Below are positions 1 to 64,000 of a DNA stretch of 64,000 nt, piece after piece. Positions within the stretch are counted from its first letter, which is position 1. Every line of letters starts with the position of its first letter. The notes under the pieces were generated by a model, which saw only the letters and a program-made list of their open reading frames with translations, searched no databases and was not told the origin of the DNA. The translations under genes were made by a program, and so were the position numbers. The stretch is from Thalassospiraceae bacterium LMO-JJ14 (GTDB taxonomy: Bacteria; Pseudomonadota; Alphaproteobacteria; Rhodospirillales; Casp-alpha2): the NCBI GenBank assembly GCA_021555105.2, contig CP134604.1, positions 1,984,001 to 2,048,000 on the forward strand, written 5' to 3'.

Positions 1-1584
1 GGCCAAGAGGATGCGCAGGTCGGTGTTTCGATGGTCGATCTCGGGCTGACGGCACGCAGACAGGGGTCGGATAAGGCGGCGGCGGAATATTTTCAGAATG
101 CCCTGGCGCAAAATCCGACCGACCCGCTTGCCAATCAATTCATGGGCGAACTATTGGCCGAAGCGCATCATCTCGATCAGGCGGTCAATTATTTTGAAAA
201 GGCCGTTGCCGGCAATCCAACGGCCGTCGATGCCAGGCTCGACCTCGGCAAGGCGCTGTTCCTGAGGGGTGATCAGCAGGGAGGGATCGCGTATCTGCAG
301 GATGCCGTGTCCCTGGCGCCCGAGAATGCAGACGCGCATTACCTGCTGGGCGCGGCTTACCGGCATGTGGGTGCCGCGGATGAGGCGGTCAAATCGCTGG
401 AGCGCAGCCTGCGCCTGAGCCCGAAGCGGATCGAGGCGTTGGTGCATCTTGGGTATGCCCGAAAAAGTGCCGGCCGGCGGGCCGAAGCTTTGCAGGCTTT
501 TAAGGATGCCTTACGGCTGGCCCCAGGAAACCTGCTCGCGCATGCCGGTGAAATGAGCCTCGCCGTCGAACGTGACGGGCGCAAACTTGTCGAACGCGAT
601 AGCAGGGCCCGCCGGGTTGCACTTCATTTCAATGGTGCGGAACAGTTCTACCCTCTGTCCGCACTGTTCAGGCAGGCACAATCCTCACATTGGCCGCTTC
701 TCACATCGGATGGACGCGATCTCGTCGAATTCAAACCGGATGTCATCGTGGTCGGCGGGACGCAGACGGCGCAGGTGCGCGAACTGGTTCCCAATGCGCT
801 GATTATCTCGGCACCGGTGTTTCTTGCCTCGCAAAACCGTTTCCGGGCGGCATTCGATGGCGCGGATATTGTTTGTGCGCCGGGGCAAATTGTCGGTGAT
901 GCCTGGGTTAAGCTGGGCCTTGCCGAGGCTTTGCAGGTCAGGGTCTGCGGTCATTTGCCGCTGGACCCGTTGTTCAGAGGCGATACGCTCCCAACGCCAA
1001 GGCCCCTCATGGATGCGTCGGCAACCGTGCTATATGCGCCCGGACACCGGCCGCAGCTTTCATCGGCGGGAATGCTTGGCGAGAATATCGTCGATTTGAT
1101 CCGCGGTGCACGTCATGACGTCACGCTGGTGATCAAGCCGCACCCCGAAACCTTTATCCGCCAACCCAAATGGATTGAAACGTGGGCCAGAGCGGCACAT
1201 GAACACGAACGAGTCTTTTTTGTCGACGACCCGGAAACCGACCTGTTGCCATACCTCAAAGCAGCCGATGTGCTGGTGAGCGATGTATCCAGCGTGGTTT
1301 TCGATTATCTGGCCGTCGACCGCCCGATTATTCTGCTGAAAAACCCGGAATATTCCGCGGACGAGGCCGCTTACGACCCGCAAGGGATCGAATGGCGTTG
1401 GCGCGAAATCGGCCGGGACGTCGCCCGAACAGAGGATCTGGCCCGTGCCGTCGATCTTGCCCTTAAAACCCCCGATGCGGGTATGGAATTGCGCACACGC
1501 TATCGTGACGCCCTGTTCGGCGAGACCATGGACGGGGCAACGGCCGAACGGATGGTTGAGTTGATATCAGAGTTATCCACTTAA
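1..1584 (+). CDS. TPR-repeat protein fused to a CDP-glycerol glycerophosphotransferase-like domain (5' end outside window)
   Basis: The frame is open from base 1, and the first ATG (base 31) lacks a convincing Shine-Dalgarno sequence, so the true start is probably upstream. Counting from base 31, residues 1-175 are tandem tetratricopeptide repeats (the A..LG.a....G...eA...f..al.l.P pattern recurs about every 34 residues). Residues 200-517 resemble the CDP-glycerol:poly(glycerophosphate) glycerophosphotransferase fold: a KPHP motif, then an A-D-V-L-V-S-D-V-S-S segment followed by FDYLAVDRPIILL, which forms the nucleotide-sugar site in that family. TPR-glycosyltransferase fusions usually act in surface polysaccharide or protein glycosylation; substrate and acceptor cannot be told from sequence. 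It sits 89 bases before the coiled-coil gene on the same strand. The fold assignment is fairly secure; the enzymatic role is inferred. Confidence 0.72.
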   Translation, partial: GQEDAQVGVSMVDLGLTARRQGSDKAAAEYFQNALAQNPTDPLANQFMGELLAEAHHLDQAVNYFEKAVAGNPTAVDARLDLGKALFLRGDQQGGIAYLQDAVSLAPENADAHYLLGAAYRHVGAADEAVKSLERSLRLSPKRIEALVHLGYARKSAGRRAEALQAFKDALRLAPGNLLAHAGEMSLAVERDGRKLVERDSRARRVALHFNGAEQFYPLSALFRQAQSSHWPLLTSDGRDLVEFKPDVIVVGGTQTAQVRELVPNALIISAPVFLASQNRFRAAFDGADIVCAPGQIVGDAWVKLGLAEALQVRVCGHLPLDPLFRGDTLPTPRPLMDASATVLYAPGHRPQLSSAGMLGENIVDLIRGARHDVTLVIKPHPETFIRQPKWIETWARAAHEHERVFFVDDPETDLLPYLKAADVLVSDVSSVVFDYLAVDRPIILLKNPEYSADEAAYDPQGIEWRWREIGRDVARTEDLARAVDLALKTPDAGMELRTRYRDALFGETMDGATAERMVELISELST

Positions 1585-1673
1585 TACACAATATATGCAT
1601 GAAATTCGGGTTTACGGCGCATCATATTGCGCCTTAACATTGATGACCCTGAAAATGCCCGGAGGTTGGGATC

Positions 1674-4600
1674 ATGGCAGACAAAGCTGCCGGCAAGACG
1701 GACAATGCCGCCGAGAATCCGCAGAAAGGTATCGCGGACAGTCTGGATGCGATGATTACGGATGGCCATGACGTTATCCTTCCCTCATCCGGCGCGCTTG
1801 AAGACGTCCTGCTTGAGCCGCCGAGCCCATTGTGGATCCGCTGGAAACTGCTGCCGCTGGGTGCCGCCGCCGCGACGGCGGCCTGGTTCTGGTTCTCGTA
1901 TCAGTTTGTCGAACTGAACCTCGGCTGGAATAATCTGGCGGCTTTGTTGCCTCATGAACTGGGCGGTCTTGCCGCCGGTGTCGCCACGCCCGTGGCGTTG
2001 TTGTGGGTCGTGGTTATTTCCTATCAGCGAGGCGCCAGCATCCAGCATGAAGCTGCCGCGCTGCGCTGGCAGATGCGTCAGATGATCTATCCCAGCGACC
2101 ATGCGGAATCGCGACTGCGTGAAGTGACGGACTCGCTTCGCCAGCAGACCAAGGACCTCAACCGTGCGACCGAGGAAGCGATGCGGCGCGGCGAAGCCGT
2201 CAGCAAGCTGGTCCGCGAACGCGCACTGGAGCTTTCACGCGTCTCCGAAGATGCGGATTTACGGGCCCATGCAGTCGCCGACGCGCTGCGCCGGCAGACG
2301 GAAGATCTGGCACAGGCTAGCGATAATGCAACTGAACGCGCGCGCGATGTCGGCGAAGTGCTGCAGAAGCATGCTTACGATTTGACGGTATCCTCTGATC
2401 GGGCCTCGTCGAGAGCCGAGGACTTGACGGATGTCATCGGCAAACGCGCCCAGGAACTGTATCTGGCGGCGAACACGGCTTCGCAACGCGCGCAGGAAAC
2501 TGCTTCCTTGTTCGACGATCGCACCGATGCGCTCAAGGAAAGTATGAACGAGGCCAACTCCCGTGCCGAAGATACGACAAGCACCCTGCAGGCAATCGGC
2601 GAAGCGGTACGTGACCGGATTGCCGAACTTGTCGATATTTCCGGCGAGGCGGACCGGCGGATGCGCTCCAGTGCGGCGATGCTAGGCGATAGCGCCGAAG
2701 ACATGTCGAAGCGGAATACCGAGGCCTTGACGCAGATTGAGCGGATGCGTGATCTTCTGCAGCGTCAGGCCACCGATCTGGTGTCGACAGCGGACCGGGT
2801 GCAGAGCCGGACCAAGGATATCGAGGACAACCTAGCGCACCAGACGCATGTGCTGTCGAAAACCTCGGACAAGGTCGTTGCCGATGTGCAGGACGTGGGC
2901 GATGCGCTCCGTGAGGATGCCCGCCGGCTTGAAGCGACATCGCAACAGGTGACGGAACGTGTGCGAGGTACCGGAGAGGCCTTCCGCCTTCAGGCACGTG
3001 AAATGTCAGAAGCGGCAGATACAGCAGCGGAACGGGCCGAGAACGTCGGTAACGTGCTGCGGCGCGATTCAGATGAGTTGTCGACGATCACGGAACGTGT
3101 GCTTGGCGAAGTGGCGCGCGTCGGAGAGGAGATGCGCCGCCGCTCGGCACAAGTCGACGAGACGACTGAACGTTCCATCGAGCGCTTTAGTGAAGCCGGT
3201 GATGCGCTTGGCGAACAAGCGGGTAACATGGCGCGCACCGCCAACCAGAGTGTTCTGCGGCTTGATGAGGCTGGGGAAGCCCTGCGCCGCCGTTCGGCCG
3301 ATATCGACACCGTTGCCGATACCGCGGATGCGCGGCTTTCAAGATTGAGCGAATTGTTAAGCGATACCGTATCCGAAGTCACTCAGTCGACGGACAAGGG
3401 GGTCGCCGACGTGACACGGGCTGCGCATGCTCTAAACCACAGTGCCTCTGCGGTCCGTCTCGGCGCTGAGGGGGTTTCCGAAGTGGCCAGAGCCACGAAC
3501 GAGGACCTCGGCAAGGTTGTTGAAACCACGACACATGCGCAACGCACGATTTCGGACCTCGGTCGCCAAGCCAAGGATCAGGTGCAGGAATTGGGGGCTG
3601 TCTCTGCCAAGGCGGAGCAGGGCATCGAACGCGTCAGCGAAACCCTGCAGAACCACGCAGATAGATTGGCTCTGGTGTCGGCAAAATCAGCCAATATCCT
3701 TGCCGATGCAGGTGAAGTTATTCGTCGTGAAACCACGAATATCGATCATTCAAGCAACACCGCGAAGTCGCGGCTGGTTGCCGTCGGCGAAGACTTGAGC
3801 GAACGCTTGCGGGATTTGCTGTCGGCGTCGGATCAGGCATCGGCACAGATTGGCGCCGTTTCCGAAATATTCTCCAACAATGCCGGTCTGCTGGATAAGG
3901 TTTCAGATCTGGCGATCGAAGATATCGACAAAGTCGGCCATGTGCTTGAGAACCGGGCACAACAGGTTGCCCAGGCTTCCGACCGGGCGGCACAGCTTCT
4001 AAATCTTGTTACCGACCTGCTGCACAAGCAGTCCGAGGACCTGGGTACGATTTCCGGACGCGCTTATGCCGAAATCGAAGGTGTCGGCGATGTCATAAAG
4101 GAACGTGCCATACAGATCGATTCCGTCAGCGATACGGTGCGCCGGCGTCTTGTCGATGCCGGGGAAATCCTGCAGGCCGGTACAGGTGAATTGTCATCGG
4201 CCGCGGATCATGCAACCGGCCGTGTCGAGCTGACGGCGAATGCGATGCAGAAGAGCGCAACACAGATGCGCGAAACGTCGTCTGATGCACTTAGCAGACT
4301 CGAGGATGTCGGGCGCCGGCTGATGCGGGAAGTGGAAACCGCAACCGGTGCCACCGACAGGGCGGCAGAGAACCTTGCCGGTATTTCCGGTTCACTGAAG
4401 CAAAATCATCTCGAACTTGACAGTTCATTGGAGAAAACCCGCGAGCGTATGAGCGATGTCGGTCAAATTCTGCACAAGAGCTCGCAGGAACTGACAGGTA
4501 CATACGAGTCAGCGACGGCGCATGTTCAACGGTTCTCAGATCTTTTGAATCAACAGGTGTCCGGTCTGACCAATTCATCCAACGAAGCGGCGGCGCGGCT

Positions 4601-5831
4601 GAGCCGTGTTGGTGAGGAAATGCAGTCCCGTTCGCATGAAATGAGTACGACTGCGGACCGGGCTTCGCAATTGATGGGGCTCGTTTCGGATGCTCTGCAG
4701 CGCCACAGCGGTGAGGTACAGCAAGCTGCTGAACGTGCTTCCAGTCAGGTTGAAACCGTAAATGTGGAACTGCGCGACGGAGCAAGGGACCTTAGTGATG
4801 CCTCGCAACGGGGGGTTCAGGAGATGGCGGAAGTCGGCCAGGCGCTCCGCGAGCGTTTCCAGGAAGTCAGCATTGTCGCCCGTAAGGCGACGGCGCAACT
4901 TGAAGAAGCGACCGACAGCCTCAAACATCGCGGCAATATTCTCGAGACGACCAGCGAAGACGCTGTCGAACGTTTGGAACGTGTCGGCGAAGTGATTGGT
5001 CAACGTGCGTCTGAAGCATCAATGGCATCCGATCTCAATGTGTCCAAGCTGACGCGGGCTTCGGAAGTCCTCAGGACGCAAATCCACGAGTCCGGCGACC
5101 GAACGGATTCCATTGTTGAGCAGTTAGAGGGCGGCACCGAGGGGCTGCGCCGTCAATTGCAGGATCTCACTACCACGTACAATCGCGCCGAACGCGGCCT
5201 TGAAGCGCTTGGTGAAGCGTTGGCACGCCGTGCTCAGGAACTTTCAAGTACGACGGATGTCGCACTTGGCAAAGTCGGGGCCTGGGACAAATCGGTCCGC
5301 TCGCACGTCGATGCACTGTCGAAGGCGACGGACGATGTGGCGCGCAAATCGCACGAAATAAATCAGGTCCTCGATAGTCGGACAGAGGAGGTGCGAACGG
5401 CTTCGAATGAAGCGTCGGCGTTGCTGGCCACTCTCACAGAACGGACTGACAAGACGAGCCTTGAGGAATTTACCCGTCAGGCAACATTCATATCAGAACG
5501 GCTGCAATCCTTGGCCGTCGATGTGAGCCGGGTGTTGGAAACGCAGGTCTCCGAAGAAGACTGGCGGCGCTTCAACAAGGGCGAGAAGGGGATATTCGTC
5601 CGCAAACTTCTCGGCTTCCGCGAGCGGGCCAAGCTGCAGCAAATCCGTCAGACTTATCAGGAAGACAGCACCTTCCGCGAATACGTTACGCGCTATCTCG
5701 AAGAGTTCGAAATGCTGCTTGATGAGGCATCCAAGCGCGACCCGAACAGCATGCTGCACGCGACGTTCCTGTCATCCGATATGGGCAAGGTCTATATGGT
5801 CCTGGCGCGAGCGCTCGATCGCGATATGTAA
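1674..5831 (+). CDS. Membrane-anchored giant coiled-coil protein with 43 tandem 25-residue repeats
   Basis: A GGAGG Shine-Dalgarno at 1661-1665 lies 8 bases before the ATG. The 1385-residue product has a short cytoplasmic N-terminus, two hydrophobic segments (about residues 60-80 and 96-120), and then a long polar helical region. From residue 167 to 1244 it can be cut into 43 consecutive units. Forty-one are exactly 25 residues; unit 6 is 32 (one extra heptad) and unit 19 is 21. The rough consensus is D-x-A-x-x-R-x-x-x-V-G-E-x-L-x-R-x-A-x-E-L-S-x-x-S. A period of 25 (7+7+11) fits a nearly straight coiled coil. The last 140 residues lose the repeat and look globular, with charged and aromatic residues. 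No enzymatic motif is seen. A structural ruler, polar or cell-envelope scaffold role is conceivable but unproven. The gene ends 6 bases from the convergent cobA. Confidence 0.8.
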   Translation: MADKAAGKTDNAAENPQKGIADSLDAMITDGHDVILPSSGALEDVLLEPPSPLWIRWKLLPLGAAAATAAWFWFSYQFVELNLGWNNLAALLPHELGGLAAGVATPVALLWVVVISYQRGASIQHEAAALRWQMRQMIYPSDHAESRLREVTDSLRQQTKDLNRATEEAMRRGEAVSKLVRERALELSRVSEDADLRAHAVADALRRQTEDLAQASDNATERARDVGEVLQKHAYDLTVSSDRASSRAEDLTDVIGKRAQELYLAANTASQRAQETASLFDDRTDALKESMNEANSRAEDTTSTLQAIGEAVRDRIAELVDISGEADRRMRSSAAMLGDSAEDMSKRNTEALTQIERMRDLLQRQATDLVSTADRVQSRTKDIEDNLAHQTHVLSKTSDKVVADVQDVGDALREDARRLEATSQQVTERVRGTGEAFRLQAREMSEAADTAAERAENVGNVLRRDSDELSTITERVLGEVARVGEEMRRRSAQVDETTERSIERFSEAGDALGEQAGNMARTANQSVLRLDEAGEALRRRSADIDTVADTADARLSRLSELLSDTVSEVTQSTDKGVADVTRAAHALNHSASAVRLGAEGVSEVARATNEDLGKVVETTTHAQRTISDLGRQAKDQVQELGAVSAKAEQGIERVSETLQNHADRLALVSAKSANILADAGEVIRRETTNIDHSSNTAKSRLVAVGEDLSERLRDLLSASDQASAQIGAVSEIFSNNAGLLDKVSDLAIEDIDKVGHVLENRAQQVAQASDRAAQLLNLVTDLLHKQSEDLGTISGRAYAEIEGVGDVIKERAIQIDSVSDTVRRRLVDAGEILQAGTGELSSAADHATGRVELTANAMQKSATQMRETSSDALSRLEDVGRRLMREVETATGATDRAAENLAGISGSLKQNHLELDSSLEKTRERMSDVGQILHKSSQELTGTYESATAHVQRFSDLLNQQVSGLTNSSNEAAARLSRVGEEMQSRSHEMSTTADRASQLMGLVSDALQRHSGEVQQAAERASSQVETVNVELRDGARDLSDASQRGVQEMAEVGQALRERFQEVSIVARKATAQLEEATDSLKHRGNILETTSEDAVERLERVGEVIGQRASEASMASDLNVSKLTRASEVLRTQIHESGDRTDSIVEQLEGGTEGLRRQLQDLTTTYNRAERGLEALGEALARRAQELSSTTDVALGKVGAWDKSVRSHVDALSKATDDVARKSHEINQVLDSRTEEVRTASNEASALLATLTERTDKTSLEEFTRQATFISERLQSLAVDVSRVLETQVSEEDWRRFNKGEKGIFVRKLLGFRERAKLQQIRQTYQEDSTFREYVTRYLEEFEMLLDEASKRDPNSMLHATFLSSDMGKVYMVLARALDRDM

Positions 5832-5837
5832 TCTTAT

Positions 5838-6611
5838 TTACAGGGTCGCGGCTTCGCCAAACCAGGTCAATTCTTCCGCGAGGGTCACAACACGACCGAT
5901 CACGAACAGCGTCGCGCCTTTTATCTCGGCGGCGGCAATGGATTGCGGCAATGCCGACAGGGTTGTGATCAAAGTTTTCTGCGAAGGGCGGGTGCCCATG
6001 TTGATGACCGCAACAGGTGTGTCGTTGCTGAGGCCATTGGCGATCAACTTGCCGGAAATTTCCTGAACGTTGGACATGCCCATATAGACGACCAGTGTGG
6101 TTTCAGGGTCGGCCAGACTACGCCAGTCCAGATTTAACGGCTCATCGCCTTTGCTGTGGCCGGTCACGAAGCGGACCCCTTGCGCCAGACCGCGATGCGT
6201 CAACGGTATGCCGGCATAGGCGGCACACCCGGCGGACGATGTGATGCCGGGGACGACTTCGAACGGGATACCGTGGCTGACGAGATGCAGGGCTTCTTCA
6301 CCACCGCGGCCGAAGACGAACGGATCGCCGCCCTTGAGACGCATCACTTTTTTCCCGACGCGGGCAAGATCGACCAGCAGATTGTTAATATCTTCCTGTG
6401 GCATGTAATGGTTCGATGCACGTTTCCCGGCAAAGATCTTTTCCGTTGAATCCGGGATCAGCGCCAGGATTGGTTTCGCGACCAGACGGTCATAAACAAT
6501 GACATCGACTGAGCTCAGCAGCCTGTGCGCCTTGACGGTCAACAGGTCGGGGTCGCCGGGGCCGGCCCCGACAAGCATCACCGGATGAATACTGATGTCA
6601 CTTTCGTTCAT
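5838..6611 (-). CDS. cobA: Uroporphyrinogen-III C-methyltransferase (SUMT)
   Basis: The 257-residue protein has the hallmarks of the SUMT/tetrapyrrole methylase family: an N-terminal VGAGPGDPDLLT loop, a YDRLV segment, the LKGGDPFVFGRGGEEA SAM-binding motif, and a VVPGITSS motif. The enzyme methylates uroporphyrinogen III at C2 and C7 with SAM to give precorrin-2, the branch point to siroheme and cobalamin. The length is typical of stand-alone SUMT, with no CysG-type dehydrogenase/ferrochelatase domain. It is convergent with the coiled-coil gene and divergent from ctaA, sharing a short upstream region. Siroheme is needed for assimilatory sulfite and nitrite reduction, so the proximity to sulfite oxidation genes may be coincidental. 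Confidence 0.93.
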   Translation of the reverse strand: MNESDISIHPVMLVGAGPGDPDLLTVKAHRLLSSVDVIVYDRLVAKPILALIPDSTEKIFAGKRASNHYMPQEDINNLLVDLARVGKKVMRLKGGDPFVFGRGGEEALHLVSHGIPFEVVPGITSSAGCAAYAGIPLTHRGLAQGVRFVTGHSKGDEPLNLDWRSLADPETTLVVYMGMSNVQEISGKLIANGLSNDTPVAVINMGTRPSQKTLITTLSALPQSIAAAEIKGATLFVIGRVVTLAEELTWFGEAATL

Positions 6612-6726
6612 ATTTTAAACAGTGCCAAAATTACGGATAAAAAAACCACACATCGGCGTTTATCGCGGATCAAGGATGGACAAACAAGGCCCGATCCTCT
6701 ACCTGCTTGATCACGAAATGAGGAAT

Positions 6727-7773
6727 ATGAACGTGTCTTCCCAAGCTCCGCGCGGACAGACGGATAACGCCATACGGATCATCGGATTTTGGCTGATCAC
6801 GATCTGTGTGATGGTCTTTGCGATGGTCGTTCTCGGCGGGTTCACGCGGCTCACAGAATCCGGCCTTTCGATGACAGACTGGCGTCCGGTAACAGGATGG
6901 CTCCCACCGCTGACTGAAGCCGCCTGGCAGGCTCAGTTCGATGGATACCGTGCTTCGCCGGAATACCTCAAGGTCAACGCGGGGATGAGCCTTGATCAGT
7001 TCAAGGAGATTTTCTGGCTTGAATATCTGCACCGGCTTTGGGGGCGGTTGATCGGATTGGCGTTTGCAATCCCATTCTGCGTTTTTCTGGTCAAGCGCTG
7101 GATCGGTAAAAAGTTGATGATGCGGCTGATCATTCTGTTCGTCTTGGGCGGGATGCAGGGGCTGATCGGCTGGTGGATGGTCAAAAGCGGACTTGTCGAC
7201 CACCCGGATGTCAGCCAGTACCGTTTGGCCATTCATCTGATGATGGCGTTTCTTATTATCGGGATTGGCATGTGGTTTGCGCTCGATCTGCTGGAGCCAG
7301 TAGGCGAGGCCGCGCCGCAATTGCTTGTAAGGCTTTCTTCGCTGACAGTCTTGCTGGTTTTCGTGACGGCGTTCAGCGGAGCCCTGGTCGCCGGGTTGAA
7401 CGCCGGTCTGATTTACAACACGTTCCCGCTGATGCTGGGGGAATTCTATCCGAGCGAAGGTTTTCAGATCAGCCCGTGGTATCTGAACTTTTTCGAAGAC
7501 ATCCCGACCGTTCAGTTCGACCACCGCTGGCTCGCTATTTCTACGTTCATTGTTGTGGTCATCACATGGTTTGCTTCAAGAAAAGCAGACCTGCGAACAC
7601 GGCTGCGCGCCAACGTACTTTTCGCACTTGCCCTCCTTCAGGTTGCGCTTGGAATATCGACTTTACTTTTGGTCGTGCCGATCCCGCTTGCAGCGGCGCA
7701 TCAGGCAGGTGCCGTGGCGCTTTTCGCCGGTTCAATCTGGTTCCGGCATGGCATAAATCACGGCTCAGCCTAG
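6727..7773 (+). CDS. ctaA: Heme A synthase (COX15/CtaA family)
   Basis: The protein has eight hydrophobic segments and the conserved CtaA signatures: a first-helix end GGFTRLTESGLSM-x-DW, an E-Y-L-H-R-L-W-G-R motif, an H-x-x-x-A helix, an FDHRW motif, and a C-terminal AAHQAGA. The histidines at these places are the heme ligands known in the family. It oxidises the C8 methyl of heme O to a formyl group, giving heme A for aa3-type cytochrome oxidases, and acts in the inner membrane. The open frame reaches back to 6622, but that leaves only 10 bases to the divergent cobA start. I favour the ATG at 6727, which leaves the usual short tail before helix 1; ATGs at 6676 and 6718 remain possible. Confidence 0.93.
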   Translation: MNVSSQAPRGQTDNAIRIIGFWLITICVMVFAMVVLGGFTRLTESGLSMTDWRPVTGWLPPLTEAAWQAQFDGYRASPEYLKVNAGMSLDQFKEIFWLEYLHRLWGRLIGLAFAIPFCVFLVKRWIGKKLMMRLIILFVLGGMQGLIGWWMVKSGLVDHPDVSQYRLAIHLMMAFLIIGIGMWFALDLLEPVGEAAPQLLVRLSSLTVLLVFVTAFSGALVAGLNAGLIYNTFPLMLGEFYPSEGFQISPWYLNFFEDIPTVQFDHRWLAISTFIVVVITWFASRKADLRTRLRANVLFALALLQVALGISTLLLVVPIPLAAAHQAGAVALFAGSIWFRHGINHGSA

Positions 7774-7874
7774 ACAAAATGCAATAGACACTTGCCATAC
7801 AGTGGCAGGCCGACCCACAATCTGCGATAAACTTTTCAACCGAATTTATAATGTGACAAGCAGGGAGGCCTCGG

Positions 7875-8807
7875 ATGGGCGACAAGACATACAGACTGGT
7901 GACACGAAGCGATTTCGATGGATTGGTGTGCGCCGTTCTGTTGAAGGATTTAGGCATTATCGATGACATTAAATTTGTCCACCCGAAAGACATGCAGGAC
8001 GGAACGATACTGATTTCGGACAACGATATCACAACCAATTTGCCGTATGTGGAAGGTGTTCACCTGGCGTTTGACCACCATCTCAGCGAAACCATCCGTA
8101 TCGGCGACAAACCCGAAAATCATATTATCGACCCGAATGCGCCATCGGCGGCGCGGGTTGTCTATGACTATTACGGCGGTAAGGAAAAGTTCCCGAAAAT
8201 TGCCGAGGACATGATGGTTGCTGTCGACAAGGGCGATAGCGCGCAGTTCTCGGAGCAGGAAATTCTCAAGCCCGCCGGTTGGGATTTGCTCAATATGCTG
8301 ATGGACAGCCGTACCGGTCTTGGCCGTTTTCGTGAGTTCCGCGTTTCCAACTACCAACTCATGATGCAACTGATCGATTACTGCCGTGACCACAGTGTTG
8401 ACGAAATCGTCGCCCTGCCGGACGTCAAGGAACGCATCGATTTGTATTTCGAACACGAAGGCAAGTTCAAGGAGCAGATCAAGCGGTGCTCAACCGTGCA
8501 TAATAATCTTGTTGTCCTCGACATCCGTGATGAAGAGACAATTTATGCCGGCAACCGGTTCATGATTTATGCGCTGTTTCCAGAATGCAACATCTCCATC
8601 CATGTGATGTGGGGGCTGAATAAACTGAATACTGTACTGGCGACGGGGAAATCGATCCTGAACCGAACGTCTAAAACCAATGTCGGCGAATTGATGTTGA
8701 AATACGGTGGCGGTGGTCATGAAAATGCCGGCACCTGCCAGATCGATAATGACGATTCCGAGCGCGTGCTCGGCGAATTGATAGAGCAGATTAACAAGGA
8801 CGGTTGA
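7875..8807 (+). CDS. DHH-family phosphoesterase (exopolyphosphatase-like)
   Basis: A GGGAGG Shine-Dalgarno lies just before the ATG. The 310-residue product carries the DHH superfamily motifs: SDFDGLVCA near residue 17 (D-x-D-G, metal binding), an isolated aspartate in the ILISDND segment, the signature FDHH near residue 72, and a C-terminal GGGGHENAGTC motif typical of DHHA1-type subdomains. Such proteins hydrolyse phosphodiester or phosphoanhydride bonds in small substrates (oligoribonucleotides, cyclic dinucleotide products, polyphosphate). Which substrate applies here cannot be decided. Activity on pGpG or related dinucleotides would link it to the c-di-GMP theme of this window, but that is speculation. 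The stop codon overlaps the TTG start of the next gene. Confidence 0.85.
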   Translation: MGDKTYRLVTRSDFDGLVCAVLLKDLGIIDDIKFVHPKDMQDGTILISDNDITTNLPYVEGVHLAFDHHLSETIRIGDKPENHIIDPNAPSAARVVYDYYGGKEKFPKIAEDMMVAVDKGDSAQFSEQEILKPAGWDLLNMLMDSRTGLGRFREFRVSNYQLMMQLIDYCRDHSVDEIVALPDVKERIDLYFEHEGKFKEQIKRCSTVHNNLVVLDIRDEETIYAGNRFMIYALFPECNISIHVMWGLNKLNTVLATGKSILNRTSKTNVGELMLKYGGGGHENAGTCQIDNDDSERVLGELIEQINKDG

Positions 8808-10336
8808 ATTTGTCGTCTCGTATTCCCAGCGTGAAGCCGGTCAAACGCATGCCACGGCGCATGCCGAAAATTCTATTGGCCGGTTTGCTGGGCGTGCTTC
8901 TGTTTTCGGTGATTACGGCTTGCGTAACGAACCAGTCAGCCATCGGCCGTGTCGTTATGGCGATGAACGAGGGGGCCAGTCAGCTCCCTGAAGTTACGCG
9001 TCATGAACTTGAGCGGTTTGCCCGTGTATATGACACCTATGTCGTCGATGCATCGGATCGTGAACGGCTGGATTATTTTAACTTTGCCTACCGGCGGGTA
9101 CGGGCCAATTATGTTTATGAGATCGATGATGCCAAGCTAATCAATGAAGCCATAGCCGGGGTCAAGGAACAGAAGGACGAGCCGGGCACTATGCCTGCGG
9201 AAAAGGTCGTCGAAAATGCCTTGCACCGTATGCTGAAGGGGCTCGACCCGCATTCGAGTTATTTGAATGCCGAAGAATTCCGCGACAGCTTTGCCAGCAC
9301 CAAGGGTGAATTCGGCGGGTTGGGAATCCAGATCACAATGGAAAACGATCTGGTTAAGGTCATTGCCCCGATAGAGGATACCCCGGCTGAGCGGGCGGGT
9401 ATTCTGGCCGGCGATCTGATCACTCATTGCGATGGCATTGCGATAAAGGGCAAAAGCCTGCGCGACGCCGTTCGCATGATGCGTGGCAAGCCCGGCGAAG
9501 CGATGACCGTCACCGTGCGCCGCTCGGGTGTTGAAGATTTTGACATCCGCATTGTCAGGGACATCATTGAGGTGAAATCAGTCAGGTATCGTATCGAAGG
9601 CGATATCGGTTATATCCGCATCACGCGGTTCAATGAAAAAACCAAGGAAGGCATCAATGCCGCGCTGAATGACATCACCGAGAAAATGGGTGCTGGATTG
9701 CGCGGCGTCGTTGTCGATCTCAGAAACAATCCTGGCGGTTTGTTGAACCAGTCCGTGATCGTCGCTGACGCTTTTCTTGAAGAGGGCAAGATTGTTGCCA
9801 TCAAGGGCCGCGACGGTCGTGATGAACGGGCGTTCTATGCCGATCCGGGTGATGCCCTTGCAGGCGTGCCGATGGTTGTGCTGGTCAATCAAGGCTCGGC
9901 ATCGGCATCCGAGATTGTCGCAAGTGCGCTGCAGTATCATGGCCGGGCGATCATTATGGGGCGGCGGACGTTCGGCAAAGGGTCCGTCCAGACGATTATG
10001 CCGATGCCGCTGGAAGGCGCGCTGCGGCTAACCACGGCGTTGTATTATTCGCCGGCCAATCAGACGTTGCAGGCTTTGGGCGTCATGCCGGACATAAACA
10101 TCTATACGGATGCAGATGTCGACAATCCGGAAGCAGCCACGCGCGAAGCGGATTTGCCGGGTGCTATTCCGGCACAGGTTAACAGCCTTAAACGTCGAGA
10201 GCCTCGGATCGCGGAAGCGAAGTGCCCGGAAATCGGCGAAGCCAAGGATCGTATGCTCGGCTGCGCGATTGAATACCTCCATGCTGCAAGCGGGCAGGCA
10301 TTTCTGAAACGCTACATTCCCGCTGGGCAGAGTTAG
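8804..10336 (+). CDS. C-terminal processing protease, S41 family, PDZ-containing (CtpA type), predicted lipoprotein
   Basis: The N-terminus is a signal sequence ending in ITAC, a plausible lipobox, so the protein may be anchored by lipid in the periplasm. A domain around residues 130-240 has the PDZ pattern (GEFGGLGIQI, then GD-I-x-x-DG). The C-terminal half has the S41 catalytic core: NPGG, N-x-G-S-A-S-A-S-E-I (nucleophile serine) and FGKGSVQ (general-base lysine). It trims C-termini of periplasmic or membrane proteins. The longest start is a TTG at 8804 that overlaps the previous stop and has AAGGA three bases upstream; ATGs at 8849 and 8861 keep the signal peptide and are alternatives. It is probably cotranscribed with the DHH gene. 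Confidence 0.9.
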   Translation: MNLSSRIPSVKPVKRMPRRMPKILLAGLLGVLLFSVITACVTNQSAIGRVVMAMNEGASQLPEVTRHELERFARVYDTYVVDASDRERLDYFNFAYRRVRANYVYEIDDAKLINEAIAGVKEQKDEPGTMPAEKVVENALHRMLKGLDPHSSYLNAEEFRDSFASTKGEFGGLGIQITMENDLVKVIAPIEDTPAERAGILAGDLITHCDGIAIKGKSLRDAVRMMRGKPGEAMTVTVRRSGVEDFDIRIVRDIIEVKSVRYRIEGDIGYIRITRFNEKTKEGINAALNDITEKMGAGLRGVVVDLRNNPGGLLNQSVIVADAFLEEGKIVAIKGRDGRDERAFYADPGDALAGVPMVVLVNQGSASASEIVASALQYHGRAIIMGRRTFGKGSVQTIMPMPLEGALRLTTALYYSPANQTLQALGVMPDINIYTDADVDNPEAATREADLPGAIPAQVNSLKRREPRIAEAKCPEIGEAKDRMLGCAIEYLHAASGQAFLKRYIPAGQS

Positions 10337-10454
10337 GTTCTTTCTCAGACCGCTAACTCATGGGGGTTCCACCCGCGACCGACGTCCATGTGACGAAGCC
10401 GGGTTCTGTAACGCACAGTAAGCCTGAGCGATTTCGCGGCGGCGCAAACAATCA

Positions 10455-10564
10455 TCAAAATATGTTAATGTTACAATTATTATTAATTAGACTAATGAAT
10501 AAACTTTTGGCAAAACCCTATGAAAGTTTTGATCCAGCACATTTATTATAGAAAGAGGATGCCC
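10455..10564 (+). promoter_or_regulatory. AT-rich leader with overlapping short inverted repeats upstream of soeABC
   Basis: The 10337-10564 stretch holds no recognisable protein gene; its second half turns sharply AT-rich. Within it AAACTTT (10501-10507) pairs with AAAGTTT (10523-10529), and CAAAAC (10511-10516) pairs with GTTTTG (10526-10531). These two stems share an arm and are mutually exclusive. AATAAA (10498-10503) and TTTATT (10542-10547) could enclose them. This is where the soe promoter and leader should lie, but AT-rich DNA gives such pairs by chance and no known riboswitch is recognised. Confidence 0.3.
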
Positions 10565-10741
10565 ATGTTCGGTGCCGCCCCGTTTTTTTTACCGTCAAAG
10601 ATACGCATGAAAATTTTGGCATCTGTTCGTTATATTATGGGCGGCTATCAGCCCAGCCGCACGTATATGCGCGGAGAGGGGCCGGCATGCCGAAAGGCAG
10701 CGTCCCGAAATGACGGTAACGACGCTGGTAGCATGGCATGA
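10565..10741 (+). CDS. Possible 58-residue small ORF translationally coupled to soeA
   Basis: An AAAGAGG Shine-Dalgarno at 10552-10558 sits 6 bases before this ATG, a better ribosome site than soeA itself has. The frame ends in a 4-base ATGA overlap with soeA at 10738-10741. The predicted peptide is short, basic and mildly hydrophobic, with no recognised domain or Tat motif. It could be a leader whose translation delivers ribosomes to soeA, or a chance frame. Conservation in relatives would decide. Confidence 0.35.
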   Translation: MFGAAPFFLPSKIRMKILASVRYIMGGYQPSRTYMRGEGPACRKAASRNDGNDAGSMA

Positions 10742-13611
10742 GTGGTCGGGATAACGTAGTCGATACGTCCCCCGCGGTTGCCGACGAGATTAAAACCACG
10801 ACGTGCTACATGTGTGCCTGCCGTTGTGGCATTAAGGTGCACCTGAAAGACGGCCAAATCCGTTATATCCAGGGCAATAAAGATCATCCAATCAACCGAG
10901 GCGTTTTGTGTGCCAAGGGATCTGCCGGGATCATGACGCAGCATTCACCTGCGAAGCTGACGAAACCGTTAAAGCGTGTCGGCCCCCGCGGCTCGGGGGA
11001 ATTCGCCGAAATCGAATGGGATGAGGCGCTGGAAATCGCCAGCGACTGGCTGGGACGCATCCGCGATACGGACCCGAAGAAACTGGCGTTTTTCACCGGC
11101 CGCGATCAGTCGCAATCGTTGACCGGCTGGTGGGCTAGTCAGTTCGGCACACCCAACCACGCTGCGCACGGCGGCTTCTGTTCCGTGAACATGGCGGCGG
11201 CCGGACTGTATTCGATTGGCGGGTCGTTCTGGGAGTTCGGCGAGCCGGATTGGGGCCGCGCGAAATATTTCCTTATGTTCGGTGTCGCCGAAGATCACGA
11301 TTCCAACCCGATCAAAATGGGGCTCAGCAAGCTCAAGAACCGGGGCGCCAAGTTCGTTTCCGTCAATCCTGTGCGTACCGGTTACTCCGCCATCGCCGAT
11401 GAATGGCTGGGTATCAAGCCGGGTACGGACGGTTTGTTCGTCATGTCGCTGATCCATGAACTCCTCAGAACCGGCAATATCGACGAGCAATATCTGGCGA
11501 CGTATTCAAATGCGGCGTGGCTGGTCATTCAGAATCCTGGCGATGCCGATGATGGTCTGTTCGCCCGCGATGAAGAGGGGAACCCACTGGTCTGGGACGG
11601 CGAGAAGAAAGCTTGTGTTTCGGCCATGGATATCTCGGCGCACCCGGTACTGGCCGGGAATGTGACGTTGGAAGACGGTCGCGCTTGTATGCCGTCATTC
11701 CAGTTGATGGCAGCGCGCTATCTCGATGCAAAATATGCCCCGGAAGCGGTTGCGGAGCAGACGGGCATTCCGGCTGAAACCATCCGCCGGATTGCCGCCG
11801 AGATCGCACATGTTGCCTTCAAGGAAAGTATCGAAATCAATACCCCTTGGGTCGATGCGTATGGACGAAAACATGACAAGTTCGTCGGCCGCCCCGTTGC
11901 CATGCATGCCATGCGCGGAATTTCCGCACACTCGAACGGCTTTCATACATGCCGTGCCATACATCTGTTACAGACCCTTATCGGCAGCGTCGATTGCCCG
12001 GGTGGCTTCAGGAACAAACCACCGTTTCCGAAGGCGATCCCGCCGGCGCTCAAGCCAGCTGGCAAGCCCGGTACGGTGCACGCGGGGCAACCACTCGGCG
12101 GACCGCCGCTTGGATTTCCGACCGGTCCCGAAGATCTGATCGTCGATAGCGAAGGCAAGCCCGGCCGCATCGACAAGGCGTTCTCGTGGGAGTTTCCGCT
12201 GTCCTCGCATGGATTGATGCATATGGTCATCAGCAATGCATGGAAGGGTGATCCATACCCGATCGATACCCTGTTCATGTTTATGGCCAACATGAGCTGG
12301 AATTCGTCGATGAACACATCCGGCACCATCGAGATGTTGACCGATGTCGATGAACAAACGGGAGAGTATAAAATTCCTCGGATCATTTATTCCGATGCTT
12401 ATTATTCGGAAATGATCCCCTATGCAGATCTGGTGCTTCCGGATACCACATATCTGGAGCGCTGGGACTGTATTTCGCTTCTCGACCGTCCGATTTGCGA
12501 AGCCGATGCGGCGCAGGATGCCATTCGTCAACCGATCGTTGAACTTGATCGCGATGTGCGCCCGTTCCAGACCGTGCTACTGGATCTTGGTGCACGGCTC
12601 AAACTGCCGGGCATGACAGATGAGGACGGCAAACCCAAGTATCCGGGCGGTTATCCGGATTACATCGTCAATCATGAACGCGGCCCGGGTATAGGCCCGC
12701 TTGCCGGTTGGCGTGGTGAAGACGGCGATCAACATGGCAAGGGGGCGGTCAACCCAAACCAGTTGGAGAGATATATCGAGAACGGCTGCTTCTGGTCGCA
12801 CCATTTGGATGATGACCAGAAGTTCTTCAAGTTCGCCAACAAGTCTTATTTGGAATGGGCTAAAAGTGTCGGCTTCATCGGCAGCAGTGAACCTATTGTG
12901 CTGCAGATATATTCCGAGGTTATGCAGAAGTTCCGCAATGCCGCACGTGGTCATGGCGATATCCAGCCGCCGGAACGTGAACGCGCGCGTATCGATGCTT
13001 ATTTCGACCCGATGCCGATCTGGTATCCGCCGTTTGAGCATTCTATGATCGATCTCGACCAGTATCCGATGCATGCGCTGACACAGCGGCCAATGCATAT
13101 GTACCATTCATGGGGTTCGCAGAACGCATGGCTGCGGCAGATTACCAATTCCAACAAATTGTATATGAACGCTGACGCCGCGGCAGAGCTTGAGATCAAG
13201 GACAACGACTGGGCCTGGGTTGAAAGCTATCACGGTCGCATCCGTGTCCAGGTAGCTTTGATGGAGGGCGTTGAATCCTCGACAGTCTGGACCTGGAATG
13301 CCATCGGTAAACGCTCGGGGGCGTGGAATCTGGACAATGATGCGGGCGAATCAAAGAAAGGCTTCCTGCTCAATCATGTGATATCAGAGCTATTGCCGCC
13401 ACGCGAAGACGGGTATCGGTACGCCAATGCCGATCCGGTAACGGGACAGGCGGCGTGGTACGATCTCAGGGTTCGGGTCCGCAAGGCCGAAGCGGCGGAA
13501 GAGGCCGAGAGTTTCCCGCAGTTCGAGCCGACTCATAAGCCGGCCGGGCTCAAGTCGGTACCGGTTAAGCTGAGGTATGGCGCGGACTTCCGGAAAGGGC
13601 GCACGTCATGA
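10738..13611 (+). CDS. soeA: Sulfite dehydrogenase (quinone), molybdopterin catalytic subunit SoeA
   Basis: A 957-residue molybdopterin oxidoreductase of the DMSO reductase family (PsrA/PhsA/SoeA branch). Cys23, Cys26, Cys30 and Cys58 form the C-x2-C-x3-C-x27-C site for the N-terminal 4Fe-4S cluster. Cys148 in an HGGFCSVN context is a likely Mo ligand. The protein starts directly with the cluster domain and has no twin-arginine signal, as known for SoeA, which works on the cytoplasmic side, unlike periplasmic polysulfide or thiosulfate reductases. With SoeB and SoeC it oxidises sulfite to sulfate and passes electrons to quinone. The start ATG overlaps a small upstream frame. The three subunits are tightly linked (4-base overlap with soeB). 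A related tetrathionate- or DMSO-type substrate cannot be fully excluded. Confidence 0.85.
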   Translation: MSGRDNVVDTSPAVADEIKTTTCYMCACRCGIKVHLKDGQIRYIQGNKDHPINRGVLCAKGSAGIMTQHSPAKLTKPLKRVGPRGSGEFAEIEWDEALEIASDWLGRIRDTDPKKLAFFTGRDQSQSLTGWWASQFGTPNHAAHGGFCSVNMAAAGLYSIGGSFWEFGEPDWGRAKYFLMFGVAEDHDSNPIKMGLSKLKNRGAKFVSVNPVRTGYSAIADEWLGIKPGTDGLFVMSLIHELLRTGNIDEQYLATYSNAAWLVIQNPGDADDGLFARDEEGNPLVWDGEKKACVSAMDISAHPVLAGNVTLEDGRACMPSFQLMAARYLDAKYAPEAVAEQTGIPAETIRRIAAEIAHVAFKESIEINTPWVDAYGRKHDKFVGRPVAMHAMRGISAHSNGFHTCRAIHLLQTLIGSVDCPGGFRNKPPFPKAIPPALKPAGKPGTVHAGQPLGGPPLGFPTGPEDLIVDSEGKPGRIDKAFSWEFPLSSHGLMHMVISNAWKGDPYPIDTLFMFMANMSWNSSMNTSGTIEMLTDVDEQTGEYKIPRIIYSDAYYSEMIPYADLVLPDTTYLERWDCISLLDRPICEADAAQDAIRQPIVELDRDVRPFQTVLLDLGARLKLPGMTDEDGKPKYPGGYPDYIVNHERGPGIGPLAGWRGEDGDQHGKGAVNPNQLERYIENGCFWSHHLDDDQKFFKFANKSYLEWAKSVGFIGSSEPIVLQIYSEVMQKFRNAARGHGDIQPPERERARIDAYFDPMPIWYPPFEHSMIDLDQYPMHALTQRPMHMYHSWGSQNAWLRQITNSNKLYMNADAAAELEIKDNDWAWVESYHGRIRVQVALMEGVESSTVWTWNAIGKRSGAWNLDNDAGESKKGFLLNHVISELLPPREDGYRYANADPVTGQAAWYDLRVRVRKAEAAEEAESFPQFEPTHKPAGLKSVPVKLRYGADFRKGRTS

Positions 13612-14354
13612 CGATGCTGCCCGCCACGACGCAAAAGAAACTCGGCCTGGTCATTGATCTGGATATCTGCGTCGGGTGCCATGCCTGTGCTGTAAACTGC
13701 AAGGAATGGAACTCCGGCGGCCATGCTGCGCCGCTGACCGATAAAGACCCGTACGGCGCGAAGCCGATCGGTGTATGGTTCAACCGCATCCATACCTTTG
13801 AAGCCTCTCCCGGAGAGGGGGAGCCATCGCGGACGGTGCATTTTCCAAAATCTTGTCTGCATTGCGAGGACGCGGCCTGTGTCACTGTTTGCCCGACCGG
13901 CGCCAGTTTCAAGCGCGAGGAAGACGGCATCGTGCTTGTCAACGAGAGCAAGTGCATCGGTTGCAAGTTATGCAGTTGGGCTTGCCCTTATGGCGCTCGT
14001 GAGTACGACGCCGACGAAGGTGTGATGAAGAAGTGCACGCTTTGCATTGACCGGATATATAATGAGAACATGGATCAAGTAGATCGAGTGCCGGCGTGTG
14101 TATCCACGTGTCCGGCCAGTGCCCGGCATTTCGGCGATTTCAGCGATCCTGATTCCGCCGTATCCAAGCTTGTCGCCGAGCGCCAAGGGTACGACCTGAT
14201 GGCAGAAATGGGCTACAAGCCGACCAATAAATATTTGCCACCACGTCCACGCCGCAACAAGGCGGACGAAAATGGTATGCCGAATGAATTGCCAGCTACT
14301 CCCGGTGCCGACAACCCGATCCTGCGTTGGATCGACCGCGCGCTTTCGAGGTAA
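13608..14354 (+). CDS. soeB: Sulfite dehydrogenase iron-sulfur subunit SoeB
   Basis: A 248-residue ferredoxin-like electron-transfer subunit with four 4Fe-4S cysteine groups: C21-V-G-C-H-A-C with C31, a CLHCEDAACVTVCP group, a CIGCKLCSWACP group, and a CTLC group with a later CVSTCP. This is the DmsB/NrfC/PsrB pattern. It carries electrons from the SoeA molybdenum centre to the membrane subunit. The start overlaps the soeA stop by ATGA, which implies translational coupling. No signal sequence is present, consistent with a cytoplasmic complex. Confidence 0.88.
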   Translation: MTMLPATTQKKLGLVIDLDICVGCHACAVNCKEWNSGGHAAPLTDKDPYGAKPIGVWFNRIHTFEASPGEGEPSRTVHFPKSCLHCEDAACVTVCPTGASFKREEDGIVLVNESKCIGCKLCSWACPYGAREYDADEGVMKKCTLCIDRIYNENMDQVDRVPACVSTCPASARHFGDFSDPDSAVSKLVAERQGYDLMAEMGYKPTNKYLPPRPRRNKADENGMPNELPATPGADNPILRWIDRALSR

Positions 14355-14357
14355 GTC

Positions 14358-15302
14358 ATGCACCCAGCATTTTCCGTTATTTTCTTTACGACGGCATCCG
14401 GCGCCGGTTACGGCATGTTGATCGTCCTCTCGATGATGGCGTCGTGGCAGGTGGTGCCACTGGATAAAACTTTTGGCATTGTCAGTTTGGGGCTAGCATT
14501 TTTGCTTGTGACGTCGGGCTTGCTGTCCTCGATGTTTCATCTCGGTCACCCCGAACGGGCATGGCGGGCGCTGACGCAATGGCGTTCAAGCTGGCTGTCA
14601 CGCGAAGGGGGGCTGTCCGTCCTGACGTACGTTCCTTGGTTTGCACTGGCCTATTTCTGGATTGTCGAGGGTGACTTGTCCGGGCTCGGCGGCATATCGG
14701 CGGGCATGTCCGCAGCGCTGGCATTGGCAACGATTTTTTCAACGGCAATGATATATCGCAGTCTGAAAACGGTACATCAGTGGTCGAACAAGTGGACGGT
14801 CTCGGTATATTTAATTTTGGGGCTTTCATCCGGTGCCGTCTGGGTCGCTGCATTGCTTTCGGTGACGGTTGGGATCGACAAACCATATCTTGCCTTTGCA
14901 GCGGTTAGTCTTCTGGTCGCCTGGCGTGTGAAACGGATGTACTGGCGGTTTATCGATACCACGCAGCACCCTTCAACGCCGAAATCGGCCACCGGGCTCA
15001 AAGGGGAAACGATCCGGCTGCTTGATGGGCCACACACGGAAGAAAACTATCTGCAACAAGAAATGGGCTTCAAGATTGCCCGCAAACATGCCGCGAAATT
15101 GCGCCGCATCGTGCATTTGTGCGCTTTCATGGTGCCGGTGCTGCTGCTGGTGGTGGCCTATCTGTTGAGTGGGCCGTCGGTTGTCGTGGCCTGCTTTGTT
15201 GCCGCAATATGCATGAGTGCCGGTATTGTCGTGGAGCGCTGGCTTTTCTTTGCCGAAGCGCGCCATGTGGTATCGCTGTATTATGGTGCAGAAACGGCCT
15301 GA
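14358..15302 (+). CDS. soeC: Sulfite dehydrogenase membrane anchor SoeC (DmsC-type)
   Basis: A 314-residue integral membrane protein with about eight hydrophobic helices. The N-terminus (HPAFSVIFFTTASGAGYG) and the SSMFHLGHPERAWRAL segment are typical of DmsC-family anchors, and the DmsC rather than NrfD type of anchor is the one known in SoeABC. It anchors SoeAB to the inner membrane and reduces quinone. It starts 3 bases after soeB ends, completing the operon. A perfect inverted repeat follows 3 bases after its stop. Confidence 0.86.
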   Translation: MHPAFSVIFFTTASGAGYGMLIVLSMMASWQVVPLDKTFGIVSLGLAFLLVTSGLLSSMFHLGHPERAWRALTQWRSSWLSREGGLSVLTYVPWFALAYFWIVEGDLSGLGGISAGMSAALALATIFSTAMIYRSLKTVHQWSNKWTVSVYLILGLSSGAVWVAALLSVTVGIDKPYLAFAAVSLLVAWRVKRMYWRFIDTTQHPSTPKSATGLKGETIRLLDGPHTEENYLQQEMGFKIARKHAAKLRRIVHLCAFMVPVLLLVVAYLLSGPSVVVACFVAAICMSAGIVVERWLFFAEARHVVSLYYGAETA

Positions 15303-15305
15303 ATT

Positions 15306-15325
15306 AAGATCACGATTGTGATCTT
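15306..15325. repeat. Perfect 8-bp inverted repeat between soeC and the giant adhesin gene
   Basis: AAGATCAC and GTGATCTT are exact reverse complements separated by GATT, 3 bases after the soeC stop. No T-run follows, so a classic rho-independent terminator is unlikely; it could be an operator for the downstream adhesin gene or an mRNA hairpin. It is not a clean CRP or FNR box. Confidence 0.6.
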
Positions 15326-15339
15326 GATGCTTGGACATG

Positions 15340-15371
15340 TTGACCGGATGCCGGATTTCGTCGCATATATG
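15340..15371 (+). promoter_or_regulatory. Weak candidate promoter for the giant adhesin gene
   Basis: TTGACC at 15340-15345 followed after 18 bases by CATATA (15364-15369) loosely fits a sigma-70 promoter, and the next 40 bases are very AT-rich. Mismatch to consensus is substantial, so this is only a suggestion. Confidence 0.25.
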
Positions 15372-15451
15372 TCCTTATAAAAGAACAATAATAAATATAT
15401 TCAACCGCAGTGAACGACGAAAAAGCGTTATCGTTCATAGGGTTGCACAAA

Positions 15452-18400
15452 ATGGCTGATGAAATCCTGGCTGGCGGCGAAGCCGTTCAAACCGGTGAAA
15501 ATGCGTTCTCAATTGATGGTTCGCAAACCGGTGATATTAATCTCCCCGAAAATTTATCTGTAGCTGATGCAGATTTCTCCTTTGAAGGAGGCGATCTCGT
15601 CCTGACCTTCCCGGATGGCACGACCGTCACGGTAGAGGGCTATCAGGACAATCCCAACCCGCCTACGCTGATGTCCGCAGACGGCGCCGAAGTCGGCAGC
15701 GATGTGGTTTCAGCGATGGCCGATGCCGGCGCGCCTGCTGGCGGCGATGCCCCGGCCGGCGAAGGTGCTTTTGGTTTCATTCAGCCGGAACAAGCAGAAG
15801 CAATGCAGGCCGCTGAACAAAGCAGTGGCAACGTTACCGATAGCCCTAATGTGATCACCGGCACGGACGGTGAACCGATCGGCAACATCGAAAGCCTGCA
15901 GGGCGAGGTTTTTGCGATTCGTGTCGATGGAACGCGGGTGCGGCTTGAGCTCGGCGATCAGGTATTCCAGGGTGATATTCTGGAATCCGGCCCGGAAGGG
16001 AACGTCGGTATTCTGCTCGCTGACGAAACCACCTTCGCCATGGGCCCCGAAGGCCGCATGGTTCTTGATGAAATGATTTACGATCCGGCAACCCAGCAAG
16101 GCTCTGTGTCGATGTCGGTGTTGCAGGGCGTGTTTACTTTCGTTTCCGGCCAGGTCGCGAAAACAGACCCCGACGCCATGACCCTCGACACACCGGTCGC
16201 AACCATCGGTATCCGCGGTACGCAGGTCGGTCTCGATATTCGGGATGGCGAAAGCTTGAATGTCCACCTGATGGAAGAACGCTTCGGGTTTGTCGGTGAA
16301 GTCGTCGTCGTCAACGATGCCGGTGTTCAGGTTCTAAACGATGCCAATGCCTTTACCTCAGTAGCCAGTTTTGACGCTGCGCCGTCGCCGTTCCAGATCG
16401 TCGGTATTGAAGACATTCTGTCATCTTATGCCGATGAAACCCTTCGTTTCCTGCCGACCCGCAACAGCGAAGGCGAGCGCACCAGCGCGAATACTTTTGA
16501 TGAGAACCAGGAAGTCGATGGTGAAAATCGTGAATCCCTCGATTTTTTGAATGATTTCCAGACAGATGCCGGTGGGCCGCAAGAACAGACGCCAGCCGAT
16601 ACGATCCGCGTTACAGGCGAACTGCAGGACCTGAATATCATCGAACAGGCGCGCGCCGATTTGAATGACGACAACCCGTTTATTGATGAGGAAAGTGCCA
16701 AACAGGTCAATGAAGCGAAGGCTGAAACTGTTGTCGAAGAAAACGTTGAGGAGATTGTTGAGGACGATGCAACAGTTGTACTTCCGTCCGACATTCAGGA
16801 CCTCATCAACGCCGGTACTCTTAAAGGCGTAACAGTATCCGCTGACGGCAGAACCGTTACGGGCTCTGTTGATGGCGATTTTGACGCGACCGGTCTTGAT
16901 TACACCTTTGTTCTCACGGGCGGCGAAGGCGATAACGTTATTACGACCGGTAGCGGTGACGATACCCTAAGCGGTACGGGAGGCGATGATGTCCTCAATG
17001 GCGGCGCTGGCGACGACACTTTCATCGCTTCGCCGGGCGCTGGCGACGACACCTATATCGGTGGCGAAGGCAATGATACGATCACCTTTGCGGCATCAGA
17101 CGATGATCTGATTATCAACCTCACCAACGGAACGGCCCGTGATGACGCCAATTTCGGCGGGATCGGCAATGACACGATCATCGAGATCGAGAATGTCGTC
17201 GGCGGCAGCGGCGATGACATCATCATCGGCAATGAATTTGCTAACGTCCTCGAAGGCGGAGCCGGCGATGATTTCATTGATGGCCGGGACGGTCAGGACA
17301 CGGCGGTGTTTTCCGGTACTTATGGTCAGTCGACGATTACGATCGTTGATGGCGTGTTACGTGTAACGGGGCCGGACGGCACCGATACTATTGAAAATGT
17401 TGAGAATTTTGCCTTTACCGAAAGCCCCAACATCGTTGTCGGTCTCGAAGACACCGCCATGAGTATCGATATTGTGGACCATTTGCCGGCAGCGGCGAAC
17501 GCGACATCGATTGTGGTGCGTGGTCTACCGGAAGGCGCACAATTGCTGCCTGGCACGGAACTCGAAGACGGCTCCTGGCTGCTCGAAAGTGGCGATCTCG
17601 AAGGGCTTACACTCACAGGCGCAACGAATTCAGCCGAGGATTTCAGTCTCAGCATCAGCGCGTATAACACCGACTATCTCGATGCCGTAACCCAGGCTGC
17701 GGAAAACTATCTGGCAACGCAACTCGATCCGGAAACGGATGAGCCGCTGCAGACGCTTGAGGAATTCCTTGCTGACGGCGGTTCGGTGCTAGAACTCGCA
17801 AACGGCGAGGCGCAAGCATTTCTGACTGGCGAAGCCGGATCGGGGGTGGTTGCTGTCGAGGTCATCGGTATTGTCGATCCGTTCTCGATTACGGTCGATG
17901 GGATAGAACTGACAGCGGATGGCTCGGCATCGTCGATTACCTTTGCTGGCACTGAAGATCAGGAAGTCGCGCTCAACATTGCAGGCGCATTGACGGACAC
18001 CGACGGCAGCGAGGTGATTTCCGTGAGCATCAGCGGTCTGCCGACGCTTGAAGTCCAACAGGTTACTACCCAAGTGCCGTTGCTGGATGAAGAGGGTGAG
18101 CCGCTGTTGGGTGAAGATGACGAGGCGCTTTTCGAAGAGGTCACCTCATGGGAACCGGTCACCGACGACGCAGGCAATACCGTTGGGGCGCACCTTGTTT
18201 ACACGGATGCCGGTGGCAACGACGTTATTCTGCCTGCCAACGATACCGGTACGTACGAACTGACTGGCGCACAACTGAATAACCTGCGACTTGTCGGGGC
18301 TCCGGATGACAGCGCCGATTTCAGCCTTGAAATCACGGCGCAGGTTCAGGATGGCGAATCCACTGCCACCGTTTTCGGTTCGGCCACGGTCGAGCTTGCC

Positions 18401-21400
18401 GCCAAGGCCGATGTGCCTACGGTGAACGGCGGTGCTGAAGCAGGCATTGAAGATCAGCCGGTTAATATCAGCTTCGATATCGATAAGAACGATATTTCCG
18501 AGCATATTACCGATGTGACGCTGACCGGTATTCCGGAAGGTTCCAAGCTCAGCATTGCTTATACCGATCCCGATACGGGCGAAACATTCCCTCTTCAAAT
18601 CCCGGTTGTCGGCGGTGAAGCGAATATACCGCTTCAGTTCCTTGGCGCCGATATGTCGACCGATGGCCTTGTTTTGACGCCACCGGCACATTTGAGCGGC
18701 AGTTTCGATCTTCAGCTTGAAGTGACCTCGACCGAGCCGACGAACGGTGATTCTGCAATTAACTTCTTCGATATTCCGCTGACGTTGACGGCCGTTGCCG
18801 ACGAGCTTGGCGTGACAATCAACGATACGACCGTCGTCGACGGTGATGCGTTGAGTATCAATACCGGTGAGGACGGGACTTTTGCACTGGATATCAGTGC
18901 CTTGACTGCGGATACCGATGGTTCTGAGGTCATTTCAGTAACGATTTCAGGCGTGCCGTCCGGGGCCGTGCTCTCCGCCGGTACGGAAAACAGCGATGGC
19001 TCGTGGACACTGACCCCCGAGGAATTCGATGGCCTGTCGATTACGCCGCCAGTGGATTCAGATGAAAATTTCGACCTCACGGTGACTGTGACCAACGTCG
19101 ACAACAATGAAGATACGGTCACATTGGAAGCAACCGTTTCTGTAGACGTGGAAGCAATCGCTGATGCTGCCAATCTGAGCGCAACGGATGCCGCCGGCAT
19201 GGAAGACACACCGATTGCACTCGATATTGCATCGTCGTTGAACGATACGGATGGCTCGGAAACACTCTCGATCACGATTTCGAATGTGCCGGACGGTGCG
19301 ACTCTGTCTGCCGGTACTGACAACGGCGATGGTACTTGGACGCTGGATCCGGCTGACCTTGGCGGTCTGACGATCACGCCGGGTTTGCATGTGTCGGGTG
19401 AATTCAACCTGACCGTGACTGCGACCACCACCGAAGCCGCGAACGGCGACGAATCCGTCGTCTCGCAACAAATTGGTCTTAGTATTACACCTGACCCGGA
19501 TACGCCGGTCGTCAATGTAACTGCCTTGACCGGAAACGAAGATACGGACATTCCGCTGAATATTGATGCCGCTCTGGTCGATCAGGACGGCTCAGAAACG
19601 CTCAGCATCTCCATTTCTGGTGTGCCGGACGGAGCCGTGCTCAGTGCCGGAACCAACCTCGGCAACGGTGTGTGGGATATCGATCCCGCCGACCTCGCGA
19701 ATCTGACAATCACGCCGCCTGCTGACAGCAACGTCGATTTCACATTGCAGGTGACGGCGACGGCGACCGAGAGCAATGGCGAGTTCATCGAAACCACGGC
19801 CGACATTCCGGTCAACCTGCTGGGTGTCGCAGACGCGCCGAACCTGGATGCGGGGGAAGCGCTGGGTCTCGAAGACACGATGATCCCGCTGAATATCATC
19901 ACGTCGCTGAACGATACTGACGATTCGGAGACGCTCAGCATTACCATCGAAAACGTTCCCGATCTCGCCATCGTGTTCGTCGGTGGCGAGCGCGCCGACA
20001 TGGTTGATGGCGTGATTACGCTGACGCCGGATCAACTGGGTGACGTCAAAATTTTGCCGCCTGCTGGATCTGACGAAGATTTCGATCTTTTGATCACCGC
20101 TACCACCACGGAAAACGATACTGCGGAAAGCGGCAACGGGCAGGGAGTATCCAGCGTATCCGGTACACTGAGCGTAATTGTACAGGAAACCGCCGATCCG
20201 CCGGCACTGATGCTGTTCGATACGGCAGGCAATGAAGATACGCCGGCGCCGCTGAACATCGCGGCGATCCTGACGGATGCAGATGAAACGCTCAGCGTCA
20301 CGGTGAGTGGTATTCCGGAAGGTGTCACGCTTTCCGCTGGGACCTACAACGATGCGGACGGTACATGGACGCTTGAAGCCGGCGATCTTGCCGGGCTGAG
20401 CATGACCATGCCTGAGAACTATTCAGGTGACTTTAATGTCAGCGTCGAAGCCACTTCGACGACTGACGACGGCACGTTTGCGACGACGTCCGGCTCCTTC
20501 AATGTGGCAATCGCCGGTGTCGCGGATGATGCCGATCTGAACCTGACTGACATCAGCGCTGATGAAGGCACAGAAATTCCGCTGAACATCGATGCCGGGC
20601 TGGCCGATACGGATGGTTCGGAGACACTGAGCATCACGGTATCGAATATTCCGGAAGGTTCGATTCTGACCAATGCGCTGGGCGACGTCCTCTCGATTGT
20701 CGACGGCTCGGTTGAACTGACGTCAGGTCAGCTCGAAGGCCTGACAATGACGACCCCGCCGGGTATGGATACGGATTTCACCCTGCAGGTAACCGCGACC
20801 ACCACGGAAAACGATGCGGACGCCACGGCTAACGGGCAGGGCGTTTCAAGTGTCAGTGGCGTGATCAATATCGACATGAATGCGGTTGCCGAAGTGCCGA
20901 CGCTGGTGCTTCAGGATGCATCCGGGAACGAAGATCAGCCGATTGCGTTGGATGTATCGGCCATCGTCGCCGATGCGTCGGAAACGCTTTCGATCACGAT
21001 TGCCGGCGTGCCCGACGGCGCCATGCTATCCGCCGGATCGAACAACAATGACGGTACGTGGACGCTGAGCCCAGCGCAGCTTGAAGGTCTGACCATTACG
21101 CCGCCGACCGACAGCAACGAGAATTTTCAGCTTGAAGTTACCGCGACGTCGACCGAACAGGATGGCACGTCCGCCAGCGCAACCGGCTCGATTAGTGTCG
21201 GCGTCACCGGAGTTGCGGATGCGCCAATACTGAATACGTCTGATATTAGCGGACTGGAAGATGGTGCGATTCCGCTGAACATTTCAGCAAATTTAACCGA
21301 TACGGATGGCTCAGAGGACTTGTCGATTACCATTGCCGGTGTTCCCAATGGTGCTCAGCTTTCTGCCGGAACGAAAAACCCCGATGGGTCCTGGACCCTC

Positions 21401-24400
21401 AGTGGTGCGCAACTGGACGGTCTGACCTTAACCCCGGCTGCAGACACGTCTGGTAATTTCTCGCTGACGGTCACGGCGACATCCACCGAAAATGACGGTG
21501 ACAGTTCCAGTGTCACGGGGCTGATGAACGTCAGTGTCGATGCCGTTGCCGATGCCCCGACCCTTATCCTGCATAATGCGGCCGGCTTCGAAGACGATGC
21601 TATTCCGCTAGAGATTTCGACCGCCGCCACCGGCGGCGACGAGATTGTCGGTGTGACGATCAGTGGTGTGCCGAACGGGGCATCGCTTTCCGCCGGTATC
21701 GATAACGGGGACGGCACATGGACCCTGACCGAAGCTCAGCTCGACGGTCTGACCATTACGCCGCCGGACAGCTCGAACGCGAACTTCAACATCGGTGTGA
21801 CGGTCACCTCGATGGACGGCGACGATTTGGCCGAAACGAGCCAATCGCTGAGTGTCTCAGTGACCGCGGTTGCCGACAAGCCGACCCTCAATGTGCCGTC
21901 GCAAATCATTGCTGACGGCCTTGATGCCGTCGATCTGGATATCCAGAGCGCACTCAACGATCTGGACGGCTCGGAAAGTCTGAGCATCAACATCTCGAAT
22001 ATTCCAGATGGCGCCATTCTGAATATCGGCGACACCATCCTGAATGTCGTCGGTGGCACCATCGACCTTGATCCATCGCAGTTGAGCGGCCTGCAGATCA
22101 CGGCGCCGCCAGGCTTCGACGGGAATTTTACCCTTCAGGTTACGGCGACGGCGAGGGACACGGATCCGGACAGCGATATTCCGACCGGTTTGGAAACCAG
22201 CATCAGCATCGGTTTCATTGATGTTGAAGTTGACGGTGTGGTCATCAACGATCCGGATGCACCGGAACTGAACCTTGAAGATACACAGGGTTTTGAAGAC
22301 TCTCTGATTGCGTTGGATATAGACGCCAACCTGACGGATCCGTCCGAGACGCTGTCACTGACGATAACCGGCGTGCCGGCTGGCGCATCCCTGTCGGCAG
22401 GTACGGATCTGGGTAACGGGACCTGGTCTTTGTTGCCGGAAGAAGCCGCCGGTCTGACGATCACGCCGCCCGATGACAGCAATACCGATTTCGATCTGAC
22501 GGTTACCGCAACCTCGACGACCGACGATGGCGAGGTCGCGACGACGACCGGCACCATTGCTGTTGATGTCGTCGGCGTTGCTGACGATCCGAACCTGAAT
22601 GCTTCCGTTGGCGAAGGGGTAGCGTCCGGAGAAGGTATCCGCGATATCCCTGCTTTTGAACACGGGCTGTCAAATGTCGTCATGTACCTTGACGATGGAA
22701 ATGGCAACATCGAGAAGGTCCGCGTTGAAGACTTCCCGGGCGGGGAAGGCGAAATTCATGACGTCAACGATATCGACCTCCTTGGGTTCATCAGTGAAAA
22801 TTATCCGGGTACGGAACTTGTCGCCCTGACGGTTAAGGCCGGGAACAATGGCGGCCCGCTTGTCGGACCTGGTGAAGGTGAACTGTTCCTGATCGATCCG
22901 GGTGTTGCCGCCAGTGGTTTGCCGCTGCTGGACAGTGTTGATGAAACGCTGAGCTTTGACAATTCGTTCGCAGATCACCTTGGCGGCACCGTGAGTGACG
23001 GTATGACCGCATTCCCGCTCGATATTTCTGCTTCACTCAATGATCTGGACGGGTCTGAATCTCTGTCGATCACGATTACTGATTTGCCGGCCGGTGTAAC
23101 ACTGTCGGCGGGTGAACAGGTGGATGATAGCACCTGGGTCCTGACCGAAGCGCAGCTTGATGGGCTTCAGATCAATGTTCCTCAGGGTGTTGATCCGGAT
23201 TTCGATTTCGATGTGACGGCGACGGCCACAGAAAATGACGGCGATACGGCTAGCGTCTCGACCACGGTTGGTATCGATGGTGACGATGAAGCCGAAGCAC
23301 CGGATCTTGAAGTCAGTGCTGCTGAAGGCAATGAGGACAATGCTATCGCACTCGATATTTCAGCGGCCCTTACCGATACGGACGGCTCTGAAACGCTCAG
23401 TATCACAATTTCGGGTATGCCGAACGGGGCTGAACTGTCCGCAGGTACCGATAACGGCGATGGTTCTTGGACGCTGACGCCAGAGCAGCTTGCTGGCCTT
23501 ACCGTGACGCCGCCGGAAGATTCCGATGTGGACTTCACGCTGAGCGTTGAAGCAACGTCTGTTGAGCAATCCACGGGTGACACCGCCGTAACCACAGGCA
23601 CGATCCCGGTAACGGTGAATGCCGTTGCCGATGCGCCGAATGTCGCTGCCGGTGACGGTGACGGCGATGTCGGTCAGACCGTGCCGCTGGATATCCAGAG
23701 CATCCTTACCGATACCGACGGCTCGGAAAGCCTCTCCATTACTATTTCCGGTTTCCCGGAAGGGGCGAGCCTGAATGCCGGTGTGGATAATCAGGATGGG
23801 TCTTATACCCTGAATGTTGCCGATTTGGACGGTCTGGCGATTTCACTGCCGGATGGAGCCAGCGATGATTTCGACCTGTCTGTGACAGCAACGTCTACGG
23901 AACTGTCAAACCAGGATCAGGCATCCAATGTCGTCACGGCAGCGATCAATGTCGATCCGCTGGCCAGCGATGACCGCAACGTCGTTGAGATCGGTGAAGT
24001 TACCTCTGGCAACGTGCTTACCGGCGATGGTGACAGCGTTGATCCAAGCGGTGCTGCCGATGTCGGTTCCGAAAGCGGCAATAGCGTCGTTGATGTAAGC
24101 TTCGGCGGCGTCACCAAGAGCTTCACAAATCCGGAAGACGTGCAAAGTGACGCGGATGGCAACTTCATCGAAATCGCCGGCGATCACGGTACCCTCAAGA
24201 TGTACGCGGACGGATCATACGATTATGCCGCCGACGAGAGCGAGGCGGTGTCGCATGTTGCCGGCCTTACCGGTACGGCAAACGGTGCCGCCGTTGAGGA
24301 AGCGTGGTCGGGCGTGCAGACCTTCGCCTTTGACTTCGGAACTTCGTATCTGAATGCAAGCGGGCAACTTGATCCGTCTCTGGCCGATGCCGAAATCTCC

Positions 24401-27400
24401 TTTGCTTCCAATGGGATCGGTGTAGAGGGGACGCAGAGTGGCATGCCTGCACCCGATCAGATCAACCATGACAACGATACCGGTCAGAGCGAAGCGCTCG
24501 GCATGAATCTGGGTGGTGAGACCTCGTCGGCGACACTGACGGTGTCGAACTTGTTCAATAATGAGGACGGTGGCGAGCAGGGTGTATGGCAGGCATTCGA
24601 TGCCGACGGCAACCTGGTCGGTGAAGGTGTGCTGAATGCATCCACCGTCGATTACAGTGGATCCAGCAATGTCGGTACGGCAGAAATCGCACTGCCGGAC
24701 GGCGCGCCGTTCCAGTATCTGGTCTTCACCGCAACCGATACCGGTGGCGATAACAATCAAAACGACTCGAGCGATTTCTTTATCCGTGCGCTGCAATTCG
24801 AAACGAATGCGGCGGAAGGCGGCGAAGATGCCTTTACCTATACGATGCAGGATGCCGATGGCGACACCGCGACGGCTACGCTGAGCATCGACGTTTCCGA
24901 AGAACAGGACACGACTGCGTCCGATCCGACACTCAATGCCACCGATGCTGCCGGTCTCGAAGACAATGCAATTGCTTTGGATATCGCAGCCGGTCTTGGC
25001 GATCTGGATGGTTCCGAGACGCTCTCGATCACCATTGCGGGTGTGCCGTCAGGTGCGGAACTCAGCGCCGGGACATTGGTCAGCGAAGGTGTCTGGTCCG
25101 TTCCGCCGGGCAATCTTGCCGGCCTGACGATCACGCCGCCCGACGATAGCAATGAAGATTTCGCATTGACGGTGACGGCGACTTCGACCGAAGCCAACGG
25201 CGGCGATACGTCAACAACGACTGCTACCATCAATGTCGACGTGACCGGCGTCGCCGATGCGCCGACACTGACGGCCAGCATTGGCGAAGGTGTCGAAACC
25301 TCGACCACAAGTGACATCACCATCACAAACATGGGTGAAATCAGCGCCGGCTATAACAACAGCTATGGCTACTACGTGAAGGACGAAGACGGCAATCCGG
25401 GCGAAGGCATGATTATCTGGTCAAACGCCAAGGAAGACATCGGCGATACCTTCACCATCGAAGGCGTTGATCCGGACAGCATCGGCTTCTTCGTTATCCC
25501 GAACGGCGGTAACGAAAACGGCAATCTTGGCAATGAAACGCCGGTGAGCTTTACACAGGATGAGAACGGCAACTGGCACGCGGTTGACGCTAACGGCCAT
25601 ACGCTCGGAGAGGCTGGTCCGAGTGTGCTGTTCGACGACACGGCTCTGAATAACAACAACACCGACTACACAACCGATAATGCGGTCGGAGGCAACCAGA
25701 ATTGGGAAGATCTCTACGGTGGCGGCGATAACGACTTCAATGACGTTAACGTGAATGTCGAGGTCACGAACAGTTCTACCGGTGGCATGGTTGAATACCC
25801 GCTGAATATCACCTCGTCACTGACCGACACGGACAGTTCGGAATCGCTTTCAATTACCGTGGCCGGTTTGCCGGAAGGTGCCGAGCTTTCTGCGGGGACA
25901 CAGAACAATGACGGCACGTGGACTCTGACGCCAGGGCAGCTGGCTGGTCTGACGCTGGCAGTTGCTGCCGGAAGCGCCGATTTCGATCTGTCGGTATCCG
26001 CAATGTCGACAGAAAACGACGGTGATACGGCCGTGACTTCGACAACCCTTGCTGTTGAAGTGCCGGCGTTCGATTCAACGGCGGACGGCGTCAATCTGAC
26101 GGCCGGCGATGTCAGCGGAAACGAGGATACGGCAATTGCGCTCAATATCGCATCTTCCCTGAATGACACGGATGGTTCCGAAAGCCTGTCGATTACTATT
26201 AGTGGTGTGCCGAACGGCGCCGTACTCAGCGCCGGCACCAACAACAATGATGGCACCTGGACGCTGGACGACGGCGACCTGGACGGATTGACCATCACGC
26301 CGCCGGCCGACAGCAACGAGGACTTTACCCTTAGCGTGAGCGCAACGGGTACGGAAGGTGAAGGTGGCGAGACCTCAATCCAGACCGCCAGTTTTGACGT
26401 CGACGTTGTCGGCGTTGCCGATGGCGCCTCGGTTTCGGCAACGGCGACGTTGGCCGAAGGTCACAGCGGTGGCGGCTCCACGCAAACAAACGGTCAGACC
26501 GGATCCGGTTCAGGTCATGGCTCTGGCAGTGGTTCCGGTGAAGGCAGTGATCTTGTCGCCTTTTTTGAAGTGACCGAGAATGACGACAACGGTGAAATCA
26601 ACAACAGCGAAGGCCGCAACGATGGTGAATTGCATGGTGTTACATTAAACCATGACAGCGACGGCCCGAGCGGTTCGTCCGCCGTGTTCGATGGCAACAA
26701 CGATTACGTTGAAGTCGATCATCGCGGCAGCATGGAAATGGACTCCGGCACCTTCGTGCTTTGGTTCAACACCGAAAATGCGGACAGTAAGCAGGGTCTC
26801 TTCTCGAAAGATTCAAGCGGATATGACGGCGGCGGCCACCTGACGGCATTCGTTGACGACGGCCAGGTGCAGGTTCGTATGCAGAGCACCAATTCCAGCT
26901 TCATGGTACAGGGTGGCGACATCAGCAGTGGCGCCTGGCACCAGATGGCGTTTTCGTTCGGTCCTGACGGCATGCGGTTGTATGTCGATGGCAATCAGGT
27001 CGATAGCGACAACTATTCCGGTGGTATGTCGGGCAATGAAGAGCCACTTGTTTTTGGTGCCAATCAGTGGGCGAGCGGCAATGAAGTTGCCAACAATCTT
27101 CAGGACTTCTTCCGCGGTCAAATGGACAAGATGGCCGTATATGACCGGCCGTTGACGCCGACGGAAATCGCCAATCTGCACGATGATGGTGTGCAGCAGA
27201 TGACCAACAGCGATGGCGAGGCACTGGTCTATGACCTCGATATCGAAGGCAGCCTTGTTGATGTCGACGGTTCCGAAACCCTCTCGTTCGAGGTCCGGGG
27301 CCTGCCCGATGGTGTCGAACTGTCCGCCGGACAGAGCGACGGCAACGGGACGTGGATGCTCGGTACCGGTGATCTCGAAGGTTTGACCATGACCGTTGAT

Positions 27401-28318
27401 TCGAGCGTCAGCGAGAACTTCTCTATAGAAGTTGTTGCGATCGGTACGGAAAATGACGGTGATTCGGCTGAATCTTCGGTTGTTGCGCTTGAAATAGAAG
27501 TTGATATCGACGATCCGGTGGAAATCAATGGGACCTGGCAGAGCGAAACCCTTGAGGGTGGTAGCGGTGCCGACACGATTTCCGGCAATGGTGGCCATGA
27601 TCAGCTTTATGGTGCTTCCGGCGATGACATTCTGAATGGCGGCGACGGTAATGACTCGCTGTTCGGCGAAGCCGGCGACGATGTGATGGACGGTGGTACC
27701 GGCCACGATTACATGTCGGGCGGTGCTGGCAACGATACGCTCAGTGCCGGTGACGGCGACGATACGCTAGATGGCGGTGCCGGTAACGACGACATGTTCG
27801 GCGGCTCGGGGCATGACGTCATGCTGGGTGGTGACGGAAATGACAACCTTGTCGCCGGTGACGGTGATGATCGTCTGTATGGCGGTGAGGGTGACGATAA
27901 CCTCGATGGCGGATCCGGCCACGATCGTCTTTATGGCGGTGATGGTAATGATGTGATTAGCGGCGGATACGGAAACGACACTATCGAGGGCGGTCTGGGC
28001 GATGATGTGCTGACGGGTGGCACGGGCCAGGATCGCTTCGAGATGGATGCCCAGAGCGGCCACGACATCATCCAGGATATCATGGATCAGGATACCGTTG
28101 TCTTCGAAGGTCAGGAGTTCCATGCCGACGACATGATCTTCAACGAGAACGAAGATGGGGACGTGGTCGTATCCTTCGCCGGTGTAGAAGGCCAGTCGGT
28201 GACGCTGAACGGCGTCAGCATGGACGACCTGGACCGCAATGGCGATGGCGATATCAGCGACGGATACTCGATTACGGAAACCGACGGCCAGGTATCACTG
28301 ACTATCGACACGAATTAA
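15452..28318 (+). CDS. Giant type I-secreted adhesin: FecR-like N-terminal module, cadherin-like repeats, DUF4114-like and LamG-like inserts, C-terminal RTX array
   Basis: I prefer the ATG at 15452 (AGGG 9 bases upstream) over an in-frame GTG at 15410 with no ribosome site; this gives 4288 residues. Order: a short N-terminal segment; residues about 144-263 a FecR-like/retention-module-like domain (GEVFAIRVDGTRVRLELGD and following); an acidic linker; a first RTX block (about 491-656); then about 21 repeats of 100-115 residues with the core LSITISGVPxGAxLSAGT and GLTITPP. Inserted among them are an unknown domain (22600-23000), a VCBS-like unit carrying a further insert (23960-24900), a DUF4114-like domain (25270-25780, GGGDNDFND) and a LamG-like domain (26550-27190). 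Eighteen RTX nonapeptides and a C-terminal secretion region end it. It is probably exported by a type I system and surface displayed. A LapG-like protease gene lies 2.5 kb downstream. Confidence 0.88.
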   Translation: MADEILAGGEAVQTGENAFSIDGSQTGDINLPENLSVADADFSFEGGDLVLTFPDGTTVTVEGYQDNPNPPTLMSADGAEVGSDVVSAMADAGAPAGGDAPAGEGAFGFIQPEQAEAMQAAEQSSGNVTDSPNVITGTDGEPIGNIESLQGEVFAIRVDGTRVRLELGDQVFQGDILESGPEGNVGILLADETTFAMGPEGRMVLDEMIYDPATQQGSVSMSVLQGVFTFVSGQVAKTDPDAMTLDTPVATIGIRGTQVGLDIRDGESLNVHLMEERFGFVGEVVVVNDAGVQVLNDANAFTSVASFDAAPSPFQIVGIEDILSSYADETLRFLPTRNSEGERTSANTFDENQEVDGENRESLDFLNDFQTDAGGPQEQTPADTIRVTGELQDLNIIEQARADLNDDNPFIDEESAKQVNEAKAETVVEENVEEIVEDDATVVLPSDIQDLINAGTLKGVTVSADGRTVTGSVDGDFDATGLDYTFVLTGGEGDNVITTGSGDDTLSGTGGDDVLNGGAGDDTFIASPGAGDDTYIGGEGNDTITFAASDDDLIINLTNGTARDDANFGGIGNDTIIEIENVVGGSGDDIIIGNEFANVLEGGAGDDFIDGRDGQDTAVFSGTYGQSTITIVDGVLRVTGPDGTDTIENVENFAFTESPNIVVGLEDTAMSIDIVDHLPAAANATSIVVRGLPEGAQLLPGTELEDGSWLLESGDLEGLTLTGATNSAEDFSLSISAYNTDYLDAVTQAAENYLATQLDPETDEPLQTLEEFLADGGSVLELANGEAQAFLTGEAGSGVVAVEVIGIVDPFSITVDGIELTADGSASSITFAGTEDQEVALNIAGALTDTDGSEVISVSISGLPTLEVQQVTTQVPLLDEEGEPLLGEDDEALFEEVTSWEPVTDDAGNTVGAHLVYTDAGGNDVILPANDTGTYELTGAQLNNLRLVGAPDDSADFSLEITAQVQDGESTATVFGSATVELAAKADVPTVNGGAEAGIEDQPVNISFDIDKNDISEHITDVTLTGIPEGSKLSIAYTDPDTGETFPLQIPVVGGEANIPLQFLGADMSTDGLVLTPPAHLSGSFDLQLEVTSTEPTNGDSAINFFDIPLTLTAVADELGVTINDTTVVDGDALSINTGEDGTFALDISALTADTDGSEVISVTISGVPSGAVLSAGTENSDGSWTLTPEEFDGLSITPPVDSDENFDLTVTVTNVDNNEDTVTLEATVSVDVEAIADAANLSATDAAGMEDTPIALDIASSLNDTDGSETLSITISNVPDGATLSAGTDNGDGTWTLDPADLGGLTITPGLHVSGEFNLTVTATTTEAANGDESVVSQQIGLSITPDPDTPVVNVTALTGNEDTDIPLNIDAALVDQDGSETLSISISGVPDGAVLSAGTNLGNGVWDIDPADLANLTITPPADSNVDFTLQVTATATESNGEFIETTADIPVNLLGVADAPNLDAGEALGLEDTMIPLNIITSLNDTDDSETLSITIENVPDLAIVFVGGERADMVDGVITLTPDQLGDVKILPPAGSDEDFDLLITATTTENDTAESGNGQGVSSVSGTLSVIVQETADPPALMLFDTAGNEDTPAPLNIAAILTDADETLSVTVSGIPEGVTLSAGTYNDADGTWTLEAGDLAGLSMTMPENYSGDFNVSVEATSTTDDGTFATTSGSFNVAIAGVADDADLNLTDISADEGTEIPLNIDAGLADTDGSETLSITVSNIPEGSILTNALGDVLSIVDGSVELTSGQLEGLTMTTPPGMDTDFTLQVTATTTENDADATANGQGVSSVSGVINIDMNAVAEVPTLVLQDASGNEDQPIALDVSAIVADASETLSITIAGVPDGAMLSAGSNNNDGTWTLSPAQLEGLTITPPTDSNENFQLEVTATSTEQDGTSASATGSISVGVTGVADAPILNTSDISGLEDGAIPLNISANLTDTDGSEDLSITIAGVPNGAQLSAGTKNPDGSWTLSGAQLDGLTLTPAADTSGNFSLTVTATSTENDGDSSSVTGLMNVSVDAVADAPTLILHNAAGFEDDAIPLEISTAATGGDEIVGVTISGVPNGASLSAGIDNGDGTWTLTEAQLDGLTITPPDSSNANFNIGVTVTSMDGDDLAETSQSLSVSVTAVADKPTLNVPSQIIADGLDAVDLDIQSALNDLDGSESLSINISNIPDGAILNIGDTILNVVGGTIDLDPSQLSGLQITAPPGFDGNFTLQVTATARDTDPDSDIPTGLETSISIGFIDVEVDGVVINDPDAPELNLEDTQGFEDSLIALDIDANLTDPSETLSLTITGVPAGASLSAGTDLGNGTWSLLPEEAAGLTITPPDDSNTDFDLTVTATSTTDDGEVATTTGTIAVDVVGVADDPNLNASVGEGVASGEGIRDIPAFEHGLSNVVMYLDDGNGNIEKVRVEDFPGGEGEIHDVNDIDLLGFISENYPGTELVALTVKAGNNGGPLVGPGEGELFLIDPGVAASGLPLLDSVDETLSFDNSFADHLGGTVSDGMTAFPLDISASLNDLDGSESLSITITDLPAGVTLSAGEQVDDSTWVLTEAQLDGLQINVPQGVDPDFDFDVTATATENDGDTASVSTTVGIDGDDEAEAPDLEVSAAEGNEDNAIALDISAALTDTDGSETLSITISGMPNGAELSAGTDNGDGSWTLTPEQLAGLTVTPPEDSDVDFTLSVEATSVEQSTGDTAVTTGTIPVTVNAVADAPNVAAGDGDGDVGQTVPLDIQSILTDTDGSESLSITISGFPEGASLNAGVDNQDGSYTLNVADLDGLAISLPDGASDDFDLSVTATSTELSNQDQASNVVTAAINVDPLASDDRNVVEIGEVTSGNVLTGDGDSVDPSGAADVGSESGNSVVDVSFGGVTKSFTNPEDVQSDADGNFIEIAGDHGTLKMYADGSYDYAADESEAVSHVAGLTGTANGAAVEEAWSGVQTFAFDFGTSYLNASGQLDPSLADAEISFASNGIGVEGTQSGMPAPDQINHDNDTGQSEALGMNLGGETSSATLTVSNLFNNEDGGEQGVWQAFDADGNLVGEGVLNASTVDYSGSSNVGTAEIALPDGAPFQYLVFTATDTGGDNNQNDSSDFFIRALQFETNAAEGGEDAFTYTMQDADGDTATATLSIDVSEEQDTTASDPTLNATDAAGLEDNAIALDIAAGLGDLDGSETLSITIAGVPSGAELSAGTLVSEGVWSVPPGNLAGLTITPPDDSNEDFALTVTATSTEANGGDTSTTTATINVDVTGVADAPTLTASIGEGVETSTTSDITITNMGEISAGYNNSYGYYVKDEDGNPGEGMIIWSNAKEDIGDTFTIEGVDPDSIGFFVIPNGGNENGNLGNETPVSFTQDENGNWHAVDANGHTLGEAGPSVLFDDTALNNNNTDYTTDNAVGGNQNWEDLYGGGDNDFNDVNVNVEVTNSSTGGMVEYPLNITSSLTDTDSSESLSITVAGLPEGAELSAGTQNNDGTWTLTPGQLAGLTLAVAAGSADFDLSVSAMSTENDGDTAVTSTTLAVEVPAFDSTADGVNLTAGDVSGNEDTAIALNIASSLNDTDGSESLSITISGVPNGAVLSAGTNNNDGTWTLDDGDLDGLTITPPADSNEDFTLSVSATGTEGEGGETSIQTASFDVDVVGVADGASVSATATLAEGHSGGGSTQTNGQTGSGSGHGSGSGSGEGSDLVAFFEVTENDDNGEINNSEGRNDGELHGVTLNHDSDGPSGSSAVFDGNNDYVEVDHRGSMEMDSGTFVLWFNTENADSKQGLFSKDSSGYDGGGHLTAFVDDGQVQVRMQSTNSSFMVQGGDISSGAWHQMAFSFGPDGMRLYVDGNQVDSDNYSGGMSGNEEPLVFGANQWASGNEVANNLQDFFRGQMDKMAVYDRPLTPTEIANLHDDGVQQMTNSDGEALVYDLDIEGSLVDVDGSETLSFEVRGLPDGVELSAGQSDGNGTWMLGTGDLEGLTMTVDSSVSENFSIEVVAIGTENDGDSAESSVVALEIEVDIDDPVEINGTWQSETLEGGSGADTISGNGGHDQLYGASGDDILNGGDGNDSLFGEAGDDVMDGGTGHDYMSGGAGNDTLSAGDGDDTLDGGAGNDDMFGGSGHDVMLGGDGNDNLVAGDGDDRLYGGEGDDNLDGGSGHDRLYGGDGNDVISGGYGNDTIEGGLGDDVLTGGTGQDRFEMDAQSGHDIIQDIMDQDTVVFEGQEFHADDMIFNENEDGDVVVSFAGVEGQSVTLNGVSMDDLDRNGDGDISDGYSITETDGQVSLTIDTN
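17430..27510 (+). repeat. About 21 tandem cadherin-like repeat units coded in the giant adhesin
   Basis: Units recur roughly every 330-345 bases where uninterrupted, for example near 19200, 19530, 19860, 20230, 20560, 20930, 21250 and 21590. Each starts with an ED-x-x-I-x-L-x-I strand and a D-T-D-G-S-E-T-L-S-I motif and ends with a G-V-A-D linker. Units diverge at the DNA level, so they are old protein-domain duplications rather than recent DNA repeats. Confidence 0.85.
27557..28042 (+). repeat. RTX calcium-binding nonapeptide array (18 units)
   Basis: Eighteen consecutive 9-residue units of the form G-G-x-G-x-D-x-[LIM]-x are coded without interruption (27 bases each). They form a calcium-binding beta-roll, the hallmark of type I secretion substrates, which folds after export into calcium-rich medium. 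The remaining 92 residues downstream would hold the uncleaved secretion signal. Confidence 0.93.
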
Positions 28319-28341
28319 TTTACAAGCTTATCAGATGCGAA

Positions 28342-28375
28342 CGCCCCTCCGGCCGATTTGCCGGGGGGCGCTTTC
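28342..28375 (+). terminator. Rho-independent terminator after the giant adhesin
   Basis: CGCCCCTCCGGC (28342-28353) can pair with GCCGGGGGGCG (28360-28370) around a 6-base loop with one bulge, followed by CTTTCATT. It lies 23 bases after the adhesin stop, between two convergent genes, and might also act weakly on the opposite strand. Confidence 0.72.
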
Positions 28376-28385
28376 ATTATGAGGG

Positions 28386-30698
28386 TTATTCCGCGGCGTC
28401 TTCGATGGTGGGGTCGACCCGGAAATGCGCCCAGCGCCGCATGCCGCCCCGGTTTTCCAGATAGTTGATCAGAGCCGTTACCGGCTTCCTGTCGAACTTG
28501 CTTTCCGACATTTCCATCATGATATCGGAAACTTTTCTGAACGGCATGGCGCCGCGATAGGCGCGTGGACTGACCATGCCGACAAAGGCATTGGCGACGG
28601 CCAGAATCCGCGAGGTATGAATGATTTCTTCGTCCTTAAGGCCAAGCGGCCCTTTGCCGTCCCATGTTTCGCCGAACTGGCGGATGGTTTCCACAACTGG
28701 ACCTTCGAAGGTAACGTGTTCTATTAAATCGACCGTCGTCAGGTAGGCATTAGAGACAAGCATCCGTTCTTCATCGGTCAGGTCCTCGGTCTTCATCAGC
28801 AATTCTTCAGGGACGAAAATCTTGCCGAGATTCATCAGGCTGCCTGAGATGTCGACGGTGCGCACGTCGATGTCCTCCATCCCCATTTCCTGAGCGATGG
28901 CGCGAGAAACTTCGGCAACGCGCGATGAATGGTTTGCCGAGAACGGATCGCGGCGGTCGACGACGCTGACCAGGGTATCGATCAGCTCCTTCATCATCTT
29001 TTCGGATCTGAGGCGCGCCAACTGTAATTCGGTGATGTCGTCGATGACCAGAAGACAGCCCGGCGGATAGTCGCGGTCGCCACGAAGTGGCAAGCCGTCT
29101 ACCTTGACCATCTGATAGGCATTGTCGTCATCGGGATCGGTAATTTCAGGGTCGCCGAATTCGAACAATTTCTGCTGGCGTTCGAAATCATCGATGACTT
29201 TTTTCACAAGCCCACCGTATTCCTGTGCCTTTATCGGGCCGATAACGCTGGCCATGGTCTTCCCCTTGATATCCGTGATGGGAATACCGTTGGCCTCGGC
29301 AACAGGCATATTGGCAAATGTATAGACGGTGTTGCGGTCGACGGCGACGATCTGCGTCGGCTGGTTGTCGGTAACCATGCGCATGAACTTGGTCAGGTTC
29401 TCGAAACGCTCCAACATGACCTGTGCGCGATGCAGGGCTTCGGAAGCGCGGGCAGAGGCTGCGTTCTTCCAGACGAACAGGATCGTCAGGGAAACGATGA
29501 CGATGATCGCGATAAACACACCGAGGATGAAGTTCAGCCGATTTTCAATCGGCCCCAGCGCCTCGTCGCGCGAGACCTTGCGGACCAGTATCCATGGTAT
29601 CTGCGCAACTTCGCGAGATACCATCAGCACGCGGTCGCCGCTGTAATCAAGGTTGTTGACGAAGCTTCCCGGAATATTGATGGCTTCGGAAACCGCAAGG
29701 TTCGGCGATGCCAACGCCATGGTGCGTTTCAAGGCCGCCGTGCCGTCGCGTAGCGGCGACAGGTATTCGACCTTGCCGCCGGACTTTCTGACCAGCAGCG
29801 TTTCGGCGGTTTTCGTCAGCGTGCCAGGCTGAACGAGCTGGTCCCAAAGAGATGCGTCGATAAGGCGTATGCCGATTACAGCGCCAATCCCCTTGGCACC
29901 GGCGCCGCCGTCCTGCACGGCATAGACCGGCAAAGCAAAGCCGATGGTGGGTTCGCCGCTGGCGCCCAGATACATGTCGATAATAGCAGGGTCGCCATCG
30001 AGCGCCTTGCGCACAGCTTCCTTGATGCGCCCTGTGATCGGCGGCATGTCTGGCGTTGAGATGATCGGTTCGGCATTCTTGTCGACGAGCCCAAGGCCGG
30101 CAACGCCGACACGTTCTACGTTGGCGGCAATTTCGCCGACCGGTGGCGGTGCCTTGAAGGCCGTGCGCTCGGCCGTCGCTATCAAAAGATTTCTGAGGAA
30201 TCCATGCGAGGCGCTGGCACCGATACCGGCACCCCCCGCGCCACTGCCATCCAACCCTTGAAGCAGCGAGTCGGCGGCTGAAAGTTCACTCGCAGGCGCG
30301 GCGCTCGGGTCGGTTGCGGGGGCAGCAGATGCCAGTTCGGACATGTAAAGTTGCAGTGACGCATTTTGCGTCAGTTCGCGCATTACCTTGAAATTGTCAT
30401 CGATCCAGTCGTTGACGGCGCCAACCCGCGAATCGGCAACAATGCCGAGACGGACCTGCCAGGCTTGCGTCTCGCGCTTCAGTTCCTCATCGACATAGAC
30501 TTTTGCAAGGATTGCCGCGCCGATAATCAGTGTTGCGATGAATGCTACGCCGGCGATGAAGAACTTGTTAACTTTACGTGGAGGGAGCGCATCGTTCGGC
30601 AATTCCTTCTCATCGGTCGCGCCGGCGGATGCACCGTCTTGCTTGTTCGGTTTTTCTGTTTCTTCTGTCACTTTCTTGCGGCGAAGACTTAACGCCAT
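28386..30698 (-). CDS. Inner-membrane sensor with Cache-like periplasmic domain, PAS domain and degenerate HD-GYP domain
   Basis: The 770-residue protein has a basic cytoplasmic start, a TM helix near residues 44-66, a large periplasmic region (to about 390) of the Cache sensory type, a second TM helix, a PAS domain (about 440-540) and a C-terminal HD-GYP-like domain (about 580-750). In the last domain the residues that define the family are lost. The HD dyad (normally LLHDIGK) reads SLMNLGKIFVP; the HHExxDGxGYP motif reads FGETWDGKGPLGL; and the DxxDAL motif reads NAFVGM. It is therefore unlikely to hydrolyse c-di-GMP and may be a receptor or scaffold. It lies between the giant adhesin and, in divergent orientation, the LapG-like protease, as expected for a LapD-like regulator. 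Function is inferred from context. Confidence 0.82.
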   Translation of the reverse strand: MALSLRRKKVTEETEKPNKQDGASAGATDEKELPNDALPPRKVNKFFIAGVAFIATLIIGAAILAKVYVDEELKRETQAWQVRLGIVADSRVGAVNDWIDDNFKVMRELTQNASLQLYMSELASAAPATDPSAAPASELSAADSLLQGLDGSGAGGAGIGASASHGFLRNLLIATAERTAFKAPPPVGEIAANVERVGVAGLGLVDKNAEPIISTPDMPPITGRIKEAVRKALDGDPAIIDMYLGASGEPTIGFALPVYAVQDGGAGAKGIGAVIGIRLIDASLWDQLVQPGTLTKTAETLLVRKSGGKVEYLSPLRDGTAALKRTMALASPNLAVSEAINIPGSFVNNLDYSGDRVLMVSREVAQIPWILVRKVSRDEALGPIENRLNFILGVFIAIIVIVSLTILFVWKNAASARASEALHRAQVMLERFENLTKFMRMVTDNQPTQIVAVDRNTVYTFANMPVAEANGIPITDIKGKTMASVIGPIKAQEYGGLVKKVIDDFERQQKLFEFGDPEITDPDDDNAYQMVKVDGLPLRGDRDYPPGCLLVIDDITELQLARLRSEKMMKELIDTLVSVVDRRDPFSANHSSRVAEVSRAIAQEMGMEDIDVRTVDISGSLMNLGKIFVPEELLMKTEDLTDEERMLVSNAYLTTVDLIEHVTFEGPVVETIRQFGETWDGKGPLGLKDEEIIHTSRILAVANAFVGMVSPRAYRGAMPFRKVSDIMMEMSESKFDRKPVTALINYLENRGGMRRWAHFRVDPTIEDAAE

Positions 30699-30852
30699 GC
30701 CGTACCCCCCAGATGATCGATCAGATTATCGTCCCGACGCATCAGGCATGATAACCGGTTATAAAGACAAGCGGAATCCCTTCATTTGCAGGCAAGCAGG
30801 TTGTGTTTCTGCGCACTTTCATGGATTTGCGATTGGGTATATATTCGTAGCT

Positions 30853-31611
30853 ATGAGAACAAAATTCTCTTTTGTAATCAATAGTCTGCACCATGCTGCA
30901 TATTGTGTGGCAGGTAATCGCTGCAAGGCCCTATGGCGTTATGTTTTGGTGGCTTCCATCATCACTATGACCGCCGTTGCAAGCGTGTCTGCCGCTTCAG
31001 CGGGCGAATCGCCACAACCGAGCTTTTTTAACACTGTTGAGGTTCGTTCGAAAAACCTGTCGCCGTTCAAGAAATGGCTGTCCGCTCTGGCTCGTTATTC
31101 CAAGGAGGCGAAGGCTCCGGCCAGGGTCCCCTGTCCGCCGGGCGATGAACTGCATATCTGCAGTTACGACGACTGGACGAACTTCCTGAAAACACTGAAA
31201 GGCAAGGCGCCGCTGGTGCAGTTGAACGAAGTCAACAACCGTATCAATCAGGCGAAATACATCACTGACTCGGCAAATTGGGGAAAGAGCGATTACTGGG
31301 CGACCCCGGCGGAGTTTATGGCCCGTTTCGGCGATTGCGAGGATTATGCAATCCTAAAGTATCTGTCGCTCAGAAGGCTGGGCTGGAAGGAAAACGACCT
31401 GCGCGTCGTCGCCGTCAAGGACCTCAACCTGAAGGTCGGCCACGCTGTTCTGATCGTGTTCTTCAAGCACCCTAAAACCGGGCAGATTCTGCAGCTTTTA
31501 CTGGATAACCAGATCAAGACCATCGCCAACGCGGCAAGCATCCGCCATTACCAGCCGGTTTTTTCCATCAACAAGTACTTCTGGTGGCGGCACACGCCGG
31601 TCACGGGATGA
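30853..31611 (+). CDS. LapG-like periplasmic transglutaminase-like cysteine protease (BTLCP family)
   Basis: I place the start at the ATG at 30853: the open frame extends back to 30538, but that would overlap the divergent HD-GYP gene, while 30853 gives a 252-residue protein with a signal peptide (hydrophobic stretch ending ASVSAASA). The mature part has the BTLCP catalytic triad order: Cys162 in GDCEDYA, His197 in GHAVLIV and Asp218 in LLDNQ. The conserved N-N-x-I-N region and the W-x-T-P-x-E-F segment of LapG are also present. In Pseudomonas, LapG cleaves the N-terminal region of the giant adhesin LapA and releases it from the surface, and is restrained by c-di-GMP-bound LapD. The adhesin upstream is the obvious candidate substrate. 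Confidence 0.87.
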   Translation: MRTKFSFVINSLHHAAYCVAGNRCKALWRYVLVASIITMTAVASVSAASAGESPQPSFFNTVEVRSKNLSPFKKWLSALARYSKEAKAPARVPCPPGDELHICSYDDWTNFLKTLKGKAPLVQLNEVNNRINQAKYITDSANWGKSDYWATPAEFMARFGDCEDYAILKYLSLRRLGWKENDLRVVAVKDLNLKVGHAVLIVFFKHPKTGQILQLLLDNQIKTIANAASIRHYQPVFSINKYFWWRHTPVTG

Positions 31612-31782
31612 TAGGAACGTTCAGGGGTGTCGTGTATCAAGTCGCACATGTTTTATGATTAGAGCCCCTTCATTCCATGTCCAGAGTACGCTACGTGGCA
31701 GCGGTCGGGTGGCTAGATGCGGCCAGTCCGGGACCGCTAAATTGCCGCAGAACCGGCTTTTGCACGGAATCCGCTGGAATTT

Positions 31783-31819
31783 CCGGGGTTAATCACTACA
31801 TTCCGGGATGTTAACCCGG
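31783..31819 (+). promoter_or_regulatory. Hairpin overlapping the prfC ribosome-binding site
   Basis: CCGGGGTTAA (31783-31792) can pair with TTAACCCGG (31811-31819) with a single-base bulge and an 18-base loop. The right arm includes the first bases of GGAG (31818-31821), the probable Shine-Dalgarno sequence 5 bases before the prfC ATG, so folding could limit initiation. The rest of the 31612-31782 spacer shows no gene or tRNA-like fold. Confidence 0.45.
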
Positions 31820-31826
31820 AGACAAT

Positions 31827-33413
31827 ATGACTGACTTAGCGCGCGAAATCGCGTCCAGACGCACCTTCGCCATTATTTCACACCCCGACGCCGGTAAGAC
31901 GACGCTGACGGAAAAGCTGTTGCTGTTCGGTGGCGCGATCCAGTTGGCGGGTGCAGTCAAGGCGCGTGGCGAGCAACGCCGTGCCCGGTCCGACTGGATG
32001 AAGGTTGAACGCGAACGAGGGATCTCCGTCGCTTCGTCGGTGATGACCTATGACTATGCGGATTGCACCTTCAATCTTCTGGACACGCCGGGCCACGAGG
32101 ATTTTTCCGAAGATACCTATCGCACCCTGACTGCGGTCGATAGTGCCGTCATGGTGATCGATGCGGCGCGCGGGATCGAGACGCAAACGCGCAAGCTTTT
32201 CGAAGTTTGCCGCCTCCGGAACGTGCCTATCACGACGTTCATCAACAAGATGGACCGCGAAGCGCGCGACCCGTTCGAGCTTCTGGACGAGATCGAGCAG
32301 ACTCTGGCCCTGGACGTTACGCCGGCAAGCTGGCCGATCGGCATGGGCCGGGATTTCCTCGGCTGCTATGACCTTTTAAACGACAAGCTGGTGCTGGTCT
32401 CGCGCTCCAAGGGCGAGCGCCCGGACGAAGGCGAGCCGTGCAACGGTCTTGATGATCCGAAACTGGATGAGCTGCTGCCCGATTACGCCGTCGCCAAATT
32501 GCGTGAAGAGGTCGAGATGGTGCGCGGTTTGTGTCCGGAACTCGATGAGAAAGCCTATGCCGCCGGTCACATGACGCCGGTCTATTTCGGCAGTGCCATC
32601 AATAATTTCGGCGTGCGCGAACTGTTGAACGGTCTGGTAGAGCGTGCACCGAAACCGCGTGCGCAAGAAGCTCGCGAGCGCGTGGTCGAGCCTGACGAGC
32701 CGAAGTTCACCGGCTTCGTCTTCAAGATACAGGCGAACATGGACCCCAAACACCGTGACAGAATCGCCTTCGTACGGGTCTGTTCCGGGCGCTTCAAACG
32801 CGGCATGAAATTGAAGCATTCGCGTTCGGGGAAAATTCTCAACGTGCATAACGCCGTGCTGTTTCTGGCACAGGACCGCGAGCTGGCCGAAGACGCGGTT
32901 GCAGGGGATATCATCGGTATTCCTAACCACGGCAACCTGCGCATCGGCGACGTGCTGAGCGAAGGTGAGGATTTGCATTTCACCGGAATCCCGAGCTTTG
33001 CGCCGGAACTTTTGCAGAAGGTCCGCCCGGACGATCCAATGAAAGCCAAGCATCTGGGTCGGGCCTTGCAACAATTGGCGGAAGAGGGGGCTGCCCGTGT
33101 CATTAAGCCGTCCGTCGGTGCCGACTGGATTGTCGGCGTGGTCGGAACCCTGCAGTTCGAAGTTATGGCCGACCGCATCCGCACCGAATACGATATTCCC
33201 GTCCGTTTCGAACCTACGGAGCTGATGACCGCACGATGGGTCGGCGGCGAGCAACAGATGTTGAAGAAGTTTCTGGACGGCAACAGGGCTGCTGTCGGTG
33301 TCGATCATGACGGAGAGCCGGTGTTTCTGGCGCGGAATGCCTGGCACCTCAACAAGGCGACGGATGATTGGCCTGACCTGCAATTCATGAAAACCCGAGA
33401 ACAGATCGTTTAA
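31827..33413 (+). CDS. prfC: Peptide chain release factor 3
   Basis: A 528-residue translational GTPase of the RF3 type. G-box motifs are clear: SHPDAGKTTLTEKLL (P-loop), the switch I segment RGISVASS, DTPGHEDFSEDTYR (G3), and NKMDR (G4). The C-terminal RF3-specific domains, including the VGxLQFEV segment (here VGTLQFEVMADR), fit the family, and the length is normal. RF3 uses GTP to recycle RF1 and RF2 from the ribosome after peptide release. It is followed after 18 bases by the ChaC-like gene on the same strand. A hairpin that may mask its ribosome site precedes it. Confidence 0.96.
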   Translation: MTDLAREIASRRTFAIISHPDAGKTTLTEKLLLFGGAIQLAGAVKARGEQRRARSDWMKVERERGISVASSVMTYDYADCTFNLLDTPGHEDFSEDTYRTLTAVDSAVMVIDAARGIETQTRKLFEVCRLRNVPITTFINKMDREARDPFELLDEIEQTLALDVTPASWPIGMGRDFLGCYDLLNDKLVLVSRSKGERPDEGEPCNGLDDPKLDELLPDYAVAKLREEVEMVRGLCPELDEKAYAAGHMTPVYFGSAINNFGVRELLNGLVERAPKPRAQEARERVVEPDEPKFTGFVFKIQANMDPKHRDRIAFVRVCSGRFKRGMKLKHSRSGKILNVHNAVLFLAQDRELAEDAVAGDIIGIPNHGNLRIGDVLSEGEDLHFTGIPSFAPELLQKVRPDDPMKAKHLGRALQQLAEEGAARVIKPSVGADWIVGVVGTLQFEVMADRIRTEYDIPVRFEPTELMTARWVGGEQQMLKKFLDGNRAAVGVDHDGEPVFLARNAWHLNKATDDWPDLQFMKTREQIV

Positions 33414-33431
33414 CAATCGTATGATCCGCAG

Positions 33432-34055
33432 ATGAAACCGAATATAGAGTATACCCGCCTGTCAGAGGAAGAATCGCACAAGCTGTTGCTCGAAACCCGC
33501 GCGGCGCGCCCAAAAGACGAAGCAATGTGGGTGTTCGCTTTCGGATCGCTTATGTGGAACCCCTGCTTCGATCATGATGTTCAGGCCCCGGCGATGCTGC
33601 GCGGTTATGACCGCAAATTTCATATCTGGACGACACGGGCGCGCGGTACGCCGGATAACCCGGGGCTCGGTTTGTGCCTGGAGGATTGCTCGGGCATGTG
33701 CCGGGGGGTTGCCTACCGCCTCGTCGAAGATGATGTCGAAACCGCTTGGGAGCGCCTGTGGGAACGCGAGATGGGCAGCGGTATTTATCGACCGTCATGG
33801 GTTTCCGTGGAAACCGAGGATCATGGCCGTGTTGCCGCGCTGACGTTTATCGTCAATCGCGACCATCCACATTACGCGGGGCCGATGCCGAGCGAACGCA
33901 TGGCAGCGATTATGGCGGGGGCGCAGGGAACCTATGGGCTGTGCCGCGATTACCTGGCCGGCACGATAGAAGAGATGCGCAAGCTGAACGTCATCGATCC
34001 TGAGTTGGATGCGTTATTGGCACAGGTGGATTCACTGGAAAGCGGTTCGGACTAA
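33432..34055 (+). CDS. ChaC-family glutathione-specific gamma-glutamylcyclotransferase
   Basis: The 207-residue protein shows the ChaC signature: VFAFGSLMWNP near residue 35 (substrate-binding FGSLMW loop), a RGYDRKFHIW segment, an RGTPxxPGLGLCL motif, and a catalytic-type glutamate in the WEREM segment. ChaC enzymes cleave glutathione to 5-oxoproline and cysteinylglycine in the cytoplasm. It is probably cotranscribed with prfC (18-base gap). Confidence 0.88.
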   Translation: MKPNIEYTRLSEEESHKLLLETRAARPKDEAMWVFAFGSLMWNPCFDHDVQAPAMLRGYDRKFHIWTTRARGTPDNPGLGLCLEDCSGMCRGVAYRLVEDDVETAWERLWEREMGSGIYRPSWVSVETEDHGRVAALTFIVNRDHPHYAGPMPSERMAAIMAGAQGTYGLCRDYLAGTIEEMRKLNVIDPELDALLAQVDSLESGSD

Positions 34056-34091
34056 ATTCAGGATAATACTGCGCTGCTTATTAGCCAGCGA

Positions 34092-34922
34092 TTACCTGCA
34101 CTGGGCGTCGGCGTCGATCTGGAATTCGCGCTTGTACCATGACGGCTCAATCGCAAGGCCGACTACACCGGTCAAATTCTGCTTTTTCGAAACACGGAAG
34201 GTTTTGGCTTCACCGGCATTAAGCTGCATTCGCCGGGCGCTGATCAACTGCCTGTTCGGCCCATCCATGCGGAACATGGAAAAGACCCCGGTACTCGGCC
34301 AGTCGCTTCCGGTGTTGGTAACAAGGAAAACGCTCACTCCGTCCTGGCAAAGGGACGTGATCTTCACGGAAATCGGCTTGATGTTCAGGCTGGCAACTTC
34401 ATTTTCAAGGGTCACGATGGATGTATTTTTACCCAACGCATACTCCTTGGCTTTGGCTGTTTCCGTCGCGGCGGGGGATTGTTTCGCCACCGCCGTTTTT
34501 GCGGTGGCCTGAACCACAGCCGTTGTTTGCGGGGCAATGCTGCCGGCAGCGGTTGCGAAATTGCTCAAAGCTGCCATCGTCTGTTCTTCGGCAAGGCATT
34601 CCGCAGCGGCAAGCCACTGCTTGGATACATAGACATATTTGGCGATGTCCACCGGACTAGCCGACTTGGATTTTCCGCTGACCTTCAGAACAGCACCTTT
34701 ACCGGCGCGTTGCAGGTTCTGCAGTTGCTGCAGATTATTGTTCAGGGCTACCAGATACGGGGCCCAATCGCCGCCATGCGCTTTGTTCACGTAGTTCTGC
34801 ACCTGCGCATGCGTAAAGTTCCCGAGGTATTCGCTTTTCGGGAACGGATCGCACGCCGCGTGCGCCTGTGACGCCGCGACCAGGAACATGAAAACTGCAA
34901 TAACGGAACGGCAAAGCGCCAT
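34092..34922 (-). CDS. Exported protein of unknown function
   Basis: I place the start at 34922 (GAGG about 8 bases upstream); the open frame extends to 35018 but without a signal sequence. The product of 276 residues then begins with a clear signal peptide (MALCRSVIAVFMFLVAASQAHA) and a mature N-terminus with a cysteine just after the likely cleavage site. The middle is alanine/glutamine-rich and helical; the last 100 residues are predicted beta-rich, with a pattern reminiscent of small periplasmic beta-sandwiches. No enzyme motif or family was recognised. It is convergent with the ChaC-like gene. Confidence 0.7.
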   Translation of the reverse strand: MALCRSVIAVFMFLVAASQAHAACDPFPKSEYLGNFTHAQVQNYVNKAHGGDWAPYLVALNNNLQQLQNLQRAGKGAVLKVSGKSKSASPVDIAKYVYVSKQWLAAAECLAEEQTMAALSNFATAAGSIAPQTTAVVQATAKTAVAKQSPAATETAKAKEYALGKNTSIVTLENEVASLNIKPISVKITSLCQDGVSVFLVTNTGSDWPSTGVFSMFRMDGPNRQLISARRMQLNAGEAKTFRVSKKQNLTGVVGLAIEPSWYKREFQIDADAQCR

Positions 34923-35039
34923 TTGATACACCTCAACTTGAACAACGAGGCGAAATCTACATCTGGTTCCTGACGGTAGCCTGACGAAGTCCATTGTTTT
35001 TGTATCAAAATGTAACAACCAGATTTCGTAAACGATTGA

Positions 35040-35918
35040 TTAATCTTTAATTTTTCGTTCACGATGGATGATGTAAAGGCCTGATCCTATAATGATGCCA
35101 GCCCCTATATACGTCCATATATCCGGTAGGGTCCCGAACAGGGTAAAGCCGATGATTGTCGACCAAATCAGGTTTGAATAGCTGTAAGGCGCTACCTGAG
35201 ATGCCTCGGCATGGGTAAAGGCCTTGATCATGCAGAAATGGCCCAACGTGCCGAAAAGCCCGGCCAGTGCCATGACACCCCAGTCGAGGGGGGCAAACAT
35301 GACAAAATGAAACGGTACGATCGCGCTCATGATCATGGCACCGAGCAGAGCGCTGTATAAAAGCGTTGTCAGGACGGAATCCTGCCCGCTTAACGCGCGT
35401 GTGCTCAGTTGATAGCAGGTATAGCAAGCTGCGGCTCCCAGCACCCAGAACGCGCCCTCAGCGAGCGCACCTTGTCCCGGACGGATTATGATCATGGCGC
35501 CGATGAAACCGACCAGCACCGACATCCAGCGGCGAATTCCGACTTTTTCCTTGAGCACGAACGGGGCCGCCGCTGTCAGCATCAAGGGGGCGGTAAACAT
35601 GATGGCGCCTGCTTCGGCAACCTGGATGGTGCCGAGGCCGGTAAAGAAACAGAGTGTCGCGCCAAGCAGAAACAGGGAGCGGATCAGTTGAAAGGGCAGG
35701 CTTTGCGTTTTCAGAAGCTTGGGGATCTTCGGCGCCAGTACCACGCAAAGAATGACCACTTGAAAGAAATACCGGCCCCATACCGTCTGCAACGTCGGGT
35801 AACTTGCGACAAGGTATTTAGCGCACGTATCCATGCTCACAAACATCAGCATGGTCAGCAACATCCAAAAGATGCCTGCACGTGTATCGTTTTGGGGAAT
35901 ATTGCCCGCGTCAGCCAT
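35040..35918 (-). CDS. DMT superfamily (EamA) transporter
   Basis: The 292-residue protein has ten hydrophobic helices in two homologous halves, the EamA architecture. The D-T-C-A-K-Y-L segment near the N-terminus and the H-A-E-A-S-Q-V-A-P-Y-S-Y segment in the second half (the A-x-x-x-A-P-x-x-Y/F-x-x pattern at the dimer-like core) are typical of the S-adenosylmethionine- or amino-acid-type exporters in this family. The substrate is unknown. It is divergently transcribed from the MATE gene with only 45 bases between the longest starts. Confidence 0.85.
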   Translation of the reverse strand: MADAGNIPQNDTRAGIFWMLLTMLMFVSMDTCAKYLVASYPTLQTVWGRYFFQVVILCVVLAPKIPKLLKTQSLPFQLIRSLFLLGATLCFFTGLGTIQVAEAGAIMFTAPLMLTAAAPFVLKEKVGIRRWMSVLVGFIGAMIIIRPGQGALAEGAFWVLGAAACYTCYQLSTRALSGQDSVLTTLLYSALLGAMIMSAIVPFHFVMFAPLDWGVMALAGLFGTLGHFCMIKAFTHAEASQVAPYSYSNLIWSTIIGFTLFGTLPDIWTYIGAGIIIGSGLYIIHRERKIKD

Positions 35919-35963
35919 GCGGAGAACTCTACGCTTCCATAGAGATAAGTCAGTAAAAAGGTA

Positions 35964-37406
35964 ATGCGTTTTCAGGACATTTGCTGTCTAACGTCCTGCA
36001 TGGATACTGAACAGCCGCAAATCCGCACGCGTATCGAGATCGAAGGCCTTTCGGGCCGTTTGCGCCGTCATGGTACGGAACTCGTCCGACTTGCGGCGCC
36101 GATTGTCGTCTCACGTTCCGGTTTCCTGTTCCTTGTCATGGCGGATACGGTCATGACCGGGCATTTCAATGCCGAGGATCTGGCGTATCTGGCCATCGGA
36201 CTGGGTCTGATCATGCCGATGATGATCACGTCGCTGGGTATGATCATGGGAACGCTTGTGCTTACGGCGAATTCGTTCGGTGCCGGACGCCTCAAGGATT
36301 GCGGCCCCGTTTGGCGGCGCTCGCTCAGTTATGCGCTGATATTGGGCGGCTTTTGCGTTGCCATCGGTTTTTTCGGTCGTGAACTCCTTAACCTGACCGG
36401 GCAGACTCCTGACGTTGCCCTGCATGGCGGCGAGATCATGTGGATTATTTCACTGGGCCTGCCCGGGCATCTGCTGTTTCTCAGTTCCGTTTATTTTCTG
36501 GAAGGGATCGGTCGCCCCAGCCTTGGCATGGTTATCATGGTCGTGGCGAATATCCTGAACCTTGGTCTGAACTGGCTCCTGATCGACGGGCCATGGCTCA
36601 ACGATCCCATGGGGGCCGCAGGGGCTGCATGGGCAACAACGATGGTCCGTTGGTTTATGGCCGTCAGCCTGGCCCTCATTGTGTGGAATTTGCGCGGGCA
36701 TCAGGCTTTCGGTATTCGCGATCCGTTGAGCGGCGGATTTCGGGCATGGCAGGAACTCCGGCGGATCGGCTATGCCATCGGGCTGAGTGTCGGCGTTGAA
36801 AGCCTGGCATTTGCCTGTCTCAACACTTTCGCTGGATGGCTTGGCAAGATGTCACTGGCGGCGTACGGGCTGACACTGAATTTGATGGCACTGGCATTCA
36901 TGCTGGCCATCGGCATTGGATCGGCGACCGCCGTCAGGGTCGGGATTGCCTTTGGACGCGGTGACATTCCCGATGCGGCTTTGGCCGGCTGGACGGGACT
37001 TGGCGCCAATGTCGTGATCATGATGATGGCCGGTGCCGTGGTGTTCGGTTTTGATAGTACATTGGCGGCTTTCTATACCGACGATCCTGATTTGCTGGTC
37101 GAGGCCATCGTAACCGTCGGGTTTATCGCGTGGATTTTTATTCCGGACGGTGGACAGGCCGTGATGGCGAATGCACTGCGCGGACGCAAGGACGTATGGA
37201 TGCCCAGTGTCATTCAGACCGCGAGCTTCTTCGGTGTCATGGTGCCATATGGATATGTATCCGCTTTTGTCTGGGAAAACGGCACGGTCGGACTTTTTCA
37301 CGGCATTCTGGTGGGATGCATCGTCTCGCTTGGCTGGTTGAGCCTGCGCTTTCACCGTCTTGCGATGCAAGATATCGCTGAAGCAAAGATGGCTGATGCG
37401 CAGTAG
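35964..37406 (+). CDS. MATE family efflux transporter
   Basis: A 480-residue membrane protein with about twelve helices. The APIVVSRSGFLFLVMADTVMTGHF start and the GIGSATAVRVGIAFGRGD segment in the second half are typical of NorM/MATE sodium- or proton-driven drug exporters. An ATG at 36000 is an equally plausible start, since the region before it is not needed for the fold; AAGG precedes 35964 but only by two bases. The gene is divergent from the DMT transporter and convergent with the DksA-like gene. Confidence 0.9.
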   Translation: MRFQDICCLTSCMDTEQPQIRTRIEIEGLSGRLRRHGTELVRLAAPIVVSRSGFLFLVMADTVMTGHFNAEDLAYLAIGLGLIMPMMITSLGMIMGTLVLTANSFGAGRLKDCGPVWRRSLSYALILGGFCVAIGFFGRELLNLTGQTPDVALHGGEIMWIISLGLPGHLLFLSSVYFLEGIGRPSLGMVIMVVANILNLGLNWLLIDGPWLNDPMGAAGAAWATTMVRWFMAVSLALIVWNLRGHQAFGIRDPLSGGFRAWQELRRIGYAIGLSVGVESLAFACLNTFAGWLGKMSLAAYGLTLNLMALAFMLAIGIGSATAVRVGIAFGRGDIPDAALAGWTGLGANVVIMMMAGAVVFGFDSTLAAFYTDDPDLLVEAIVTVGFIAWIFIPDGGQAVMANALRGRKDVWMPSVIQTASFFGVMVPYGYVSAFVWENGTVGLFHGILVGCIVSLGWLSLRFHRLAMQDIAEAKMADAQ

Positions 37407-37408
37407 AG

Positions 37409-37762
37409 TCAGGCGTGACGTTGGCAGTCAATGCAGTTGGGCGCGCTGGGATCGTTTTGCAGCCGCTTGAGGGCAATATCCTCATCGCAGACGGTGCAAA
37501 AACCATACTCGCCGGTTTCGATCCGCTCCAGGGCTGCATTGATCCTTTGCCGTTCAATGTCGCGCCGGCGTTCGGTTTCAAGCTGCATCGCCTGTCCTTG
37601 TAGGGCGTCCATACGCGAAACCCGGCCGACGGATGTCTGATCCAGCTCGACAGGCTTCCTGGACTCGGCGGAGATATCCGAGAGCGCGTCCAGTTCTTCC
37701 CGCATTTTTAGCAGACGTTTTTTGAACTCATTGATCTGTTTTTTGCTCAAAGACACGGTCAT
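37409..37762 (-). CDS. DksA/TraR-type C4 zinc-finger protein
   Basis: The 117-residue product has an N-terminal coiled-coil helix pair and a C-terminal C4 zinc finger, C-T-V-C followed after about 17 residues by C-I-D-C, as in the DksA/TraR family. Such proteins enter the RNA polymerase secondary channel and alter promoter response. It overlaps the end of the HlyD gene by ATGA (37759-37762) and so is the last gene of secretion operon 1, an unusual place for a transcription factor of this class. It is shorter than DksA itself. Confidence 0.88.
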   Translation of the reverse strand: MTVSLSKKQINEFKKRLLKMREELDALSDISAESRKPVELDQTSVGRVSRMDALQGQAMQLETERRRDIERQRINAALERIETGEYGFCTVCDEDIALKRLQNDPSAPNCIDCQRHA

Positions 37763-39057
37763 CGCTCCCTGAGTGCATCCTGCATGCGCCCGACAAGTGG
37801 GTCGAGAATATATTCCATCACTGTCCGCGAGCCGGTCTGGATCGACGCGATGACCTGCATGCCCGGAAACAGGTCGTAGCGGAGCTTGCCGTCTTCGAAG
37901 AAGCTCTTATCGGTTGAGATACGCACCTTGTAGAATGGTCGGCCTTCTTCGGTGACCAGTGTATCCGGCGATACCCGTTCGACGGTGCCGCGCAAATCGC
38001 CGAATTTCGCGGCATCGCCTGAGGCCAAGGTCACCTTTGCTGTCTGTCCGGCACGCACATAGCCAATATCCTGGGGCGGAAGCTGTGCCTCGATAATCAA
38101 CCGGTCATCGGCGGGTACGATATCGACGACCGTTGTTCCGGCGCGGATCACACCGCCGACGCTGACCACATGCAAGGTCTTGATGATACCGTCGACCGGC
38201 GCGCGAAGAGTGGTGCGGTTCAGGTTGTCTTCTACCTTGCGCACGCGTTGCGACAACTCGTCCATTTCGCGGGTGACTTTATCCAGTTCGGTTTGCGTTT
38301 CTTCACGGAACGAGGCCCGGATGGTTTCCATGTTCGAGCGCGCCTCGCCTAGCGCTGCGCGAAGCCGGGGCAGGGCGGCTTCGGATTCGTCGATGCGGCC
38401 GCGCAGATCGGCCCCTTCCTTGAGCAGGTTGAGGTGCAGCATGCGGTTGGTGAGTTCCTGCGCCAGCAGTTTTTCGGAAATCTCTATCTGCTCGGTGATC
38501 AGTTTCAGGCTTTTCTGGGCACTGGTGCGGCGCGCCTGCACTTCCTTGATTTCCAGTTCCCGCTGACGGATGGCATCTTCCTGCGCTCTGATTTGTCCAA
38601 GCATGCGTTTTTTTCGGGTCTCGAACAGGCCTATTGCCTGGCGGATCAATTCCGGCTCCGCCTTGACCAGAGCCGGCGGGAATGCGGGTTTGTCATCCCC
38701 TGCCAATTCAGCCTTGTAACGTGAAATATCGGCGAGCAACGAGCGCAGACGAATTTTGAGTTCCTGCACGTCGGCACCACTTTGCGTCTGTTCCAGTTCG
38801 ACAAGCGGCTGCCCGGCAGTGACGAGGTCGCCTTCGCGGACCAGTATGGCGCGCACGATCCCGCCTTCCAGATGATCGACGGATTGCACGTTGGTCGAAG
38901 GTGCCACCTCGCCGGTGGCGACCGAAACGATATCCAGTTCGGCATTCGTCGCCCAAATCGAAAACGCCAGAAGGGCGGCAATGCAAAGTCCCAAGAACAT
39001 GTGCGTGCCGCGTTTGACCTCGTCGTCTTCCGGGGACGTCTGGATTTCTTCACTCAT
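37759..39057 (-). CDS. HlyD-family type I secretion membrane fusion protein (operon 1)
   Basis: The 432-residue protein has a short cytoplasmic start, one TM helix (about residues 22-40), an HLEGGIVRAILVREGD lipoyl-type motif, a long alpha-helical hairpin (about 110-270), a second lipoyl half and a C-terminal beta-barrel ending in the FPGMQVIASIQTG and LDPLVG segments of type I adaptors. It bridges the ABC exporter to TolC through the periplasm. It overlaps the ABC gene by four bases upstream and the DksA-like gene downstream, so translation is coupled. Confidence 0.93.
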   Translation of the reverse strand: MSEEIQTSPEDDEVKRGTHMFLGLCIAALLAFSIWATNAELDIVSVATGEVAPSTNVQSVDHLEGGIVRAILVREGDLVTAGQPLVELEQTQSGADVQELKIRLRSLLADISRYKAELAGDDKPAFPPALVKAEPELIRQAIGLFETRKKRMLGQIRAQEDAIRQRELEIKEVQARRTSAQKSLKLITEQIEISEKLLAQELTNRMLHLNLLKEGADLRGRIDESEAALPRLRAALGEARSNMETIRASFREETQTELDKVTREMDELSQRVRKVEDNLNRTTLRAPVDGIIKTLHVVSVGGVIRAGTTVVDIVPADDRLIIEAQLPPQDIGYVRAGQTAKVTLASGDAAKFGDLRGTVERVSPDTLVTEEGRPFYKVRISTDKSFFEDGKLRYDLFPGMQVIASIQTGSRTVMEYILDPLVGRMQDALRER

Positions 39058-40733
39058 GATGCGTTCTCCGCGCGTACCACACGCGGCTTGTTCTGGCGCA
39101 GGACCGGTGTCGGCTTGCTGTCGAGGTCAAGGATCAGGGTTGCTGCGCTGACGATCTTCGGATTGCGGGAAAAGGCGATAATCGTCTTGCCGCGGCGCGC
39201 CATATCGATCAGGGCGGAATAGACGAAAGCGGTCCCCTCATCGTCCAGGCTTTCCGTCGGCTCATCGAGCACCGCCAGCTTGCCGCCGATAAACATGGCG
39301 CGGGCAAAAGCAAGCCTGCGGCGCTGTCCGAGCGCCATGTTCAACCCGCCATTGGCAAGCACCCTATCCATGCCGTCAGGACTTTCGTCGACAAACGGGC
39401 CAAGCCCCACTTCGCGGACGATGCGCATTAACGTCTCTTCGCTTTGCCCCGGATTAGCGGCTTCCATATTGGCCCTGAGCGAGGCATTGATGAATGTCGG
39501 CTCCTGGGGAAGATACATAAGTTGAGACCGCCACCAGCCGGGGTCGAGTTGTTTCAGGTCGACGCCATCAGCCAGAACCTGTCCTCTTATCGGGTGCAAC
39601 AGACCTGCGGCGATTTTTGCCATTGTCGACTTTCCGGCCCCGTTGGACCCTGTCACGACCATCACGCCGCCCGGCGGTAATTTGAAATTTAGACCTTCGA
39701 ACAGCGGGGCATTCGCCCCCGGATAGGCGAATGACACATCACGAAATTCGATTTGGCCATTGAACTGGCTGAGCTTGGCGCCCTTTTCCTGTTCCACCGG
39801 TAGGGACGCGAACTCGCGTACCTTGGCCAGGGCATTTTCGGCTTTGGCGAAGCTTTCGCCGAGTTGGGCGAACTTGATCATCGGGCCAAGCGTGCGTGCG
39901 GAAAGGATATTGGCGCCGATCAAAAGCCCGACATCCAACTGGCCACGCACGACAAGCCAGGCACCGGTGGAATATATGAACACACTCATGAGTGCCTGTG
40001 CGCTCTGCGTCACCGATTGCACGAGTGCCTGCCTGCGGGCAATCAAGGCACGCAACAGGCGGGAGCGTTCACTAGCCTTTGCCCAGGCTTCAGTGACGAG
40101 GGAACGGCCACCGAACGCACGCACGGTATCCGTCGCCGTATTGGCGTTGCTCAACAGGCCGGCCACTTCGTTCTGTGCGCCGCTGAGGGTCGCCATCGGA
40201 CCGCGAAGACTGCGTTGTGATTGCACCGCGAACAGGAAAATCACGATCAGAAAACCGATGGCGATCATAGCCAGATGCGGGCTGAGCAGAAACAGGGCAA
40301 CAGCGAATAGAAGAGCAAACGGGACATCGATGACGGCGGTAATGTTGCCGGGTGTATAGGCGTTCTCGACAAGATCCAGGCCGCGCACGACTTCACGCCG
40401 TTCGCCGGCGGGGATTCTCATCAGCGCCATGCTTTCAGCAGTCGTCAGGATGCCAAAAGCGCCGGTCGACAATTCGTCGTCCTTTTTGGCGCTGAGACCG
40501 CGCGCCAGCTTCATTCGGGCCTGCCGGAAGCCGAGTTCCAAGGCGATTGCAATCAGGACTCCCGAGGCCAGTGCGGCAAGCGTTGCATCGACACCCTGGC
40601 CGACATAGCGGTTCAGGACCTGAATGACGAACAGTGGCGAGGCGAGTGCCAGAATATTGGCAAACAGGGACGCCGCGACGATTTCGGCGGTTAACCCCGG
40701 CTTAATCTTCAGGCGTCTGAAAAACTCACCCAT
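39054..40733 (-). CDS. Type I secretion ABC permease-ATPase (operon 1)
   Basis: The 559-residue half-transporter has a transmembrane domain (about 1-300) and a nucleotide-binding domain (about 330-540). Walker A is GSNGAGKST, Walker B is KLAVLDEPTE with the catalytic glutamate kept, and the Q-loop segment is LPQEPTF. The ABC signature is atypical (MALGQRRR instead of LSGGQ) and the switch histidine is replaced (AFSRNP where HR is usual). There is no N-terminal C39-type domain, as in PrtD/AprD-like exporters of RTX proteins. It probably forms a homodimer energising export of a large RTX protein. Confidence 0.9.
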   Translation of the reverse strand: MGEFFRRLKIKPGLTAEIVAASLFANILALASPLFVIQVLNRYVGQGVDATLAALASGVLIAIALELGFRQARMKLARGLSAKKDDELSTGAFGILTTAESMALMRIPAGERREVVRGLDLVENAYTPGNITAVIDVPFALLFAVALFLLSPHLAMIAIGFLIVIFLFAVQSQRSLRGPMATLSGAQNEVAGLLSNANTATDTVRAFGGRSLVTEAWAKASERSRLLRALIARRQALVQSVTQSAQALMSVFIYSTGAWLVVRGQLDVGLLIGANILSARTLGPMIKFAQLGESFAKAENALAKVREFASLPVEQEKGAKLSQFNGQIEFRDVSFAYPGANAPLFEGLNFKLPPGGVMVVTGSNGAGKSTMAKIAAGLLHPIRGQVLADGVDLKQLDPGWWRSQLMYLPQEPTFINASLRANMEAANPGQSEETLMRIVREVGLGPFVDESPDGMDRVLANGGLNMALGQRRRLAFARAMFIGGKLAVLDEPTESLDDEGTAFVYSALIDMARRGKTIIAFSRNPKIVSAATLILDLDSKPTPVLRQNKPRVVRAENAS

Positions 40734-40853
40734 GTGCTTGCCTGTTAATTGCTCCGAAAAGGGACACTACGTCGTGTAAGCCGTTAGCCGTTATTATTTC
40801 AGAAAAAACAGCAAATTAACATGCAGGTGAGATATTGAGGCGCAGCACGGCGG

Positions 40854-43595
40854 CTACCTGTCCGAGAGCGTAAGAGGATCGATGGTGACCGGTTGATACT
40901 CCATATTTTGCAGGATTTCACCACCGGTGCTGAACAAATCCCCTAAAAAAGAAATTATGTTTGGTTTGTTCTCTTGCTGATCGACTTCGGAACCAACAAC
41001 TGCTTTGCGGGATACGGTTTCAGTTGCCGAGCTTGATTGGGGCGCCGTAGCTTCTTCCACAGCCTGCTTGAATGTCTGGCTGGAAACTGGCTTGGACTTC
41101 CGGGCGTCGTCAGCAAGTTTGCGCTGATGTGCGGCTTCGAGGAACTCGAGCAGGTTGAAATTCGAACCGGTTTCATTGCTTTCGGCTTTGATCGAAGACT
41201 TATCAGCCTCGATGTCTTCGACAGATGCAGCAGGGACGGATGCGACTTCGACAACAGCGGGCGCTGCCTCAGCTTCGTCAATTAGCGGCACAGTATCTTC
41301 ATATTCATCCGCTTTGTGTTCCTGTTTGGCGGTCTGCTGTGATTGCTCAAAAAACGAAGCAACGTTGCCAAACAAGGTGGAAATCGGGTCTTCGTCACTG
41401 ATTGTGGCGGATGTGCTGGATGTTTCAGCAGACATTTCATCCATCACGGCAGTGTCTGATGCGAGTATATCGCTGCTTTCGATGGCGGAAGCGGGAACCG
41501 GCGTTGCCTTTGGCTCCAATGGCGCGGCAACGCTTACCTCTGTCGACGGTGATGACGAAGTCGAAGCCTGGTCTGCCAGAGATGCCAGATGGGCAGCTTC
41601 AAGGAACGTGAAGACATCTTTTAAGAACGTGCTGCTATTCCCGGTATGCACCTGATCATCAGAAATCGTTGCCGGTGTTTCCCGGGGGGAAACCTCGGCA
41701 ATTTCGGCATAATCTGCTGCCGGCGACGTATTATCGCCTATGGTCACATTGTCGCGTGTATCATCGGCTTGAACAGACTCTTCCGCTTCGATGCCGGCAT
41801 TAACATCTGTGGCAGTAGCCTTGGCATCGACACTAGTATCGCTGTCAGCAGGCAGGGTTTGCCTGACGCCTGCGATGATCAGCGCCGAATTATCGCTGCT
41901 GGCAAATTCATCATCGTCCATGGCTTCGACAGCTGTAAATGTATCCGCATGGGCGTCAAAATCGGCAAATGAATCATAACGCGATTTTGGTTTAGGCGGA
42001 TGGTTCGGCTTTGACAATGCCGCACCGGATTGTGATTGGCCAAAGGAAACGATGGTGTCCGGCAGGGCCGCAACATCGGGGGATTCGATCTTTTGGAACA
42101 AAGCATTCAGGTCTTTGACGGAGCGGCCGCCCGCAACGGTCACGTCCGGCTCAATTTCGCTGTTCTGCCGGCCCGTCGCAGGGGTCACCGGCAGAACCGG
42201 TGATGGTGCCGGTATTTCGGCGGCGGGCGCCGAAGCCGGAAGTTGCCCCCGAGGGGCTTCAATGCCCTTGGATCCGGTGATGACGTCATATTCTAGCTGC
42301 CCGGTCGCTGCCAAAAGGCCGTAGGCGGCGATCAGGACGTCGGTTTCCGCCGAAAAGGCATCGGACTTGGCATTGATCAGGTTTGTTTCACCGGACAGCA
42401 CATCGATCAGCGAGCGCCGCCCGAGTTGGCGTTCGTTTCGCGCCAGTTCCAGGAAGGCGGCGGCAATATTGGCCTGATTGTTCAGGTGCGATGCCGTCTG
42501 CTTGGCCGTATCGAGCTGCTGCCAGGCATTGCGGACCTGCTCTTCGATATTGCGGCGGGTATCGGCGGCGGTGAAGGTGGTTGCGCTCAAATCACTTTTT
42601 GACGCCTTTAATGTATTAACGGCCGTAAAACCGAGATTGAAATCAAACGTCATCTCGACCTTGGCCAGAGTTTCCTGTTCGGCACCGATGGTGCCGCCGA
42701 CGTTTTTCTTGAATTTGCGTTCGCTGCTGGCTTCGATTTTTGGGAAGAAATTGTCGGCACGGGCAATGCGGACATCCTCGACGGCAATATCCGCGGCGAG
42801 AATGGCATTCTTCAGGGATGGATTGGATTCAAGTGCAATATCAGTGGCTTGTAGAAGTGTCTGCGGTAAATACGATGCCGGGAATGGAACCTTTTCCAGA
42901 GTTGACAGATTGTCAGGCCTGCGTCCGTAAACAGCTTGAAAACGGTTCAGGGCATTGATCAGTCCACCTTCGCTCTGGGCGCGGCGGGCCTGGGCACCTG
43001 CAAGCTGGGTCTTTGCCTGCAATACGTCCGTTGAAAAACCAGAACCCAGAACCACAAGCGCCTCTTCGAGACCGGTTTGACGGCGGATGTTCTCTTCTGA
43101 GTCCTTGGCAAAACCAAGGGCTGCGTTTGAACGGATGACGTTCATATAGGCGGTGATGGCTTCCAGGATCAGCGACTGGCGCGTTTCAATAAGGCCATAT
43201 CGGGCTTCTTCGACCTGCAGTCTGGCTTTGTCGATAGCGGCGTTTGTGGAGCCGAAATCCCACAAAAGCTGGGTTAGCGAGATATCCCATTCATGAAAGC
43301 CGGTGCTTGAGTCATCACCGTTGTCGTTTTGCTGTTTTTCATGGCCTGCATTCGCGGTCTGGCCAAGGGTCGGATACCAGTCCCCCAATGCTTCGCGGGC
43401 ACGGTTTCTGGCTGCCGAAAGACGGGATTTAGACGCCCGGACACGATCATGGTTTTCAATAACGTAGGGCAGCAGAGCCTCAAGGCTCTCGGCCCGCGCG
43501 CCGGCCGGAGACAATGCGCATAGCACAACAGCCACCAAAACGATGGCGCTCACCGCGTACGCAGCCGCACTTACTGAAGGAATCCAGTCCTTCAT
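40854..43595 (-). CDS. TolC-family outer membrane channel with long acidic C-terminal extension
   Basis: A signal peptide ending in SPAGARA is followed by a TolC-like domain to about residue 445: an ESLEALLPYVIENH start, long helices with Q/N/A periodicity, and the E-x-N-L-x-x-A-K-S-D segment near its end, with duplicated halves. Normal TolC proteins end near here. This one continues for about 465 residues of low-complexity A/S/D/E/P-rich sequence with embedded short motifs: FLEAAHLASLADQA and FLEAAHQRKLADDA, and the related FGNVASFF and ISFLGDLFS. The extension should be periplasmic. The gene is first in operon 1, 120 bases before the ABC gene. It is the only TolC-type gene in the window, so it might also serve operon 2. 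Confidence 0.88.
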   Translation of the reverse strand: MKDWIPSVSAAAYAVSAIVLVAVVLCALSPAGARAESLEALLPYVIENHDRVRASKSRLSAARNRAREALGDWYPTLGQTANAGHEKQQNDNGDDSSTGFHEWDISLTQLLWDFGSTNAAIDKARLQVEEARYGLIETRQSLILEAITAYMNVIRSNAALGFAKDSEENIRRQTGLEEALVVLGSGFSTDVLQAKTQLAGAQARRAQSEGGLINALNRFQAVYGRRPDNLSTLEKVPFPASYLPQTLLQATDIALESNPSLKNAILAADIAVEDVRIARADNFFPKIEASSERKFKKNVGGTIGAEQETLAKVEMTFDFNLGFTAVNTLKASKSDLSATTFTAADTRRNIEEQVRNAWQQLDTAKQTASHLNNQANIAAAFLELARNERQLGRRSLIDVLSGETNLINAKSDAFSAETDVLIAAYGLLAATGQLEYDVITGSKGIEAPRGQLPASAPAAEIPAPSPVLPVTPATGRQNSEIEPDVTVAGGRSVKDLNALFQKIESPDVAALPDTIVSFGQSQSGAALSKPNHPPKPKSRYDSFADFDAHADTFTAVEAMDDDEFASSDNSALIIAGVRQTLPADSDTSVDAKATATDVNAGIEAEESVQADDTRDNVTIGDNTSPAADYAEIAEVSPRETPATISDDQVHTGNSSTFLKDVFTFLEAAHLASLADQASTSSSPSTEVSVAAPLEPKATPVPASAIESSDILASDTAVMDEMSAETSSTSATISDEDPISTLFGNVASFFEQSQQTAKQEHKADEYEDTVPLIDEAEAAPAVVEVASVPAASVEDIEADKSSIKAESNETGSNFNLLEFLEAAHQRKLADDARKSKPVSSQTFKQAVEEATAPQSSSATETVSRKAVVGSEVDQQENKPNIISFLGDLFSTGGEILQNMEYQPVTIDPLTLSDR

Positions 43596-43964
43596 AACTT
43601 CATCCTGCCCTGCCTCTCTGGTGCCTGTTATGAACTTTTTGTCATGGCAACGAGAGGTTATTTGCTTCTTTTTTCAGCCTGAGACAATTAAGCCATCTCT
43701 GACGATCAGTATTAAAACACACATACACAAGAGGTAAACAGCCAGCTTTTTAAACCTGACCTGATACCTGCATTCTATCAAAGCGTGAGTAGGGAATTTA
43801 ATGCAAGTGCCGTTTGAGTGCTTTACCAAATTTTACATACGCATAACAATCGGCCAACAAAGCATTGCAATTAGGTGGGTCGCAGTTTTTTGGCAATTCT
43901 GTTAATCTGAACCACTATCCGAAGCAGTGATTCAGTCGGGTTTGTGTCGCGAACGGGGGAAATC
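43596..43964. other. Intergenic region between divergent tolC-like and channel genes
   Basis: About 370 bases, AT-richer than its surroundings, with no coding frame that looks real and no RNA fold recognised. It must hold the promoters for both divergent transcription units. No convincing -35/-10 pair or operator could be picked by eye. Confidence 0.5.
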
Positions 43965-46895
43965 GTGGAGTTTCTGAAACAGCTGAGCAAAAAACAGCTC
44001 TTCGGTCTCATTTTGGCATTGCTGGTGATTATGACGATAATCGGCTCGATTATCGCCAATTTCACCTATTTATCCGACGATGAGGACAAGACAGTCCGTA
44101 TTGCCGTCGTTGCCCCTCTTAGCGGTCCATTAGCGGTAAACGGACAGTCCCTGACGCAGGGGGCTGAATTGTATGCCGAAGGCATAAACGAAGCCGGCGG
44201 CATTCGCGGCGGGCGCGTCATCATTGATGTCTATGATGACAAGAACGATCCGAACGAGGCGCGCCGTATTGCAGAGGACCTTGGAGCCAATTCTTCCACG
44301 CTTGCCGTGATTGGCCATTGGAGCGTCGACACGACCAGGGCGGCAGCGCCGGTTTACCAAAAACATAACCTGCCGATGATTGCGCCAACGCCGCTGGATC
44401 GTGACATTGTCGAGGGAAATCCGGCCATTTTCTCGAGTGTATATGACACCAATCATGAAGCGGCTTTCGTCGCCAACTATACGAGGAACGTTCTAGGCCA
44501 AAAAACCGCTTCTATTATTCATGATTTGTCACCGCGCGGCTTACACATGGCGGATACATTTGAAGAGACCTACAAGCGCTTCGGGACGCGCATACGCTAT
44601 AAATGGGGATTTGACAGCAATAGCGCCGATCTGGATCAACGGATTGAGGAAATTGCCGCCGACTTGAAGCCCAAACTGGATGTCGGCACGGTATTCATCG
44701 CTGCAGAGGAAGATGTTGCCGCCAAGGTTCTACGGTCGCTTCGCGAAGCCAAAGCGAGAAACCCGGTGGTCGGTACGTCCATTTTGGCAACACGGGCCTT
44801 CCAGAACGCGCTTGGCAACGATGGTGAAACGATTGCCAGATATACGAACGGCATCGTGGCCTCGACGCCTTTGTTGTTCGATACCGCCAACGAAGAGGCA
44901 CAGGACTTCAATTCCCGTTATCAGAATAAGTTTGGCGCCACATCCGACTGGGTTGCTGCCTATGCCTTCGATACCACGCATTTAATTGTCGAAGGCTTCA
45001 AAGCCGGAGCGCGGGCCGAAGAAGAGGAGATCGTTGCCGGTGGCCGCCGCATGATCCGTGAGAGGCTTGCCGCAGCCATTGATCCCGAGACGGGTATTCG
45101 CGGCATTACCGGGGTTAAGACCTTCACACCCGATGGTGAAGCGAAATCGCCGGTCTTCATGGGGCGTTATGACGGCCGTGACATGGTGTCGGCACTGACC
45201 CAGTTACAACCTATCAAGGCCGGTGTTGCCGCCAACTTCATTGAAGAGCTGAAGAAGGGCAAGGTTTTGTATGTGAACGACCGGTTCATGTACAAAACAA
45301 ACGTCGTCTATACCGGGTTGCAGGTGAAGGAAGTTACCGACCTGGATATCGAAAAAGGTCAGGTGACGCTGAATTTCCTGCTTTGGTTCCGATACAGTGG
45401 CGATTTCAAACCGGAAGACCTGATCTTTTCAAATGCTGTTGAGCCGATCGTTCTCGATACACCCGCCGCCGAGCAGATTTCACGAGGCCTGAATTACAAG
45501 CTTTTCGAGGTCACGGGGAAGTTCAATTACAATTTCTCAAAGGTTAAGCGGCCATACGGCACGGTGCTGATCGGATTTGATTTCGCGCACCGCTTTCTGA
45601 ACCGCAACAACCTGCAGTACGTCACCGACGTACTTGGTATCGGTTTGGCCGGGAATACGACCTTCCAGACCATTCTTGAGCGAAATCAGGTAATCAGTGA
45701 AAAGCTGGACTGGGATATCGACCGGGCCTGGGTGTCGCAGGAAATTGTGCCGGTCGGCACACGTGGCGACCCAACCTATGTCGGGCATGGGTCCGTAGAT
45801 CCGCTGTTTTCGCGCATCACTATGGGCATTTTGACCAGCCCGGCGCGCATTAATGTCCGGGATTTCGTGCCGGAGGAATACTTCGTCTATCTGACAATCT
45901 TCGGCGTACTCGGAACGGTTTTTGCTGTGCTTATGGACAGGAAAAAGCACGGCCGCTTCTGGTCAGCACAATCGTGGATGCTGCGGCTTATGTCATGGCC
46001 AGTGCTTTTGCTTGCTGGCGGCAGCTTGCTGCTTGATTTTGCGGTGCAGGAACTTCAGGCAGGATACGTCGATATGATTGTGCTGGTCTACGACTGCCTT
46101 TGGTGGATCGTGCCGGCACGTATATGCGGCATTGCGCTTGAGCGGTTCCTTTGGGTGCCGCTGGAACAGCACACGCGGCGCATGGTGCCGAACGTTATAC
46201 GTATGTTCGGCTCGCTGAATATCTACATATTGGCGGCATTCGGCATTATTGCCTTTGTCTTTGATCAGAAAATCACCAGCCTGCTCGCCACTTCCGGTTT
46301 GCTGGCAATGATCATCGGTCTGGCAATCCAGGCCAATATCTCGAATGTCTTCTCGGGGATCGCGATCAACATAGAACGCCCCTTCGTCGTCGGTGACTGG
46401 GTCAAGATAGGCGACCTGGAAGAAGGGGAGGTCGTCGATATTACATGGCGGACCGTTCGCGTGAAATCACGGAACGGCTTTACCATCTCGGTTCCGAACG
46501 GACAGGCCTCGGAATGGCCGGTGCACAACTATACGGCGGGTAAGGTGACGCGATTGTCGTATAACCTGAATGTCGATCCGGATGTCGATCCAAGAATTAT
46601 CGAAGACGTATTGATGCGTGCCCTTCTCAAGTCCGAAAATCTGGTTAAGGAACCGAAGCCGTCTGTCCGCTATAATGGGACAGTCGATGGTTACAATGAT
46701 TGGGGCGGGCAGTTCTCGATCCAATATTGGATCGCAAATTATTCCATGCGCGAACAGATCGCTTCCGATGTTTGGGATAACGTCTGGGATGAGCTTGAAA
46801 AGGCGGGGTTGTGCGGCAAGGTCAGTCAGGTGGCTGATAATTCAGGAGAAGCAGCCGCCGGCACACCAGAACCGCAGTCGCAACCGGCACAGTAA
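43965..46895 (+). CDS. Chimeric channel: type 1 solute-binding domain, beta-sandwich linker domain and MscS pore
   Basis: Start chosen at a GTG (43965) with GGGGGA four bases before it; another in-frame GTG at 43944 has no ribosome site. The 976-residue product has a TM helix (about 12-34), then a periplasmic type 1 solute-binding domain of the LivK/AmiC kind (about 44-400), recognisable from VAPLSGPLAVNGQS, A-E-G-I-N-E-A-G-G-I-R-G and YDDKNDP. Residues about 430-560 form a beta-rich domain whose pattern (F-L-L-W-F-R-Y, then F-K-P-E-D-L-I-F-S-N-A, then a G-x-F-x-Y-x-F segment) recalls the extracellular domain of pentameric ligand-gated channels. About five TM helices follow, then a typical MscS core (AIIGLAIQANISNVFSG-like) and beta domain (ERPFVVGDWVKIGD, ISVPNGQASEW). 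A ligand-gated rather than purely tension-gated channel is an inference. Confidence 0.8.
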   Translation: MEFLKQLSKKQLFGLILALLVIMTIIGSIIANFTYLSDDEDKTVRIAVVAPLSGPLAVNGQSLTQGAELYAEGINEAGGIRGGRVIIDVYDDKNDPNEARRIAEDLGANSSTLAVIGHWSVDTTRAAAPVYQKHNLPMIAPTPLDRDIVEGNPAIFSSVYDTNHEAAFVANYTRNVLGQKTASIIHDLSPRGLHMADTFEETYKRFGTRIRYKWGFDSNSADLDQRIEEIAADLKPKLDVGTVFIAAEEDVAAKVLRSLREAKARNPVVGTSILATRAFQNALGNDGETIARYTNGIVASTPLLFDTANEEAQDFNSRYQNKFGATSDWVAAYAFDTTHLIVEGFKAGARAEEEEIVAGGRRMIRERLAAAIDPETGIRGITGVKTFTPDGEAKSPVFMGRYDGRDMVSALTQLQPIKAGVAANFIEELKKGKVLYVNDRFMYKTNVVYTGLQVKEVTDLDIEKGQVTLNFLLWFRYSGDFKPEDLIFSNAVEPIVLDTPAAEQISRGLNYKLFEVTGKFNYNFSKVKRPYGTVLIGFDFAHRFLNRNNLQYVTDVLGIGLAGNTTFQTILERNQVISEKLDWDIDRAWVSQEIVPVGTRGDPTYVGHGSVDPLFSRITMGILTSPARINVRDFVPEEYFVYLTIFGVLGTVFAVLMDRKKHGRFWSAQSWMLRLMSWPVLLLAGGSLLLDFAVQELQAGYVDMIVLVYDCLWWIVPARICGIALERFLWVPLEQHTRRMVPNVIRMFGSLNIYILAAFGIIAFVFDQKITSLLATSGLLAMIIGLAIQANISNVFSGIAINIERPFVVGDWVKIGDLEEGEVVDITWRTVRVKSRNGFTISVPNGQASEWPVHNYTAGKVTRLSYNLNVDPDVDPRIIEDVLMRALLKSENLVKEPKPSVRYNGTVDGYNDWGGQFSIQYWIANYSMREQIASDVWDNVWDELEKAGLCGKVSQVADNSGEAAAGTPEPQSQPAQ

Positions 46896-46925
46896 ATCGT
46901 AACGGTCCGGAATCAGGAATAATCG

Positions 46926-47369
46926 ATGTTTCTTGAGATCTTGAATAACGAACAACGTGAGGCGTTTCTGGTGCTCGCCAGCCGCATTGCCATTTCCGAC
47001 GGAGAGGACTCAGCCGAGGAAATAGCAGCCATTGAAAATTTGCGCCAGGAAATGGGGATTGCTGGCGAAATAGATATGAAGAATGTGCTGGCAGACATCG
47101 ATGTGTCGGCTTTCGATACGCACAAGTCCAGGGTGGTTGCCGCTTTGGAATTGTTAAGGTTGGCTTATGCGGACGAGTATATGCACGAGGCGGAAATTGC
47201 CGAGGTGCGGGAAGTCTGCGAGGCCATGGGCTTCCCTGAAGAATGGCTTTCCACCATGGGCGAATGGGCGACCCGCTTCAACGAAGTGGAAGGTGAGGAA
47301 CAGGAAGGCGAAATGGCGGAATACCGCGATGCGCTGATTGAACATGCGCACCAGATGATGGATGTCTGA
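46926..47369 (+). CDS. TerB-like tellurite-resistance-family protein
   Basis: A 147-residue all-helical acidic protein with the TerB-like repeat pattern: an F-L-V-L-A-S-R-I-A-I-S-D-G-E-D start, A-L-E-L-L-R-L-A-Y-A-D-E-Y-M-H and a paired-helix M-G-F-P-E-E-W segment. It begins 30 bases after the channel gene, so it is probably cotranscribed with it. TerB-domain proteins are thought to bind divalent cations and act at the membrane in stress responses; any link to the channel is a guess. It converges on speE. Confidence 0.78.
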   Translation: MFLEILNNEQREAFLVLASRIAISDGEDSAEEIAAIENLRQEMGIAGEIDMKNVLADIDVSAFDTHKSRVVAALELLRLAYADEYMHEAEIAEVREVCEAMGFPEEWLSTMGEWATRFNEVEGEEQEGEMAEYRDALIEHAHQMMDV

Positions 47370-47393
47370 AGCCGCTTTTTCGAGCCTGGCAGC

Positions 47394-48245
47394 TTAATCG
47401 ATAATTTCTGAAACGTAGACAGGCAGAGCAAATGCCCCCTTGTGAACGGCGGGGGTATAATAGCGTGTCGTGATGCCGGCTTTGGCAAATCTCTCTACAA
47501 GTACCGCCAACTCGACTTGTCGAAGTTCGGCATTATCACTGGCCCAGCCGAAGGCCATGGGCCCCCCGACATAGGTCGGTATGGTTGCCATGTAGCATGA
47601 GGCATCGTTGAAAAGATGCCGAAGATGCGTGACCGTGTGCTTTAATTCGTCGGGCTGCATGAAAGGCACACCGTTCTGCGTGACCAGAACGCCACCCGGT
47701 GTCAGGCACTTTTTCGCGTTCGCATAGAACGTATCCTGGAACAGGACCTCACCAGGACCGATGGGATCCGTGCTGTCGACGATGATCACATCGAAGGTAT
47801 CATCGGTATCCTTCACATAGGCAGCGCCGTCAGCGAACACGAGGTTGGTTCGCGGGTCGTCAAAAGCGCCCCTGGCGTGGTTCGGCAGGTGAAGTTTGGA
47901 CAATTCGACCACACCGGGGTCGATTTCAACCATTGTGCAATGCTTGACCGAGGCATGGCGCAGGACTTCGCGCAGCATGCCGCCGTCGCCGCCGCCAATG
48001 ATCAAAATACGCGTGGCAGCGCCATGAGCAATGATCGGCACGTGTGCCAGCATTTCGTGATAAATGAACTCGTCGGCTTCGGTCGTCTGGGTGACGCCGT
48101 CCAGCATCATCATGCGACCAAAGGTCGGATTGCGGAAAATCACCAGCCGCTGGTGATCCGTCGCGCTGTCAAAATAGACTTCGGTGCTTTTATATTCTGT
48201 TTGCCAGCCGGTATAGAGCGTTTCCCTGAATGTTTTCTCGGTCAT
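47394..48245 (-). CDS. speE: Spermidine synthase
   Basis: A longer open frame runs to 48560, but it lies over the speD coding frame, and the ATG at 48245 starts the conserved protein (283 residues). The spermidine synthase motifs are present: ILIIGGGDGGMLREVLRH (dcSAM/glycine-rich loop), the acidic VEIDPGVVELSK segment, an IIVDSTDPIGPGE motif with the catalytic aspartate, and a C-terminal YYTPAVHKGAFALP segment. It transfers an aminopropyl group from decarboxylated SAM to putrescine. It follows speD by 7 bases. Confidence 0.95.
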   Translation of the reverse strand: MTEKTFRETLYTGWQTEYKSTEVYFDSATDHQRLVIFRNPTFGRMMMLDGVTQTTEADEFIYHEMLAHVPIIAHGAATRILIIGGGDGGMLREVLRHASVKHCTMVEIDPGVVELSKLHLPNHARGAFDDPRTNLVFADGAAYVKDTDDTFDVIIVDSTDPIGPGEVLFQDTFYANAKKCLTPGGVLVTQNGVPFMQPDELKHTVTHLRHLFNDASCYMATIPTYVGGPMAFGWASDNAELRQVELAVLVERFAKAGITTRYYTPAVHKGAFALPVYVSEIID

Positions 48246-48252
48246 CTCTCTA

Positions 48253-48699
48253 TTACGCGCCACGGCCCCGCATATGCTCCTCGACCGCAATCCTCTCGGG
48301 CGAGAATGCTTCGCGAAGGATCTCGATCGTGGCATGCGGGTTGGTTTCGCCGCACATGAACACATCCAGCGCCGCATAGCCGCATTCCGGCCATGTATGG
48401 ATGGATATGTGGGACTCGGCCAGCACTGCAACGCCGGAAATGCCGCCATTCGGCGTGAAGTGGTGCAGATGGATGTGCAAAAGCGTGGCACCGGCGGCAT
48501 CGACCGCCTTACGCAGCGCGGTTTCAACATGTTCCAGTTCATCCAGACGGTCGGCGCCATAGACGTCGATGATCAGGTGCGTGCCAGCGTAGCGGACGCC
48601 ATCACGGATGATGAAGTAATCCTTATCTTCGTTTCCTTCGGAAACGGAAGTCGGGGTTACGGGTTCCACGTCAAGAACTTGAAGCTGGGTCTTAGACAA
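48253..48699 (-). CDS. speD: S-adenosylmethionine decarboxylase proenzyme
   Basis: The core motif L-A-E-S-H-I-S-I-H-T-W-P-E is intact: autocleavage at the E-S bond makes the pyruvoyl group, the histidine at +5 and the cysteine at +20 (DVFMC) from that serine are the known active-site residues. It makes decarboxylated SAM for SpeE. The open frame goes up to an ATG at 48819 with no ribosome site. I favour a TTG at 48699 with AAAGG (on the minus strand, 48708-48712) eight bases upstream, giving 148 residues, closer to the family length. Forms an operon with speE and is divergent from a second SpeD-family gene. Confidence 0.9.
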   Translation of the reverse strand: MSKTQLQVLDVEPVTPTSVSEGNEDKDYFIIRDGVRYAGTHLIIDVYGADRLDELEHVETALRKAVDAAGATLLHIHLHHFTPNGGISGVAVLAESHISIHTWPECGYAALDVFMCGETNPHATIEILREAFSPERIAVEEHMRGRGA

Positions 48700-48977
48700 T
48701 TCAGTGACCTTTCCCACCACAACCCGGTTGATCCTTTCAACCGGCTGTAACAAATTCGAAACCAAGACGCGGGTTTTAATCCCTAGTAAACCTCGGATGC
48801 AAGAGGAATCTTGTGACATTCACAGTAGGTCAACGCCGAGTAAAACGGTCTGAAATGATTACACAAATTGCGGTTTTTTTTATTATTGATCGCAAATACA
48901 AAAAGGCGTAGAAAACGCGCCATCATTCGTGGGACTGGTCCTGCTTTTTTGTAACCCGAATTTGCGGAGTTAAGGCT

Positions 48978-49358
48978 ATGTGGGGTATGCATCTCACCGT
49001 TGACGTCGCCAACTGCAATGAAAACCGTTCCGACGCTGAAGCCATCGCGCGCTTCGCTAAGGATATGGTTGAGCGGATCAACATGAAGGCCTTTGGCGAG
49101 CCGTGGATCGTCCATTTTGCCAAGGAAAACCCGCAAGCGGCCGGTTACACGCTGACGCAGTTGATTGAAACCTCGAACATCACCGCGCATTTCTGCGATT
49201 ATACCGGCGAGTGCTATTTCGATGTCTTCTCATGCATGGAATTCGATGTCGACGAAGCCCTTGAAGTCATTGCCGAACATTTCGGCTCACGGGACTGGGT
49301 TTATAACTGTATCGTCCGTCAGGCACCTGAAGCCAAGCAGATCGCGGCAGCCGAGTAA
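48978..49358 (+). CDS. Divergent S-adenosylmethionine-decarboxylase-family protein (SpeD paralogue)
   Basis: GGAG at 48966-48969 lies eight bases before this ATG. The 126-residue product aligns to the neighbouring SpeD without gaps over the catalytic core: the serine, the histidine at +5 and the cysteine at +20 (DVFSC) are all conserved (segment E-T-S-N-I-T-A-H-F). But the residue before the serine is threonine instead of glutamate, and the H-T-W-P-E substrate-side motif reads H-F-C-D-Y. It therefore keeps the pyruvoyl apparatus but probably not the same substrate. SpeD homologues that act as L-ornithine or L-arginine decarboxylases are known, and such an activity would supply putrescine to the adjacent speDE. 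This function is inferred, not shown. Confidence 0.72.
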   Translation: MWGMHLTVDVANCNENRSDAEAIARFAKDMVERINMKAFGEPWIVHFAKENPQAAGYTLTQLIETSNITAHFCDYTGECYFDVFSCMEFDVDEALEVIAEHFGSRDWVYNCIVRQAPEAKQIAAAE

Positions 49359-49369
49359 TTCCTGATTGC

Positions 49370-49416
49370 CCGCCCGACAGGCGCCTGCAGTCGCGTTGAC
49401 AGCAGGCGCGGGGCGG
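49370..49416 (+). terminator. Long GC-rich hairpin after the second SpeD-family gene
   Basis: CCGCCC (49370-49375) plus GCGCCTGC (49381-49388) pair with GCAGGCGC (49402-49409) and GGGCGG (49411-49416), with a 13-base loop and small bulges. There is no T-run, so it may be an intrinsic-like or rho-assisted terminator, or an mRNA structure just upstream (16 bases) of the next start codon. Confidence 0.45.
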
Positions 49417-49432
49417 ATTACGAACCACAACC

Positions 49433-50278
49433 ATGAACGATAGTGCACCCGAACAGAACGGCATGCGCGGCAAGCTTCTATTGCTTGTCGACGGACAGCT
49501 TTTCAACAACGTCATTATCGGGATTATCGTTTTCAACTCGATTGTCATCGGCCTACAGACATCGGATAGGGTCGTCCACTCGGTTGGGCCGTTACTGGAT
49601 ATACTGGACACTATCTTTCTGACGATCTTCGTTGTCGAGTTGATGATGCGGATCGTTTCGTACGGTGCCGGTTTCGTAAAGCGACCATGGAGCGTTTTCG
49701 ATTTTATCGTTGTCGGTGTTGCGTTGACCCCGGGGGCGGAGGCGTTTTCCGTCGTTCGTGCCCTGCGTATCCTGCGTGCACTCCGTCTGATCTCCCAGGT
49801 GCCGACGATGCGTGTCGTTGTCGAAGCGCTGCTGCGCTCGCTGCCGGGACTGGGATCGACGGCCATCCTGCTGCTTTTGATCTTTTATGTCGGTGGCGTT
49901 ATGACGACAGTTCTGTTCAAGGCGGCGTTTCCGGAGTTCTTCGGCGATCTTGGGGCTTCGATTTACAGCTTGTTCCAGATCATGACGCTTGAGAGCTGGT
50001 CGATGGGAATTGTCCGCCCCGTTATGGAAGTTTATCCCTACTCATGGCTGTTCTTCGTGCCTTTTGTCATCATAACGTCAATTCTGGTCCTCAATCTGGT
50101 CGTTGCGATCGTTGTCGACAGCATGCAGTCGGCCAAGGAAATGATGGCAGAAGAGGGGCGCGCCGAGCGTGAAGCCGCGGGCGAGCCCGCAGAAGCAACA
50201 TTGGAAAGTATTCAAATGGAAATGCGCGCCTTGCGTGATGAAGTCCGTGCTCTCAGGGTAGAGCAGGGTGAAAGCTGA
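49433..50278 (+). CDS. BacNav-type voltage-gated sodium channel
   Basis: The 281-residue protein has the single-domain six-helix plan of bacterial voltage-gated sodium channels. S4 carries the [10 protein letters not shown] pattern, with an arginine every third position. The pore filter is TLESWSM, matching the TLESW filter of NaChBac-type channels. The end of S6 ([12 protein letters not shown]) is followed by an acidic linker and a short C-terminal coiled coil, [14 protein letters not shown], typical for tetramer assembly. Roles in these bacteria include motility and pH or salt response. The stop codon shares its last base with the argS start (TGATG), so the two are translationally linked. 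Confidence 0.92.
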
Positions 50279-52044
50279 TGAATTTGTTTAGGGCGTTCCA
50301 AGCTGACATTGGCAAGATTATTGAAAAACTCGTCAAGGACGGGGCTCTTCCGGAAGGCATGGATACTTCGAAAATCACAGTCGAGCCGCCACGCGACCCG
50401 TCGCACGGTGATATTTCCACGAATGCCGCCATGGTTCTTGCCAAGCCTGCCGCCATGAAACCCCGGGATATTGCCGGGCTGATTGCCCCCGGGATTGAGT
50501 CGCTTGAAGCGGTTGATAGGGTGGATGTTGCCGGTCCGGGGTTTATAAATGCGACCCTGACGGATGCGTTCTGGCATAAGCGGCTGTTGGATGTTCTCAA
50601 ATCCGGAACCGATTACGGGAATTCCGATATCGGTGACGGGCAGAGAATTAACGTTGAATATGTCTCTGCCAATCCGACAGGTCCGCTACATGTTGCGCAC
50701 GCACGCGGTGCCGTTGTCGGTGACGCGCTGGTTAATTTGCTACGCAAGGCCGGCTTCGATGTCACATCGGAATACTACATTAATGATGCAGGTAATCAGG
50801 TCGACCAATTAGCCCGTTCCGCGCACCTTCGTTACCGCGAGGCGCTGGGGGAAAATATCGGCGAAATCCCGGATGGTCTTTATCCTGGTGAATACATGAT
50901 CGAAATCGGCAAAGAGCTTGCCGATACACTGGGTAATAGCCTTATCGATGCACCTGAGGATGAATGGATCGATACCTTCCGCAACGTTGCTATCGAAAGA
51001 TTGATGGACCAGATCAAGGATGATCTGTCGGCGCTTGGAATTTCGCAGGATGTATATACTTCCGAACGCGATCTTGTGGCTGCAGGAAAGGTCGAACACG
51101 TTCAGGAGCTTCTGGAAGCGCGCGGTCTGATTTACCGTGGGGTTCTGGAGCCGCCGAAAGGAAAAGCCGCCCCTGAAGACTGGGAACCACGCGAACAGAC
51201 TCTGTTCAAGGCCACCGAGTTCGGTGACGATATCGATCGTCCGCTCAAAAAATCAGACGGTTCGTGGACGTATTTTTCTAATGACATCGCCAATCACCTC
51301 GACAAGTTCGACCGCGGCTTCAGAACCATGATCGATGTCTGGGGGGCGGATCACGGCGGCTATGTGAAGCGTATGCAGGCAGCGGTCAGGGCTGTGACCG
51401 GGGGCGAGGGGGAGCTGGAAGTTAAGCTGTGCCAGATTGTCCATCTTAAAAAGGGCGGTGAGCCGTTCCGGATGTCAAAACGCGCTGGCAATTTCGTGAC
51501 GTTACGCGACTTGATCGATGAACTTGGAGAGAACGGCAAGGATGTCGTTCGCTTTATCATGCTGACTCGCAAGAACGACAGTCAGATGGATTTCGATCTG
51601 GACAAGGCCCTGGAGCAATCTCGCGATAATCCGGTGTTTTATGTGCAGTATGCTCATGCACGCTGCCACTCAGTGCTCCGCAATGCCGCCGAGGTGGTGG
51701 ACAGCGCCGGTTTGGCACCGAAAAAGCTCGCTAAGGCCGATCTGGGCCAGCTTGGCGACCCGTCCGAGATAGAGATAATCCGCATGTTGGCCAATTGGCC
51801 GAAGACGGTAGAAGCAGCGGCGGAAGCACAAGAACCTCACCGGATAGCATTCTATCTAAACGATCTGGCTGCCCTGTTTCATGGTCTGTGGAATAAGGGT
51901 AAGGATAACGCTCGCTTGCGTTTCATAGATGACAACGATATCGAGGCAACGCGCGCACGACTGGCGCTGGTCGTTGGTGTCGCGACTGTTATTGCTTCCG
52001 GGTTGCAGGTTATCGGTGTCACACCGCTCGAAGAGTTGCGCTGA
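50278..52044 (+). CDS. argS: Arginine-tRNA ligase
   Basis: A class I synthetase of 588 residues. It has the N-terminal additional domain, the HIGH-like motif (P-L-H-V-A-H-A-R-G), the KMSKS-like FRMSKRAGN segment and a C-terminal DALR-type anticodon-binding domain. The length is normal. It attaches arginine to tRNA-Arg in the cytoplasm. Its ATG overlaps the sodium channel stop by one base; that pairing is unusual, and the synthetase may depend on the channel mRNA for expression. It converges on the EAL gene. Confidence 0.96.
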
Positions 52045-52050
52045 GAATTC

Positions 52051-53796
52051 TCAGATCTTTCCGCTGTTAAGGCGATCCATAAGCGATTGCCCGCCTTCGT
52101 AAAACTCAGCCGGCTGACTATCGGGCTTCGGTAGTTCAAGCTGAATGCCGGGAAAGGCTTCTTCGGTCGGCATAGGTTTGCCGAAGTGCCATCCCTGCCC
52201 GAGTTCAATGCCGCACTGGCCAAGGAAATCTGCGAGTGCCTTGTCTTCGACCATCTCAGCTATGGTTTCTACTTCAATTTCACGGCATAGCGTTGCCATG
52301 GATGCTAGGAAGGCTTTACCTTTCTTCGTGGCAACAGCACGTTTAACGACGGGACCGTCGAATTTGACGGTATCGACGTCAAAGCTGTTCAGGTAATCGA
52401 AGCTGGCTGCACCAGCGCCGAAATCATCCAGTGCGACCTTGAAGCCCATGCGACGGAACCGCTGAATAGCTTCATTAACGCCCTGAAGATCTTTAATCTC
52501 GGCCGATTCAGTGATCTCCAGGCTGATGTGTTCTTCAATACCGTAACGTTCAGTCAGCAGTTTTTTGAGTTCTTCACAGAAATGAGGGTCGCTGATCGAA
52601 TGCCCTGATACGTTGATGGCAATCGGGGTGAATGGACCTACAAGTTGTGCAGCTTCAACAGTCAATAAAGCGCGTTTGGCAACGGCCAGATCAAAATCCG
52701 GAATGACGCCAATTTCTTCCGCCAGGGTGATCAGCTTAAAAGGCGATTCACCGGCATCGTCACGAAACCGGGTTAAGGCTTCGAAGTGGTGGAAATGACC
52801 GTCCTTGAGGGATGCAACCGGCATATAGACAAGATCAAAGCTGCCGTCGGCGCAAATTTTCTTGAAGCGTTCGATATCCTTGACGTTTTCGGCCATTCTC
52901 TTTTCAAGAATTTCGTTGAGATCGCCTTCCGGCATTTCCCCGTCATGTTGGGTGAATTCCTGCAACGAATAGAGCATTGCTTTTGCAAGCTGTTTGTCAT
53001 CCATGCCACCGGCTTTAGCGTCGATGGTGGCAACCTTGGGAATCAGGGATTTTGCGTTTGGCGCGACAATGCTCATCGCATTGGAGATTTTCTCACTCAG
53101 GCCGAGGGCATCGACGTCTTCGCCATGAACGATAGAGAAGTTTTCACCGTCAATTCGACCCGCTGTATCGCCGCCAAGGGATTCTTTGCTGAGGGTTTGG
53201 CCAATGGCCTTCAGGACTTCGGCTTCCTCGGCACTACCGACAACAATGCCAGCTTCGGCAAGGTCGCCGATGTTGATCATACTGACCTTGGGTTTGCCGC
53301 CAGCCGCTTCATAGGAGCGAACCCTCTGCGTTGCGGCATCGACGAAGGCCTCGTTACTCAGAACACCTGACTCAGTATCCCGGTCTTCGGGGCTCCGGCC
53401 GATCGGGATCGTCTGTTTTGGTGCGATCTTAATGGCGAGGAAATAATCGTTGTCGAAATCAGGAACACGATAGCCGGAGATCGCTATTTCCGCGTTTCCG
53501 CTGGTCTTCGTAATGGCGCGGACGATCAGGTCGTCAACCCGTGCATCACGGCTACTAACCTTGAAGATATCGCTCACAATTGAGCGGTCTTCCGGGTGAA
53601 TAATATCCAGAAAATCAATGCCAACCAGTTCCGCATCGCTTTTTCCGAAAAAGGCATGTGCGGGGCCGGTGCAAAATTTCACCTTTAGGTCCTGAGAGAC
53701 TTGAAAGAGTATATCTGCACGGCAAAAAGCAAGCGCAGCAAAGCGCCCAAGATTTATTATGTGTGCGGATTTTTGCTTATCCAAGGTGCTTATCAT
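52051..53796 (-). CDS. Cytoplasmic PAS-degenerate GGDEF-EAL protein (c-di-GMP phosphodiesterase candidate)
   Basis: The 581-residue protein has no TM helix. Residues about 25-125 look like a PAS domain. Residues 135-290 hold a GGDEF-like domain in which the signature reads GRIDGENF, so it lacks cyclase activity. Residues 300-560 are an EAL domain with catalytic residues apparently in place: EALTRF, INVSGHS (metal-binding asparagine), ITES (glutamate), DDFGAG, the lysine of VKFDG, ETIAEM, and LGQGWHFGKP (glutamine). It probably hydrolyses c-di-GMP to pGpG, with the PAS domain as sensor. It could lower c-di-GMP for the adhesin-release circuit elsewhere in this window; that link is inferred. Confidence 0.88.
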   Translation of the reverse strand: MISTLDKQKSAHIINLGRFAALAFCRADILFQVSQDLKVKFCTGPAHAFFGKSDAELVGIDFLDIIHPEDRSIVSDIFKVSSRDARVDDLIVRAITKTSGNAEIAISGYRVPDFDNDYFLAIKIAPKQTIPIGRSPEDRDTESGVLSNEAFVDAATQRVRSYEAAGGKPKVSMINIGDLAEAGIVVGSAEEAEVLKAIGQTLSKESLGGDTAGRIDGENFSIVHGEDVDALGLSEKISNAMSIVAPNAKSLIPKVATIDAKAGGMDDKQLAKAMLYSLQEFTQHDGEMPEGDLNEILEKRMAENVKDIERFKKICADGSFDLVYMPVASLKDGHFHHFEALTRFRDDAGESPFKLITLAEEIGVIPDFDLAVAKRALLTVEAAQLVGPFTPIAINVSGHSISDPHFCEELKKLLTERYGIEEHISLEITESAEIKDLQGVNEAIQRFRRMGFKVALDDFGAGAASFDYLNSFDVDTVKFDGPVVKRAVATKKGKAFLASMATLCREIEVETIAEMVEDKALADFLGQCGIELGQGWHFGKPMPTEEAFPGIQLELPKPDSQPAEFYEGGQSLMDRLNSGKI

Positions 53797-54016
53797 TTCC
53801 TGATTTCGATAAGGTCATATGCAATAATTCTAATATGCCTATAAAGGTTATACGACCAGCGATAGGTAAAGTTAAGAAACGTTTTGAATCAATTTGTGTC
53901 AACGAAACTTCATGAATTTAAGGGTTAAAAGGATGTCAAATCAGGTTGAAGGATGAACCTTTATTTTCAGTTTTAAAATAGTGCTTCTTTAGTTTCGGGT
54001 TGATAGTGTTCCCGAT

Positions 54017-54646
54017 ATGAGAGGATTCTGCAATGGATTGAAGCATATCCGCGAAACGTGTCCGCATATGCGTGGTGCGGTTGAACTGTATGGTAGCCCG
54101 AGATCGAGAAAAAGAGAGCCGGGATTTGCGACGCTGGTCCGGATTATTATCGATCAGCAGGTATCGGTTCAGGCTGGGGCGGCAATCTGGAACAGGCTGG
54201 AAACGGCTTGTGGGTCGGTTACTCATGATACGGTGCTTTCCCTTGGCGAGCAGGGGCTCCGCTATTGCGGTCTGAGCGGTGCAAAGGCGAGGTACGTCAG
54301 TGGTATTGCACAGGCAATCGGTCAGGGTGATTTGGATTTGAACCGCCTTCATCGCTGCCGCCAAGACACAATATTCAATGAACTGACGAAGCTTAAGGGG
54401 ATAGGCCGTTGGACAGCGGAAATTTACCTGATGTTCGCGCTGGGCAAACCGGATATCATGCCCGTTGGGGATATTGCCCTGCAAGCTGCGGCTGGAAGGT
54501 TGCTGGGCATGAACGAACGCCCAGGCCCAGCCGAGTTGGAAGATATTGGTGAGCGCTGGCGACCTTACCGAAGCGTTGCGGCAGTCATGCTGTGGCATTT
54601 TTACAAGAAAATGCCGGCGGTAGGTTATCACCAGTCGCGCACCTGA
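54017..54646 (+). CDS. DNA-3-methyladenine glycosylase (HhH-GPD superfamily, AlkA-like)
   Basis: The 209-residue protein has the AlkA-type HhH-GPD core: an IIIDQQVSVQAGAAI helix early on, the helix-hairpin-helix LTKLKGIGRWTAEIYLM and a catalytic aspartate in the following PVGDIAL segment. It removes alkylated bases from DNA in base-excision repair. It lacks the N-terminal methyltransferase/regulator domain of Ada-AlkA fusions and has no iron-sulfur cysteines. An in-frame long ORF on the opposite strand is a shadow of this gene. Confidence 0.88.
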   Translation: MRGFCNGLKHIRETCPHMRGAVELYGSPRSRKREPGFATLVRIIIDQQVSVQAGAAIWNRLETACGSVTHDTVLSLGEQGLRYCGLSGAKARYVSGIAQAIGQGDLDLNRLHRCRQDTIFNELTKLKGIGRWTAEIYLMFALGKPDIMPVGDIALQAAAGRLLGMNERPGPAELEDIGERWRPYRSVAAVMLWHFYKKMPAVGYHQSRT

Positions 54647-54656
54647 TTTCGCTCTC

Positions 54657-55403
54657 TTACAGATTGTCCTTCAGAAAATCCGTGAAAGTTGCCCAGGATT
54701 TTTCATCCGCAACCTTTCGGTAACGGTTTGATTCAAAAACTGTAAAGGCGTGTGGTGCGCCGGAATACACCTCGATTTCATATGTCACACCTGCCGCTTC
54801 GAGGCGTTTTGACAGGTCAGCGACATCATCCATGGTGATCGATGTATCAGCACCGCCATGCGCAATGAAAAGTGGGGGCGTGTCGCCGCTGTAATCCTGG
54901 CCTTCGGGCGTAGACAGGCCGCCATGGAAGGTTGCATAGCCGGCTATATCCTTGGCCTTGCCGGACCGGGCAAGTTCCAGCGTTGCCGCGCCGCCGAAGC
55001 AATATCCCATAACGATGGCCTTGCCTCCGTTCAGTTTGCGTGCCTCAGCAAGTCCGGCCAGGATCAGGGACCGCATCTTTTCGCGATCTTTATACAGCCT
55101 ACCCGTCTCGGCTTTTTTGGCACCTGTTTCTGTTGGACGGTTGCCTTTACCGTAAAGATCGAGGGCAAAGGCGTCATAGCCCAATTTGGAAAGCATGTCG
55201 GCGCGCTTGTATTCGTAATCCGTCAAGCCGTCCCAATCGTGAATGACAAGCACAAGTCCCTTTGAAGCCCCCATGGCCGGCGCTTTATAGCCTTCAAGAG
55301 CCATATCGCCTGCACTATAGGTGACCTTTTCGCCGGCTATTGCAGTCGTGGAAATAACTGCTGACATGCCGAGTGCGAAAAAAGAAGAAAGAAGTCCACG
55401 CAT
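54657..55403 (-). CDS. Exported dienelactone-hydrolase-family protein
   Basis: A signal peptide (hydrophobic stretch ending STTAIAG) precedes an alpha/beta-hydrolase of the DLH type. The triad is visible: cysteine nucleophile in GYCFGGAA, aspartate in HGGADTSI, and histidine in APHAF. DLH enzymes hydrolyse cyclic ester lactones; an exported version with this sequence has no obvious pathway partner here. The gene converges with the AlkA-like gene. Confidence 0.86.
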   Translation of the reverse strand: MRGLLSSFFALGMSAVISTTAIAGEKVTYSAGDMALEGYKAPAMGASKGLVLVIHDWDGLTDYEYKRADMLSKLGYDAFALDLYGKGNRPTETGAKKAETGRLYKDREKMRSLILAGLAEARKLNGGKAIVMGYCFGGAATLELARSGKAKDIAGYATFHGGLSTPEGQDYSGDTPPLFIAHGGADTSITMDDVADLSKRLEAAGVTYEIEVYSGAPHAFTVFESNRYRKVADEKSWATFTDFLKDNL

Positions 55404-55514
55404 CGTCGTTTCCTCCGTTGGAAAAAGAATACGATGTATACGTAGGATCGGATTCCATTTTTTTAAGCGGAATTTAAAACAGCCCGGGAAATTAAATGAA
55501 TAAGGTGCCTGCGA

Positions 55515-56915
55515 TCAGCGTTCGCGGAAGCTTTCTGACAAGGCTTTTACTACCGGTTTCAGGAGGAATTCGAGCAGCGTTTTTTTGCCTGTCTTGATGT
55601 CTGCGATAACTTCCATGCCTGGCAGCACCCGGTTCCGTTCCGGATCGTCGCCGACATAGTTTTTTGCCAGCTTGATCCGCGCCCGGTAGAAGGTACTTCC
55701 TTCTTCATCCTGAACCGTTGTTGCAGAGAAACCCTGAATGATGCCGTCGATGCCGCCGTATCGCGTGTAATCAAAGGCAGTGACTTTGACCGTCGCTTCC
55801 TGGCCAACGTAAATAAAGCCGATGTCCTGCGTGGAGATGCGCGCTTCGACAAAAAGTGCCGCGTCGTTCGGGATGACCTCAAGAACAGTGGAGCCGGGGG
55901 CAATCACACCGCCGACTGTTTCAGTTTGCAGTTCCTGGGCAATGCCGGTCACGGGTGAGCGTATATCCAGGCGCTGAATTTGATCGGATTTGAGTTCTAT
56001 GGTTTCCTTGAGTTCCGCAATTTCACCCAGCACCTGAGCATATTGCTCACGCGTGTCCATGCGCGAGCGGGATTCCATTTCCTCAAGGCGACTTTCGGCC
56101 TCATCGATTGCGTTTTGTGCTGTTTTCTGTTTGCCGACCAGTTCTGCCAGCGCACCTTCGGCCCGAGCCAGTTCACGCTGATCGTTCAACAAGATGACCT
56201 TGGAAATCAGTCCCTTTTCCTCAAGGGTTTTCCGCATGCCGACCTGTTGCTTGAGGATCTGAATCTGCCGTTTGTTGCCAGCAACCTGATCTCTCAGGAG
56301 TTCAAGTTCATTGCGTCTCTGACTCAGTTGATCTCGCAGGACTTCGGCTTGCGCTTCAAGTGCTTCGCGCTTCGCGGCCAGGACTTCGACCTGGGTTTTG
56401 GCAAGCGTACGGTAACGTGGTGCGACTTTGCTGAGATCGAATTCCTCGCCGCTGATGACAGCCGCCAGCTGCTGTGCGCGGAGTTCCAGATTCGACAGAC
56501 GTGTGACCAACTGATCGCGTTCCGGGACGATGCCGGCATCGTCAAGCCTGATCATGACCTGGCCTTGCTTGACCAGATCGCCTTCGCCGACAAAGATTTC
56601 TTTAACGATCCCGCCTTCGAGATGCTGTATGCGTTTGACGGAACCGATTGGCGAGACCTCGCCGGATGACACAACGACTTCGGTAATTTCGGTGATTGCC
56701 GCCCAGGCGATGAAAAGACAAACCATGACGCAAACGAAAAACCCGGCGAGGCGGATAAGATGACTCGGGCCACGTTCTTCCAGCATCAGCGATTGCGCCA
56801 GTGCGCCGCGCCCGACGAGGAAGCCTTCATCGGCGATCATCGGTGCGCCGGGTATCGGTGGCGGCGGACCCTTCGGTGCCGGGGCCTGGGCTTTCCTTGG
56901 CGTGTGCGTGTCCAT
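55515..56915 (-). CDS. HlyD-family type I secretion membrane fusion protein (operon 2)
   Basis: The 466-residue product has a proline-rich cytoplasmic start, one TM helix (about 50-70), an HLEGGIVKEIFVGEGD lipoyl motif, a coiled-coil hairpin (about 125-310), a second lipoyl half and a barrel domain ending in LPGMEVIADIKTGKKTLLEF. It closely resembles the operon 1 adaptor. It starts 12 bases after the ABC gene, so it is the third gene of the second secretion operon. Confidence 0.93.
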   Translation of the reverse strand: MDTHTPRKAQAPAPKGPPPPIPGAPMIADEGFLVGRGALAQSLMLEERGPSHLIRLAGFFVCVMVCLFIAWAAITEITEVVVSSGEVSPIGSVKRIQHLEGGIVKEIFVGEGDLVKQGQVMIRLDDAGIVPERDQLVTRLSNLELRAQQLAAVISGEEFDLSKVAPRYRTLAKTQVEVLAAKREALEAQAEVLRDQLSQRRNELELLRDQVAGNKRQIQILKQQVGMRKTLEEKGLISKVILLNDQRELARAEGALAELVGKQKTAQNAIDEAESRLEEMESRSRMDTREQYAQVLGEIAELKETIELKSDQIQRLDIRSPVTGIAQELQTETVGGVIAPGSTVLEVIPNDAALFVEARISTQDIGFIYVGQEATVKVTAFDYTRYGGIDGIIQGFSATTVQDEEGSTFYRARIKLAKNYVGDDPERNRVLPGMEVIADIKTGKKTLLEFLLKPVVKALSESFRER

Positions 56916-56927
56916 CTTCAGTATCCC

Positions 56928-59054
56928 TTATTGAGCAGCATCGGCCGCTTTCGCCATTTCTTCCGGAGTGCCATCGAATGAGATGGAACCTCTGTTCATA
57001 ACGATGACGCGATCGGCTTCACGGATGTATGACGGCCTGTGCGCAATGATGATTACGGTGCGATTACCGCGGTATTCGCGGATCAGATCGATAATGCAGT
57101 GATCGGATTCCATATCCAGCGCATTTTCAGGTTCGTCCAGCAAAACGATCGGGGCATCGTTCAAAAGTGTGCGGGCAATCGCCAGACCCTTGCGGAACCC
57201 GGCGGACATTTGCTTGATCGAGTGCTCAGTGAAATAGGTTTCCAGGCCGTCCGGCAACTCCTGCACATCGTCATAAACCCCGGCTTTTTCCAGCGCCCGG
57301 TTCAATTCGCTCTCGCTTGCAATGGGATTGGAAAGGCGCAGGTTCTGGGCAATCGTCCCGGAAAAGAGATCGGTTTGTTGCGGCAGGTAGGCGATGGACT
57401 GACGTAAATCGATGGTGTTGATCTGACGTGAATCCACGCCGTCGATAAACACAGCACCGGCTTGTGGCTGGTATAAATCTGCAATCAGCTTGAGGATTGA
57501 GGATTTCCCGGAGCCGTTTGATCCGGCAATGGCGACAACCTCTCCAGGCTTGATGTCGAAACTGACCCCCGCCAAGGCCGGGTCGTGGTTCGGTTGGTAG
57601 CGAATGACAACGTTCGAGAAAGTGATCCGGCCCTTGAAGCGGCTCCCTTCGGTCACGGTGTGCGATGTCGACGTCACGCGGCTTTCCGTCGGTTGCGCCA
57701 TAAGCTGATCGACCCGCATCATGCCGTTTTTGACTTCCTCAAGCTTGGTCATGGCGACGAAAATCATTTGCATCGGCGACAGGATACGCCAGACGAACGC
57801 CATGCTGGCAATCAGACCGCCGACGGTCATGCCGCCGTTGGCAGCCGCGATGGTGCCAATGGTCAGCGTGCCAGCGCCGGCAAGGATCATCATGAGCTGA
57901 CCGAAGGTCTGCACCATGTTCGAAACGCGTGCGTTCTTGAGCGAGGACAGGGCGAGGCGGGTAGAACGTTCACGATAACGGTTCATCCACAAGTCTTCGG
58001 CGGCCTCTGCCTTGATCGAATGGGTGTTTTGCAGCAGTTCCACCAGAATGCCCTGCGCATCGGCGCTGCCTTCGATGTTCAGTTTCACGGCGGCTCGGGC
58101 ATAACGGATGATTATGGCGCCGAGAATGCCGAAAATGATCATAAAACCGATCGGTACCAGGGCAATCCATCCACCAATGAAGGCGATGGCGATAATGAAT
58201 ATGAAGACGAATGGCATTTCCATGAACGCCATGGCCAGCGGACCGGAAAAGAAACCCCGAATACCCTCGAACTCGCGCAATCTCGCGATTTGCATGCCGA
58301 CGGTGGCGCGTTCCAGCCGTGCCAGCGGCATATCGAGGATTTTGTCGACAGTTGACGAACCGACGATCATTTCAAATCGACCGCCGAGATGCGCCAAAAG
58401 CGCACCACGTATCAGTCTCAGGAATATATCGCAAAGCAGGGCAAGCCCGATGCCGACACCCAGAAAAACAAGTGTCTGCTTGTCACCCGTGGCGATGACT
58501 TTGTCATAGACAGCCATGACGAACATCGGTGTTGCCAATGCCAGCATATTCAAGAGGAATGTCAGTAACAAAAGCTGACCTACATACCCTTCGAAACGGC
58601 GGGCTACGGTTTTCAGCCAGCTTCCATCCTGAATGCGAATGGAACTGCTACGCTGGTTCTTGGCAAAGAAATAGGCTGTGCCTTTTGGCGAAAGACCGCG
58701 AGGATTTCGAATGCTTTTACGCGATGTGCCGTCGAAAATGACGACATCCCCATTACCGGCCAGTGTGATGACCTGAACGGCACCATTATTGGCTTCAAAC
58801 AGGCAGGGCAGTAATCTTTTATCGATGCGTGAACGTCGGACTCGATGCCGCGTTGATGTATAGCTCATGTTGGCCATGGTGTTTCTGATGGCCTGAACGG
58901 ACATTTCGTCCCAGTTGCCGGTTAATGACTCGGCAAGCTGACGTGGTGTGCCGACCCACGCCATCGCATCCAACAACGGAGCAAGGCATGCCGCCGCCGG
59001 TGTGAGTTTATTGTTGCCCGCGAGTCGGGCGATTAGAAATCCTGCACCACTCAT
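56928..59054 (-). CDS. Type I secretion ABC permease-ATPase with intact ATPase motifs (operon 2)
   Basis: The 708-residue half-transporter starts with about 150 residues resembling a degenerate C39-like domain (the LLPCLFEANNGAVQVI segment) that lacks the protease cysteine, as in LapB-type exporters. The transmembrane domain spans about 160-440, and the nucleotide-binding domain 470-690: Walker A GSNGSGKSS, Q-loop LPQQTD, signature-like MSAGF, Walker B IVLLDEPENALD and H-loop IIAHRPS. The gene overlaps by four bases the upstream gene for a second, degenerate ABC subunit, so the two probably form a heterodimeric exporter. Confidence 0.9.
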   Translation of the reverse strand: MSGAGFLIARLAGNNKLTPAAACLAPLLDAMAWVGTPRQLAESLTGNWDEMSVQAIRNTMANMSYTSTRHRVRRSRIDKRLLPCLFEANNGAVQVITLAGNGDVVIFDGTSRKSIRNPRGLSPKGTAYFFAKNQRSSSIRIQDGSWLKTVARRFEGYVGQLLLLTFLLNMLALATPMFVMAVYDKVIATGDKQTLVFLGVGIGLALLCDIFLRLIRGALLAHLGGRFEMIVGSSTVDKILDMPLARLERATVGMQIARLREFEGIRGFFSGPLAMAFMEMPFVFIFIIAIAFIGGWIALVPIGFMIIFGILGAIIIRYARAAVKLNIEGSADAQGILVELLQNTHSIKAEAAEDLWMNRYRERSTRLALSSLKNARVSNMVQTFGQLMMILAGAGTLTIGTIAAANGGMTVGGLIASMAFVWRILSPMQMIFVAMTKLEEVKNGMMRVDQLMAQPTESRVTSTSHTVTEGSRFKGRITFSNVVIRYQPNHDPALAGVSFDIKPGEVVAIAGSNGSGKSSILKLIADLYQPQAGAVFIDGVDSRQINTIDLRQSIAYLPQQTDLFSGTIAQNLRLSNPIASESELNRALEKAGVYDDVQELPDGLETYFTEHSIKQMSAGFRKGLAIARTLLNDAPIVLLDEPENALDMESDHCIIDLIREYRGNRTVIIIAHRPSYIREADRVIVMNRGSISFDGTPEEMAKAADAAQ

Positions 59055-61300
59055 TTCGCACCTCCGGTTGCCGGATGGAAGGTGGCCGTCCGTCGTGGTT
59101 TGGGTGGCTGCGGTTTAATGGGGGCGTCGTTAGGTGTTTTTGTTGCGCTTGAAGCTCTTGGAGCGGCGCGAAACGTTGCAGCCGCTGTCGGCGCAGGTTT
59201 CTTTGATGCTGATACGACAGGCTTTGTCTGCACCTGTGCAGAAGCGGGCTTGGTTGCATCTGGTGCGGGTTGCTTGGCCTGTGACGCAGGTGTGGGGCGT
59301 GCCTGAGGTTGTGCAACGGGATTGGCCGCAGTCTGTGTGGGACGCTTTGCCTGCGGTGTTGCTGTGGGGCGTACCTGTGGTCTTGCCTGGGGTTTGAGGG
59401 GTGGTTTGACCGGTGCTGGTGCGGGTTTAGCGACAGGTTTGGCTTTTGGCTGAGCTTCCGCCTTCGGCACAGGGCGAGCCTGAGGCTTTGCTTGAGGCTT
59501 TGCTTGGGGCTGTCTATCCGGCCTGGCCTGCGGCTTCGAAGCAGCATTCTCGCTTAGCGATTTTTCGCTAGGCGCAGGTAACGCAGGATTCGGTTTGGCG
59601 AGTTTAGGCTGCTCTTCGCTTTCCGGCAGTGGCTGCAGATCTCCATGTGACATCACGTAACGTTTGTCGGACATCCGTAACCAGGAAGGCCTTGAAGTTA
59701 CGAGGATAACAGTGGTCCTGCCACGTAAGGAATTGATGTACTCCATCAGCGTTTTGTCGCTGTTGGAATCGAGGCCATGGTTTGCATTGTCGAACAACAC
59801 GACCTTGGGGTCGTCGATCATGGCCCTGATCACGGTGATGCGTTGGATGAAGCCGGCCGGAAGTACGCCGCCGGCACCATCACCGACATGCGTTCCATAG
59901 CCTTCCGGCAAGCGTTTTATTTCATCATCAAGGCCGAGCTGACGAGCGATTTTAATGGCCTTGCCGATATACTTGCCGCCGCGAAAATACGTCATATTGT
60001 CAAGAATACTGCCGGAATAAACATCCGAGTCAGCCGTCAGAAAGGCCATTTGGCTGCGGTAACTCTGGCTTTGATGTTTCGCCAGATCCTGCTTGTCGAT
60101 AAGAACGGCGCCTTCTTTCGGCCGGATTAGCCCCATCATCAGTTTAAGCAATGTGGATCGACCCGACGAGTTGTCACCGTCAATGCCGATCATTTCACCG
60201 GCGTTGACCTTGAGGTTAAGGTTGTTGATCAGCGGCTCTTCCATGCCTTCGTAGCCGAAGGTGACGTTTTGAAGCTCAAGATCCCCTTTGATCTTGGGCA
60301 TTTCAGGTAAATGCGTCATGTCTTCAGCAGGCAATTCAAGCACGGATACCGCATTGTCGCAGGCGACCCGGATCGATTGGAAATTGGTCCACAGACCCAT
60401 GGCGGACTGCAAAGGCTGCATGGCGCGCCCGGACAAGAGCGTGCAAGCGGCCAGTTCACCAGCGCTTAATCCACCATCGATAACGAGGATGGCGCCCATG
60501 CCGATGACGCATGCCATATTCAACTGCCCGAAGGTGCTGCCGAGACTTTGTGCGATAGAACTTTGCATCGCTACTGAGCGAACGGCGCGTGCCGACATTT
60601 CCTGTAAAGGATCAAACCGGCGTTGCAGCAGGTTCTTGAAGGCCTGAGCCTTGACCGTATGAATGCCATTGATGATTTCTATAAGGAAGTCATAGCGTCG
60701 ATTATCCACCTGGCTGCGGATATCGACGGCACGCCGCAGATTGCCGCCGACGATAATCGCCATGATTCCGAAGAGCGTCAAAAGGACCAGCGGCACGGCG
60801 ACCATTACTCCGCCGAGGAACCAGATCATGCCAAGAAAGAAGACCGCGAATGGCAGATCGATCAGTAATGTCCCAAGCTGACTTGAGTAGAAATCCTTCA
60901 CGACGCCAATGGCATTGACCTTGTCTAGGTAGGCCCCAGGTGTGTCGTTTTCATAGATATCCTGTGGTGTGCGCAGAATGTGATCGACGGCAGAAACGCG
61001 TGCCAGATGTTCGAAACGGGCACCAGTATAGGTGGTTATGGCGGCGCGGGCGGTTTTCAGGAAGAAATCCAACAGCATGACGGCGATCAGACCAACCACC
61101 AGAAACTGCATCGTCGTCAGCCCGAGATTAGGCAAAACGCGGTCATAAACCTGCAGGATAAAGATCGGGAGACCTAAGGCGAAAATGTTGACGAAAAGGG
61201 ACATGAGCACCAGCTCAGTCCTGTACCACCGGACCTGCGGAATACTCTGCTCAAGACGTTTGATTGTACGCCAAGTTCCGCGTTTGTTATCGCGGCTCAT
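59051..61300 (-). CDS. Type I secretion ABC subunit with degenerate ATPase motifs and proline/alanine/lysine-rich tail (operon 2)
   Basis: The 749-residue protein has an exporter transmembrane domain (about 20-310) and a nucleotide-binding domain (about 340-550) in which all the catalytic motifs are altered. Walker A reads GDNSSGRST (lysine replaced by arginine), the Q-loop segment reads FLTADSDVYSGS (no glutamine), the signature is LPAGF, Walker B reads VVLFDNANHGLD (glutamate replaced by asparagine), and the H-loop reads VTSRPS (no histidine). The last 180 residues are low complexity, P-A-K-Q-R rich. It is first in operon 2 and overlaps the intact ABC gene by ATGA. I infer a heterodimer with one dead site. 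Confidence 0.88.
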   Translation of the reverse strand: MSRDNKRGTWRTIKRLEQSIPQVRWYRTELVLMSLFVNIFALGLPIFILQVYDRVLPNLGLTTMQFLVVGLIAVMLLDFFLKTARAAITTYTGARFEHLARVSAVDHILRTPQDIYENDTPGAYLDKVNAIGVVKDFYSSQLGTLLIDLPFAVFFLGMIWFLGGVMVAVPLVLLTLFGIMAIIVGGNLRRAVDIRSQVDNRRYDFLIEIINGIHTVKAQAFKNLLQRRFDPLQEMSARAVRSVAMQSSIAQSLGSTFGQLNMACVIGMGAILVIDGGLSAGELAACTLLSGRAMQPLQSAMGLWTNFQSIRVACDNAVSVLELPAEDMTHLPEMPKIKGDLELQNVTFGYEGMEEPLINNLNLKVNAGEMIGIDGDNSSGRSTLLKLMMGLIRPKEGAVLIDKQDLAKHQSQSYRSQMAFLTADSDVYSGSILDNMTYFRGGKYIGKAIKIARQLGLDDEIKRLPEGYGTHVGDGAGGVLPAGFIQRITVIRAMIDDPKVVLFDNANHGLDSNSDKTLMEYINSLRGRTTVILVTSRPSWLRMSDKRYVMSHGDLQPLPESEEQPKLAKPNPALPAPSEKSLSENAASKPQARPDRQPQAKPQAKPQARPVPKAEAQPKAKPVAKPAPAPVKPPLKPQARPQVRPTATPQAKRPTQTAANPVAQPQARPTPASQAKQPAPDATKPASAQVQTKPVVSASKKPAPTAAATFRAAPRASSATKTPNDAPIKPQPPKPRRTATFHPATGGAK

Positions 61301-61660
61301 TAAATTTCCCCCGTTCGCACAAACTCGACTGCATTCAACAATCGAATTGTTAACGTCTAATAGAATCAGCGCAAATTCCGAAAGTCCACTTAAAATAAGT
61401 AACTTATTGTTACGCTTCTTGAGCCCTGTATCACAATTGCTTCAACATCAAACCAGATTCATACGAATAGAAAATCAAGCAGCAATAATTCATTGCGATC
61501 AGTGCAAATAAAAGACCTGCGGCCTGTAACATCATGTAACCAATTATCACCGCTAACGCGCGCTTAGCTATGGTAGATTTCCTCTGTCTCCAAAGTTAAG
61601 TTTTACTTTGCAAAGGTGGGACGGACCGAGAACGCGCACACTTAAGTGGGAGCTGCCAAA
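61301..61660. promoter_or_regulatory. Divergent promoter region between operon 2 and the second giant protein gene
   Basis: No gene was seen in this 360-base stretch. It holds several short inverted repeats: AATAAG/CTTATT (61394-61408), GCTAA/TTAGC around a CGCGCGC centre (61552-61568) and the palindrome CTTTGCAAAG (61606-61615). The region must contain the start sites for both divergent transcription units; none of these elements matches a known operator. Confidence 0.4.
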
Positions 61661-64000
61661 ATGGCGGAAACGACGGGAAGAGACGGATTCGGCGAAGAGG
61701 CTGAGGCGGATCAGGCAGATGACTTTTTTAGTGGCGGGTCCGGCGATGGCGCGCAATCGCGCAGAGGCGAGTCGCTGGATGAAATACTTCGTGATAGCGC
61801 TTCCAATGATCGACGTGATGATTCTATTTCCAATATTCACACCGGTAGCAAGGAAGACCATATCAGCGTTATCGAAGATGCGCCGCCAGAGGGGGCGCCG
61901 CCGCCGTCAGCGCCGATTATCGAACCCGGTCAGTACACGCCAGGTGATCCGCCGCCGCCCATTGATCCGATTGATGTCGAACAGGAAGCTGGCGGCGATT
62001 ACCAGAACGAAGAACGCGGCCTGAATTTTGATTTTCGCGAAGGGCAGTTCCGCGAGGACCGGGTCTTCGAAGATGTCAGCCGTCCAGAGGATGAAGAAGA
62101 GATTCGCCGTGAGGGCGATTCAGAGGATAACGGCACCGAAGAACTGATTGTTCCGCCGCAAAAACCCGACGAAGAACCACCGACGATCCCGAGTGAAGTA
62201 GACGACAATCCCGAAACGCCGGTTGCCCGCAATGCAGTGCTCGACGAAGACGATCTTGCTGGTGGTACTGATGGCGCTGGTCCGCGAGCGATCACGCAGC
62301 CGCTGGTCATCGATTTCGGTGACGACGGTGCGGGGACAGTTCGTTTACAGATTCCAGAGGAATTGCGAGAAATTCAGGCAGGTCCGGATGGCACGACTCT
62401 GGATGTGCAGTTGTCCGATGACGGATCGCAGGTGACGGCAGTCGATTCCGAAGGGCAGCCTGTCTTTACGGTCACCCTTAATCAGTCCGGCGGCAGCTTC
62501 AGTTATACATTCGAACTGCAAGGGTCCATCAATCACGGCGATGCCGAGCAGATCGATTTCCCTATCGGTATCGCGGTCACCGACAGTGACGGAGACCTCG
62601 CTGTCGGGCAATTCTCGGTCGGCGTGGTCGATGATGTGCCCGTTGCCCGTGACGATGAAACTTTACGGATGGAAGAGGGCGGCAATGCCGTCGGCACTGA
62701 AAATGGTGCCGATAATCTGCTGGCCAATGATGAGGTGGGCGCCGATGGCGCCTTGATTTTCCAGTTCACTTACACCGACGAGAACGGTGAAGAACAAACG
62801 GCGCGCGCCGGTGAAACTGTCGATACCGAAAACGGGACACTGACAGTCAGCGCCGACGGATCGTGGACATTCGAAGCAGATGAGCGGATCGATCATGACG
62901 GCGGCGAGGTTGTGGCCGACAGTTTTACATATTCAATTGTCGATGCAGACGGAGACACCTCATCGGCCACGCAAACGATTGAAATTACCGATGATGGCCC
63001 GAAAGTCAGCTTCCCGCCGGGACAAGACGATTCCGACGGACAAGGTGATCTTGCGACCTTGTTCGAGGACGATATTGCCGGGGGTAATGCATCCGTGACG
63101 CAGGCGCTTTCCATCGACTTCGGTGCCGATGGCGAGGGCAGTGTCGCGCTCAGCGTGCCGCAGGAACTGGAAGACATGAACCTGACGGCGGACGGCCAGC
63201 CGGTGGAGTATGCATTGTCCGATGACGGACAGTCGATCATTGCCACGGCTGATGGCGAGCCGGTGTTTACGATGTCGCTTTCTGAAGAAGGCGGCGAGTT
63301 CAGCTACACTTTTGAACTCCAGGGGAATTTGGATCACCCGGATGCCGGATCGGATGTGCTTTCAAACCTGCCGTTTGGTCTTTCGGTGACGGATGGAGAT
63401 GGGTCGACAGCGACCGCAGAAATTAAGATCAACGTTGTCGACGATCAACCTGAAGCGGTCGGCGAAGCGACGCTTACAATGGAAGAAGGTAGCGGCACCA
63501 TCGGTTCGGATGAAGGTGGCGCAAACCTTCTGGCCAACGACGATGTGGGCGCCGACGGCGGCGAGATCACGTCGTTCACGTACACGGACGAGGCCGGCAA
63601 CGAGCAGACGGCGGATGCGGGTTCGACGGTGGACACCGAGAACGGCTCGCTGACGGTGAATGCCGACGGCTCCTGGTCGTTCACGGCCGACCCCAATACG
63701 GACCATTCCGATGGCGCGGTCACGGACGGCTTCACGTATACCATTACCGACGGCGACGGTGACACCTCCCAGGCGACACAACGCATCAACATTACTGACG
63801 ACGGGCCGGAAATCCCCAAGAACCCGCCCTCTGGTAACGATGACGGACCGGATCTGGGCCGGGCCGATCTGGTGGTCGACGAAGACGACATGGGCTCTGC
63901 GACGCAGGCGATTGAAGTGGACTTCGGCTCTGACGGGTTTGGCTCTGCGAGCCTGAGCATACCGCAGGAATTGCAGGACATGAACCTGACGTCGGGCGGC
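61661..64000 (+). CDS. Second giant VCBS-type secreted protein, 3' end outside window
   Basis: The frame has no stop in the window (780 codons up to base 64000). GGGAG (61648-61652) lies eight bases before the ATG. The first 200 residues are acidic and proline-rich, with no signal peptide, as expected of a type I substrate. After that two full copies and part of a third of a roughly 268-residue unit follow, each made of two parts: an IDFGxDGxGxxxLxxP segment and a tandem VCBS-like segment (N-L-L-A-N-D-E-V-G-A-D-G, then G-T-L-T-V-x-A-D-G-S-W-x-F). The protein is divergent from secretion operon 2, which is probably its exporter. C-terminal RTX repeats would be expected beyond the window. Confidence 0.86.
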   Translation, partial: MAETTGRDGFGEEAEADQADDFFSGGSGDGAQSRRGESLDEILRDSASNDRRDDSISNIHTGSKEDHISVIEDAPPEGAPPPSAPIIEPGQYTPGDPPPPIDPIDVEQEAGGDYQNEERGLNFDFREGQFREDRVFEDVSRPEDEEEIRREGDSEDNGTEELIVPPQKPDEEPPTIPSEVDDNPETPVARNAVLDEDDLAGGTDGAGPRAITQPLVIDFGDDGAGTVRLQIPEELREIQAGPDGTTLDVQLSDDGSQVTAVDSEGQPVFTVTLNQSGGSFSYTFELQGSINHGDAEQIDFPIGIAVTDSDGDLAVGQFSVGVVDDVPVARDDETLRMEEGGNAVGTENGADNLLANDEVGADGALIFQFTYTDENGEEQTARAGETVDTENGTLTVSADGSWTFEADERIDHDGGEVVADSFTYSIVDADGDTSSATQTIEITDDGPKVSFPPGQDDSDGQGDLATLFEDDIAGGNASVTQALSIDFGADGEGSVALSVPQELEDMNLTADGQPVEYALSDDGQSIIATADGEPVFTMSLSEEGGEFSYTFELQGNLDHPDAGSDVLSNLPFGLSVTDGDGSTATAEIKINVVDDQPEAVGEATLTMEEGSGTIGSDEGGANLLANDDVGADGGEITSFTYTDEAGNEQTADAGSTVDTENGSLTVNADGSWSFTADPNTDHSDGAVTDGFTYTITDGDGDTSQATQRINITDDGPEIPKNPPSGNDDGPDLGRADLVVDEDDMGSATQAIEVDFGSDGFGSASLSIPQELQDMNLTSGG
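62309..64000 (+). repeat. 804-base coding repeats in the second giant gene
   Basis: The codons for the I/V-D-F-G anchor fall at 62309, 63113 and 63917, exactly 804 bases (268 codons) apart both times. Within the unit another anchor (M-E-E-G) is offset by 810 bases (62669 and 63479), so units differ by small compensating indels. The repeat array is cut off by the window end. Confidence 0.75.

Follow-up and report, generated by a model that had tools for sequence, protein, structure and literature searches.

A bacterial gene family joining a type-1 binding domain, a pLGIC-type extracellular domain and an MscS core, and its linkage to type I secretion and adhesin genes

The window, a stretch of 64,000 nucleotides, carries a gene in which a type-1 periplasmic binding domain (PBP), a beta-sandwich of the kind found as extracellular domain (ECD) in pentameric ligand-gated ion channels (pLGICs) and an MscS core follow one another. 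We regard this three-part architecture, with a pLGIC-type ECD in one protein, as close to certain. Relatives of the gene are frequently linked to type I secretion system (T1SS) genes. Its product may be a ligand-responsive MscS-type channel linking periplasmic chemistry to adhesin deployment, a reading that we slightly favour. The following features were assigned to the gene.

43965..46895, plus strand: coding sequence of 976 aa with PBP-I, pLGIC-type ECD, five TM helices and MscS core (ORF, Pfam, relatives, AF2)
43989..44066, plus strand: N-terminal TM/signal-anchor helix, residues 9-34 (AF2)
44091..45173, plus strand: type-1 periplasmic binding domain, residues 43-403 (PF13458, E 4e-40; LivJ 4gnr)
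45288..45842, plus strand: pLGIC-type extracellular beta-sandwich, residues 442-626 (AF2 pLDDT 80.6; Foldseek/VIA; profile links)
45525..45566, plus strand: counterpart of the Cys/Pro-loop in degenerate form, residues 521-534, with G532 in place of the acidic residue (alignment with pLGIC relatives)
45873..46259, plus strand: four TM helices ahead of the pore helix, residues 637-659, 663-696, 699-737 and 743-765 (AF2)
46272..46376, plus strand: MscS pore helix (TM3), residues 770-804 (alignment with residues 93-127 of E. coli MscS)
46338..46535, plus strand: MscS beta domain, residues 792-857 (PF00924, E 1e-15)
46548..46802, plus strand: MscS C-terminal cage domain, residues 862-946 (weak PF21082 match; phmmer; AF2 alpha/beta)

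The frame is open from a GTG start at 43965 with zero internal stops, and an alternative in-frame GTG lies at 43944. An earlier note on this DNA had read a LivK/AmiC-like binding domain, a beta-rich domain, about five TM helices and an MscS core in one frame. All of these parts were recovered, and both motifs that it had singled out in the beta domain, W474-F-R-Y and P483-E-D-L-I-F-S-N-A491, are present. Pfam detected Peripla_BP_6 (43-403) and MS_channel_2nd (792-857), together with a weak match under the cut-off to MS_channel_3rd at residues 869-949. Between residues 404 and 790 no Pfam family was matched. In the full-length AF2 model (pLDDT 84.7, pTM 0.70) the anchor helix is followed, after the PBP, by beta strands at 442-626 and by five TM helices, the last being the pore helix. 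A fold search with this model was filled by PBP chains and gave little information on the remaining parts.

The fold of the beta domain was predicted separately, with AF2, for residues 405-632 from an alignment of 41 relatives (pLDDT 80.6). Foldseek returned AChBP as top match (E 4e-10, prob 1.0), and all 50 matches listed were AChBP or nicotinic ECDs. With VIA-align, all 50 chains listed were pLGICs. The best Z of 15.3 was obtained with GABA-A beta3; sTeLIC also gave Z 15.3 (rmsd 2.4 over 149 residues), and ELIC and nAChR were matched as well. That this domain is pentameric-receptor-like had been the riskiest call of the earlier note, which proposed a fold search with residues 430-560. With the longer segment every match listed was a pLGIC or AChBP, and none pointed to an unrelated family.

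Since a common fold alone is not homology, sequence links were sought. A protein of 754 aa (L013) has the same PBP and beta domain as the window protein, followed by four TM helices that match the TM domains of GABA-A, GluCl and glycine receptors in phmmer. In hhalign comparisons, the ECD of the window family matched this PBP-ECD-4TM group with 98.7% (E 4e-16), and the group in turn matched canonical bacterial pLGICs over ECD and four TM helices with 99.1% (E 8e-19). Direct comparison of the family ECD with canonical pLGIC ECDs gave 71% (E 4e-5), and control comparisons with unrelated parts of the same proteins gave about 0%. An HMM of the family ECD was also searched in one class in which such genes abound, where 36 of 48 genomes were matched. 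Among the matches were PBP-ECD-4TM proteins (E down to 1e-19) as well as pLGICs of canonical size, 370-480 aa (E down to 1e-8); a separate pLGIC TM profile confirmed them. The joint alignment of the family ECD with its pLGIC relatives spans beta 1 to beta 10. The ECD profile found zero matches among PDB sequences and Pfam scans of the beta domain gave scattered weak matches only; domain identity was therefore taken from the folds and the intermediate sequences. PF02931 (Neur_chan_LBD) had no match in the window genome and was rare in the class and phylum samples.

A single scan of bacterial and archaeal genomes yielded 80 loci (L017-L096) with 33-89% identity, mostly full length, in which all three parts are kept in independent genomes. 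These relatives come from several proteobacterial classes and include Rhodospirillales, Magnetococcales, Desulfamplus, Thiotrichales, Gallionellaceae and others. Where annotated, the gene is named 'ABC transporter substrate-binding protein' and nothing more. In comparisons with the two nearest relatives, dN/dS per domain was about 0.01-0.05 (around 0.03) where computable, with dS near saturation, so the parts are under purifying selection; dN was lowest in the TM part. Recurrence in 80 loci and low dN/dS argue for a real, old and maintained family and against a misjoin. The earlier note had named a sequencing artefact joining two genes as a possible objection to its reading, and this was not upheld. 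Fusion of separate genes by artefact, or an unrelated beta-sandwich between the other parts, would agree with the unconvincing Pfam and PDB-sequence profile searches. Both are contradicted by the 80 independent copies and by the fold and profile evidence that ties the beta domain to pLGICs. As far as computation reaches, this alternative is refuted, and we consider it extremely improbable.

About 26 of the 80 loci stem from magnetotactic lineages or enrichments (Magnetospirillum, Magnetospira, Magnetococcales, Desulfamplus), which may reflect lineage sampling. Two rhizobial plasmid matches (H10-H11) were considered as partial architectures and rejected; the annotated H10 gene encodes a cNMP-domain protein of 504 aa, too short for PBP and ECD, and the H11 record is without annotation.

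The pore was assigned by comparison with both channel types. The window protein has the beta-sandwich ECD of pLGICs and lacks their 4-TM pore (M1-M4): hhalign of its TM part against pLGIC M1-M4 gave about 0%, and MscS models matched this part instead. It also lacks the acidic residue of the Cys/Pro-loop, which is described as highly conserved in pLGICs (Tasneem et al., PMC549065). At this position G is found in 35 of the 41 relatives and D in two, and loop length is unchanged compared to pLGICs. Thus pLGIC-style coupling is not kept as such. Among canonical-size pLGICs, L148, L149 and the second ORF of L144 have VPIENH as Cys-loop in place of PFDxQ.

In phmmer searches the nearest solved relatives were MscS (E 5e-14) and YnaI (E 4e-12), with alignments to MscS chains extending to residue 951. 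L774, A775, G785, G798, N802 and F807 of the pore region are invariant in the 41 relatives. M782 and L786, which by alignment numbering we take to be the equivalents of the E. coli MscS gate residues L105 and L109, are nearly so. Because the two pLGIC hallmarks of pore and loop are missing while the Pfam match, the phmmer relatives and the invariant pore-helix residues all point to MscS, the protein was filed as an MscS-superfamily channel, one that may work like a ligand-gated receptor. With the five-TM layout of the AF2 model, the MscS cage would lie on the cytoplasmic side.

Two alternatives concern the pore itself. The protein could be a signalling receptor that conducts no ions, its channel core passing on conformational changes or acting as a scaffold of the secretion system. 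Some MscS subfamilies without observed mechanosensitivity (PMC4560390) and the operon-like T1SS linkage described below are in line with this. The invariance of pore-lining G785, L774 and A775 and the near-invariance of the gate among diverse relatives, together with the lowest dN being in the TM part, argue for a working pore, and we judge the idea decidedly unlikely. The protein could also be an osmotic release valve, as its MscS homology would allow, whose periplasmic domains are an inheritance without sensory function. This is very unlikely indeed, given that every periplasmic part is under purifying selection and kept in about 80 distant relatives, and that the window genome has four further MscS-type loci for the osmotic job.

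The PBP superimposes on LivJ (4gnr) with Z 44.4 and rmsd 1.8 over 346 residues, in agreement with the LivK/AmiC-like assignment of the earlier note. It thus has both the two-lobe PBP-I fold and the Peripla_BP_6 profile. The ligand contacts of LIVBP, which we take to be S79, T102, Y150, Y202 and E226 (LIVBP numbering), correspond to V, L, R, E and S in the window PBP, the last three being aligned less securely. S79 to V and T102 to L are the surest of these changes, and the protein does not have the contacts of a LIV-type amino-acid-binding domain. Therefore the ligand is probably a different one, something other than an alpha-amino acid. The pocket positions vary within the family. With the contacts gone and the pocket variable, ligand binding by this PBP could have been lost.

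A tree of PBP and ECD was calculated from 90 rows (69 with MscS pore, four with MscS pore and cNMP domain, 17 with four TM helices); it is unrooted and made with a quick method. MscS-pore and 4-TM members fall on two sides with starred support, some long branches being flagged. The 4-TM form, PBP-ECD-4TM pLGICs, comprises L013, L102-L106 and L136-L147. The simplest history consistent with this split is one pore exchange beneath the PBP-ECD module. The four relatives in which a cNMP domain follows the MscS core at the C-terminus (L012, L079, L153, L154) branch beside all other MscS forms, and such a domain is what would be expected of a regulated channel. Genomes G517, G491, G499 and G541 are among those that have both the PBP-ECD-4TM and the PBP-ECD-MscS form.

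The context of the gene within T1SS and adhesin genes, absent from the earlier note, is what bears most on channel function. In the window the following genes were assigned.

15410..28318, plus strand: giant RTX-type surface protein of 4302 aa, likely T1SS substrate (ORF; RTX-type matches)
28386-30698: PAS/HD-domain regulator
30538..31611, plus strand: LapG-like periplasmic cysteine protease (PF06035, E 4e-17; NF045674, E 3e-27, below cut-off)
37759..39057, minus strand: T1SS HlyD-type periplasmic adaptor (PF13437; conserved neighbour)
39054..40733, minus strand: T1SS ABC transporter, LssB/LapB-like (TIGR03375, E 7e-105, below cut-off; conserved neighbour)
40854..43595, minus strand: TolC-type outer-membrane protein of the linked T1SS (PF02321; TIGR01844, E 3e-60, below cut-off; conserved neighbour)

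The window locus has adjacent TolC, ABC and HlyD genes and a likely giant substrate. The RTX giant, the regulator and the LapG-like protease form a Lap/Bap-like adhesin locus upstream of the T1SS. Conservation of the linkage was counted by direct tblastn of the window genes against the 80 loci. These counts were preferred because the all-against-all neighbourhood clusters include wrong-strand ORFs in GC-rich loci. In 54 of the 80 loci, across several classes, homologues of the window TolC, ABC and HlyD genes are no more than 5 kb away from the channel gene. The gene order is channel-ABC-HlyD-TolC, channel-TolC-ABC-HlyD or TolC-ABC-HlyD-channel, and divergent in the window. In Azospirillum sp. 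B510 the channel frame and the ABC gene share 4 bp, the HlyD and TolC genes come next, and a divergent VCBS-domain giant is also present. At the PBP-ECD-4TM loci no T1SS neighbourhood was found, except for one partial TolC match at a locus edge.

A long, Cys-poor, acidic adhesin-like ORF adjoins the channel gene in 10 further loci. Four such ORFs were scanned, three from these ten loci and one from a T1SS locus. LamG and cadherin-like domains were found in the three from the ten loci (L023, L093 and L029), the L029 ORF having FG-GAP repeats in addition; the domain scan of the long ORF in L036 gave zero matches. Reading the remaining loci by eye revealed several more in which a long ORF poor in Cys lies immediately upstream; two loci were masked. 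This neighbourhood link shows co-inheritance, not mechanism.

The linkage also suits a mechanosensor of the adhesin apparatus, in which mainly membrane tension, or the pull on the periplasmic domains when the surface adhesin is loaded, would gate the MscS pore, with PBP and ECD docking to or modulating T1SS or adhesin parts instead of sensing small molecules. Kinship in sequence with the tension-gated channels MscS and YnaI, the retained hydrophobic gate positions M782 and L786 and the divergent PBP pocket fit such a sensor. PBP and ECD are shared with PBP-pLGICs that have no full T1SS neighbourhood and so have no obvious origin as an adhesin dock, the PBP retains the full LivJ fold, and the cNMP domains of relatives suggest ligand control. 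A mechanosensor of this kind is, in our view, unlikely.

For the ligand-responsive channel we propose the following working. The protein would be an inner-membrane channel of the MscS superfamily whose periplasmic receptor module, in which the type-1 binding domain sits on top of a pLGIC ECD, is common to PBP-fused pLGICs. Most likely, a small solute would close the PBP, which would then pull or twist the beta domain. Lying about 10 residues from the first TM helix, the beta domain could shift the outer TM helices, and this shift would open or close the MscS pore. Either the flow of ions or solutes that follows or the change of state itself might tune the secretion or retention of the giant adhesin by the T1SS, so that attachment would track local chemistry. 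A pentameric ECD on a heptameric pore poses a symmetry problem. Tentatively, and as somewhat less likely than not, we put forward a Cys-loop receptor with a swapped pore. In it, the receptor part of a PBP-pLGIC would gate an evolutionarily unrelated, probably heptameric MscS pore, the ECD ring would adapt to a different symmetry, and the whole would give giant adhesins secreted by the type I route a chemical sensor of their own.

Fusions of PBP-I to true pLGICs are already known from B. japonicum and M. magnetotacticum (Tasneem et al., PMC549065), a study in which MscS is not mentioned. As in the window protein, PBP-I precedes the ECD in these fusions, and the PBP-ECD-4TM proteins found here share sequence homology with the window family over the PBP end and the ECD. 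In contrast to the five TM helices and MscS pore of the window protein, they have the 4-TM pLGIC pore. With the YnaI-like branch of the MscS superfamily the window protein has pore helix, beta domain and cage in common, and it differs by about 600 extra periplasmic residues with two receptor-type domains. MscS channels with an added ligand domain are known as bCNG channels (PMC4560390), in which the MscS pore is joined to a cytoplasmic cNMP domain; the window protein has no C-terminal cNMP domain and its candidate ligand modules are periplasmic. In the open-access literature we found no earlier account of a PBP/pLGIC/MscS fusion or of an MscS pore bearing a pLGIC ECD. Outside this family we know pLGIC ECDs solely in combination with the 4-TM pore native to them or, in AChBP, as free proteins. 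Ionotropic glutamate receptors also have an N-terminal type-1 PBP domain on a channel; second domain, pore and origin differ, and the likeness is an analogy only.

Lap/Bap-type adhesin systems consist of a T1SS, a giant adhesin and LapG, for which the window locus has counterparts. To our knowledge, no ion channel has been described as a component of a Lap/Bap system, and none of this type in adhesin loci was found in the open-access literature. The association of a channel gene with the type I secretion of giant adhesins is new here. It suggests that the loci for adhesin secretion in Azospirillum, in magnetotactic bacteria and in others include an ion channel that had gone unrecognised as one of their components. 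A natural pLGIC ECD on an unrelated pore would make it possible to separate the share of the receptor domain in ligand gating from that of the pore, and the same family raises the question whether an ECD ring must always have five-fold symmetry. A further suggestion is that bacterial ligand-gated channels have been modular, with PBP, ECD, MscS and cNMP parts exchanged.

Downstream of the channel gene, two further genes were observed. A small TerB-like gene (46926-47369) follows after about 30 bp on the same strand and is possibly co-transcribed; it is present in only six of the 80 relatives' loci. A second ion-channel gene (Ion_trans, voltage-gated-like, 49433-50278) lies 2.5 kb downstream with spermidine-type genes in between, and at L136 an Ion_trans homologue adjoins the PBP-pLGIC gene there too.
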